From: a virus
Virus record (IMG/VR): IMGVR_UViG_3300009604_000022
Span: 1 to 42,443 of that record
Length of the DNA stretch: 42,443 bases
Strand: one strand, 5' to 3'
Under the pieces are notes generated by a model. The model did no database searches. It was given only the letters and a program-made list of their open reading frames with translations, and was not told where the DNA came from. Made by a program: the position numbers and the translations under genes. Shown here in pieces: positions 1 to 42,443 of this stretch; positions within the stretch are counted from its first letter, which is position 1, and each line of letters opens with the position of its first letter.

Positions 1-1229
1 CGCTTATGGTTATAATTGGACACATCATGTATATATCTAGCTATAAAAAAGAAGGGATTTCTAGAGTAATACTCTTCATTAAGTGCACCTCTTTTTTTAG
101 CTCTATCTGGAGTGCCATTATGTTCCCAGAAGTTCATTATTTCAGAAAATCTCATCTCTGGTGTATCTTTAGTGTTTTGATACATGTAGTCATTAACCTC
201 ACCCAAATGTTCATGTATCCTAAGTAGATGGTGTGGCATATAGCCAAGTTTATGCTCCAAACTATAAGATAGCTCTTCAGTAAGGCCTAAATCTCGTACA
301 TCCTGTCCATTTAGATCATATTCACGTCCAGTTACGTCCTTTTTCTTTTCGTTTACCTCTAAATCTATGATCATATTCTTAAGTTTCTCTAAATAGGCAT
401 GTAACCCTCTTTTACCTCCTTCTTGAGCATCTATCTTCTTTGCAACTTCCATCTCCATCCTAAGACCATTAATAGTAACCTTTAATAGGTCCTTTCTAAT
501 TTCACTCCAAGCATTGCGAACTTCCTGAGCGTTAGATTTCATATCTGCGCTCCAGTATGTGCCATCAGCCCTCTTTAGCTGGTCAATAGGCATTCCCTCC
601 ATAACATCTCTTAAGCCTAGATAGAGATCTCCCGCAGCCGTCCTTCCTTTTACACCTTTTAGAGTGCCTAGAAACTCAACAATTTGCTTTTCTACCTTAT
701 TAGCAGTAGCCTGATCTGGGGCTGACTGAAGTGCTGCTTCTAACTTTAAAAGTGCAGTAGTATCCACTCCAAACTCTTTAGCAATCTTCTTTACTCCACC
801 ACGTATTACCTCTAATGATGCTTCATTTGTCTGATTATGTCTACGCTGAAATGCAACTACTTCCTTTATTTTCTTGGCAGTTTCTCTACCTTCGGGTAAG
901 AATTGAAGCTTTTCTTCTAACACCTTAAAGTTAACGTATGCAGAATTGCCAAACCCCTTACGTATATTCTTCTCCCAAACTTTCATATGGTCATTAAATA
1001 CACTTACATCACCAGGAGTAATCATATGAATATTGATATCTTTATTTGTAGCTTCCATAAATCTGTCGGTAAAGACCTCAAAATTATCCTTCCAACCCAT
1101 AGTTTGCATGACTTCACTATTTTTAAATCTTCTGGAAGCCTTAGAAAGCTCTGCCATAGAACTGTCTATTGTCTCGTGATCAACAAGTGTTGGTGGATTT
1201 TTACACTTCAGCCAATTGTTTATTTTCAT
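1..1229 (-). CDS. Large protein, partial, running off the left edge
   Basis: An open frame from the ATG at 1227-1229 to the window edge with no stop, at least 409 aa. It starts MKINNWLKCKNPPTLVDHET and is helical and charged: WEKNIRKGFGNSAYVNFKVL, VKKIAKEFGVDTTALLKLEA, a coiled-coil-like stretch, then a conserved-looking region (ELSYSLEHKLGYMPHHLLRI) and, near the edge, GALNEEYYSRNPFFFIARYI. The tyrosine/proline/histidine motif before a Y-x-x-NP segment is reminiscent of giant phage internal proteins, so it may be a further injected protein. I cannot name it; the C-terminal part is missing. The start overlaps the previous stop. Confidence 0.75.
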   Translation of the reverse strand, partial: MKINNWLKCKNPPTLVDHETIDSSMAELSKASRRFKNSEVMQTMGWKDNFEVFTDRFMEATNKDINIHMITPGDVSVFNDHMKVWEKNIRKGFGNSAYVNFKVLEEKLQFLPEGRETAKKIKEVVAFQRRHNQTNEASLEVIRGGVKKIAKEFGVDTTALLKLEAALQSAPDQATANKVEKQIVEFLGTLKGVKGRTAAGDLYLGLRDVMEGMPIDQLKRADGTYWSADMKSNAQEVRNAWSEIRKDLLKVTINGLRMEMEVAKKIDAQEGGKRGLHAYLEKLKNMIIDLEVNEKKKDVTGREYDLNGQDVRDLGLTEELSYSLEHKLGYMPHHLLRIHEHLGEVNDYMYQNTKDTPEMRFSEIMNFWEHNGTPDRAKKRGALNEEYYSRNPFFFIARYIHDVSNYNHK

Positions 1230-1513
1230 CCTATACTCCAAAGATAGTTATTTCTTGTTATAGTATCCAGTGATCCTTTCTTAGAGGTCACTATGGTATG
1301 CGTTTTGGCTATATATACGCTGCTATCAGAGATATAAATAACTTTTTGACCTGTAAGCCGACCTAAGGTCCTTTTAGCGCTTTGCATGTTGTTTTTACTA
1401 CTTACGTATACCATTGTGCCATCAGACCAAGTATTAAAGACAGAGAAGTCTTTGCGTCTTGCCATTTTACGTTTAATTCTAGGATCGCTAGACTGATAGC
1501 AAAAGCTTTTCAA
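1226..1513 (-). CDS. Small basic strand-rich protein, unknown
   Basis: A 95-aa protein after the giant gene. If started at the TTG (1511-1513), AGGT lies 7 bases upstream; an internal ATG (1463-1465) giving 79 aa (MARRKDFSVF...) has no clear ribosome binding site, so the TTG is kept but uncertain. The C-terminal part is strand-rich (TMVYVSSKNNMQSAKRTL, GQKVIYISDSSVYIAKTHT), and the whole is basic, as in small nucleic-acid-binding proteins. Its TGA overlaps the next ATG as ATGA. No family recognised. Confidence 0.6.
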   Translation of the reverse strand: MKSFCYQSSDPRIKRKMARRKDFSVFNTWSDGTMVYVSSKNNMQSAKRTLGRLTGQKVIYISDSSVYIAKTHTIVTSKKGSLDTITRNNYLWSIG

Positions 1514-1598
1514 AATATACCTATAGGGTAGGGCACCTTTTTATTTACAATCTCAAAGATCGCTATATATAAGGATTTGTTTTCGTTATTTTCGATTT

Positions 1599-4500
1599 CT
1601 ATTTTTGACATCCTTGTCTATACCTTTCAAGTATTCTTTTAAGTCCTGCATCATGGGTTTCAGCCTTAGCAGGAGATTCACCGTAGTTACCAAAGTGTCT
1701 CTTCTGAGAAAAACTATGCATGCCAAAGATCTCTCCCATAGGCACACCGGATCTGGTGTTTTCAGATATAATTTTGCCAAGTTTATGCATATCTTGAGGA
1801 CTAATAAGCTTACCTTGGCCTATAAAATCACTTATAATACCCAATGCTTCAACATGGGCTACAGGATCCTTGCCATTCCCCTTATATATATCTACATTAG
1901 GCTGAACATCTTTCATATTCCTTTGCTTATACCAATCCTGTCCTTGTATCCCTAGATCTAATACAACCTCCATTTCTGGTTTTGATAATGCTAGATGTGA
2001 TAATGCAGTCCTACTGGCTATCTCTTTCATTAACTTTGATGCTTCCTGTGAAGTCATAGTATTCTGTTGTGAGAATTTTTCTCCAGTACCAACACCCATA
2101 AGATAACCTTCTACAACCTTACTTTCAATAGCATTTTCATAATATTTATTGTCATTGATACGTGTACCATCAGGGCTTTTCTGCTGCACTATAACGTCTC
2201 TATTGATAGATGGTGCCAACATTTGCCATATAATTCCCTTTCTCATAAGCTCTGAGTCAACACCGCTCCTATAATGCCCATTTAATATTCTATGGAGCTC
2301 TCCTTGAGCCCTTATTGAGTACTCTCCAGGTGTTATTCTTTTTGCCTTTAAATCATCTTTATGTATTTGAAGTTTTTCCCTAAAGATCTTCATAGCTCCA
2401 GATAGTACCGCTTGTTGTCCACTATCTATTGTAATTCTACCATTTGCTGTGTCTATAAATGGCAGATCATTAAATGCAAGAGATCTAGATTTAAGATAAG
2501 TTTGTTCTTTCACATCAGCAAGCTCAAACCTCTTCCCAGACTGTATCAACATATCTGTCTTATATATATTTTGCTTGTTAGACTGACCTACCCTTATCAC
2601 TTCCTTAATTTTTCCCTCCTTACTCCAGACAACTATAGGAGCAGTCCTTGCAACAAAGGCTTCTTTCTTCACTGTTTCCTTTGGAGACCAAGATGGTTTC
2701 TGATTATCTTTATGGTATTCTGCACCCATTCTTATTTCGGCATCAGCTATTAGTTCTTCATAAAATAGTATCTTCTTCTCAAGGTCCTTAAGCTTTTTAG
2801 CATTTACTTCGCGTGGCTCTGCTGTATAATATTCTTGTGTGTCCTTTAAGTTTGCTAACCTTCTAGTAGCACTCATATACTTTGCATAGTCATGATCCTT
2901 TTGAACATGATTCCATAACCTGTTGCTATGTACGCTAAGTACATCATATGTGTCAGCTTCTACGCCCTTCTCATTAACACTAAGCAACCCCTTCTCTGCC
3001 TTTAATAAAATACTATTAGTAAGGCTGAGTCCATCACTATTACGAGCGCTTTCTGCCTCATTCCTAATTTCAAAGAGTTGTTTCATAGCCCTGTCAAATG
3101 GATTTTGACTAGTCTTTGTAATATATTCCCTAAGAGACTTCATACCTATAGATAAATCAATTGACTCTCGACGGTCTCCGGCTTTGTCCTTTCCAGATAT
3201 CCATAACTCCTGATTCTTGCCATAAGCACCTATTTCAAACATAAAATCCGACCAACCATTGGCTATATCATCTAGCTTAAGTCCTCCCAATGCTTCAGGA
3301 TCAATTGACTCACCCCTATTATGTCTTAGGTATTTTTTAATCGGAGAAAGTATATTATACTTTATTATATCTCTGACTGCAGGATCTTCAAGAACGCCTT
3401 TCGACTCAATGCCATTCTTGTCAATTGTTACTACTTCAAATAGCCCATTAAATCTAAGCATCTGACCAGAGTCATCTATTGGCTTTTTAGAGCCAAGCAT
3501 CAAGTCGTCAATAACCTCTGAAAGGACATCAGTATTCATAGTCTTCTTATAACTATCTATAAATAGCTTAACCCAATGCGTTATCTGGTCAACAGACTTA
3601 TAGTATGCTGAATCTGTTTTTGCCCTTATTTCATATGTTTTATTTCCTACGGTATGTTTAGCAATTGTACCATTGTTAGGAAAGGCATTAAGGATATAGC
3701 TTGCGACATTATGAAGCTTGACAAACTGGCCTCTTGCTAACTCAACATTTTCATGATTTAGTAGCCAAGATCTTAGACTGGCATTGAGATTGTCAGTTTT
3801 ACTCATGTCTACATTAAGCTTAGCAACAATCTCATCAGCCCATGTATATGAATCCATTGATGTTTTTAGACCGCCATTAGCAGCAGCATGTTTGAATACA
3901 TCTTTAGGAGCTGACTGATAAGAACTGGACTTATCAAAATCATGGTCAGCATCTTGTGTCCTTAAAACATCAATAATATTTGCAGCTGATGCATTTCCAT
4001 CCCCACTATCCCTTACATCTTTAACCTTAGTAAGTAAAAAGTCATTCATGCTATTCCTAGGCTGTCTACTTTGTGCGTTAACTATGTCCCATTTTAATTC
4101 ACTTTTAGTGCTGCCCTCTGGGCCTAGCGACTTCAATACATCCCTATAGGTATGTTCTGGACCTATTCCATCCATGATAGTATTATAATCCTTAGCTATG
4201 CCCTCTAAAATACCGACAGCTATCATATCTTTAGTTTTAGCGTTACTGGCTTGAGAATCACCACGACCTCTATATGCTAGGTCTATAGCATTTTCACCAT
4301 CAATAAACCATCCATCTACAATATACTTAAGCTCCTTACCATCTGGAAGTACAACTATGTCAGCCTCCTTTATAGACATGTTACTCTTTGGATCTGCATA
4401 TCTTACACGTGTTGCTAGTGTTGACCCTACATGTTGTAGATGATTATCAGGAGTTGAGACATTAAACTTTTTATATATACTGCTCATGTCAAAATCCGAT

Positions 4501-7500
4501 GCTACATATCCACCTATTATTCTTTGACTACCGCCAGTCCTTACAGGCAAATCCATTTCCCCTATTTTAGTCATAACGTCTGGCATCATAGCATTGTAAG
4601 AGGAGTTTGGAACTGAATTGGTAGCTATTTTACCTCCCTCAAAAAAGAACTTAAACAATCTGTCAAAGGCTACATCCTGCAAGTGTGGCTGTAGAATTAG
4701 GCCACTCTCTTGTAACATAACTTCATATGGTAGTCTATCATATTGCGCATCACCAACATCACGACCCCTCATCAAGAGCTGTTCTAATACATGCGCTGCT
4801 GCATACTCGCTATTCCTTGATGAAATCAACAGATCTTTAAACTGCTGGATACGTTCATGAGAATTCATCCATTCCTCTATGCCTATACTGTGTGGAAAAT
4901 GTACTCCAGTATTTGATCCTACCGTACCTAAATGCTCCCTACTTATATTATTTGTTACATGAGTATCATATGGAAGATCTAAATATGAACCATCTTTATT
5001 ACCTTGAATGATACGTTCTTTAACTATTTCACCTATGCTATTACCTTGATGCATTGATGGCTCAGTCATTCTTGAGATAACTTCTCCGGTCTTATTTTCT
5101 CTATACTTATTAATCTTGTTACCACTTTTAAAGACAACTCCATCCATTCCTTCTGACTCAAGGTACCCAGCTATCTCTTTATCAAAAAACATAGCAGTTT
5201 TATTATAGAATACAACCATTCTACCATTATTATCAACAGATACATGCACTCCCTTAGGCTTTAATGCACCTATTTTAGACATATTAATATTCCCATCTAT
5301 AAACCACTCTGGTCTAGCACCCATTTTTGCAAGCTCAATATTAAATGCTTTCCGAGTTAAGAAGGTTGCTGAATTAACAGATGAGACATCCTTATCAATC
5401 TCTGAAATCATTTCTGCTTTCTCAGCCTCAGTTATAATTCCGTCTTTAACATATCTATCATAGACTCTTTCGGCTATATTCCTTACGGTTAAAGTACCAG
5501 CTTCATCATTTATAGGTATATATCTTTGTCGCTTCGTAGTAATATCACCATCTGGTGCTATAGATTTTAACAGATTGTTCATATCTGCAAATATATTACT
5601 ATGTATAGCCCCTCTTTCATATGAATGTAATAAGAAGTCATAATAGTCTTGAGTTAACATTTTACCCTTATCTAGATGTGTCATCTTACGTCGCTTTATA
5701 GCATCTAACGACTGTGAATAATCCATAGTGGCAGAAGTCTCAAGAACTATGTGTGGCATATTCAAAACTGACCAAGTATAATTTAATGCATCCTTCAACT
5801 GGTCAACTGTCATATCAGATGTGAACTTCTTTGATAACTCTGCAAGTCTAGCATTGCCCTCAGCACTAGTTCCCTCTAGTATTTTAGCAAGCTCCAAATA
5901 CATTGTCCCACCTTCTTTATAGGCATCCTGTATTTTAATCTTAGTTTCGGATATAGGATAAAGAGCACTTACTTCTCCAAATACTACTCTCATAAGCTTT
6001 CTTTTTTGGTGCATCTCTATTTCAACACCTTCAGCCTGTGCCAATACTAAGCTTTCATTCCTAATATTATCTATACCCAATCCACTTTCCATATTAGCAT
6101 CAATAGATGCTTCTTTATCCCTGTTTAAAGGGGCTTTGCGATTGACACCTAGTGCGTCCGTTGTGATAATATCCTTGCCGAACTTGTAATAATCATTATT
6201 CAAGTCCAACTTATTGTTTATGCCATCAAGGCCCAATCTATCACTTGGCATTACAAATGCTTCTCCAAGCTCGCCTAGTTCATTCTTTAACTGAATAGTT
6301 TTAATCTTCTTTCTAAAGACTCTATTGCCTATCATCTGTATAGAATCAGTAATAAGATCGGCTTGATTTACTTTTAAACCTGCTCCAATAGCAGACTGAT
6401 TGGCCAATACTATTAGGTTGTCAAAGGAGTTTATTACTTCAACTACACCACCCCCACCAGGATTATGATATGCTTCATACGCATTGGCCATAACTTTCTC
6501 TATTAAATGTGGATACATAGCGTACTTGGTTTGAAACTTTTGTGGGGAAATATTTATTTCCATAGAATGCTGCTTATCTGGCAGGTTCTTGCTTTCTGAA
6601 TTGATTTCACGCTGGATAATCTCACGCTGGTTTTCTATATTAACTTGACCCGTTTGTATACGAGACATATTTGCCGCTTCCATAGCAAGTTGCGCAACCT
6701 TTTGAGTGTAAGCCGTTGTTATATTCCCCTCAACAGATGCATCTATATTGAGAAACTGTTCAACATTCTTCAACATGTTGGAAAAGTTATTATGCTGCCC
6801 TTCGACTGCAAGCAGCCAAGGCATATTATTTTCAAGTCTAGCAGTATCAAAGCTGTTTTGCAATGAATTAAGAGAGTTAAAAAAGTCTAGAAGTTTTGGC
6901 TTTAACAGATTGATGACGTTTACATCAACAGTTCCTGCGTCAAGATGTGTATTCATTATCTCGTCCAACCTACTTATTCCATCTCTGGCAGATTGCAATT
7001 TCTCAGGCGCATCTAATAAATTCTCAACCTTTCCTAGATCAGAGAAGGTCTTAGCCTTACTAAGGAACTGTATTAAACCATCTACCCCATAAGACTTGAT
7101 AATTTTTTGTGCATTCTCAGCGTTGGCAGAAAACTTAACCATGCCGCCTGTAGCTTTAAGGCTTCCTTGCATACTTTCATACCATTGCATTGCGGGCATG
7201 AGCTCTGCAGCCTGATCGGGAGAAAGGTGTGGTTTTAGAGCTTTAAATAAAGTAATTGACTCTGGTAGTACTACACCCCTTTCAGATGTTCTAGCAAACT
7301 TGCCTCCAGGCTCAATATGCGCAGTACCTTCTGATCCAGATTTTTCTACTATGGAACCATTGATAAGATATGTCATCCCAGCCATAATAGAGGAACTATT
7401 TGTAGCATCTTCTATCTGCATCCTTTTCATAAACTCGCCAGTCATAGAATTAAGGAGCTCACTATAAGATTTGTTATTGGTTAGAATGTCTCCAAAAACA

Positions 7501-10460
7501 CCACCTTCACGATAGGTTTCTACTTCATTTGTATCTTTATTAACTCTTTCTACTGCTGGTCCAAACAAATTGTCAAGCTTTGAGTTAACTTCTGATATGG
7601 TAATAGGTTCAGGTACACCTTCCTGATACTTCCCATTAATCCTGCTATATAATTCTCTTAATTTATTATAAGTAGACACAACATTTTGCTGCGTGTTTGG
7701 GTTTTGACCATCAGTCATAATAAACTTAACTGGCCTGTCTAGCTTTAAAGCTTCTATATTTTTATCAACTTCATTTCTTACTCTTTCAGATAATGTATTA
7801 TAGGTGGAAGACTCTTGTCCAGAGGGAGCTAAGACAGAAAGAAAATTATTCCTTTGTTCCGCATCCTTTATCTGTCTATACATATAACGCATATCTGGAT
7901 TTGTCATAATATCAGGATCAAAACCATATTCCGCACCCCTGCTAACATCGATTCCAGACTGCTCATTAAGGTTTACAACTGCTGCATTTAGGCCCTCCAG
8001 CAATGATTTGTGCTGGCTATTATTTAATAGTGTCACTTCCTTCCTGGTATCTAAAGTAACTAAGCCATCCTTTATACCTTCTTGAACCTGATAGTTAAAT
8101 GCTTCAACTGCTTGCATTAATGCCACTCTTTTTGGGCCTGGTGGCATCTTATGTATAACCTTATCTATGTTAACTGAGGGCATAGTAATCTTATTTGTAT
8201 GCTCATCTATGGTATACTTAAAACCTAAAGTATCCATAGTATTAGCTAGAAACTTAACAATAGGGTCAATATACTTCTGTGCAGCAATACTTAATGTCTT
8301 CCCTTCAACAGTATCAATCCAAGCATCAATATTATTCTTGTGAGAGCCTACATTAGGGGCTTTGCTAATTGACTCTACAATTTCAAACGCCTCTTCTGGT
8401 GTGACATCACGGAATGCTTCATTTTTATGTGGACCAAGATGTTCAAATGCTAGCAATATCTTCAATGCATTCTGCAGCTGCTGTTCTTTATGTGGAGTCA
8501 TCTCTTCTCCCATGCTTTTGATCTTGTCCCTATATGCTGACTCAATATCTTTAGCACCTGGTATGGTTTTTACATCTTCAGTATAATAATCTTTAACTAT
8601 TTCCTTGATATATCTCCATTCTCCAGTTTCTTCCATTGCAGATCTCAATATGGATTGAGGTATACTCTCTCTATTTTGAGGCATATCAACAGGCATACCC
8701 ATATAGGTCATGGCTGCATGCATAGCCTTTGCTCTCTTTGGGGTGGCGCTATATGATTCTGGCTTCTGAGTAGTCTGCCATATATGTTCTCCACCCCAGC
8801 CTAACTTTCGACCCTTTTTAAATATCTGACCTTTCTTTGCAAAGTACATACCTGTCATGACATGTGTTGCAAACTCTTTAGGGTCTCCAATGTCTCCCTT
8901 AGTATGTATTAAATGTGGCAACTGCATTAACATAGATCCTGCTATCATCCTTGGAAGCGAGCCTATAAAATCTTTACCTATTTCACTGCCTATATATGGT
9001 AGCCATTCTTTTGCAAACTGCTTTCGCGTCTGGAATAATATACTCTTGGCCTGATCTCCAGTTAATGTATTTATCCAGGTAGGAGTATTCATAGCTTCAT
9101 GTTTTACAAAGTTCCTAAGGCTAATTCCGCCATGAACCATCGCAGCATCTTCCATCAGTCTTACTCTAGATATTGCCTCACCATCACTTAACTTGCCTAT
9201 CCGCTTTAAAGATCGACCCATATTTTTTAAACCATTCCACAATTCTTTACTGGGGGGAGTCGCTCTACCACCCCTAACAAAATGAGCTGGAGCTATCGCT
9301 GCAAATCCTAACCCAGCATTCCTAGCATCCCTTAAGAACCCTGCTATACCTTCTTTATTCTTCCATAGCCCTGGATGCATCTTGGATTCTTTATCATCTA
9401 TTTCTAACCCTAAAGCATTGGCAGTTGCGAATGTTAGATTGCCCATAGCTTCATTACCAGTGTGGTATATCAAGCCAGTAGTAAAATTGCTAGCTGCTGC
9501 AACTGCTAACTGCCTTTTACGTGGGCCCAATTTATTTATAAGTGGCATGTTAGAAAGTATCCTATGGATATCACCTGGGTCATGTTTGATCATTATTTCC
9601 AACATTTCACTAGCAAGCTCATTTCTTTCAAGTTCACTTAACTCAGGGGCAAACTTCTTAATACTATCTCGCATACCTGCTGTGGCATCGTCTAATGCCT
9701 TAACATTGTTACCTATAATTTGCTTAAATCTCTTTCTAAATAGGGGATTCTTACTGCTAAAGCCAAGCAATTCATCAGATTCCCTAACTATACCATGGAA
9801 GGCATCATCACCCAGGTTGGCTACAGTCTGCTGCATTTGTGCAGCTCCCTTTTTGGTGGCATATTTTGCTGCAAGCTTCTCACTAATAGAAGCTGTTCTT
9901 CTAGCTTTACCTGTAGCAGTAAGTCCTCTGCTTGCCCTAGTTAGAAATGAAAGTCCTTTCATCCATCCAGTAATTGGGACCATCATACCAAGACCGGAGC
10001 CTACAATATATCCAGCATTTCCAGCAAATGTATCTTCTTCCCAAGGCCTATATCTTCCTGACTCATCTGTCCCAAAAATAAAAGGCTGAGAACCTCCAAC
10101 ACGAAAGCCTCCACCTGGGGTTAATGGAATACCACTTTTCCTTAGTGCCTTCCCAGGCTCGGTAAGAGTGGCGACATCTAAAACTCCAAATGATGCTGAT
10201 TCTTGAAACCCCCAAGCAGCTTCACCCATAAAATCTAATAGTTGGTCTACTGCACCGGCAGTATCTTTATACCTTGTAACTCCACTACCAAGCTCCTCTA
10301 AACGTCTTAGTCTATTTGCTATAGAATTTTCACCCTCCATTGAGGGATCATCACTGGAAGTTGTAGCATTAGTCTCTGTATTGACAGGAGTTAATAATCC
10401 ATCCTCTTCTTGTAATAGCTTTTCTAAATCCATTAAGCTAAGACTTTTAGCGTCAGCCAT
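1599..10460 (-). CDS. Giant internal virion protein, possible two-barrel virion RNA polymerase
   Basis: A 2953-aa protein with a strong ribosome binding site (GAGGAGGGG) and uninterrupted frame. The N-terminus (residues 1-60) is disordered and acidic; residues about 80-190 contain Gly-rich hydrophobic stretches (GNAGYIVGSGLGMMVPITG). Two features recall two-barrel RNA polymerases (QDE-1/YonO/crAss virion polymerase type). One is GMDGVVFKSGNKINK with Lys1778, Lys1782 and Lys1785, like the lysine barrel. The other is SRQPRNSMNDFLLTKV (about 2129-2144) leading to LRTQDADHDFDKSSSY, with a D-x-D-x-D-K at 2172-2177 like the metal-binding DFDGD/DFDxDK loop. Position and size fit a protein injected with the DNA to transcribe early genes. 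Much of the protein has no assignable domain; it could be another giant polyvalent protein. Confidence 0.7.
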   Translation of the reverse strand: MADAKSLSLMDLEKLLQEEDGLLTPVNTETNATTSSDDPSMEGENSIANRLRRLEELGSGVTRYKDTAGAVDQLLDFMGEAAWGFQESASFGVLDVATLTEPGKALRKSGIPLTPGGGFRVGGSQPFIFGTDESGRYRPWEEDTFAGNAGYIVGSGLGMMVPITGWMKGLSFLTRASRGLTATGKARRTASISEKLAAKYATKKGAAQMQQTVANLGDDAFHGIVRESDELLGFSSKNPLFRKRFKQIIGNNVKALDDATAGMRDSIKKFAPELSELERNELASEMLEIMIKHDPGDIHRILSNMPLINKLGPRKRQLAVAAASNFTTGLIYHTGNEAMGNLTFATANALGLEIDDKESKMHPGLWKNKEGIAGFLRDARNAGLGFAAIAPAHFVRGGRATPPSKELWNGLKNMGRSLKRIGKLSDGEAISRVRLMEDAAMVHGGISLRNFVKHEAMNTPTWINTLTGDQAKSILFQTRKQFAKEWLPYIGSEIGKDFIGSLPRMIAGSMLMQLPHLIHTKGDIGDPKEFATHVMTGMYFAKKGQIFKKGRKLGWGGEHIWQTTQKPESYSATPKRAKAMHAAMTYMGMPVDMPQNRESIPQSILRSAMEETGEWRYIKEIVKDYYTEDVKTIPGAKDIESAYRDKIKSMGEEMTPHKEQQLQNALKILLAFEHLGPHKNEAFRDVTPEEAFEIVESISKAPNVGSHKNNIDAWIDTVEGKTLSIAAQKYIDPIVKFLANTMDTLGFKYTIDEHTNKITMPSVNIDKVIHKMPPGPKRVALMQAVEAFNYQVQEGIKDGLVTLDTRKEVTLLNNSQHKSLLEGLNAAVVNLNEQSGIDVSRGAEYGFDPDIMTNPDMRYMYRQIKDAEQRNNFLSVLAPSGQESSTYNTLSERVRNEVDKNIEALKLDRPVKFIMTDGQNPNTQQNVVSTYNKLRELYSRINGKYQEGVPEPITISEVNSKLDNLFGPAVERVNKDTNEVETYREGGVFGDILTNNKSYSELLNSMTGEFMKRMQIEDATNSSSIMAGMTYLINGSIVEKSGSEGTAHIEPGGKFARTSERGVVLPESITLFKALKPHLSPDQAAELMPAMQWYESMQGSLKATGGMVKFSANAENAQKIIKSYGVDGLIQFLSKAKTFSDLGKVENLLDAPEKLQSARDGISRLDEIMNTHLDAGTVDVNVINLLKPKLLDFFNSLNSLQNSFDTARLENNMPWLLAVEGQHNNFSNMLKNVEQFLNIDASVEGNITTAYTQKVAQLAMEAANMSRIQTGQVNIENQREIIQREINSESKNLPDKQHSMEINISPQKFQTKYAMYPHLIEKVMANAYEAYHNPGGGGVVEVINSFDNLIVLANQSAIGAGLKVNQADLITDSIQMIGNRVFRKKIKTIQLKNELGELGEAFVMPSDRLGLDGINNKLDLNNDYYKFGKDIITTDALGVNRKAPLNRDKEASIDANMESGLGIDNIRNESLVLAQAEGVEIEMHQKRKLMRVVFGEVSALYPISETKIKIQDAYKEGGTMYLELAKILEGTSAEGNARLAELSKKFTSDMTVDQLKDALNYTWSVLNMPHIVLETSATMDYSQSLDAIKRRKMTHLDKGKMLTQDYYDFLLHSYERGAIHSNIFADMNNLLKSIAPDGDITTKRQRYIPINDEAGTLTVRNIAERVYDRYVKDGIITEAEKAEMISEIDKDVSSVNSATFLTRKAFNIELAKMGARPEWFIDGNINMSKIGALKPKGVHVSVDNNGRMVVFYNKTAMFFDKEIAGYLESEGMDGVVFKSGNKINKYRENKTGEVISRMTEPSMHQGNSIGEIVKERIIQGNKDGSYLDLPYDTHVTNNISREHLGTVGSNTGVHFPHSIGIEEWMNSHERIQQFKDLLISSRNSEYAAAHVLEQLLMRGRDVGDAQYDRLPYEVMLQESGLILQPHLQDVAFDRLFKFFFEGGKIATNSVPNSSYNAMMPDVMTKIGEMDLPVRTGGSQRIIGGYVASDFDMSSIYKKFNVSTPDNHLQHVGSTLATRVRYADPKSNMSIKEADIVVLPDGKELKYIVDGWFIDGENAIDLAYRGRGDSQASNAKTKDMIAVGILEGIAKDYNTIMDGIGPEHTYRDVLKSLGPEGSTKSELKWDIVNAQSRQPRNSMNDFLLTKVKDVRDSGDGNASAANIIDVLRTQDADHDFDKSSSYQSAPKDVFKHAAANGGLKTSMDSYTWADEIVAKLNVDMSKTDNLNASLRSWLLNHENVELARGQFVKLHNVASYILNAFPNNGTIAKHTVGNKTYEIRAKTDSAYYKSVDQITHWVKLFIDSYKKTMNTDVLSEVIDDLMLGSKKPIDDSGQMLRFNGLFEVVTIDKNGIESKGVLEDPAVRDIIKYNILSPIKKYLRHNRGESIDPEALGGLKLDDIANGWSDFMFEIGAYGKNQELWISGKDKAGDRRESIDLSIGMKSLREYITKTSQNPFDRAMKQLFEIRNEAESARNSDGLSLTNSILLKAEKGLLSVNEKGVEADTYDVLSVHSNRLWNHVQKDHDYAKYMSATRRLANLKDTQEYYTAEPREVNAKKLKDLEKKILFYEELIADAEIRMGAEYHKDNQKPSWSPKETVKKEAFVARTAPIVVWSKEGKIKEVIRVGQSNKQNIYKTDMLIQSGKRFELADVKEQTYLKSRSLAFNDLPFIDTANGRITIDSGQQAVLSGAMKIFREKLQIHKDDLKAKRITPGEYSIRAQGELHRILNGHYRSGVDSELMRKGIIWQMLAPSINRDVIVQQKSPDGTRINDNKYYENAIESKVVEGYLMGVGTGEKFSQQNTMTSQEASKLMKEIASRTALSHLALSKPEMEVVLDLGIQGQDWYKQRNMKDVQPNVDIYKGNGKDPVAHVEALGIISDFIGQGKLISPQDMHKLGKIISENTRSGVPMGEIFGMHSFSQKRHFGNYGESPAKAETHDAGLKRILERYRQGCQK

Positions 10461-12002
10461 TTAAAAACCCCTCCTCATTTGTACTGCATTAAAGAGTGCA
10501 GCAGTTCTTATTTTATCATCTTCGTCTTCCATTTCCTCAACAGATGCTATATTTTCATTGAATACATCCAACACAGAAGACTCATCCTTCTTTGACCCAT
10601 TGTATGATCCGCTATTTATCGTTTTAATAAGTTCTAACATGTCCTGTGTAGTAGGGTCTAATAGTATTTGAAGGTCTTCTCCCGCTAATCCTAGGTCCTG
10701 TGCTTTGCCAACATTCTCTTCTATGAGCTTTGCATACTTAATTACTCTAACATCACTATAAGCCTGTTCTCCCAATAGGTTTTTCAACTTCTTGGCAGCT
10801 GCTTGTATCTTTTCCTTAGTGACGATATTATCTCTAATAATCTTACCATCTGCATCTCTAGTTTCTATACCTAAATTTTTAGACAGCTGAATAAAGAATC
10901 CATCCATTCTAACCTGCCTATCTTTTGTATACTTCTCTTTAGCCTCATCTGAGGAAAAGGTTTTCTTAGAGGCTGGGGGATAGGATACTAAAAACTGTGT
11001 AAATGCTTGGACTACCTCAACGGTAGGAGCTATAACTCTATTAATAAAATACTCTGGTGCAGGATTGGATCCAGTAGCAGCCCCATACGCCTCAAGGTAT
11101 ACCTCAGGTCCAACCAGGTCAAATAGAGGATTAGTAAGGCCGATAGCATCATATCCATCTGCCATCATCTGTACTGAATCATTTACAAAGTCATCATTTG
11201 ACATTACACTAGATATATAATCATTAGCAGTTTTAGCATCCTCAGTTAGGGCAGCTACCTCTGGGAATAGAGTTAATGTTTCCCTATCTGTTTGTATATC
11301 CATTAAGATTTTGGTTTGGTCTAGGTTATGTTCTTCGTGACCTAGTCTAGCCGCATCAAGTTTCTGCTGTGTTTGCTTAGCATTCTTTTCAGCTAAAGCT
11401 AGGTTTAAGTCCTGTAGTTCTTTCGGTCCTGGTAGGCTCTTGTCTAATGCGAGTTGCTGATTAGAGCTAAGGTCATTAACATTAGCCTTAACTTTATATT
11501 CAGCAATAGCATCTTGATAGTCACCTAGATCCCATTGCTCTGGATCATCACCACCTTCCCATTTCACATGCTTATCTATAAATTGTAGTGCATTATTTAT
11601 GTCGAGTAGCTCTTGTTTCCCTTTTCGTATATTACTATATAGAGATGTTTGCTGCTTGGCCTGTGAGCTAATAACATCACCCAGTTCTTTATTTTTCTTT
11701 CCACTTTTCTGATGAAAATCAGTAAATCCTGAAGTAGGATTATCAGGTATAACTCCGGTTCTTTCTGTGATAGCAGCATTCACTGTTTCTAGTTCTTTCT
11801 CCATAATCTTGATATCGTTCATCTGTATCTGAAAGACGCTTTTATCGTACTCAAGTTTTCTTTCCTTGTCAAGCTGGGCTCTCTTAAAATCCATAGCATC
11901 ACGCTCAAGCAATGCAGTTGTTTTTATATTTTGTACACTAGCTTTATGTTCTAGCAATTGTCCAGACAAGGTTAATAAAGCCGCTATTCCTTCTTCTTCC
12001 AT
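10461..12002 (-). CDS. Coiled-coil internal virion protein candidate
   Basis: A 513-aa protein, mostly helical. Residues 1-240 are coiled-coil rich (TTALLERDAMDFKRAQLDKE, KIMEKELETVNAAITE, LALAEKNAKQTQQKLDAARL); the middle (about 260-350) holds a more folded stretch (DGYDAIGLTNPLFDLVGPEV); the C-terminus is acidic (VEEMEDEDDKIR). The start lies in the TAATG overlap with the Hint-flanked gene, using a GAGG site within that gene's last codons, so production of the two proteins is coupled. It precedes the giant gene with no spacer. Such coiled-coil proteins between tail and giant internal proteins are often ejected with DNA. No enzymatic motif seen. Confidence 0.6.
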   Translation of the reverse strand: MEEEGIAALLTLSGQLLEHKASVQNIKTTALLERDAMDFKRAQLDKERKLEYDKSVFQIQMNDIKIMEKELETVNAAITERTGVIPDNPTSGFTDFHQKSGKKNKELGDVISSQAKQQTSLYSNIRKGKQELLDINNALQFIDKHVKWEGGDDPEQWDLGDYQDAIAEYKVKANVNDLSSNQQLALDKSLPGPKELQDLNLALAEKNAKQTQQKLDAARLGHEEHNLDQTKILMDIQTDRETLTLFPEVAALTEDAKTANDYISSVMSNDDFVNDSVQMMADGYDAIGLTNPLFDLVGPEVYLEAYGAATGSNPAPEYFINRVIAPTVEVVQAFTQFLVSYPPASKKTFSSDEAKEKYTKDRQVRMDGFFIQLSKNLGIETRDADGKIIRDNIVTKEKIQAAAKKLKNLLGEQAYSDVRVIKYAKLIEENVGKAQDLGLAGEDLQILLDPTTQDMLELIKTINSGSYNGSKKDESSVLDVFNENIASVEEMEDEDDKIRTAALFNAVQMRRGF

Positions 12003-13492
12003 TATATATCCTCTGTTAAAATAATTGTATCACCTGAAAAGCATCTCGGAACTATATATTGATTCTCTCCTGACGCATTATCCATATTCCCAGGCCCCAT
12101 TACTTGCTGCAACTTAGCATCCCCAGATGCTCCAGACCATACTTTTTGAATACTTGCCATAGGATCTATTGTTACAGTATTATCCGCATTGGAACCTGGA
12201 TTGGAGAATGTATCAGTTGTCGTAGTCTCCCCAGTGTCATTCTTAACAGTGCCAGCAAAATTACCCATAGCATACTTTTTGCTCAACATGTCAGTAGCAG
12301 TTTGCACTCCATTTGCAGACTTTAGGTCGTAAGAAGACGTTACAGCAACTGTACCTGCACCAGAAGACAACATGCTATCTACGTTACCAGTATATTTACT
12401 CTGAGAAATAGCAGGAGTATATGCTGTAGCTTCATCTTGAGCACTGCCATCTTTAACTCTTGAAGCAGAATTCTTTCTCTGTTTGCCTTTTAAAAAGCCT
12501 ACAGTACCTTTATAGGTATCATTCATAGATAGGGTTTGTTTATTTAGGGCACTGACTACACTATTTGTCTGGTCACTCATAGCGCTTTCCATATCTAGCG
12601 CAGCTTGTTTAACTGCATCTCTAAAATCTGATTGAGCCTTGTCATCTTCAAAAGTTCTAGCCTCCAATGCTTTTTCTGCTGAGTCTTGTGCTTCCTGTTG
12701 GGCCTCTGCCGTAGCCCCACCAAGATTCACATCCATATCCATTTGCAATCTTTCATTTCCACTAACCATACCACTAGCTTCTTTAGCTTGATTTACAGAT
12801 CTTTGAGCTTCTCTAAATGTTTCTCCAGCACTTTTAAGGTTTACTGTCTTGGCAGTCCTTATATCATCCTGTGTTGTAAGCAGGGTCTGGGCATTAGCTG
12901 CTAATGAATCTGCTAAATCTTTTTGAAAGCCAGTATTTCCTTCTGAAGAACCATCAAGGCTTGGTGATGTTAAGCCAACGGAGTCCTTAAATGCACGCGC
13001 TGCTTCAAATTGACTCCCTAGTGCAGTGCCTACACTATCTGGAACTGTTGCATTAAAGGTGTCTGCTGCATTGTTAATCTCTGTTCTAGACGCTCCAACA
13101 TCACTACCAGCATACTTATCTCTGCCTATATAGCTCCCACTTTTACCATTGTGGACAAGTATACCATTAGCAAAGTAATTATGCTGTCCTTCAACCTCCA
13201 TATTGTATACTGTTATCGATTCTTCAATGCGCTTTAAACTTTTAACTGGGACAGTATGTCCAGACTGATTGAGAAGCTTATCACCCTTTTTTAAGTCCCT
13301 AACTCTTATCCATTCCCCCTCAACATAATAGGGATGCATTTCGGTAACCTTAGTTTTACCATTAAGTATATAATAATGATCACTAATATGCTCCCATATT
13401 TCTGATACATTGGAAAATGAAAAAACTTTATCTTCAGTATTGTAAACCTTGACTCTATCCCCTACAACTATATCCTTTATCTGTTTAGACAT
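12002..13492 (-). CDS. Virion protein flanked by permuted halves of a Hint/intein domain
   Basis: A 496-aa protein (start at ATG 13490-13492, where GGAG precedes it by 6 bases; the ATG at 13507 has no such site). Residues 2-115 are most of an intein-like Hint fold: KQIKDIVVGDRVKVYN at the start, the block B motif T50-x-x-H53 in VTEMHPYY, and a block F ending in NYFANGILVHN with penultimate His114 and Asn115. Residues 484-496 (CFSGDTIILTEDI, then stop) are the missing first segment with candidate catalytic Cys484. Joined, these give a normal 128-aa mini-intein, but in permuted order, with a 368-residue body (116-483) between. The residue after Asn115 is Gly, unlike canonical inteins. The body is Ala/Ser/Asp-rich with helices and resembles an internal virion protein. 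Confidence 0.8.
   Translation of the reverse strand: MSKQIKDIVVGDRVKVYNTEDKVFSFSNVSEIWEHISDHYYILNGKTKVTEMHPYYVEGEWIRVRDLKKGDKLLNQSGHTVPVKSLKRIEESITVYNMEVEGQHNYFANGILVHNGKSGSYIGRDKYAGSDVGASRTEINNAADTFNATVPDSVGTALGSQFEAARAFKDSVGLTSPSLDGSSEGNTGFQKDLADSLAANAQTLLTTQDDIRTAKTVNLKSAGETFREAQRSVNQAKEASGMVSGNERLQMDMDVNLGGATAEAQQEAQDSAEKALEARTFEDDKAQSDFRDAVKQAALDMESAMSDQTNSVVSALNKQTLSMNDTYKGTVGFLKGKQRKNSASRVKDGSAQDEATAYTPAISQSKYTGNVDSMLSSGAGTVAVTSSYDLKSANGVQTATDMLSKKYAMGNFAGTVKNDTGETTTTDTFSNPGSNADNTVTIDPMASIQKVWSGASGDAKLQQVMGPGNMDNASGENQYIVPRCFSGDTIILTEDI
12005..12043 (-). other. N-terminal Hint fragment (IntN-like) at the end of the 496-aa protein
   Basis: Residues 484-496, CFSGDTIILTEDI, a textbook intein N-terminal block A (Cys, then GDT and hydrophobic strand) directly before the stop codon TAA at 12002-12004. 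Its last codons (GAG GAT ATA TAA TG) also provide the ribosome binding site and start of the next gene, so sequence here is under double use. The preceding residues are ENQYIVPR. Confidence 0.8.
13094..13147 (-). repeat. Direct repeat copy B, body start after the Hint junction
   Basis: Encodes GKSGSYIGRDKYAGSDVG, residues 116-133 of the 496-aa protein, immediately following His-Asn. Matches copy A (13500-13556) at GK-x-GS-x-IGRD and, after a variable stretch with one residue gap, DVG. Confidence 0.6.
13148..13492 (-). other. C-terminal Hint half (IntC-like) at the start of the 496-aa protein
   Basis: Residues 1-115 of the 496-aa protein. Contains the strand KQIKDIVVGDRV that usually follows the first 12-15 residues of inteins, T50-x-x-H53, His104, and the terminal His114-Asn115. 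It lacks the N-terminal Cys segment, which is instead at the other end of the same protein. The following residue is Gly116. The half is flanked at the DNA level by diverged direct repeats (13500-13556 and 13094-13147). Confidence 0.8.
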
Positions 13493-16025
13493 ATCTATCT
13501 CCAACATCTTTAAATTTCTTTTTATAATCCCTGCCTATAGTACTACCTCTCTTACCCTCTGCAATCATACTTCCCACCTGTCCTCCGGCAGAGGCTATAC
13601 TTCCCACGGAGCCAGCTTTGAGCATACTAAGTCCAATAGGAGTTATGTATGCACTGGCAGCCTGCCCAACGCCTGGGACAAGGTTTGCCAATAACCCAAC
13701 TGCAGTTACAACTCCACCTACTATAGAAACACCGCCAGAAACTTGCTTCGCCTTACCAAAGGCTTCACCCATTTCATTGCCTGCGCTACCTGCTGCACCT
13801 GCTTCCTCTCCTCCAGATGCAATATCTAATCCACCAGTTACAACACTTGCTGGTATTGATAAGGCTGCCTTTGCAACCTCCTTAGCGGCCTGTTTAGAGG
13901 CCTGTTTTGCAACTACATTAGTTATATCATCTGCACCTTTTTTTGCTAATATATCTCCTATCATTTCACCTGTTTTTTCGGTAGCCTTTTTTTCTATTCT
14001 CTTAGTGGCTACTTTACTTCCTGTATCCTTGAGAATATTAGCACTAGACTCTATTTTTTCTTCTTTAGTCTTTTCTTCATTGACAACATCAGATACTCCA
14101 GATATTAGCTCTTTACTATTTTTAACTCCACTTATAATTTGTGAAGCCTTAGTATTTTGAGTGATCTTATCTGTAATATCTTTCATACTTTTCTTATTAG
14201 TTTTTTCCTCTGGATTATATATAGCACCAACTTCTTCATTGATGCTTTCCTCGGTTGATTTCAAGGTGGCATCTTCTGGGACAACACCTAGTTCAGCTAG
14301 ATCGTCACGACTTTCTACATCTTCAGCTCCTATCTCATTACCTCTGAACTGATCTGACTCTACAGGTACATTAGGGTCAGAATATTTACCAGTCCCTTCC
14401 TTCCTATCAATCTTCTCCATCCTATCCCTATACTGTTGAGCTGGATTATCTCTGTAGGTTTCAGCACCCTTTTCCATATCCTCTATGATGGATTTCATAT
14501 TAGCATCATGTTCCATTGTCTTGTTTAACGCTTCCACTTCTTCACCAGCAGCAATTGATTCACGAGTAAGTTCATGAGGTAGTTTATATGACTCATCTAA
14601 TGCTTCTATTGGAGATGAGCCTGTCTTTCCACCTGGGATCAGCCTTTGTAGCTTAGCTTGAAATCCTGGAAGATTATACTTTGGATCCTTGCCAACACTA
14701 ATATCTTCATCAAAGAATTCATCCTCCGATTCTACTGGAACAATAGGAGCTTTAGGTACTGGACCTCTACCAGGTATAAACTCTACATCATCTCCAAACT
14801 TTTCATAGAATTCATCACCCTTTTTCTTTGCTGTGAGCGCTTTATTTCTGCTATAATTAGGGTAGTCACCAGAACCATCTATGCTGGTATTCATAGGATC
14901 AACAGATTGCACTTCTTCATCACCAAATTCAAAGTTCTTAAGGCTAGCCGCTACCTCGTCAGAAGCTGCAGCACGATCCCCACCATAAGCTTCATCAGCA
15001 AGTTGGATCTTTTGTTCGTGTTGAATGTTAATTGTCTCTTCATCATCAGGATCATAAGTAGAAGTAGCAAGATCAGCCTTTCTTACAGGAGCACTAGTTT
15101 CAAAAGCATTCTTTCCTTGACCAAAGTTAGCCCCAACTCCAATGTCTCCATCACCTGCACCATCTACTAGATTGGTTTTAGGACTAAATGTATTAACTCC
15201 TCCCTGACTTTCTGTATACATAATGTTCTCATATTTTTCCCCAGACAAAGGATTAGTTGGATCCAGGCCCTTACTTGTTAGTAGAGCTTCTTGATCAGTC
15301 CTCATCCTGTTCAGCATAGCATAAGAAGGTTGATAGCCAGAGGTGGCAAGGTTAGGGTCCCTAACTGGAGTACTAGTCTGAAATGCATTACCTGCTGTCT
15401 GCCCAAAGTTAGATTTAACTCCTACACCTCCATACTGTCTATGTTGAACTAAATCATCATACATCCCTGGAGTAAGGCCCGAACCTTCCAAGGAACTATA
15501 ATCCATTGTAGGATCAGAACCACCTATTGAAGGCATCTGATCAATTTTAGATATTCTAGAGCGCTCTCCTTGAAACTTATCCATGTACTCCTTAGCAGCA
15601 GTAGAGCCATAGAGTGTTGCCATCTGATCTTCTTGAGTAAGATCCATTGTAGCTTGGCCTTTTACTTGCTTTATAACTTCTGGATTTTGCTCTACATAAT
15701 CCCCTGTTACATTTTTATATAAGTTTCCAACTCCCTGGTTAAACTTTTCCTTTAAAGTATTTGCACCTGTAGATCTTGTATCTGAATATAGGTTAGTACC
15801 TTCCTTAATGTTCCCTACATCATTTTTTGCCTGAATGCCCAATAAAGCTTCAGACTCAAGGACATTTGCCTCACGCTTTTTTACTAATGATTTTCCAACA
15901 ATAGCAGCAGCTTGCAGCGCATTTGAGTCCTGTTGTGTTTGATATGCCTCTGCACCTCTATCTCTACGCTCTCTAAATCGCCTACTGTCAGAGAGTCTTT
16001 GTTTTGTTCCTGAGTATCTACTCAT
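13485..16025 (-). CDS. Probable internal/ejection protein with duplicated segment and hydrophobic end
   Basis: An 846-aa protein with AAGGAG before ATG. Residues 200-233 and 296-326 are a clear internal duplication (NFGQTAGNAFQTSTPVRD and NFGQGKNAFETSAPVRK, each ending LATS-x-Y). The middle (residues about 330-680) is acidic, charged and probably disordered. A Lys/Ala-rich helix (about 640-700) leads to a glycine/alanine-rich hydrophobic region (about 705-824; VSIVGGVVTAVGLLANLVPG, ASAYITPIGLSMLKAGSVG) that could insert in the cell membrane during DNA ejection. The C-terminus GKRGSTIGRDYKKKFKDVG is closely similar to the start of the body of the next protein. No enzyme motif seen. Its stop overlaps the next gene by 8 bases. 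Confidence 0.6.
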   Translation of the reverse strand: MSRYSGTKQRLSDSRRFRERRDRGAEAYQTQQDSNALQAAAIVGKSLVKKREANVLESEALLGIQAKNDVGNIKEGTNLYSDTRSTGANTLKEKFNQGVGNLYKNVTGDYVEQNPEVIKQVKGQATMDLTQEDQMATLYGSTAAKEYMDKFQGERSRISKIDQMPSIGGSDPTMDYSSLEGSGLTPGMYDDLVQHRQYGGVGVKSNFGQTAGNAFQTSTPVRDPNLATSGYQPSYAMLNRMRTDQEALLTSKGLDPTNPLSGEKYENIMYTESQGGVNTFSPKTNLVDGAGDGDIGVGANFGQGKNAFETSAPVRKADLATSTYDPDDEETINIQHEQKIQLADEAYGGDRAAASDEVAASLKNFEFGDEEVQSVDPMNTSIDGSGDYPNYSRNKALTAKKKGDEFYEKFGDDVEFIPGRGPVPKAPIVPVESEDEFFDEDISVGKDPKYNLPGFQAKLQRLIPGGKTGSSPIEALDESYKLPHELTRESIAAGEEVEALNKTMEHDANMKSIIEDMEKGAETYRDNPAQQYRDRMEKIDRKEGTGKYSDPNVPVESDQFRGNEIGAEDVESRDDLAELGVVPEDATLKSTEESINEEVGAIYNPEEKTNKKSMKDITDKITQNTKASQIISGVKNSKELISGVSDVVNEEKTKEEKIESSANILKDTGSKVATKRIEKKATEKTGEMIGDILAKKGADDITNVVAKQASKQAAKEVAKAALSIPASVVTGGLDIASGGEEAGAAGSAGNEMGEAFGKAKQVSGGVSIVGGVVTAVGLLANLVPGVGQAASAYITPIGLSMLKAGSVGSIASAGGQVGSMIAEGKRGSTIGRDYKKKFKDVGDRYV
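13500..13556 (-). repeat. Direct repeat copy A, end of 846-aa gene
   Basis: Encodes GKRGSTIGRDYKKKFKDVG at the end of the 846-aa protein. Its partner copy B (13094-13147) encodes GKSGSYIGRDKYAGSDVG right after the Hint Asn115. About three-quarters of bases match in the first 33 positions. The Hint C-terminal half lies exactly between the copies. Confidence 0.6.
15048..15140 (-). repeat. Internal duplication unit 2 in the 846-aa gene
   Basis: Encodes residues 296-326 (GVGANFGQGKNAFETS, then APVRKADLATSTYDP), the second copy of the unit at 15327-15428. The copies are about 95 residues apart. Confidence 0.65.
15327..15428 (-). repeat. Internal duplication unit 1 in the 846-aa gene
   Basis: Encodes residues 200-233 of the 846-aa protein (GVGVKSNFGQTAGNAFQTS, then PVRDPNLATSGYQP). 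It pairs with unit 2 at 15048-15140. Protein similarity extends over about 31 residues, with DNA similarity clear in ACTAGTxCTCC and CTAACTTTGG. Confidence 0.65.
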
Positions 16026-16052
16026 TATATTTACTCCTTATACCGTCAGAGA

Positions 16053-16087
16053 ATTTAACACTGTTATAGTTGCCATGCAAGTTAAAT
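16053..16087 (-). promoter_or_regulatory. Inverted repeat in the spacer before the internal-protein genes
   Basis: The 85-base spacer between the fibre gene stop and the 846-aa gene start contains a perfect 7-base inverted repeat, ATTTAAC (16053-16059) and GTTAAAT (16081-16087), 21 bases apart. On the minus strand it includes TTGCAT and, 16 bases on, TTAAAT, which loosely resembles a sigma-70 promoter ahead of the next gene. It is also the longest spacer in the tail-to-ejection stretch. The matches are short, so this is a weak call. Confidence 0.3.
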
Positions 16088-16110
16088 TTTTGCCTCTAAT
16101 GATCATACTT

Positions 16111-19100
16111 TTAATAACCTATTGCCCATACATTAATAACACTGTTTCCCATCTCATTGAGCCTGTCAAAGCTAAATCCAGTTTTTGTTAAACCTGAAAC
16201 CTTTCCAGCATAACTGCATTGAACACCAAAACATTGATTAGGAAAATCTATCATACCTATATCAGTAAAATCAATAGATTGTGATTGGTCTGAAGTTGAG
16301 CTGAACCATCCAAACTGAAAGATAAATTTACCTATCTTAGTATATCCTCCTTGACCAGCAGTTTGACCACTTGATGCCCAATCTTTAGACTCAAAATCAC
16401 AATCATCTGCTATTGTGGTATGGAGATGTGTAGGGAAAGTAGACCCACCTATCCAAGCATCGGTATGCGCTGAGGTTCCAATAAGTATGCGGTTGCTGCC
16501 AGATAACTCATTCCCACTATGACCAATTATTATAGTATTAGACGGATTTGTAAAAAACCTACCAGCACCTACACCAATCTGTACATTGCCAGTTCCAGAG
16601 CCACCACTATTAAATCCTCCAATAGCTATATTGTCTGTTCCGCTAAATGAGTCACCCCACGATCCACTCAGTCCTATTGAGATATTTCCAGCAGAAAAGC
16701 TTGCCTTTGACATTTTAATTTCTCCTGCAACAGAGAGGGTGTTTGAATCCCATTGAATGTAGCTTGTAGCATTCCCCACTCCAAGTGTACCATCGCCACC
16801 TAAAAAGAAGCCCTGATTGGAGCTATTATAAGAAGACTTAGAACCGCTATATATTTTTGCAGCACTATTAGTTAAGTTTAATCCACCACCACTTATAGTT
16901 AATAGACTACTACTAATGTTATTTTGTGTATTATTAGTATTATAATTGGTCACATCAGCATTATTAGCAGGAGCATTGGCAGTTCCCGAGACATCAGACC
17001 AGTTAGTATTTGTATTAAGCGTATTCGTAGTATTTAACGTTGTACCACCTATACTAACATCACCACTAAATGTACCAGTAGTAAAGTCTACAGACCCAGC
17101 TGAAGATATTTTAATAGTGGCATTCGAATAGCTTCCACCAGAACCCCACCACATATTACCGTTTGTATCTACGTGCCAACTATTGGCATCTGTACCACCT
17201 ATATTTAATGAGAGTCCATTAATCTGGCTTGCTGTTAATGTACCAGTATAAATACCACTACCGTCTATATATGTCCCTTGAGTTGTAACGGTGGTATCTA
17301 GGGTATTAAGATTGGTTTGTACATCACTTGCCGAACCTGCCGTATCATAAGGCACAGTTCCAGATGTAGTAACATTATTCCATGAAATACTACCACCATC
17401 CATAGTGATGTTACCCTTTATATCAAGTGTGCTACCATTCCACTTTAAGTATTGTGTCGCACCTTTAAGACTTAGCTTATAGTCACTACCATGATATCCA
17501 AAAAATATACCAGTACCATCATAGTCTATACCAGTAGTCCTAATGCTTCCACCTGTACTGAGCTGTATCCCACCGCTTGTAATTGTTGTTCCACTCTCAA
17601 GGTTACTTTCAGTGTTATTTGTAGTGTAATCAGTTGCGTCAGCATCTGTATAGCTTTCAGGAATGGAGTCGCCAGAGTATGATCCTCCTGATGCGACATG
17701 TATAACACCAGATACAGTCAGTGTATTGCTTACCCATTTAAGATAATTGCCGTCATAGCTTCCTATATATAGTTCTGCTCCATCTGTAGCACTGCCTTTA
17801 ACTAGGAAACCCTTATCCGAACTACCCCAAGTCCCATCTATAAGACTGGTACCAACAGCAATATATGGTTGCTCTGCAGATAGTCCAGGTTCTAGTTTAA
17901 TTGTTTCAGAACTATCTTTAAATAGTCTAAGTGGGAGGTTGTGTAATTCTGCAGAACTTTCACTTAAAAGTAGATAACTGTCAGTTGTAGCACTCCCATC
18001 TCCAGCAAAAAGTCCATATTCTGTGCTACCAGATGGATGTACACCTTTGAGATTTCCAAGCCTAGCATTTACAGTAAATGCATTTGGTGTACCAGGGCCA
18101 GTCCCTGTAGCGCCATCAGTCCATGTAACTATTTGTGCGTATGGAGAGTTCGCAGCATTTTCACCATCTATAGCATTTACTTCATAATAACCATTGCCAT
18201 CTGTACCATAGTCTAAGATTAGAGATCCAGCTTTGATAACTGTATTTTGACTTATTGCACCACCATTACCACTAGAAGCTCTAGTAAATGTCCATTTTTG
18301 AGTTTTATCCTCATAGGTGGTACCATCACCATCTGTATACCCAGTTACCACTCCCCAGCAATCATAAATAGTTAATTCACCCCCAGAGCGATCAAAGGTT
18401 CTAAGCCTTACATGATCATTAGCTTCAAAGACCGCCATATTTTCAGCACTTGGCAAGTCTTCAACAATCAGGTCTGCAGTTCCATCATTATCTGGAGCAG
18501 TAAAGTCAACTGCAAGTATGGCTACACTTTTTGATATTATCTGACCACCAGCTAATGCCTGTTCTAAATCTGCAATAAAAGCCTTTGCATGTAACTCGTC
18601 TGTGTATAAATATCTAAAATCAGCACCGCCCAGATAGTCTATTTGCCAACCTTTTACTTGGGATTGTGCACCATCAGTCTTAATAGTCGTACCATACCCT
18701 GGGTCAACATTGTTGTCAACGTTCAATATTATAGCATGAGCAGTTTCATGGTCTGGATTTATATATAAGTCACCTGAAGTGTTACTCCCAGCTTCAAAGT
18801 CTACAAATACACTGCCATCAGTCCTTGTTAACCTTAACTGTGGGTTTGCAGCATCTGAAACATCTAGCTTTCTATCTGGCCCAGAAGTCCCAATGCCGAC
18901 ATAGCCATCGTTAAATAGAAAATGGTTATATGGTTGAGATGTACTGTCTACGGTCTTAAAATCAATACCTCCAAGTCCTGAATTACCAGCTTCGAGTATA
19001 GAATTTGCACCTGCAGCCCCTACATATCTTATACCGCCTTCATTAGCGTTGCCAGCAACATCAAGAGCCCTATCCGGTGTGGCAGTATTAATACCTACAC

Positions 19101-20067
19101 GATCAATATATCCTACCCTATCTACATATAGTGAGGTATTTACTGTGATACCCTGATTAAAATGCCAAGTATCATCATCATTGTCCCATAGAATAGTCTT
19201 ATTAGCAGTTCCAAGAAGTATGATTCCACCACCATCAGCAGTTAGGTCTGTAGGGGTTCCAACATTGCCTAAGTTTATATTTGTATCAGTTACAGTTAGG
19301 TCGGAGCTATTAATAGTAGTTGTTCCACCATCAACAGTAAAAGTCCCATTGATCGTTGTATTGCCAGTAACGTCTAGGGTTCCTAGGATAGATGTATTTT
19401 GTTGCCCATCAAAGCTGATGGCAGCACTCCCACCACTATCATTAATATCATTTCCCTCAACTTTCAGGTCGCCACTAATTTCTAGACCAGCATCAATATC
19501 TACTGTACCAGTTGAAGGGTTTGATATAATATTACTATTCCCAAGCGTTAGACTACCTTTTATAGTTATACTATCTGGAAGTCCTATTGTAAACTTTTGC
19601 CATCCAGCCTGTGTTTCTGTTAAATCAACGGTTGTTTCATTGGCAACACCAACAAGTTGAAGTAAACCTCCACCTTGTTTTAAATAGACATCCTTAGTAT
19701 CAGTATCTGAATCTCTAACCTGAAATCTTTGGGCACCTTGCTTAAGGTAGGTATAATCAATACTTTCAGCAGGCATAACTAGGTCATCAGCATCTCCAGC
19801 AAAGGTAAATTCACTATTTACAGTTAATGTTTTTGCGATAAGTTGGGAATATTCTTGAACACCCATACTCCTAACCTCTACTACTTGCTGATCCCCAGCA
19901 GATAGCGCAGTTTCAATAGCCCTAATTGCGTACCACTTAGTACCGTATTTAATGTATAAAAATATACCCACTCCAGGTATATTTCTTACACTCAAATCAC
20001 CAGGGCTACCCTCTGAACTAGCAGGTGCTCCATCTTTTGGGGTTGGCATTCCTATGGGATTGGACAT
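16111..20067 (-). CDS. Large tail fibre with gp53-like C-terminal receptor-binding domain
   Basis: A 1318-aa fibre. Residues about 1-110 are an attachment region (DLSVRNIPGVGIFLYIKYGT). Residues about 220-270 carry the fibre shaft pattern LDVTGNTTINGTF...LTVTDTNINLG. A module ending in Y-(L/I)-(K/Q)-W-x-S-x-T-L recurs three times (about 766, 863 and 1093: YLKWVSNTLTVSG, YLKWNGSTLDIKG, YIQWDSNTLSVAG). Residues about 1137-1190 are YadA-like head repeats (NIAIGGFNSGG, NVQIGVGAG, NTIIIGHSG, RILIGTSA). The last 85 residues (YTKIGKFIFQFGWFSS ... DIGMIDFPNQCFGVQCSYA ... VINVWAIGY) match the gp53-like C-terminal receptor-binding domain. It starts with a TAATG overlap from the nozzle gene. Confidence 0.85.
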   Translation of the reverse strand: MSNPIGMPTPKDGAPASSEGSPGDLSVRNIPGVGIFLYIKYGTKWYAIRAIETALSAGDQQVVEVRSMGVQEYSQLIAKTLTVNSEFTFAGDADDLVMPAESIDYTYLKQGAQRFQVRDSDTDTKDVYLKQGGGLLQLVGVANETTVDLTETQAGWQKFTIGLPDSITIKGSLTLGNSNIISNPSTGTVDIDAGLEISGDLKVEGNDINDSGGSAAISFDGQQNTSILGTLDVTGNTTINGTFTVDGGTTTINSSDLTVTDTNINLGNVGTPTDLTADGGGIILLGTANKTILWDNDDDTWHFNQGITVNTSLYVDRVGYIDRVGINTATPDRALDVAGNANEGGIRYVGAAGANSILEAGNSGLGGIDFKTVDSTSQPYNHFLFNDGYVGIGTSGPDRKLDVSDAANPQLRLTRTDGSVFVDFEAGSNTSGDLYINPDHETAHAIILNVDNNVDPGYGTTIKTDGAQSQVKGWQIDYLGGADFRYLYTDELHAKAFIADLEQALAGGQIISKSVAILAVDFTAPDNDGTADLIVEDLPSAENMAVFEANDHVRLRTFDRSGGELTIYDCWGVVTGYTDGDGTTYEDKTQKWTFTRASSGNGGAISQNTVIKAGSLILDYGTDGNGYYEVNAIDGENAANSPYAQIVTWTDGATGTGPGTPNAFTVNARLGNLKGVHPSGSTEYGLFAGDGSATTDSYLLLSESSAELHNLPLRLFKDSSETIKLEPGLSAEQPYIAVGTSLIDGTWGSSDKGFLVKGSATDGAELYIGSYDGNYLKWVSNTLTVSGVIHVASGGSYSGDSIPESYTDADATDYTTNNTESNLESGTTITSGGIQLSTGGSIRTTGIDYDGTGIFFGYHGSDYKLSLKGATQYLKWNGSTLDIKGNITMDGGSISWNNVTTSGTVPYDTAGSASDVQTNLNTLDTTVTTQGTYIDGSGIYTGTLTASQINGLSLNIGGTDANSWHVDTNGNMWWGSGGSYSNATIKISSAGSVDFTTGTFSGDVSIGGTTLNTTNTLNTNTNWSDVSGTANAPANNADVTNYNTNNTQNNISSSLLTISGGGLNLTNSAAKIYSGSKSSYNSSNQGFFLGGDGTLGVGNATSYIQWDSNTLSVAGEIKMSKASFSAGNISIGLSGSWGDSFSGTDNIAIGGFNSGGSGTGNVQIGVGAGRFFTNPSNTIIIGHSGNELSGSNRILIGTSAHTDAWIGGSTFPTHLHTTIADDCDFESKDWASSGQTAGQGGYTKIGKFIFQFGWFSSTSDQSQSIDFTDIGMIDFPNQCFGVQCSYAGKVSGLTKTGFSFDRLNEMGNSVINVWAIGY

Positions 20068-23000
20068 TACTTTATTGCCTTTGCTCTAAATGAAAAGGAT
20101 ATATCTGATATCTCAAAGCCTCCAGTGACTAGTGCTGCAGAATTGAGAGTAGGATCCCTATATAAAACTAACTGGGCAGACTGTATTACGCTTGGGACAC
20201 TCTTATTGTTAACATCTAGATTATTCCATTTTATCTCTGATTGCATCCAGTCATTTGTATCCCCTAGTAAACCTAGAGTTGCGCTATAATTGGTAGAATT
20301 GTCAGTATCTGGCAGCACTGTATATAGCCCGCTATCGGTAGTTAAATGTAGCATAGGATGAACATTGGAGTTTGTTGGTATTGGTATATCATCTAAGGCA
20401 TCTCTTGCTGAAACACTTCTATATGTGATATATGTTGTAGATATTCTCTTACCTGATGAAGAGCTACCAAAATCTATATCCCTGGTATAATATCTAAAGT
20501 TTTCACTATTAACTGGTTGATCAGACCATTTAAGTATCGATGCTCCTGTAACTGTAAAAGCTGTACTAGGATTCACGGTTACAGATAAAGTAAACTCTAC
20601 GCTATCTACATCAGTATTTCCTGGAGTAGTAAGATTAATAGACCATACAGCACCACCACCAACCGCATATTCAGCAAAAGTAGCATTTGAAGTTGTGGCC
20701 GCAATCATATCATCAAAGGTTTTGACTCCATTATTTGGAGATTCAAGACTATTATTATCAAGAACATCACCAACTATATCCCTCAATCTATTAAGTGTAG
20801 TTCCTAGACTAGTTTTTCCTGCAGGGGATATGCTTAGATTTGTTATATCTGTACCTATATTACCATTTGTATCTATAGGTATACAATAAAATGCCTCCCC
20901 ATCAAACATAGTATTGCCATCAACATCATTGGCTGGGGTAGATGCCCCTGAGTATGCTATAGTAAATCTATTATAGTCTGAAAACTGTGGAGTGCCTGTA
21001 GAATACTGTGCATCACCACCGGTCCAGCTTGAAGCAGTTATAAAATGCTTATCGTTTTGCCAGTCTATTATAGTACGCTCTACTCCCTGAAATGGAGCAA
21101 CATCTCTATTGCCATCTGTATAGCTATCATCATTAGGTAGAAGTTTCCATGGGTATTGTGATTGCTCCCATGCTTGAGCTGAAAAGGCTGTAGAATATTT
21201 CTTTAACTTACCAAAGAATTTAAAGGTTACATCATTTGTAGTATGGATATAGCCAGTTTTAGTACCGTCTACTGCATATATTATATCTCCTTCTGGAGTT
21301 GTTTGGAAGTTAGTTTTATTACCTATATCTGACAGTATCTTTCCACCCTCCATCCAAGACATACTTTTTAGGTCAAAAACAAGGGCATCACCTGCATCCG
21401 GATTGCTATCAGCATCATATATATTAACATCTTTAGCGACTATTATCTTAGCAAACTCATCATTATAACCTAGTGACATATTATCGCTAAAATTCCATAC
21501 CTCTGTTGATATTTTTCCCTTAATAAGGTTTTGTATATCTCCCTTGCCCCCATACAAATGTAAGCCAGTTTCATTGATCCACATAACACCCATAGGTGTT
21601 TTTGTTACATGGCATGGTCTAGAAATTCCTCTAAAATCATGCTTTGCACTGACAGATTCTCCAGTTTCTGTTATATCAAGTACATATAAACTGGTCCTTT
21701 TAAATTGTAAGAGTTGATTGCCTACGTCAATAAGCGCTACTATATCATCCCCGTCATTAACTGCTGTTGTACTACTATTGAACTCTGGGAACTTATCAAA
21801 CTGATTAAATGCAGACTTTACCATCTGGTCTGATTTAAAGTTGTTTCCCGTAGTTTCTTTTTGAAAGGCTATATTTCCTGCATAACACCTCCTGCCAATA
21901 ACTACAGCAGTTTTAAAAGCTATCTTAGTTTCCTCGGAAGAATAATGTCCATTCTTAGCATCATACGTTGCAGCAAATGGTGGGTCTATAAATTCAATAA
22001 CATTGCTGGCGGTTGCAGTCATGGTACTTGGCACTGAATATACATCCCCAGTAGCACCAAAAGCTGTATACCCAGTACCACCTGTCTTCTTTACTCCTTT
22101 AACAAAATCAACCTCAACCAGTTGGTATGCTGTTTCTACTGCGTCTCTATTATTAGAATAGTATATCCGAAGGCCAATCATCCTAGGATTTAAGACATCT
22201 GATGGCGTAGCCGTTATATCAATATCTATACCAAGCTTAAGAGAAGAGGCACCAGATGATCCAGGTGGGGTCCCCATTGATCCTATGTCTACTAATGGAC
22301 CCTCTTGTCTTGACGTATCATATAGCCCACTGGCCCATAGCTGATAGTCACCACCAGCACTCCATGTAGCTATAGGTGTAGTTGAAGTATCCTCTACCCA
22401 TGTAGTAAAAACATTAACATTTGCACTATCTCCAGAAGTAAAGGTATTATCAGTAGCGCTATGCCTGATAGTGACATGTAGTGGGAATCCATCTCCAACT
22501 GAATTTGTGTTGGCTATTGTATCGGAGTTAAGTTGCGCATCCTGTGTAAACCATCCATTATACTGTAAACCGGTTTCAAATAGAGATCTCTTTATATGTC
22601 CTAGCCATTTTACTGCATCATCAGGACTGTTAGCATCACATACCCTTAGCGCACCATCAGCCATGTAAAATATAGGCAATGGATCATTTGCATTTGCAGT
22701 ATCATCAAAGGTTATAAGGTCATTATACCAGAAACCATTGACCTTATCATATACAGAAATACCTGTACTAGTTGCCTTACATATATATGTTGTGCTTACA
22801 TTTGCTGGCGTCTTTAGTGCACCGGAATTACTATCACCATTTTCCAGCATATCATAATCATGACTAAAAACAAATAGTCCATATCCAGGATCTCCTACAG
22901 CAGTAGAGTCATTAACATTACCATAAGAAGTTAATGCATTTCCAAGGACTCCTATCCTTCCTTCTTTTGAAACATCACAGTTTTTAGCAAAGGGTGTTTG

Positions 23001-23081
23001 ATCATCTGCAAGCGCCCTATTAGAGTCTACAGTATTTATTCCTCCGCTAAACTTATTTAGTTGTAAGTTTTGCTTTGCCAC
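20067..23081 (-). CDS. Tail nozzle/hub-like protein
   Basis: A 1004-aa protein whose N-terminus LNKFSGGINTVDSNRALAD (residues 8-26) followed by FAKNCDVSKEGRIGVL matches the start pattern of large tail hub or stabilisation proteins of short-tailed phages, in which an SGGIN-type motif precedes a beta-propeller-like body. The middle (about residues 390-510) has repeating blade-like strands: VALIDVGNQLLQFKRTSLYV, VLDITETG, GVMWINETGLHLYGG. Comparable proteins (P22 gp10 type, T7 gp12 type) form the ring or nozzle below the portal. The start is GTG with no ribosome binding site; an in-frame TAA directly precedes it, so no longer start is possible. Confidence 0.5.
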   Translation of the reverse strand: MAKQNLQLNKFSGGINTVDSNRALADDQTPFAKNCDVSKEGRIGVLGNALTSYGNVNDSTAVGDPGYGLFVFSHDYDMLENGDSNSGALKTPANVSTTYICKATSTGISVYDKVNGFWYNDLITFDDTANANDPLPIFYMADGALRVCDANSPDDAVKWLGHIKRSLFETGLQYNGWFTQDAQLNSDTIANTNSVGDGFPLHVTIRHSATDNTFTSGDSANVNVFTTWVEDTSTTPIATWSAGGDYQLWASGLYDTSRQEGPLVDIGSMGTPPGSSGASSLKLGIDIDITATPSDVLNPRMIGLRIYYSNNRDAVETAYQLVEVDFVKGVKKTGGTGYTAFGATGDVYSVPSTMTATASNVIEFIDPPFAATYDAKNGHYSSEETKIAFKTAVVIGRRCYAGNIAFQKETTGNNFKSDQMVKSAFNQFDKFPEFNSSTTAVNDGDDIVALIDVGNQLLQFKRTSLYVLDITETGESVSAKHDFRGISRPCHVTKTPMGVMWINETGLHLYGGKGDIQNLIKGKISTEVWNFSDNMSLGYNDEFAKIIVAKDVNIYDADSNPDAGDALVFDLKSMSWMEGGKILSDIGNKTNFQTTPEGDIIYAVDGTKTGYIHTTNDVTFKFFGKLKKYSTAFSAQAWEQSQYPWKLLPNDDSYTDGNRDVAPFQGVERTIIDWQNDKHFITASSWTGGDAQYSTGTPQFSDYNRFTIAYSGASTPANDVDGNTMFDGEAFYCIPIDTNGNIGTDITNLSISPAGKTSLGTTLNRLRDIVGDVLDNNSLESPNNGVKTFDDMIAATTSNATFAEYAVGGGAVWSINLTTPGNTDVDSVEFTLSVTVNPSTAFTVTGASILKWSDQPVNSENFRYYTRDIDFGSSSSGKRISTTYITYRSVSARDALDDIPIPTNSNVHPMLHLTTDSGLYTVLPDTDNSTNYSATLGLLGDTNDWMQSEIKWNNLDVNNKSVPSVIQSAQLVLYRDPTLNSAALVTGGFEISDISFSFRAKAIK

Positions 23082-23313
23082 TTACTTGTCTAGAGTCTTT
23101 TTTACTTGATTCCATAGCTTGTCGTCCAACTTGTTTGTCGAGCTTGCTACCAGATAATCCCCTAGTACTATCACTAACCTCTTTAACATTACTTCCGTTA
23201 GAAATGTCTTTGTTATGAATGCTATTATCGCTGGCATTATGTTTCTCCTTTATTAGTGTTTCTAGCTCAGATACTTTCTGCTCTAGTCTTTTGATATTAT
23301 CGTATATATTCAC
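23053..23313 (-). CDS. Small coiled-coil protein with disordered basic tail
   Basis: An 86-aa protein starting at GTG (ribosome binding site AAAGGGG), overlapping the previous stop as GTGA. Residues 3-25 (IYDNIKRLEQKVSELETLIK) form a coiled-coil; the rest is Ser/Asn/Lys-rich and probably disordered. Its end overlaps the beginning of the nozzle gene by about 29 bases. Function unknown; a lysis accessory or minor tail part. Confidence 0.5.
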   Translation of the reverse strand: MNIYDNIKRLEQKVSELETLIKEKHNASDNSIHNKDISNGSNVKEVSDSTRGLSGSKLDKQVGRQAMESSKKDSRQVSGKAKLTTK

Positions 23314-23561
23314 TTTCTTTCCCCTTTAAACAGTTTAATAACTATGTCCTTGATGACCTGTACTGCAGTCATCGTTTTCTTTACTTCGTCTTTTGCCTGT
23401 CTATTGCTATCTATTAACTTCACTATGATCTCATATAGACCTTTTATATCAGATGTAACATCCTTGGTTATAAACTTTATTAGATACATCAGAGCGTATC
23501 CCAGTCCTATAGAGACTGCTATCGGTACTCCCAATGTTTCTACTATACCAAGTACATCCAT
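23310..23561 (-). CDS. Single-pass membrane protein, BhlA/UviB-like holin candidate
   Basis: An 83-aa protein with an N-terminal transmembrane segment (VPIAVSIGLGYALMYLIKFI, residues about 12-31) and a charged, helical remainder (DVTSDIKGLYEIIVKLID, then KDIVIKLFKGERK). A short N-terminus, one membrane pass and a cytoplasmic helix resemble BhlA/UviB-type holin or holin-like proteins. Start is coupled to the phosphoesterase stop (TAATG). Together with the 50-aa protein it forms a split, two-membrane-protein lysis cluster; roles as holin and antiholin are possible. Confidence 0.55.
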   Translation of the reverse strand: MDVLGIVETLGVPIAVSIGLGYALMYLIKFITKDVTSDIKGLYEIIVKLIDSNRQAKDEVKKTMTAVQVIKDIVIKLFKGERK

Positions 23562-24337
23562 TATTTATTCCCATCTATAAGTTGCCCCCTGATGGAGCAT
23601 TTACCATCTATTATTTGTACTACATTAACTGTAAACAACCCTTTACCATAAAAGTCTACAATAGCAAAGGCATGAGCCCAATTAATACGCCTACCATCTA
23701 GCCAAAGATTTGATTCCATACTCATATCCTTTAGGCATCCTATACTCCAAGCTGACTTAGGTCCATCCATATGGGTAGCAGACATTTGTTGTAAATCGTG
23801 CCAGTGACCATACATAACGTTACACCCAAGTTTTCGCAGGTGATTTGCCGCATGATATTGGCCTCCATATTGATGCCCGTGGTAAAAAAACAATTTACCT
23901 ATCTTTAAAAACTTACCAAAAGGATGGTATTTATAGCCTCTTTCATCTGATCCTAGAGCCGTTCTAGCTCTAAATTGTGGCAAATAAGGCTATCGTTCTA
24001 CAAACCTGTTATGCCCATTATCATGGTTACCTTCTGTAAAGTGTCTCTCTTTACAATTCTCCTTATCTAAGGCACGATCTATTAGATCCATTCCTCTGTT
24101 AACGTCTTCGATATCCTTTTCTATATCAGGTATCATTACTTCTAGCGGTGGCTGTTTCCTTCTTTTCCACTTCCACATTGATACTGATTCCCATTCCCCA
24201 ACATCACCCAGATCTACATAAATGTCTGGTTTTACAAGCTTTATAGCTTTTATTAAAGCTTGTATTGCTGGCTTATCTTCATAAGGGAAGTGCTTATCAG
24301 GTGTTATGATAGCTCTTCTCACCTTGTTCTTAGCCAT
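23561..24337 (-). pseudogene. Calcineurin-like phosphoesterase interrupted by an in-frame TAG
   Basis: Two same-frame segments together encode one metallophosphoesterase of 258 residues. The first (24337 to 23990, 115 aa) has the metal-binding motifs DKH (D14, H16), VDLGD (residues 41-45) and EGNHD (102-106). The second (23989 to 23561) supplies the missing YHGHQYGG and MYGHWHD motifs. They are separated only by one TAG at 23990-23992, in the same frame, after FVER and before PYLPQF; there is no frameshift. The second part has only a TTG without a ribosome binding site as possible independent start. TAG is a true stop elsewhere (the holin-like gene just upstream). So this is an inactivated gene, a suppressible/readthrough gene, or a sequencing error. 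Confidence 0.8.
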
Positions 24338-24346
24338 AGTTTCTCC

Positions 24347-24499
24347 CTACGTTGTTTTCAGTTCCTTGCTTATCTTTATAATAAGATAAATGAAAGTAGC
24401 TATACCTACAGATAAACTTACTGTCTCTGGTAGCCACCCCCACATAGAAAGCCAAAAGCCTCCTATTCCTGCCGCTGATGTCCTCAGTGTATCGACCAT
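24347..24499 (-). CDS. Short membrane protein, holin candidate
   Basis: A 50-aa protein translated from an ATG that overlaps the end of the 59-aa gene. Residues about 9-22 (AAGIGGFWLSMWGW) and 24-42 (PETVSLSVGIATFIYLIIK) are hydrophobic, the second a clear transmembrane segment, followed by a charged tail KISKELKTT. Size, one-to-two membrane passes and a charged C-terminus fit small phage holins, which perforate the inner membrane to time lysis. It lies in a lysis-like cluster with another membrane protein. There is no visible endolysin beside it. Confidence 0.6.
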   Translation of the reverse strand: MVDTLRTSAAGIGGFWLSMWGWLPETVSLSVGIATFIYLIIKISKELKTT

Positions 24500-24501
24500 C
24501 A

Positions 24502-24681
24502 CTACGTAAAATCTAATATAGTGGTAATGATTGACCCACTAGCTGCATCCCATGCTGAAGAGATTTGTATATTGCCAGTTGTCGCACTGGCTATAGCATC
24601 TTTCACAGCTTTAGCGTAAGAATTAGAGACGCTATCGGCATCCTCATTTGGATTTCTGTGTCTAATTACTGTCACTGTCAT
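24502..24681 (-). CDS. Small Ala/Ser-rich protein, unknown
   Basis: A 59-aa gene found by reading the spacer between the 78-aa gene and the holin-like gene. It starts MTVTVIRHRNPNEDADSVSN, continues with a helix (AKAVKDAIASATTGN) and ends with SGSIITTILDFT. The ribosome binding site AAAGGAG with 7-base spacing is strong. Its TAG stop lies three bases after the end of the next ATG in minus-strand terms, so the two genes are coupled. No family recognised. Confidence 0.65.
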   Translation of the reverse strand: MTVTVIRHRNPNEDADSVSNSYAKAVKDAIASATTGNIQISSAWDAASGSIITTILDFT

Positions 24682-24700
24682 TTCATAACTCCTTTTATCA

Positions 24701-24937
24701 TTATGCTTCTTTAATTACTATTGTTAATGTTCCATACCACTTAGCAGAAGTACCTAGCATATATTGAAAGCCTGGTATGATTAAATCACCTTTATTCAGG
24801 CTGACAGACATGGTTTGTTCTGTTGTTGTATAAGCCTTACTAGCTGTTACTGTAGTTGTAGCTCTTAAGGTTGCATTGTTACTACTGTAAGATGGCGCAG
24901 ATGTCCAAGTTGCTATCTCTTCTATACTTTGTATCAT
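24701..24937 (-). CDS. Small strand-rich virion protein
   Basis: A 78-aa protein overlapping the preceding fibre gene stop as ATGA. Thr/Ser-rich with short strands (ATTTVTASKAYTTTEQTMSV, KGDLIIPGFQYML), resembling the C-terminal tip of the 385-aa fibre (both have KGDIIMF/KGDLIIP). It may be an extra tip domain or fibre cap. No family recognised. Confidence 0.55.
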   Translation of the reverse strand: MIQSIEEIATWTSAPSYSSNNATLRATTTVTASKAYTTTEQTMSVSLNKGDLIIPGFQYMLGTSAKWYGTLTIVIKEA

Positions 24938-26091
24938 GTAGTAACATCCAGTTTAAGCGTTATCATAAAGTGAACATCATTTGCATCATTAGCTGGGTCA
25001 AAAGAAAACATAATAATATCGCCCTTAGAGAATGTATTAGTCTCCCCTGTAAAGTCAAACTCATAAGTGGTATCATCAACCGACATATTTACAGTAACTT
25101 CGCTTGTTGGAAATGGTCCAGCAATTTCTACTTGATTAGCTGTATGCCAAAAACCAATAATGCTACTACCACATACTTCTTCTGACCTTGCTTGTACCCT
25201 TTCTAATGTGCCATCGTAAGGGCATATCCATGTAAAAGTTTCTGGGCCACCAGAAGCTGAAGAAAGCTCTCTTGTAGACTCTGCTCCAGGGGTTGGGAGG
25301 AATACTCTTGTCCCACCTATATAGCTGTAGTTAAAGCCTACTTTTATAAAATGGTAATGATATTTTGTCTTGTCATCTACATAGGCTTTAATAGATTGCT
25401 GTGAAGCCATAGCAGTATCACTGTTGGATAGCATGGTATCCTCATCTTTAAATACGCTAGATGTCGCCATCTCATCCACATTCAACCATAATATACCAGC
25501 GCCTGACCCTGTATTTTGCGATCGTATAGTAAGGGTTTTATTGCTGGCACTTTCTGTAGACAAGCCAATCTCAAATGATGAGGTACCTGCAATACTATTT
25601 CCATTTGGGTTCAATGTACCTCCAAGTTGTGGGCTTGTATCATCCGCTACTGAGGTTATATATCCTGCAGCTGTATGATTAGTTGTACATACATCCCCCG
25701 TATTAGTACCACTATTTGTGCCTGTAATATCTGAAGTTAGAGCTACTGTTCCACTGGCAATAGGGAGCCTAATCAGTTCGTTACCTGTTTCACCACCTGT
25801 TGCAACAGGGCCTGCTAACTTAATTAATCCATCACTCGTAGCATCCATTCCATCATTATAGGCAAATTCAACTGTACTGCTGGCTCCATTATACTGAAGC
25901 TTAACTATACTAGTACCCTCAAGATAGTTTACACTACTAAAACCATTACCAAAATAACTAGTGCCCGTTGTACTTATAGATGTAAATGCCTGTGTTGTTG
26001 CAGTTCCTGTAAGAGCTACTGAACCTGAATCATCTGGAACCGTTATATCAGCAGAGGTAGGTTGTGATAATATTTTCTTCCAACCAGCCAT
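24934..26091 (-). CDS. Tail fibre-like protein 2
   Basis: A 385-aa fibre-like protein sharing the N-terminal tag MAGWKKIL with the 280-aa protein. The middle is Gly/Thr/Ser-rich with repeated short strands, including a LGGTLNPNGNSIAGTSSFEI stretch (residues about 156-175) common in phage fibre shafts, and TMLSNSDTAMASQQSIKAYV, a phage motif preceding a trimerisation/registration helix. The C-terminal 140 residues (FNYSYIGGTRVFLPTPG, then CPYDGTLERVQARSEEV) look like a separate folded tip domain, possibly receptor binding. Start overlaps the preceding 63-aa stop. Confidence 0.65.
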   Translation of the reverse strand: MAGWKKILSQPTSADITVPDDSGSVALTGTATTQAFTSISTTGTSYFGNGFSSVNYLEGTSIVKLQYNGASSTVEFAYNDGMDATSDGLIKLAGPVATGGETGNELIRLPIASGTVALTSDITGTNSGTNTGDVCTTNHTAAGYITSVADDTSPQLGGTLNPNGNSIAGTSSFEIGLSTESASNKTLTIRSQNTGSGAGILWLNVDEMATSSVFKDEDTMLSNSDTAMASQQSIKAYVDDKTKYHYHFIKVGFNYSYIGGTRVFLPTPGAESTRELSSASGGPETFTWICPYDGTLERVQARSEEVCGSSIIGFWHTANQVEIAGPFPTSEVTVNMSVDDTTYEFDFTGETNTFSKGDIIMFSFDPANDANDVHFMITLKLDVTT

Positions 26092-26282
26092 TATATAGTC
26101 ACCTTTTGACCAACTATTTTTGCATGTAATGCTTTTATCTTTTTAACAACATCTGATGCTACCTCAAGGTCAGATCCATCTATTTTTGATGTCATTATAA
26201 GTCTGAGTAGAAATTCTGTATCTCTAATCCCCCATTCAGACTCCAATCTAGTTATGTTTTGAGCTCCAACATATTGACTCAT
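26091..26282 (-). CDS. Small helical protein between fibre genes
   Basis: A 63-aa helical protein (ITRLESEWGIRDTEFLLRLI, then DVVKKIKALHAKIVGQKVTI) with a good ribosome binding site (AGGGAGAAAA). Its stop overlaps the next fibre start as TAATG. Placed between two fibre-like genes, it could be a fibre assembly chaperone, but I recognise no family. Confidence 0.6.
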   Translation of the reverse strand: MSQYVGAQNITRLESEWGIRDTEFLLRLIMTSKIDGSDLEVASDVVKKIKALHAKIVGQKVTI

Positions 26283-26296
26283 TTTTTCTCCCTGTT

Positions 26297-27139
26297 TTAA
26301 TCACTATCATAAATATAAAGATCAGTACCATTCCATGCTAACAGGCCATCCTGTGCAGCTATCGGTGTGGCAGTTGCTATGTATGCCGTACCAGATGAAG
26401 CACTTAGTATAGTACCACCACAGCTCAGTGCTGGCATTTGGCTAGCTATGTTAGTATTGTTTATGTCTGAAAACGTAGCAATACCAGCTGTCATACCCAA
26501 TACGAAAGTACCAATTGCGGTATCTGAAGCACCGTATATATTTCCCCCAGTGTAATCCCAAACCAACTTTCCTACTTCAGACTGTGTAGGCGTTCCTGTA
26601 TTGGTACCAGCAAATGTAATTCCGCAATCTGCCTTAGATCCAGCATATGCACCAGTGTCACCAGTATGTAGGATCATAACAGTGTCAGATACTTCCAAGT
26701 TAGTGGTATTTATTGTAGTGGTAGTTCCATTGACATCAAGGTTTCCAGTAACAGTAAGATCATTTCCTATTGTTACATTACTAGGTAGACCTAATGTAAC
26801 AGTGGTACCAGTAGCACTGGTCTCAACCTGATTAGCTGTACCAACTATACTTAAAGTCTCACTATTTAGGATGACATCAATAGTCCCGCTATCTGATGCT
26901 ACATCTATATCTGTTGATGTTTGAGTAGTAACATAATCTATTATTGCTGCTGATGTTGCCAGCGTAGTATCATTATCATTACTTGCAATAGTCTCGCTTT
27001 CAAGCACGATAGCCGATCCTTTCATATTGGATACATCTATATTAGATATATCCATTCCGCTACCATCAGCATCTATTGTCTTATTGGTTAGTGTTGCTGT
27101 ATTACTTTCAGTTAGTATTTTTCTCCATCCTGCTGCCAT
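26297..27139 (-). CDS. Tail fibre-like protein 1
   Basis: A 280-aa fibre-like protein. The N-terminal tag MAAGWRKIL resembles that of the neighbouring 385-aa protein (MAGWKKIL). Residues about 120-160 hold the phage-fibre motif LTVTGNLDVNGTTTTINTTN followed by LEVSDTVMILHTG, which also occurs in related form in the 1318-aa fibre (LDVTGNTTINGTF, LTVTDTNINLG). The C-terminus (QDGLLAWNGTDLYIYDSD) is typical of a short fibre tip. Ribosome binding site AAGGGG. Probably a minor fibre or a fibre adaptor. Confidence 0.6.
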   Translation of the reverse strand: MAAGWRKILTESNTATLTNKTIDADGSGMDISNIDVSNMKGSAIVLESETIASNDNDTTLATSAAIIDYVTTQTSTDIDVASDSGTIDVILNSETLSIVGTANQVETSATGTTVTLGLPSNVTIGNDLTVTGNLDVNGTTTTINTTNLEVSDTVMILHTGDTGAYAGSKADCGITFAGTNTGTPTQSEVGKLVWDYTGGNIYGASDTAIGTFVLGMTAGIATFSDINNTNIASQMPALSCGGTILSASSGTAYIATATPIAAQDGLLAWNGTDLYIYDSD

Positions 27140-27151
27140 AATATACCCCTT

Positions 27152-27664
27152 TTATAAAGTTCCTTTAAATGTGTCATAGTCATCTAGGGAGTCTGATATC
27201 TCTGTAGATGTTGAATTACTTGCTACCGCAATATATGAATATGCCATATGCCTTTCTAGTAGTTTCTTAAAGTCAAGAAAATCAGAAGTATTAGCCCCTG
27301 TGCATGGCATCCAATATAATGTGCCCTCCTCAAAAATAGTATTGCCGTTTTTACCTTCATGTACCACATATGAAGCATTATTGCTATATGCTGTAAATAG
27401 ATCGCTATTTATTTGGTCTGCTCCAGTATCCGCTTTCTCGGTATCAGTCATACTACCAGGTGTGAAGCTCTGAATTCTAGGGCTCCCACTATAAGCTGTA
27501 TTACAGTCAGCTCTACATTGGGCAATAGATGCACGAGAATAAGTACTTAAGAAGCTGTCTACATCTGCTTGAGTCTCAAAGCCATTAAGGCCTGACCCAC
27601 CACTAGTTGTTTTATGCTCTTCTACCTTTAGCTTAGCTTCGGTTAATGTGTCTCTTATTGCCAT
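27152..27664 (-). CDS. Virion-associated protein, unknown
   Basis: A 170-aa protein with a helical N-terminus (MAIRDTLTEAKLKVEEHKTT), a Ser/Thr/Asp-rich middle, four Cys residues, and a helical stretch near the C-terminus (DFLDFKKLLERHMAYSYIAV). It sits in the fibre cluster and is probably virion-attached. There is little visible ribosome binding site, but it follows the previous stop after a single base, so translational coupling is likely. No family recognised. Confidence 0.5.
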   Translation of the reverse strand: MAIRDTLTEAKLKVEEHKTTSGGSGLNGFETQADVDSFLSTYSRASIAQCRADCNTAYSGSPRIQSFTPGSMTDTEKADTGADQINSDLFTAYSNNASYVVHEGKNGNTIFEEGTLYWMPCTGANTSDFLDFKKLLERHMAYSYIAVASNSTSTEISDSLDDYDTFKGTL

Positions 27665-27665
27665 G

Positions 27666-28133
27666 CTATATAAATAATTCTTGAGCTATATAGAAATCAT
27701 TATCAGAATATATAATAGAGCCCTCAATAGGGTTTGCTGGAAGTGAGCTTGCCTCTATAAACTGTACAGACTTATCTCCCTTGTATTTAACCATATCCAC
27801 ATCTCCATTCCTGAGTGTCATAAGTGTAGCACTTGAACTTTGTGCGGGAAATACTTTAATCAACATTCCAGATCCATCTGTTTCAAAGGACAGTCTAACA
27901 TCCTTATCTGTACCAAAAAAGAATTCATTATTGTCAAAAAGATGATATCTAGACCCTAGTAGGCTTGTTGCGGCAGCCGCAGCACTATCATACGTGCCAA
28001 TAGTATTACCAGCAGCAGAGGAAACCCCTATGGATTCAGCCCCATCGAGACTCCACGCCTGCGTTACATTACCATCATCGTCAACACTCCATGGCGTCGT
28101 TGATGACCCATTTCTATCTGTCCATACACTCAT
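27666..28133 (-). CDS. Small tail fibre/spike-like protein
   Basis: A 155-aa protein with a tail-fibre composition (Ser/Thr/Asp/Gly, many short strands). FFFGTDKDVRLSFETDGSGM (residues about 72-91) followed by LIKVFPAQSS is a motif typical of phage fibre shafts, and the C-terminus has NPIEGSIIYSDNDFYI, a pattern frequent before fibre tips. It begins the fibre-like cluster that extends to 24934. Ribosome binding site AGG with 7-base spacing. Confidence 0.55.
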   Translation of the reverse strand: MSVWTDRNGSSTTPWSVDDDGNVTQAWSLDGAESIGVSSAAGNTIGTYDSAAAAATSLLGSRYHLFDNNEFFFGTDKDVRLSFETDGSGMLIKVFPAQSSSATLMTLRNGDVDMVKYKGDKSVQFIEASSLPANPIEGSIIYSDNDFYIAQELFI

Positions 28134-28136
28134 ATA

Positions 28137-28574
28137 TTACCTCATCATAGCGTTGCCAAGAACCCTTCTTAATCCACCAGTCCTACCTTCAACATATCGA
28201 ACGACTCTTTTATTAAACTTATTCATATAGTATTCTCTAATCCCAGGATCCTCAGTGACTGCAGCTTTCATATAGTCGACCACTGCAAGGGCTAAAACAT
28301 CATTTAATGGTACATCATCTGATTCATCAGTCATACTAGAAGTATCTGGTATAGATGTATATTCAAGCATTAAACCATTTGTTATCGTTTCGGATGGAGC
28401 TTGATATGGAGGAGTATCATCACCAGTTGTAGCAAGGTCATTAATAGGTACAGATCCACCCGCATTTAAAGCCGTTCCAGTTTTATCCCTCTGCTCTATA
28501 ATTACAAGTTGCCTACCTCGTATAAAATACTGATATCTTTCAGATACGCTCCTATTATCAGAATGGCTACCCAT
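28137..28574 (-). CDS. Head-tail connector/stopper candidate
   Basis: A 145-aa protein partner of the previous gene. It contains a core strand YQYFIRGRQLVIIEQR, then LMLEYTSIPD followed by an acidic SMTDESDDVPLNDVLALAVV and a C-terminal helix ending in basic residues (VRYVEGRTGGLRRVLGN). This combination of an E-Y-T-S strand, an acidic loop and a helical end recurs in phage neck proteins that follow small adaptor genes. The basic tail is consistent with contact with DNA or the portal. Function is inferred. Confidence 0.55.
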   Translation of the reverse strand: MGSHSDNRSVSERYQYFIRGRQLVIIEQRDKTGTALNAGGSVPINDLATTGDDTPPYQAPSETITNGLMLEYTSIPDTSSMTDESDDVPLNDVLALAVVDYMKAAVTEDPGIREYYMNKFNKRVVRYVEGRTGGLRRVLGNAMMR

Positions 28575-28837
28575 TATTTCTCCTTATAGTTTTCTATTAT
28601 AACCCTGGTCAAAGGACAGAAATAATTAGAAGTTTTATCTAACACCTTTACAGAAGTTACATCTACAAGATTGGCTGGAAGGTTATAATTAGCCTGCTCA
28701 GCAGTAAGATCAGTAGTATATTGTGTAACATTTTCTTTTGACAGTAACTCGATCTCTGTAAGAGCGTCCTTTATAAGGGCTAAAGCTAAACCGGTTTTAG
28801 TAACGCCAGCTAACTCCATAACTTCCTTAACTTTCAC
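28574..28837 (-). CDS. Head-tail connector/adaptor protein candidate
   Basis: An 87-aa protein resembling a recurring phage connector type: a helical start (VKEVMELAGVTKTGLALALI) with Lys-Asp, an acidic helix, a run TTDLTAEQANYNLPANLVDV, and a C-terminal strand VTSVKVLDK. It forms a pair with the following 145-aa gene, joined by a TAATG overlap, as adaptor/stopper pairs often are. I assign it to the neck on pattern and placement, not a named family. Confidence 0.55.
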   Translation of the reverse strand: MKVKEVMELAGVTKTGLALALIKDALTEIELLSKENVTQYTTDLTAEQANYNLPANLVDVTSVKVLDKTSNYFCPLTRVIIENYKEK

Positions 28838-29340
28838 TAAGATGCCTGTACAGAAAAGAATTCTACAGCTATTGCGACTCCATCACCTGCAGCAAATAAA
28901 GAGGGAGTAACTGCCTCATTGTATGGCAATACTATAGCATCACCAGCATTAAGCACTGCAATGGTTGTAGCATCAGCAATGGTGGCAGCCATACATATTT
29001 TGAGCTTTGCAGTTGTTGCTAGCCCTAAAGTGCTACTCGTGTCAAATAGGAACCCGCTATGCTTAATATATACAAACTTTGAGCTTGTAAATGTTCCAAG
29101 AGATACTGCTGTTGACCCCACATCATAATCAGTAGCGCTTGATATATCTGTATAGGAGGGTGTGCCTGTCGCATCATTTGCAAATCCTATTATATTTCCA
29201 TATCCACACGTAGAAGATCCACTTCCACCAACTGTTTTTGCTATATCTGCAGCTATCACATCTACATCTGAAGCTGCCTCAGCATCACTCATTGTATATA
29301 TAGGTGTTGCCGATACAGCATATTTTATGTTACTAGCCAT
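28837..29340 (-). CDS. Strand-rich structural protein, unknown
   Basis: A 167-aa Ala/Thr/Ser-rich protein with no charged patches and a strand-rich pattern (KFVYIKHSGFLFDTS, KLKICMAATIADATTIAVLN, GDGVAIAVEFFSVQAS), typical of minor virion or decoration proteins. Start has AAGGAGG with ideal spacing, within the end of the 75-aa gene. It may be a head or neck decoration protein; no specific family recognised. Confidence 0.6.
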   Translation of the reverse strand: MASNIKYAVSATPIYTMSDAEAASDVDVIAADIAKTVGGSGSSTCGYGNIIGFANDATGTPSYTDISSATDYDVGSTAVSLGTFTSSKFVYIKHSGFLFDTSSTLGLATTAKLKICMAATIADATTIAVLNAGDAIVLPYNEAVTPSLFAAGDGVAIAVEFFSVQAS

Positions 29341-29560
29341 CCTTGCCTCCTTGCTCTTTTATACTCGTTAATACTTCCAGGGCCCCCAAGGCTTTCAATG
29401 CCATTGTTTTAGCATCCTCTGCCTGTTTAGTATATTCTCTATACTGAACCTTTAAAGCCTCTATTACATCATCATTTTTATCACTAGAACTATCAATAGT
29501 TCCATTTTCTATTGATAGGTCATCTGTTTTGTTTTCTATCTTTTGCGTTTTTGTACCCAT
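29333..29560 (-). CDS. Small coiled-coil protein, unknown function
   Basis: A 75-aa polar protein. The first 30 residues are Asp/Ser/Asn-rich and probably disordered; the rest is a helix (EYTKQAEDAKTMALKALGAL) likely to form a coiled-coil. It has a strong ribosome binding site (AAGGAGAGT) and its stop overlaps the next start by a few bases. Similar small helical proteins in tail clusters act as chaperones or minor virion parts, but nothing here decides between these. Confidence 0.55.
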   Translation of the reverse strand: MGTKTQKIENKTDDLSIENGTIDSSSDKNDDVIEALKVQYREYTKQAEDAKTMALKALGALEVLTSIKEQGGKDG

Positions 29561-29562
29561 TT

Positions 29563-31959
29563 TTACTCTCCTTGTTTTGGTTGTAACCCTAGAGATTGAG
29601 CATAGTCCATCCTCAATCCAGCTAGGATCTTTTCTTTATACTGCAACTCCAATTGATATGTCTGCAGCTTAGTATTAAATGTGTTCATAGCATCTGTCAT
29701 CCTTAAATTTACTTTATTTATATTGGCTGTAAGCTCTGTATTTTGGTTACCTACCTCTGCACCATATCTAGATAGATGAGCGCTAAAGTTATTTAATTGA
29801 TTGGTAAATGTAGCTATATCGGCTTGCAATCTTTGAGCCTCATTGTTTTTAGCAAGCTCAGTAGACGAGGACATAATGGACTGTAGTGCTGTTTGTGCAG
29901 CGCTTGCATCAGCTTGTGCTATCTGTATCTCAATATTTGTTCTTTGTACAGCCTGGTTAAATTCATTCATATTTTGCCCACCAATAGCTGTGTACTCTGA
30001 GAGTGCTTGTGCTCTATTATGCTTATACACTTCAAGTGTAGCAGCAATGGTATTCTGTTGATACTCTTGTATTCTGTTATTAACACTTTGTACATATAGT
30101 GCCATATCTTTATCATACTTTGCATACTTGGTAGATTGGTCTACATTCTCAAGTTCTGCCTTTTTAACGGCCAATTGATAGTCAGCAGTATATCCGGCTG
30201 CAGCAGAGTTATAACGATTCTGTTCATTAGTCATATCGTTGGTAAACTGAGTAAAGTTAACCAACTGTTGCTTATTCCATTTCTCAACTTCATACGTTAG
30301 ATTCTTCAGAGTCCATACCTGTATTTGCTGTTGGACATCAGCATTAAATCTAGCTATTTCAGACTGATGATGTGCAAGTTCTTGCTGGTATTGAGCTACT
30401 TCTCTACCCCAATCTAAATCATTCTGCTTATTAGCTTTGGCTTGATCGTTTTGCGCCTGTGTCATCACCTTGGTAACTTCTTGCTGATATTCTGCACTCT
30501 TTGTTTGTAATTCATTCATAGAGCTTTGCATTGCAGATCCATACAGGTTGACAACAGTGCCTATAAACTGGTTAACAGAGCCAAATTGCTCTGGATCTTC
30601 TTCATTCTGTATATAGTCCCAAGCAGCTCCCAGTAACTGGCCTATACTCTGAGCATCTCCCAGTTCTGCTGTAGGACTTGCCTCTATTGTATCCTCCATT
30701 AATTGTTCTACCACTCCCAGTAATTTAGGAGGGTTATACACCGGAGGAGCAGGTAAAGACCCTATAGTTGTTGACTCAGCAGTTGGGGAAATAAATGAAG
30801 GCGAATGCATTGCTGCAGGGAAAACTGTGCTTGCATTGAGCGAGAATGATGTAATAGATGGAAAATCTTCTACCACCTGAACTGGCATTTTATATGTTGG
30901 GGGAGACTGGTTAAAATTTATAGATATATCTACATCATCAGGAGGAACAGGTGGTGATCCTAAGTCTAGAGTAGGAAGTGATGGCATTGTAACTATTTCA
31001 AGGACTGGTGGAGTAAATATAATCTTATTGAACTCAGTATCTATATTTGTTCTAGACAGTATTTCTCCAGTATGCTTTTCTATTAATAGAGTATCAACCC
31101 ATGTAAACTCTGGGTATTCTAATATGTCAGGTAAAGTTGCTACAAATGACTCTGCTGTATCTGTTAGGAAAATAGAGTCAAAACTATAAGACGGCTTACT
31201 TGACTCTGTAGAGTCTATAATATTTCTCTCTAAAGATCTTATTGCCGCACCAAGAACTATACTCCTTTGAAATTGCTTTGGCAATGATATAACCTCTTCG
31301 GCATCATATGAAGTAATCGGGAGGTCTATATGTAATACCTCTCCTCCATCTGGTATGATGAATACACTTCTACCCTGTCTAAAATATACAGGGTTAAACT
31401 TACTTTGATAATGTATACTGTCTGGGTTAAGGGCTATAGATCCTAATTCAAAGTCTATTTCAGTTGCTGGATTCCTATAGCTCTTTACTGCTTCTAAAAT
31501 TGCTGTAGCGCTAGCACTCCCTGTGGAAAATGTTACCGTTGGGATAGATGTATAACCTGACCCTGTTGCCGTAACTGTAATAGCGTCTACTGCGCCACCA
31601 GATATTGTACATGTAGCTGTAGCGCCACTTCCCCCGCCCCCAGATAAAGTAATAGTTGGGGCTGTTGCATACCCTGAACCCCCGCTGTCCAAAGTGATAC
31701 TCGACACTCCTACACCTAATTGGACTTCAGTACCATATACTGCCATAATATCTCCATCAATTATAGCAGAGGATCCACTGCCAACGGCTGTTTTTGTTGC
31801 CATTTGCGCGTATCCACCAGGATTTATTAGCTTTAACTTATTAACTATGTCCAGTATACTATGATTAAGGAATATAGTTAAGTCATCCTGCGAAGGCTTT
31901 GATACACTGTCTATATCTAGTCCAGTTATAGCTTCTATTTGAGTTTCAAAACTTGACAT
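29563..31959 (-). CDS. Neck/tail adaptor protein with beta-repeat insertion and coiled-coil tail
   Basis: A 798-aa protein, probably a virion neck or connector component. The N-terminus ([14 protein letters not shown], then [19 protein letters not shown]) resembles the start of phage neck adaptors. At residues 86-153 an inserted module holds two copies of a GSGY-x-(2)-PT-(I/V)-T repeat ([15 protein letters not shown] and [15 protein letters not shown]), a beta-repeat often seen in phage tail proteins. Residues about 300-420 are proline-rich ([20 protein letters not shown]). Residues about 480-790 are a very long Gln-rich coiled-coil ([20 protein letters not shown]). The ATG has AGGAGATAA directly upstream and follows the nested hairpin. 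Function is inferred. Confidence 0.55.
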
Positions 31960-31980
31960 TTATCTCCTATTACCTCCACC

Positions 31981-32019
31981 CCCCTCTTGGGGAGAGAAAA
32001 GATTCTCACCAGAGAGGGG
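31981..32019 (-). terminator. Nested hairpin ending the head-gene block
   Basis: CCCCTCT (31981-31987) pairs with AGAGGGG (32013-32019). Inside it GGAGAGAA (31991-31998) pairs with TTCTCACC (32003-32010) with one mismatch, leaving a 4-base loop. It follows the decoration gene stop on the minus strand. No uridine run follows, so it is not a canonical intrinsic terminator; it could reduce read-through or mark an RNase processing site between highly expressed capsid genes and the tail genes. Confidence 0.45.
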
Positions 32020-32034
32020 TTTCGGTGGTTATTG

Positions 32035-32373
32035 TTAGCTAGCTGCAGCAGCGCCCATCACACAAGCCCATCCTTCGTTAGTTCCATCACTATACCATAC
32101 GAATAAACCGCATGCTTTAGCAAGAACTTCAAAAGTTGCACCTGTTCCGAGAATGCTATCAGGAGTTACAGTCTTAGTTCCAGTACCATTTGCAATAATA
32201 GCTATCATCTGGCCATTATAAGAACCATCTGGTATTGATACAGCCTGTACGCCAGCTTTGCTGCAGAGAGTAATACCCTCTGCTCCAGCAGCACCATCTC
32301 CTGTTAGATTCGTAACAGCTGCTTGCCATTGTGGCGAAAGCGCTGGTTTGCTAACCTTTTGTGATATCGCCAT
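32035..32373 (-). CDS. Head decoration or fibre protein candidate
   Basis: A 112-aa, strand-rich, glycine/alanine-rich protein (DGAAGAEGITLCSKAGVQAV, SYNGQMIAIIANGTGTKTVT) that resembles small decoration or fibre-head proteins: the phrase of a small chemical-like beta sandwich with a C-terminal GWACVMGAAAAS. It directly follows the 62-aa helical protein, and the pair could be stem and head of one capsid fibre. The start has AGGAGGTAGATC before ATG. A nested hairpin follows its stop, so its message may end or be processed there. Confidence 0.55.
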   Translation of the reverse strand: MAISQKVSKPALSPQWQAAVTNLTGDGAAGAEGITLCSKAGVQAVSIPDGSYNGQMIAIIANGTGTKTVTPDSILGTGATFEVLAKACGLFVWYSDGTNEGWACVMGAAAAS

Positions 32374-32383
32374 GATCTACCTC

Positions 32384-32572
32384 CTAGCTTCCGTCATCAA
32401 TAGCACCGAATTTAGCCAAAGCTGCAATAACTGCATTTAACTTTGTTCTAATGTCAGCAACATCAACTAAGATTTCAGTTAAGTCTGAATCATTAGCTGC
32501 TGCTGTTGCGGCTGCTACATCAGCGATGTCGGCAGATATACTTCCTTCTGATCCATACATTGGATGTTTCAT
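32384..32572 (-). CDS. Small capsid-associated protein (head fibre or decoration candidate)
   Basis: A 62-aa alanine- and aspartate-rich protein immediately after the capsid gene, with a strong ribosome binding site (AGGAGGTAGATT then ATG). Residues 10-45 form a predicted amphipathic helix (DIADVAAATAAANDSDLTEI, then DVADIRTKLNAVIAALAKFG), compatible with a trimeric coiled-coil such as head fibre stems. The same leader GGAGGTAGAT precedes the following gene. Function is inferred from position only. Confidence 0.6.
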   Translation of the reverse strand: MKHPMYGSEGSISADIADVAAATAAANDSDLTEILVDVADIRTKLNAVIAALAKFGAIDDGS

Positions 32573-32582
32573 AATCTACCTC

Positions 32583-34055
32583 CTATTTCCAGACGGCATG
32601 GGATTCTGGCATAGACCATTCCATTCCGCCTTCAGTTAAGATTAAGTCAACCCGACGATCAATACCGCTGTTTTCAAGTGTTTGAACACCAACGTATACT
32701 GAAGTATCACGGTTAACGCCATTACCATTAAGAGGTCTCCATGCACAGTTCTTCATACCAATTCCTAAGAGCTTGATATCTGTTCCATCAAGATGAATGT
32801 TACGAGCGACATTAATATCTCCATAGGGAGTACTAAATGTGCTAATATCAACACCAAAAACCTTCTTCTTACCAGTCATTGCAATGTCTGCACGGAACTG
32901 GGAGGAAACTTCTAGATTATTCTTAAAGTAACCACCAAGTTTATGTAGCCAGTTATACACACTAGTTGGACAGAAGTAAACTGTCGGACTTTGTGATGCA
33001 TAACGAGGATCCATATAACCAGACAGATCATCTAGGAAATCATCAGCTGTCTTAGTATTAATGTCTAGACTAAAGATATTGCCATAGTTTGTGCAATAAT
33101 CTACAGCGCCCTGAGTGTAATTGATATCACTATTAGACACTTTAGATCCAAACAATAAAGACTGTTCGATATCCCATTTATGACTAATCAAATGCTCTTT
33201 CCAAACACGTGCCCACTCATTTGAGTTATACTTAAGTGAGGTTGCACGAGCAGTATTAGTCATTGCCATTGCAGTTTTCCAGATCTGAGTTTGTCCATAC
33301 TGGGTTGACCAGGGTTGGTCTTTCCATGTATCGGGATACCCAGAGCCTTCTTCGTAAGCTGAACCAATTACGTAACACTTATAAGGTGCCAATGCTTCTT
33401 CGCTCTCTGTAGTTGTACCTGCTCCTGTAGCTACAGAAGTTGGAACTCCTTTGGGAACGTCATCTGAAAGACATCCTTTGATGGTTACTAGCTTCAACTC
33501 TGTATATTCTGCTACAGTAGTCTCATCGATAGCTTCCACTCTTGCGGTAACATAATCCATTCCACCAGCGGCAGGTGCCGTAGGGAACTTAACTACTTGC
33601 CCAACTAAGAAAAAGTTAGGTTTAGTATTGGTTGCACCTAAATCATGGGCCACAGATTGACCCAAAATATTTTGCAGGTTACCTTGGTTACTATAGTCAC
33701 AACCCATCTTTGCATACCAAACATCACCCTTGCTCTCGAAGTTATCCATAGTTGCAGGTAATGAACTTGGTCCTGTAGAAGCTCCTAAGAACTCTACATA
33801 TGCATAGCGCTTATGCCATGAAGGCCTGCGCTCGGTATATTTGAATACAGGGTCGTCAGTCGGTCTTTTGCTCACCTTGCTCAGGAACCGAAAAAAAGGG
33901 TCCTGTGCTACATTGAGCTCAGACACACGATCACCGAAATTGTATTTCCGACGTAACGCGCCTGTTAGAAGGGTGGCTGAATTGCCAGAACCCGCACCAG
34001 GATTATTTGGGGCGGTGGCTTCTTCAAAATCACCCAGTTTAAATAAGTCAGCCAT
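32583..34055 (-). CDS. Major capsid protein (HK97-type likely)
   Basis: A 490-aa protein in the major capsid position, directly after the scaffold. The N-terminal section (RRKYNFGDRVSELNVAQDP at residues about 35-53, then FFRFLSKVSKRPTDDPVFKY) resembles the start of large phage capsid proteins that follow P22-like portals. The remainder is a mix of strands and helices with DYCTNYGNIFSLDIN and a long helix-containing C-terminal half (DDFLDDLSGYMDPRYA) compatible with HK97 fold domains. Absence of a Cys-rich or cleavable N-terminus suggests no obvious prohead cleavage site. Strong ribosome binding site AAAGGAG with 9-base spacing. Placement is the main support. Confidence 0.85.
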   Translation of the reverse strand: MADLFKLGDFEEATAPNNPGAGSGNSATLLTGALRRKYNFGDRVSELNVAQDPFFRFLSKVSKRPTDDPVFKYTERRPSWHKRYAYVEFLGASTGPSSLPATMDNFESKGDVWYAKMGCDYSNQGNLQNILGQSVAHDLGATNTKPNFFLVGQVVKFPTAPAAGGMDYVTARVEAIDETTVAEYTELKLVTIKGCLSDDVPKGVPTSVATGAGTTTESEEALAPYKCYVIGSAYEEGSGYPDTWKDQPWSTQYGQTQIWKTAMAMTNTARATSLKYNSNEWARVWKEHLISHKWDIEQSLLFGSKVSNSDINYTQGAVDYCTNYGNIFSLDINTKTADDFLDDLSGYMDPRYASQSPTVYFCPTSVYNWLHKLGGYFKNNLEVSSQFRADIAMTGKKKVFGVDISTFSTPYGDINVARNIHLDGTDIKLLGIGMKNCAWRPLNGNGVNRDTSVYVGVQTLENSGIDRRVDLILTEGGMEWSMPESHAVWK

Positions 34056-34083
34056 AAGCTAAACTCCTTTCATTGAAGTTCGA

Positions 34084-34097
34084 ATAGAGGGCTCTAT
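34084..34097. repeat. 14-bp palindrome in the capsid gene leader
   Basis: ATAGAG, GG, CTCTAT (34084-34097) is a perfect inverted repeat with a two-base centre in the 52-base spacer between scaffold and capsid genes, upstream of the capsid ribosome binding site AAAGGAG. It may be an mRNA 5'-end stabilising stem or a cleavage site boosting capsid synthesis, or chance in AT-rich DNA. Confidence 0.3.
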
Positions 34098-34107
34098 ATA
34101 AAGAGTG

Positions 34108-34977
34108 CTACCCGAACAGGTTATCTATGTTATCATCAGAACCATTGATTGCGTCAAATACACTATCTTCAAATGATTTGTCGCTTCCTTTGGCGCTGTT
34201 GGCTCCACTTGCACTTGTAGGAATGTTGCGAACATTTTTCATCTGCTGAACCATGTCTTTTTTGGTTGCAGTAGCTGTATTCGCTTTAACTTGATCCTTA
34301 TTTACTAGAAGATGTAAGTCATCCAAAGTCATAACATGCTTATCAGCCTTCTCCATCATAGATGAGAATTGATCATCTGTCATATTATTAGCCTTTTTAA
34401 ACTCTGCTTCCTCAGTCAGTCTTGCCCTTTCAGCAGCAGCTTCATTATTTTGAGCTTGCTGATGGTGTAGCAACTTATTAACCTTATCATTGACTATAGT
34501 GTCTACGCTCCTTTCAAATACTTTAGCAGAATCCGAGTCTGGATTCTTTACAGCATCATCAGGGTCAAAAACAAACTCTTCGTCAAGTCCAAGACTTTCA
34601 GTAATAGACTTAGGAGGAGCACCTCCATTCTCTAAGTATCCTCGTACATGATCTACAAGTCCACTATCGTTTTTCATCGCGTTTAAAACGGGTACAAAGG
34701 GTTTCAATCCAGAAAGTTCATTATGCATTTTCTGAGCTTCCCGTGATGAATCTTTGTAACGCTTTTCCCAGTCCACATCGCTTTTAGCGGTATTGGAGCC
34801 TTCCGTTTCGTGAGTTGCCTGTTCAGGGTCACTTTTTGGAGGGGTTACCTCAGTGGGTGTTTCTTCAAATGTATCTTCTTGTATAGCGCTGTTTACATCC
34901 TCTTCTAGCGCTGCAAAGAAATTCTCACTGGAGCCTTCATTCGAAGGGTTGCCTGTGTTATTTTCATTGTCCATCAT
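34108..34977 (-). CDS. Capsid scaffold protein
   Basis: A 289-aa, strongly acidic, low-complexity protein between portal and capsid genes, the classic scaffold position. The first 65 residues are disordered and acidic (many Glu, Asn, Ser, Thr), residues 65-100 are helical (DWEKRYKDSSREAQKMHNEL), and the middle has a long coiled-coil (residues about 150-200). The C-terminus (SFEDSVFDAINGSDDNIDNL) probably binds the capsid protein. No protease motif was seen, so maturation proteolysis is not indicated by this gene. The start (ATG ATG) has AAGGAGAGT immediately upstream; the first ATG is preferred. Confidence 0.75.
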   Translation of the reverse strand: MMDNENNTGNPSNEGSSENFFAALEEDVNSAIQEDTFEETPTEVTPPKSDPEQATHETEGSNTAKSDVDWEKRYKDSSREAQKMHNELSGLKPFVPVLNAMKNDSGLVDHVRGYLENGGAPPKSITESLGLDEEFVFDPDDAVKNPDSDSAKVFERSVDTIVNDKVNKLLHHQQAQNNEAAAERARLTEEAEFKKANNMTDDQFSSMMEKADKHVMTLDDLHLLVNKDQVKANTATATKKDMVQQMKNVRNIPTSASGANSAKGSDKSFEDSVFDAINGSDDNIDNLFG

Positions 34978-35004
34978 ACTCTCCTTATTATGTTAGTTTG
35001 TAAC

Positions 35005-37332
35005 TTACGACGAATTATTATTACCCTGCAAGTCTTTTTTTGCATTTATTTCAGCATTTTTTATCGCCTGTTGGACTCCTAAGCCCAATTTTGTATTTTC
35101 TGTATCTGCTTTTGCAGCCATGTTAGCCTGTAAAACTTTTTGCTTTGCTTTAGTATCTCTATAAATATCTTTTGTCTCAGCCTTTACTTCAGCCTTCTGT
35201 TTACTGATTTCCATTTCGGCTGCCATGACTTTGCCTTTAATACCAGCTTGTACAAGTTGTCTTTCAAGGGTTTCAATCGTGCCGTCCTTATCCTTGATCG
35301 CCTCAGATAACTGTTCAACTTGCCCCGATAACTGTGCATATAATGTTTTCCTTTTAGCTATTTGTTCTTTGTTTCTTATATCTGTTTCAGCTAATACAGC
35401 TATATCATCAACTACCCCAAATTGCAGCAACTCTTTTAGCTCAGCAAGATATGCCCATCTATTAACAGGTAATGTAGATCCTGCGACTATCCTTATGTCA
35501 AATTTAGCTGCCGCATAATCATGATACTTACCAATAGCTTCTCCCAGGTCATTATACATAGGAACATTTATCTCTACTTCTCTCTGCTCTTGTAGCGCAC
35601 TAGGTTGTATTATCCTAAATACCTTATGGGCTGTGTATACAGCCTGGGAATATTCCATTACCACTAGACCTACTTGCTTTAATGCTGGCTCTATTACATT
35701 CTTCATCCATTGCTTTACACGACGAGTACCATATTCATCTTGTGCTAGCATACCCCTGTATGTATCATGCTGTCCAGAGACATCACCTTGCATAGAGGAG
35801 TATATACCAGCCAAGTATTCCATATCTCCCTTGCCTTCATTTACAATTTGAAAAAATGCATTAGCTAATGGTGCTGGCAAAATTGGAGTTGGTGGAGTTG
35901 CTCCTGGCCGCACAGGTAATAATGCTCCTGGCGAACTTGAATATTTTTCCCAATGACCAGTATCTATAGAACCTTCTTCATGCATAAATCTAAGAGAGGA
36001 TCCTAGAGAAGCATTATGTACCATTATTTGATGAGCTTTATTCAGTTCTCTTTGTTTGCCAACTAGTGGTGACACCGCTGATGTAGGATAAGGTGTGCCT
36101 GTCCACTTAAAATGAAAAGGTACCAATGGATATTGTGTTATTGTATCTGGGAGTTCTTTTTCGTATAATGTCTTATCCCCTACTACACATGTCTGAGTCA
36201 TTCTTTGCTTGTGAAAGGGAATAACCTCTATAACCATTTTAGCAAAACTTGGATCCTTAACCAAGATATCATACTCACTCTCTGTAACAACCTGATTTCT
36301 AACTTGCTGTATCTGACCAACAAGTTCGGAAGTCATCTGCTGTTCTGCCATCATTAACTCTTCTTCATTAGCCTTCTGCATCTTTTCCATCTCTAGATCA
36401 TATCTAGCTTGAATCATTTGTCCAGATTGTACAGCCTGGTCTAATTGTATTGTCTGTTCTTGTAATGCAACATCCTTTTCAGCCTTCAGCTCCTCCATTT
36501 GTACTGCGACTTGTTCCTTTATCTGCTTTAATTGCTCTGGAGTAGGCTGATCCTGGTAGAATACATTGATATAGGAAACACTTTTCTTTTCCCATAATTC
36601 GAATAGCTCTAGAAACTCTTCGTGCTCTCCTGTTTTTGGATCAATTCCCTCTGATGCAGGTATATCCTTATACGTGAAATCTTTCTGATCTTTACCCAAT
36701 GCTTTTTGAGTATAGGAAAAGTCTTGACTCTCACTAGATGACGCTTTCTTTATCTTATTCTTGAATTCGGGAAAGAGCTCTGCAATATGGCTCTTTGGGA
36801 GCACCTTTCTAATAAGAACATAAGAAGCATCTCTAAACAATAGATCTCTAGACTTTGGGTCTACAAATATGTCAAATGGATCTGGTTGTTCTATTATAAC
36901 CTCACCCATACCATTATCTGCGTCCTTATCCACAGTTATAAGCATATACCCTAAGCCTTTGGTAATAGCATCATTTATAGTATTGCCATATATAGCAGGA
37001 CCATCTGAATTGTACCATATATAATCAGCCATATCAGAAAATACTGCTGCCACATCTACATCAGATCCTTCTGAGCCAACTGCTTGCCATCTAGGATCGT
37101 TAGCAGTACCGTAGAAGTTCAGCATCTCTACTACAGGCGTTATTCTGTTAATTGTAAATGTAGGCATACCTTGTTCTTCTAATGCTAACTTTTCTGCAGC
37201 ACTCATCTGATTATCGTTAGCAAAATCGTATCCCTGTTGATTTACAGTCTCCCAATCGATTCTGGTTCCACTATTGGATCTGTGAAATAACGTCTTTACC
37301 CTCTCTGCTGTTTTATCTTTCTTTTGTCCCAT
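35005..37332 (-). CDS. Portal protein (P22-like)
   Basis: A 775-aa protein forming the dodecameric ring through which DNA enters and leaves the head. Its size matches the P22-type portals (about 725 aa) rather than the 500-aa T7 type. The N-terminus has the family pattern of a fixed TFTINRITPVVEMLNFYGTA (residues about 53-72) followed by a D/N-rich segment and FDIFVDPKSRDLLFRDASYV (about 156-175). Residues about 260-340 are a long Gln/Glu-rich coiled-coil, and the last 120 residues are another Lys/Gln-rich coiled-coil, as in P22 barrel domains. The start has AGAGGG before ATG and overlaps the lysozyme stop as TAATG. Confidence 0.85.
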   Translation of the reverse strand: MGQKKDKTAERVKTLFHRSNSGTRIDWETVNQQGYDFANDNQMSAAEKLALEEQGMPTFTINRITPVVEMLNFYGTANDPRWQAVGSEGSDVDVAAVFSDMADYIWYNSDGPAIYGNTINDAITKGLGYMLITVDKDADNGMGEVIIEQPDPFDIFVDPKSRDLLFRDASYVLIRKVLPKSHIAELFPEFKNKIKKASSSESQDFSYTQKALGKDQKDFTYKDIPASEGIDPKTGEHEEFLELFELWEKKSVSYINVFYQDQPTPEQLKQIKEQVAVQMEELKAEKDVALQEQTIQLDQAVQSGQMIQARYDLEMEKMQKANEEELMMAEQQMTSELVGQIQQVRNQVVTESEYDILVKDPSFAKMVIEVIPFHKQRMTQTCVVGDKTLYEKELPDTITQYPLVPFHFKWTGTPYPTSAVSPLVGKQRELNKAHQIMVHNASLGSSLRFMHEEGSIDTGHWEKYSSSPGALLPVRPGATPPTPILPAPLANAFFQIVNEGKGDMEYLAGIYSSMQGDVSGQHDTYRGMLAQDEYGTRRVKQWMKNVIEPALKQVGLVVMEYSQAVYTAHKVFRIIQPSALQEQREVEINVPMYNDLGEAIGKYHDYAAAKFDIRIVAGSTLPVNRWAYLAELKELLQFGVVDDIAVLAETDIRNKEQIAKRKTLYAQLSGQVEQLSEAIKDKDGTIETLERQLVQAGIKGKVMAAEMEISKQKAEVKAETKDIYRDTKAKQKVLQANMAAKADTENTKLGLGVQQAIKNAEINAKKDLQGNNNSS

Positions 37333-37949
37333 TAATCTAATGCCCTCTGGTTATAAATTTTATTATCTCTCTTCCAGCTCTTTCGCCTATCTACTATAGA
37401 GTCTGGATCTGTTTTCCATCCAGCCCAATGATAATTAATCCAGAAGTCTTCTAGCCCCTGGTCTCCATGTTTCTTTACTTCAGATAGGTTTGCTGCGACA
37501 TGTCCCTCGCCTCTATTGGGTATAGCCATCATGTTTGTCATAAACAGTGCTTTTTGCATATCTGGAGATATTTTTGAAAAGTCATCTGGTAGACTTTTTG
37601 CAAGTTTCATCATAGCATCATTCCCTTGGCTCTTATAGTAATTGTAGAATCTTTGCTTAGCTATTTGTGCCCCCTGATCTTCTCCTATTTCAAATTGAAA
37701 GAGCCCTCTACCAGGTCCATCCTTATAACTTATAACATTGCCGTCCTTACCATACTTATCATTAACCTGTTGAACTGCCCCAGCTTCTCCTTTACTTTCA
37801 TGAAAAGCTATCCTATCTAAATAATCATCAATCTCAGACTCATCTAAATTACTATATACATTTGCATATGAACTCTTTAACTCGTTATAAATTTCAGTAG
37901 GGTCAAATGTTTGGTCAACCTCCCAATTCGTTGCTCTATTATTACTCAT
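37332..37949 (-). CDS. Transglycosylase-like virion lysozyme
   Basis: A 205-aa protein with a lysozyme-like/lytic-transglycosylase core: candidate catalytic Glu51 in RIAFHESKGEAG, then GPGRGLFQFE (residues 78-87) and a helix leading to NYHWAGWK near the C-terminus. This order (Glu in HES, GLFQFE, aromatic C-terminal motif) is typical of peptidoglycan-cleaving enzymes carried in virions, which open the cell wall during DNA entry. There is no signal peptide. Placement next to the portal rather than in the lysis region fits a structural, entry-phase role. No endolysin is visible elsewhere in the window, so it might also contribute to lysis. Confidence 0.7.
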   Translation of the reverse strand: MSNNRATNWEVDQTFDPTEIYNELKSSYANVYSNLDESEIDDYLDRIAFHESKGEAGAVQQVNDKYGKDGNVISYKDGPGRGLFQFEIGEDQGAQIAKQRFYNYYKSQGNDAMMKLAKSLPDDFSKISPDMQKALFMTNMMAIPNRGEGHVAANLSEVKKHGDQGLEDFWINYHWAGWKTDPDSIVDRRKSWKRDNKIYNQRALD

Positions 37950-38107
37950 CTTAATCCGTTCCCACCACGTCGTCTCCCCTTTTGACCCTTTCCCCCGCGT
38001 CTACGTGCCTCAATTACATACTCCCAGTCATGCTCGTTAAATAATGCTCCTTCTACGATCTGTGGTTCTCCATTAATCATAGTGGCAAATACAATAAGTT
38101 TTATCAT
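37946..38107 (-). CDS. Small protein with arginine/glycine-rich basic tail
   Basis: A 53-aa gene bridging TerL and the transglycosylase. Its ATG (38105-38107) overlaps the TerL stop as ATGA and its TGA overlaps the next ATG the same way, so all three are probably translationally coupled. Residues 1-33 are a strand-rich start (MIKLIVFATMINGEPQIVEG) and residues 34-53 are an RGG-like basic tail (EARRRGGKGQKGRRRGGNGL). The tail suggests RNA or DNA binding, possibly near the packaging motor, but I recognise no family. The tight two-sided overlaps and lack of any alternative explanation for the gap support it as a real gene. Confidence 0.65.
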   Translation of the reverse strand: MIKLIVFATMINGEPQIVEGALFNEHDWEYVIEARRRGGKGQKGRRRGGNGLR

Positions 38108-39660
38108 GCTGTTACCCAATGTTTAGCTTTTGGTTTATGTTTATAGTACTCTCCCTTTTTATTTTGCTTAACACCCTTAGGTGGATGTGCAAACTTACAT
38201 GCATATGCTAATGCATCTATAGTATCATCATGACCCATTCTAGGACCGAAAGTTATAATTTCTCGTTGAAGATCATACATATCTTTCTTAATGTGTACCG
38301 AACCGATTGAAAACCTTTGCGCAAGTATTTCTTGAATCCTGTCGCGTTTTGACATTCTATTGCCTGGTTTTTCAGCAATGTACTTAACCGAAAAGTCATT
38401 ACGTCTACGCATTTCTGCCATAAGCGCTTGAAAAACTGGCTTAGACATTGTAGTATCTTCGACTGTGAACAAGCCAGGATGAAAGATGTCATTAAGCTTG
38501 AACATGTAATCAACGATTCCCTTCTTGCCATCTCCGGGTATACCGAGAACAGCGAGGCTACGCTTGCGAATATAGTCCAAAACATACACATTGTTATCTG
38601 GATCAACACCAACAGTAAGTAAAACGCTGAAGTCGCTATCCCTACGAGTAGAATCTGTAGCGGGATCAACACCCGTAAAAACGTTAAGAGGCTTAACATC
38701 ACCCTCAGCGGTATGCAGAAAAGACACCCCAGTTTCTTTATCATGTACAAAACTTCCCTCCCAATACTTAATATGATTTCTAGTAAATATTGCATCTTCT
38801 GCGCTTTGAACTTCCATCATATACTCTTGATAGAACTTCTGAGGAGCTCCAGAATCAGCATAAAATTTCTTTTTTCTCTCCATTTCCTTGTGACCAAACC
38901 AACTTGGCCACAGGGGAGTACCATCATCCTGTATAGCCTTATGTGTTACTACTTTCCAGCTAAAGTCTTTCCCTTCCGCTTTAGATCTACTATAGTTAAC
39001 CAAGATATTATTAATGAAGCTATCATAATGAACGGGAGTGCCATTAATGCGAAGGCGGCCAGTCCCAGGTTCAAGGGCAGGGAATACAACAGCCGTAACA
39101 AGGTTATTAATTTTAGCCCTAGACTCCGGTGTAACGGTATTATTCTCGTCTTCAAAATCATCCAATACAATAAGGTCGTACCTCTTATGTAATTTCGCAC
39201 CACCTCGTATACCTGAAAGGTTAGATTTACTGATAAGCTTAGTCCCATTTTTAAGTTCGATATCATCTTCTGTCCATTTTCTCCCTTTTAGATCACCGAA
39301 ATAATACCGCACTTTATCATTATATTCCAAGTGATATTTTATATAGTCTAAATTAGGAACTGATATCTTGCTAGACGCTGCTACCCATCCATAAAATAAT
39401 GGATCAGAAGCAAAGCAAAAATCATGCATAATACTACATTTAGTCAATACGGTTTTTCCATGGCCCCTAGGCAGTATGACGGCAAGTTGCTTAATATTAA
39501 GATCATTAACAACATCGGCTACTTGATAGTGGAAAAAAGGTGTCTCTGACCGCATAAAATCATCAGGAAGAAATAGCTTACCAAAAGCAATAATGTCTTC
39601 CTTTGCAAGTTTGAGCTCTTCTTCTGCTTGTGATACATTTCTAGTATTAATGTTTGCCAT
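38104..39660 (-). CDS. terL: Terminase large subunit (TerL)
   Basis: A 518-aa packaging motor that couples ATP hydrolysis to DNA translocation and cuts the concatemer. The N-terminal ATPase has Walker A PRGHGKTV (residues 64-71) and Walker B DLIVLDDFED (162-171). The C-terminal RNase H-like nuclease shows GVDPATD (D332), an acidic residue in FTVED (E401) and HDDTIDALAYA (D478/D479). The length is normal for the family and both domains are complete. The start at 39660 is preceded by GGATTTAAAGT, a modest ribosome binding site. The TGA stop overlaps the ATG of a 53-aa gene. The next genes (lysozyme, portal, scaffold, capsid) are the usual head module. Confidence 0.95.
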   Translation of the reverse strand: MANINTRNVSQAEEELKLAKEDIIAFGKLFLPDDFMRSETPFFHYQVADVVNDLNIKQLAVILPRGHGKTVLTKCSIMHDFCFASDPLFYGWVAASSKISVPNLDYIKYHLEYNDKVRYYFGDLKGRKWTEDDIELKNGTKLISKSNLSGIRGGAKLHKRYDLIVLDDFEDENNTVTPESRAKINNLVTAVVFPALEPGTGRLRINGTPVHYDSFINNILVNYSRSKAEGKDFSWKVVTHKAIQDDGTPLWPSWFGHKEMERKKKFYADSGAPQKFYQEYMMEVQSAEDAIFTRNHIKYWEGSFVHDKETGVSFLHTAEGDVKPLNVFTGVDPATDSTRRDSDFSVLLTVGVDPDNNVYVLDYIRKRSLAVLGIPGDGKKGIVDYMFKLNDIFHPGLFTVEDTTMSKPVFQALMAEMRRRNDFSVKYIAEKPGNRMSKRDRIQEILAQRFSIGSVHIKKDMYDLQREIITFGPRMGHDDTIDALAYACKFAHPPKGVKQNKKGEYYKHKPKAKHWVTA

Positions 39661-39730
39661 ACTTTAAATCCATATACATATCCTCAGTAACCTTTTGCTC
39701 TAGGTTTATGCTTATTCCATTCACCCTCCA

Positions 39731-40378
39731 CTACTTGTGTACCTTAGTTAAAAATTCTTTAGGGATTCCTTCATCAAATATATATGTCAAACCTCCTCCT
39801 TGTTTAACAGGGGCAGTTCTTAAGTTATTTTTAGCCCAAGAAGATGGCATTTCAAATTCTAATATACTAGGTCTAGATTTTTCTCCCTTTAAAACATAAT
39901 CCCTTAAATGGCTATATTCTGGAGCTTTACTTAATCTATTAGCATAAGATGCTGCATATTTCTTAGAATCAGTTGTCCAAAAACTATGTTTACCACTTTT
40001 TCCTCCACCTATAAATTTACCATCTTTTACCATCTTACCTTTCCACCATGTAGGCACTCCTCTATACACTGTAACCATTTCTTCACCAGCCTCTTTAGCA
40101 GCTTTTAAGGCTCTTTTACCAGCAACAAACTGTCCGATAATAGGGATAGCTGAAGCTCCGGATAATGCAGCTTCTCCAAACTCCCCTTCAGCAGCATACA
40201 ATAGAGCATCTGCTGCATCAGCTACATTACCAATGGCAGGAGTAAAGCCAGCCACCATGAGCATATTATGAACATCCTCTCTAGTTACTTCTGCTTTATC
40301 TCCCAATAGATCTACAGCCGTCTTATCAGCTGTAGCATGCTGCATCATAGCAAAAGCATTATCATTAATATTCGCCAT
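39731..40378 (-). CDS. Toxin-like protein, putative ADP-ribosyltransferase domain
   Basis: A 215-aa protein that looks like a polymorphic-toxin segment. Residues 44-92 (FTPAIGNVADAADALLYAAE, then ALSGASAIPIIGQ) match the glycine/alanine-rich pre-toxin helices often found before toxin domains in secreted toxins. Residues 102-210 have the layout of an ADP-ribosyltransferase: a strand with Arg (VTVYRGV, R106), a SFWTTD turn (132-137) followed by a helix (KKYAASYA), a strand ILEFEMP, and a C-terminal YIFDEGIPKEF with candidate catalytic Glu203. If so, it would transfer ADP-ribose from NAD to a host target, as T4 Alt and ModA do. It lies between TerS and TerL. The fold assignment rests on motif spacing only. 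Confidence 0.5.
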   Translation of the reverse strand: MANINDNAFAMMQHATADKTAVDLLGDKAEVTREDVHNMLMVAGFTPAIGNVADAADALLYAAEGEFGEAALSGASAIPIIGQFVAGKRALKAAKEAGEEMVTVYRGVPTWWKGKMVKDGKFIGGGKSGKHSFWTTDSKKYAASYANRLSKAPEYSHLRDYVLKGEKSRPSILEFEMPSSWAKNNLRTAPVKQGGGLTYIFDEGIPKEFLTKVHK

Positions 40379-40762
40379 TTACTTTTCTTGATCACTATAC
40401 TTCATAGCACTATCCCTAAACTGATCAAAATCACCTTCATAATTTTCATTAAAGAAAGCTCCAAACTCCTCAAAATAACTCGGATCATTGTCTTTGGGGT
40501 AGTCCAGCCTCTCCCTGAAGAATGATTGTGATAAAGACCCTATATACTGGTCATAATTAAGCTTTTCAAATAATCCAGCATTCTTATCATCTTGATACAT
40601 TCTTTTTAGATATGCTTGTGCCTTTCTATCCATAGAGGCCTGCTCATCTCTGGTGGCTTTAGTATTGTAAAAAGACTCTGTGTATAGATTACCTGTTGTT
40701 TGAGAGCTATTCATCATTGCATCAAAAGCTTTATCATCGGTCTTGCTTACTGTTATCGGCAT
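40379..40762 (-). CDS. Unknown protein sharing an N-terminal motif with the ART-like neighbour
   Basis: A 127-aa acidic, helical protein with a good ribosome binding site (AGGAGATAAAATA before ATG). No family is recognised. The N-terminus contains TDDKAFDAMMNSS (residues 8-20), which resembles NDNAFAMMQHA near the start of the adjacent toxin-like protein. The rest is rich in Asp, Phe and Tyr (YFEEFGAFFNENYEGDFDQF). Its stop TAA directly abuts the ATG of the next gene, so the two are almost certainly co-translated. Possible roles include a co-packaged virion protein or an antidote to the neighbour; neither is shown. Confidence 0.6.
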   Translation of the reverse strand: MPITVSKTDDKAFDAMMNSSQTTGNLYTESFYNTKATRDEQASMDRKAQAYLKRMYQDDKNAGLFEKLNYDQYIGSLSQSFFRERLDYPKDNDPSYFEEFGAFFNENYEGDFDQFRDSAMKYSDQEK

Positions 40763-40777
40763 TATTTTATCTCCTAT

Positions 40778-41056
40778 TTAAAAATCTTTTGTAAATTTAA
40801 TATTATAGTTACCATCTTTAGACTTGTGAAAGTTTTTACCTTCAAGTTCTACACCATAACCATCACCCAGATCGAAACCGGCTGCAACCCTAAGATCTTC
40901 AAGCATACCTTTAGCGGTATTAGTAGGATCCGTGCCATTTCTTATAGCTCTTCCAACATTGGATGCAAGAGCACTAGGCAGATTGTGGTCTAGAGTCAAT
41001 CTCTCTGTAAAACTTTTCCCTTTCATGGGCGTCATATTATCCTTACTATCAGGCAT
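40778..41056 (-). CDS. Conserved-looking small protein, unknown function
   Basis: A 92-aa protein between TerS and the toxin-like module. It starts inside the end of TerS with a good ribosome binding site (AAGGAGATAAAG before ATG), so it is probably translationally coupled. The sequence is polar, with a helical middle (ASNVGRAIRNGTDPTNTAKG) and a C-terminal strand-like section (GYGVELEGKNFHKSKDGNYN). I recognise no family. Because the next two genes look like a cargo/toxin module, it may be a partner of that module, but nothing in the sequence shows this. Confidence 0.6.
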   Translation of the reverse strand: MPDSKDNMTPMKGKSFTERLTLDHNLPSALASNVGRAIRNGTDPTNTAKGMLEDLRVAAGFDLGDGYGVELEGKNFHKSKDGNYNIKFTKDF

Positions 41057-41780
41057 CTTTATCTCCTTCCTTTAGCTGTGGTCTTTCTGCCTCTTCTAAT
41101 TTATCTGGAGTAAAACCTTGGAATAATGCCCCAGTAACAGTGGTTACCTTTGTTGAAGTTTTATCTTCCAGATCTAATATATCACTAAGTTTAAAAAGCG
41201 CCCTCAGGCGCACATCTTCCTTTTCAGCATTCTTAGATGTGTACTGTATATCTTTTAATACAGACTCGTCATCTATGCCTAATTTCTCTAATACTGGCTT
41301 TAGTTCTTCCTTCACTTGACTCCTTATTCTCTCTAATTTCATAAGCTGAGTGGCTCGCTCTGTAGCATAGCCAGATTGCCCTGTTGGGAATGCTTTCATA
41401 TAGGCCTCCGTCATTGGTAGGCCTGCTACCATATACTGAATAAATAGGGTTTCGTGCTTACTATTTGTGGTCCGATCCAAGAGAGTCTCTTGTGGATTCT
41501 TACCGCCAAATGAGTAGATGTGATCTCGCCTACTCGTGTCCATTGTTACGCTCTTCCTGACAGGGAATGTTCCCGTGCAAGTTCCGACGTACTCTCTGAC
41601 CTTATTCCGAGTAAGCATTTCACCCTTTCGAAGTATCTGAATTATGCAGTTATCATCTGCTCTAACCCAATCTCCAATTACAGCCTTTCTCCAGTTTTCT
41701 TGGACTACCAGGCCGCTAGGTAGCTCGTCATCCTCATCGTAAACACGATGGGCAAGTCCATTTACTTTATACTCTCTCAT
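41049..41780 (-). CDS. terS: Terminase small subunit (TerS), with extra N-terminal domain
   Basis: A 243-aa protein. Residues about 105-205 match the typical small terminase pattern: a helix-turn-helix-like start (FIQYMVAGLPMTEAYMKAFP), a helical section rich in Arg/Lys (YATERATQLMKLERIRSQ) and VKEELKPVLEKLGID, as in the Terminase_2 family, which recognises phage DNA and delivers it to the large subunit. Residues 1-95 form a separate strand-rich part (GDWVRADDNCIIQILRKGEM) not found in minimal TerS proteins. The position upstream of the large subunit supports the call. The ATG at 41778-41780 follows AAAGGG at short spacing. The last 8 bases overlap the next gene. Confidence 0.75.
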   Translation of the reverse strand: MREYKVNGLAHRVYDEDDELPSGLVVQENWRKAVIGDWVRADDNCIIQILRKGEMLTRNKVREYVGTCTGTFPVRKSVTMDTSRRDHIYSFGGKNPQETLLDRTTNSKHETLFIQYMVAGLPMTEAYMKAFPTGQSGYATERATQLMKLERIRSQVKEELKPVLEKLGIDDESVLKDIQYTSKNAEKEDVRLRALFKLSDILDLEDKTSTKVTTVTGALFQGFTPDKLEEAERPQLKEGDKDA

Positions 41781-41808
41781 ATCCCTTTGTTATAACCTCT
41801 CCTTACTC

Positions 41809-41821
41809 CTCACTTCGTGAG
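41809..41821. repeat. Perfect small inverted repeat upstream of TerS
   Basis: CTCAC (41809-41813), a TTC loop and GTGAG (41817-41821) make a perfect 5-bp stem in the spacer between the 60-aa gene and the terminase small subunit gene. With the hairpin at 41866-41887 it makes this spacer (41781-41898) the most structured one at the right end. Terminase recognition (pac) sites often lie in or near the TerS gene, so a packaging role is possible but unproven. Confidence 0.3.
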
Positions 41822-41865
41822 TCGCTTAACAGTCGAGGTAATAACTGTGATTAAAATTAATTACT

Positions 41866-41887
41866 CGGCTCGTCGATAGGCGAGTCG
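41866..41887 (-). terminator. Hairpin after the 60-aa gene, weak terminator candidate
   Basis: CGGCTCG (41866-41872) and CGAGTCG (41881-41887) form a 7-bp stem with one mismatch and an 8-base loop; the shorter ACTCG/CGAGT pairing at 41863-41867/41881-41885 is perfect. On the minus strand it lies just after the 60-aa gene stop and is followed by an AT-rich run containing TTTT about ten bases on. This could be a weak terminator, a mRNA processing site, or a protein-binding site near the terminase gene. Confidence 0.35.
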
Positions 41888-41898
41888 AATAAAGTTCT

Positions 41899-42081
41899 TT
41901 AGGCTTTAGCCTTGTCTTTAACCTGTCTTAATATATCTAAAGTTGTTGATACTTCATATTTGTCATCTGCTATAGCTTGAAAGTAATCAACCTCCTTTTG
42001 AATCACATCAACACTCTCTTCGATATACTCTACCTCGTCTGTGTTATCATCAAAAACAATAGTTAAGTTATAAACCTTCAT
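41899..42081 (-). CDS. Small acidic protein, unknown function
   Basis: A 60-aa protein with a strong ribosome binding site (AAAGGAGG, about 5 bases before the ATG). The N-terminal half is acidic and strand-like (MKVYNLTIVFDDNTDEVEYI) and the C-terminal half is a predicted helix rich in Asp and Lys. It resembles the many small early or accessory proteins of phages but I cannot assign a family. It lies just upstream of the terminase small subunit gene, separated from it by a 118-base spacer that holds two inverted repeats. Confidence 0.65.
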   Translation of the reverse strand: MKVYNLTIVFDDNTDEVEYIEESVDVIQKEVDYFQAIADDKYEVSTTLDILRQVKDKAKA

Positions 42082-42130
42082 GCAACCTCCTTTATATTAA
42101 GCATAGTTACTAGTAGTAGTTTACTAGGTC

Positions 42131-42409
42131 TTATAGATATGATGCAAGTTTTTTTTTCAGTTCTAAGTAGCTGGTTTTACAGTACTTAAGAAATACCGAC
42201 CAGCGAGTCGGAATCTGGGAAGTAGATCCTAAACGCTTTTGCAGGTGTTTCTGCAATTTACCTACATCTTTACGCATTGTTACATACTCCTGCAGCAATG
42301 AAGATACATCGTAAATAGCCCTCTGTTGGTTATCTACTTGCAGCTCTAACTGTTGGATATAGTCTGCTAACTGGTTGTATGTAAGTTTCTTTTTCATCTT
42401 TCTTTTCAT
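42131..42409 (-). CDS. Small basic coiled-coil protein, unknown function
   Basis: A 92-aa protein I do not recognise. It opens with a very lysine-rich stretch (MKRKMKKK), followed by a probable coiled-coil of about residues 10-65 (QLADYIQQLELQVDNQQRA, then LLQEYV and KLQKHLQKRL), and ends in a basic, leucine-rich tail. The ATG at 42407-42409 is preceded by GGGGAAAAG, an adequate ribosome binding site; an internal ATG four codons on is possible but has a poorer site. It is the first complete gene on the right and sits upstream of the packaging genes. The charge suggests nucleic-acid contact, but that is inference only. Confidence 0.6.
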   Translation of the reverse strand: MKRKMKKKLTYNQLADYIQQLELQVDNQQRAIYDVSSLLQEYVTMRKDVGKLQKHLQKRLGSTSQIPTRWSVFLKYCKTSYLELKKKLASYL

Positions 42410-42443
42410 CTTTTCCCCAAAATATATGCTTATGGTCTACATC

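What the first reader, a model, noticed from the sequence alone, without database searches (positions are those of the whole stretch)
12002..13492. Naturally permuted Hint/intein halves flank a phage virion protein (IntC-body-IntN)
Seen: the protein starts with residues matching positions about 14-128 of an intein-like Hint domain (KQIKDIVVGDRV, T-x-x-H, terminal His-Asn), and ends with the exact missing first 13 residues (CFSGDTIILTEDI), followed by the stop. No other gene in the window has a partner half, so both halves are on one chain. Known: this order is the one engineered to make backbone-cyclic proteins with split inteins, and very short N-terminal fragments occur in atypically split inteins. 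Inference: the 368-residue body may be cyclised, or neighbouring subunits may be joined head-to-tail, or the termini may be trimmed at maturation. Gly after Asn115 argues against classic transesterification and fits BIL-type Hint chemistry (Asn cleavage exposing a free amine, thioester at Arg483). I am not aware of a described natural example in this order.
Basis: partly seen in the sequence, partly recalled or inferred. Interest (0 to 1): 0.95.

Follow-up and report, generated by a model that had tools for sequence, protein, structure and literature searches.

The report
Naturally inside-out intein on phage protein
A marine phage protein carries the two parts of a self-cutting intein-like domain swapped to its opposite ends, the order engineers use to make circular proteins; a distant relative has the same order in the same gene position, so it looks like a real, conserved natural system rather than an accident.

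Summary
The gene is on the minus strand (13492..12002, 496 aa). Residues 1-115 are a Hint domain lacking its first block, and the last 13 residues (CFSGDTIILTEDI) are that block. The tail scores 19.4 bits on a first-block profile; the best of 535,853 13-mers in Hint-free relatives scores 12.2. All catalytic residues are present. AlphaFold2 folds the tail at pLDDT 93 with a matching strand at the N-terminus once first-block relatives are supplied; without them the tail is unresolved.

Going further, I found a second gene with the same inverted order (L445:8556-10163) in a distant relative phage, in the same slot between a Gly-zipper gene and gene C. Its Hint is 39% identical, while the protein it encloses is not alignable. 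A third phage (L339) carries a canonical C-terminal Hint (38-44% identical) in that slot; eight further relatives have no Hint there. The inversion is therefore real, probably kept by selection, and best explained as circular permutation of a body-Hint protein.

Most likely it excises both Hint parts by BIL-type chemistry (+1 residue is Gly or Lys) and joins the body ends, within one chain or between subunits. Ligation versus mere trimming is not shown. I found no published natural example.

The parts
12002..13492 (-). Permuted-Hint gene: IntC (1-115) - body (116-483) - IntN (484-496), stop TAA at 12004-12002
   Evidence: the alternative upstream ATG at 13507 has no clear ribosome site
13148..13492 (-). 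IntC: Hint domain from the second hairpin strand to His-Asn (residues 1-115), with TEMH, HNYF and terminal HN
   Evidence: Pfam PT-HINT E=3e-15; AlphaFold2 pLDDT >90; Foldseek best matches are BIL domains 6y75/6tmm/2lwy
12044..13147 (-). Body, 368 aa, helical, starting GKSGSYIGRD and ending NQYIVPR; presumed virion protein by position
   Evidence: no family match outside the Hint; helices 139-350 in P0001 numbering; same slot as Hint-less genes of relatives
12005..12043 (-). IntN: first Hint block CFSGDTIILTEDI at the extreme C-terminus; Cys484 codon 12043-12041
   Evidence: 19.4-bit score versus 12.2 for the best of 535,853 13-mers; pLDDT about 93 when first-block relatives are supplied
13499..13502 (-). 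Ribosome-binding site GGAG, 6 nt before the ATG at 13492, inside the end of gene A
   Evidence: read directly
12010..12013 (-). GAGG within the IntN codons, 7 nt before the ATG (12002) of gene C: IntN codons double as the likely ribosome site of the next gene
   Evidence: read directly; similar layout in L445
13485..16025 (-). Gene A (846 aa), Gly-zipper at its C-terminus; its stop overlaps the Hint gene start (ATGTCTAA)
10461..12002 (-). Gene C (513 aa), follows with TAATG overlap; then the 2953-aa gene (1599-10460)
   Evidence: same gene order in relatives
13527..13556 (-). Imperfect repeat copy 1 (gene A end, GKRGSTIGRD); copy 2 at 13118-13147 is the first 30 nt after Asn115 (GKSGSYIGRD)
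   Evidence: 77% identity; 26/5000 protein and 8/2000 DNA shuffles reach it; suggestive only, other chance repeats of this size occur nearby; no such repeat in L445

Best explanation
A naturally circularly permuted, BIL-type self-processing Hint. The first block (IntN, 13 aa) sits at the C-terminus of a fast-evolving phage protein and the rest of the Hint (IntC, 115 aa) at its N-terminus. Shown by sequence and prediction: the pieces are complementary at the S1 split loop, all catalytic residues are kept, and the order recurs in a second phage in the same gene slot. Inferred: the two ends meet in one chain or between neighbouring subunits, Cys484 turns the Arg483 junction into a thioester, Asn115 cyclises and frees the Gly116 amine, and that amine attacks the thioester. 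The Hint parts leave and the 368-residue body becomes backbone-cyclic or joined head-to-tail to its neighbour, possibly timed by assembly. The gene arose by permutation of a body-Hint protein with a canonical C-terminal Hint, as still seen in L339.
For: Profile and chance tests. Cys1, TxxH, F-block His, penultimate His and Asn all present. Boundary at the S1 split site: engineered S1 inteins have a 10-12 aa IntN, split between strands beta2 and beta3 (PMC3620165); the shortest natural IntN characterised by 2023 was 15 aa (PMC10189870). AlphaFold2 with first-block rows: tail pLDDT about 93, strands 495-498 and 6-9 appear together. Second permuted gene L445: IntC-body-IntN, tail CLEGNVKIAMGDKDGE at 18.4 bits; of 331 Hint hits in 445 loci only these two have a C-terminal first block, next best 7.4; Hint parts 39% identical, E=1e-23, bodies not alignable, so selection acts on the Hint. 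Same slot and gene order. Canonical counterpart in the same slot, L339, 38.5% and 44% identical. Closest folds are BIL domains. Type A BILs are proposed to ligate by free-amine attack without a +1 nucleophile (PMC4031507).
Against: No biochemical evidence. BIL ligation is usually minor beside cleavage (PMC4031507), and two engineered S1 inteins only cleaved. In L339 the Hint ends HN-Lys-stop, so there the shared function could be release or transfer of the body C-terminus rather than ligation of two ends. The docked structure needed added first-block rows; without them the tail was undocked at pLDDT about 30. Body homology between window and L445 was not detected, and the common ancestry of the two permuted Hints is neither shown nor rejected (p-AU 0.365).
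Confidence: 0.5

Rival explanations
1. Cleavage only: the reassembled Hint trims both ends of the body during maturation (Asn115 cleavage removes the N-terminal 115 aa, thioester hydrolysis removes the C-terminal 13 aa) and no ligation follows.
For: BILs cleave more than they ligate (PMC4031507); [quoted passage not shown] +1 is not Cys/Ser/Thr here or in L445; the canonical counterpart L339 has only Lys after Asn, so nothing of size to ligate.
Against: Trimming alone does not need the two halves on opposite ends of one chain; a canonical C-terminal Hint plus a normal start would do.
Confidence: 0.27
2. Covalent attachment to another protein: the thioester at Arg483 is taken by a lysine or N-terminus of a different virion protein, as in the isopeptide-forming BIL2 of Tetrahymena.
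For: Closest solved structures are T. thermophila BIL2, which forms isopeptide bonds (PMC8616854); would also suit L339, whose Hint ends HN-Lys.
Against: BIL2 is only about 30% identical; no acceptor is known; conservation of His-Asn next to the body in the permuted form is better explained if the body N-terminus is freed.
Confidence: 0.1
3. Inactive structural Hint: the split domain only pins the two ends together, or is a decaying relic.
For: Some phage Hints have lost Cys1 (N-terminal Hints on collagen-like proteins); the body varies freely.
Against: All catalytic residues kept in both permuted genes although their bodies cannot be aligned.
Confidence: 0.1
4. Assembly or chimera artefact of one metagenomic contig.
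For: Only one contig covers the window gene; the 99.9% identical contig G001 ends before it.
Against: Both junctions are tight, coupled phage gene junctions; the same order occurs in a different contig in the same slot.
Confidence: 0.02

Closest known systems
Bacterial intein-like (BIL) domains, type A (e.g. Clostridium thermocellum BIL, 2lwy; Tetrahymena BIL2, 6y75)
   Same: Hint fold, Cys1, TxxH, terminal His-Asn, no Cys/Ser/Thr at +1; best sequence and fold matches
   Different: Known BILs are continuous and lie between or after their flanks; here the domain is cut at the S1 loop and its parts are exchanged to opposite ends of the flank
Engineered inverted split inteins (SICLOPPS-type IntC-target-IntN cyclisation)
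   Same: Same order IntC-target-IntN on one chain (PMC7765530)
   Different: Engineered, usually DnaE halves with a +1 nucleophile; this one is natural, cut near the N-terminus (13 aa), with Gly at +1
Naturally atypically split inteins (short IntN, e.g. PolB16 OarG, IntN 15 aa)
   Same: Cut in the same region near the first block, very short IntN (PMC10189870)
   Different: Those are two separate pieces in the order extein-IntN / IntC-extein; here one gene, reverse order
Phage structural proteins with C-terminal Hint (L339 slot gene; Alexandra-like gp114; L153/L198)
   Same: Hint fused to a phage module protein; L339 occupies the same slot with a 38.5%-identical Hint
   Different: Canonical, continuous Hint at or near the C-terminus

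Membership tests
Hint superfamily | Hint fold with first-block Cys, TxxH and terminal His-Asn | tested here: met
   PT-HINT and Intein_splicing above cut-off; residues conserved in the alignments; fold match
Hint superfamily | Blocks in the order first block to His-Asn along one stretch of chain | tested here: not met
   first block at residues 484-496, remainder at 1-115
BIL type A | Terminal His-Asn and no nucleophile at +1 | tested here: met
   HN followed by Gly (window) and Lys (L445)
BIL type A | Asn-dependent cleavage and thioester formation | not testable with these tools
   needs expression and mutants
Canonical (class 1) intein | Cys/Ser/Thr at +1 and insertion within a conserved host protein | tested here: not met
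   +1 Gly; the flanked body is fast-evolving and unmatched
Split intein | IntN and IntC on two genes that trans-splice two host halves | tested here: not met
   both on one gene in reverse order; no other Hint in the window, though the genome is incomplete
SICLOPPS-like cyclisation (works like) | IntC-target-IntN on one chain | tested here: met
   repeated in L445
SICLOPPS-like cyclisation (works like) | Cyclic product | not testable with these tools
   needs mass spectrometry

The most novel reading that the evidence does not exclude
The first natural inverted split Hint: a phage that makes a backbone-cyclic or head-to-tail covalently joined virion protein by BIL-type aminolysis, with catalysis depending on the two ends (possibly of neighbouring subunits) meeting during assembly.
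Probability: 0.45. Interest if true: 0.95.

Novelty: new variant of a known kind. Interest (0 to 1): 0.88.

Why it matters
Cyclising or polymerising a protein with an inverted split intein is so far known as an engineering trick; nature using the same order, in at least two phages, would be a new route to circular or chain-linked virion proteins and a source of ready-made cyclising tools with a 13-16-aa IntN and no +1 nucleophile. Finding no Hint, a canonical C-terminal Hint and a permuted Hint in one gene slot also lets the origin of a circular permutation be traced in real genomes.

Tried and rejected
Single-protein scans of viral contigs with the full protein, and with the 2953-aa gene, found no relatives. 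The first Hint profile had no stretch conserved enough to scan. A fixed-gap pattern with three codons after ATG gave no permuted Hint; four codons gave L445. The pattern for CFxGDT first blocks gave only continuous domains, L339 among them. The gene-end first-block regex flagged only the window gene in the loci held at that time. Body homology with slot proteins of relatives was not significant for the window or L445. A Gly-zipper-plus-body fusion ancestor, suggested by the repeat and by G003, is not established. Aligning bare 13-mers misplaced the Hint rows, so the alignment with short flanks was folded. The bacterial genome scan with the terminal-block pattern gave only continuous or cut-off Hints. 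Search of 49 further terminase-relative contigs with both permuted proteins found no third case, with L445 as positive control, but most are short fragments. Paper searches found no natural inverted intein; the library lacks most subscription journals.

Full report
What is there. The window is a 42,443-base virus record of a tailed phage, a relative of contigs of about 55 kb (terminase relatives). On the minus strand, between gene A (13485-16025) and gene C (10461-12002), lies a 496-aa gene (13492..12002). Its start overlaps the stop of gene A (ATGTCTAA) behind a GGAG ribosome site, and its stop overlaps the start of gene C (TAATG). Residues 1-115 match Pfam PT-HINT from profile position 9 on (E=3e-15); the first block is missing there. 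The last 13 residues, CFSGDTIILTEDI, are that block. Putting it back in front raises the Hint and intein profile scores and gives a clean alignment with continuous phage Hints, with Cys1, TxxH, the F-block His and the terminal His-Asn all present.

Chance. On a matrix from 30 other Hint first blocks the tail scores 19.4 bits; the best of 535,853 13-mers in Hint-free relatives scores 12.2 and the best of 3,819 ORF ends 3.3.

Structure. AlphaFold2 with relatives for the N-terminal part only gives a confident Hint and an unresolved tail. With first-block relatives aligned to the tail, in separate rows, the tail reaches pLDDT about 93 and a strand at 495-498 appears together with one at 6-9. I read this as the first hairpin of the Hint closing across the two termini; it comes from the secondary-structure listing, not from measured contacts. 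The cut lies at the S1 split site of engineered inteins (PMC3620165); the shortest natural IntN characterised by 2023 had 15 aa (PMC10189870).

A second case. A pattern scan for ORFs that begin a few codons before the IxDIxxGDxV block, screened with a Hint profile and the first-block matrix, gave one more permuted gene: L445:8556-10163 (minus), MKFKSIKDIKIGDYV...MLNHN-KCGKYEG...FGTGK-CLEGNVKIAMGDKDGE. Of 331 Hint domain hits in 445 loci, only these two have a first block at the C-terminus (18.4 and 19.2 bits; next 7.4). Search of L445's contig with the window protein gives E=3.6e-20; the Hint parts are 39% identical, E=1e-23. The bodies are not alignable above chance (445 of 1000 shuffles). 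L445 belongs to a distant relative phage: its tail gene is 26% identical to window gene 20067-23081 (E=4e-35) and its large gene matches those of window relatives. The slot is the same: Gly-zipper gene, then (after a GNAT acetyltransferase) the permuted gene, then gene C, a short gene and the large gene. Gene C of L445 and of the window resemble each other weakly (7 of 500 shuffles). In L445 too the IntN codons overlap the ribosome site and start of gene C.

The canonical counterpart. L339 has the same order (tail gene 26-27% identical to window and L445, small fibre-like gene, Gly-zipper gene, slot gene, gene-C-like gene), and its slot gene ends in a continuous Hint, CFTGDT...YLVHNK-stop, 38.5% identical to the window's and 44% to L445's. 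Its gene A and gene C are assigned by position and character; they gave no BLAST match. In eight relatives with a readable slot (G002, G003, G012, G013, G019, G021, G023, G026) no Hint is present; the window protein does detect L445 at 39% identity, so the empty results mean something. So one slot shows no Hint, a canonical C-terminal Hint, and a permuted Hint. A tree places window, L445, L177 and L339 together (81/86); it neither shows nor rejects a single origin of the permutation (p-AU 0.365).

How it most likely works. Both permuted Hints keep every catalytic residue while the protein between them has changed beyond recognition, so the chemistry is what appears to be selected. The +1 residue is Gly or Lys, so the branched-ester route is closed; type A BILs are instead proposed to ligate by attack of the freed amine on the thioester (PMC4031507). 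In this order that attack joins the two ends of the body, in one chain or between neighbours. Cleavage without ligation and isopeptide transfer to another protein (as in Tetrahymena BIL2, PMC8616854) remain open. The wide separation of the two parts would let assembly of the virion control the reaction; that is inference.

Origin. Permutation by duplication of a body-Hint gene followed by loss of the outer parts is the simplest route. An imperfect repeat between the end of gene A and the first residues after Asn115 might be its trace, but it is weak and absent from L445.

Limits. No reaction was tested. One contig covers each permuted gene. Pattern scans see only part of the collection, so two cases is a lower bound. 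That the body is a virion protein rests on its place among structural genes. The paper library lacks most subscription journals, so 'not described' is limited to what could be searched.

Noticed in passing
L204, L210, L272, L258, L163, L266: Collagen-like (TGPTGP) phage proteins begin with an N-terminal Hint that ends HN-TGPTGP but seems to have lost Cys1 (e.g. MSLIHALHEDTLLEVNG): possibly an N-terminal domain that only does Asn cleavage.
   Followed up: no
L445:10163-10615: A GNAT acetyltransferase gene sits directly before the second permuted-Hint gene, between it and the Gly-zipper gene; absent in the window.
   Followed up: no
L147, L148, L152: Alexandra-like jumbo phages carry a collagen-like virion protein with a C-terminal Hint ending a few residues after HN.
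   Followed up: no
L144 (Ruminococcus phage NatCom_3870): At least two Hint proteins in one phage, with small C-terminal flanks that resemble polymorphic-toxin layouts.
   Followed up: no
L158, L167, L169, L170 and similar: Phage ORFs with several Hint-like domains in tandem (one HN followed at once by another first block and a further Hint end near the C-terminus).
   Followed up: no
L122 end / L086 start (contig G003): The contig ends overlap by 170 bases with one mismatch, so this relative appears complete; its slot gene has a Gly-zipper and a helical part in one ORF, without Hint.
   Followed up: partly
window 1599-10460: 2953-aa gene without a known family, matched at about 20-25% identity in several relatives, directly after gene C.
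   Followed up: no
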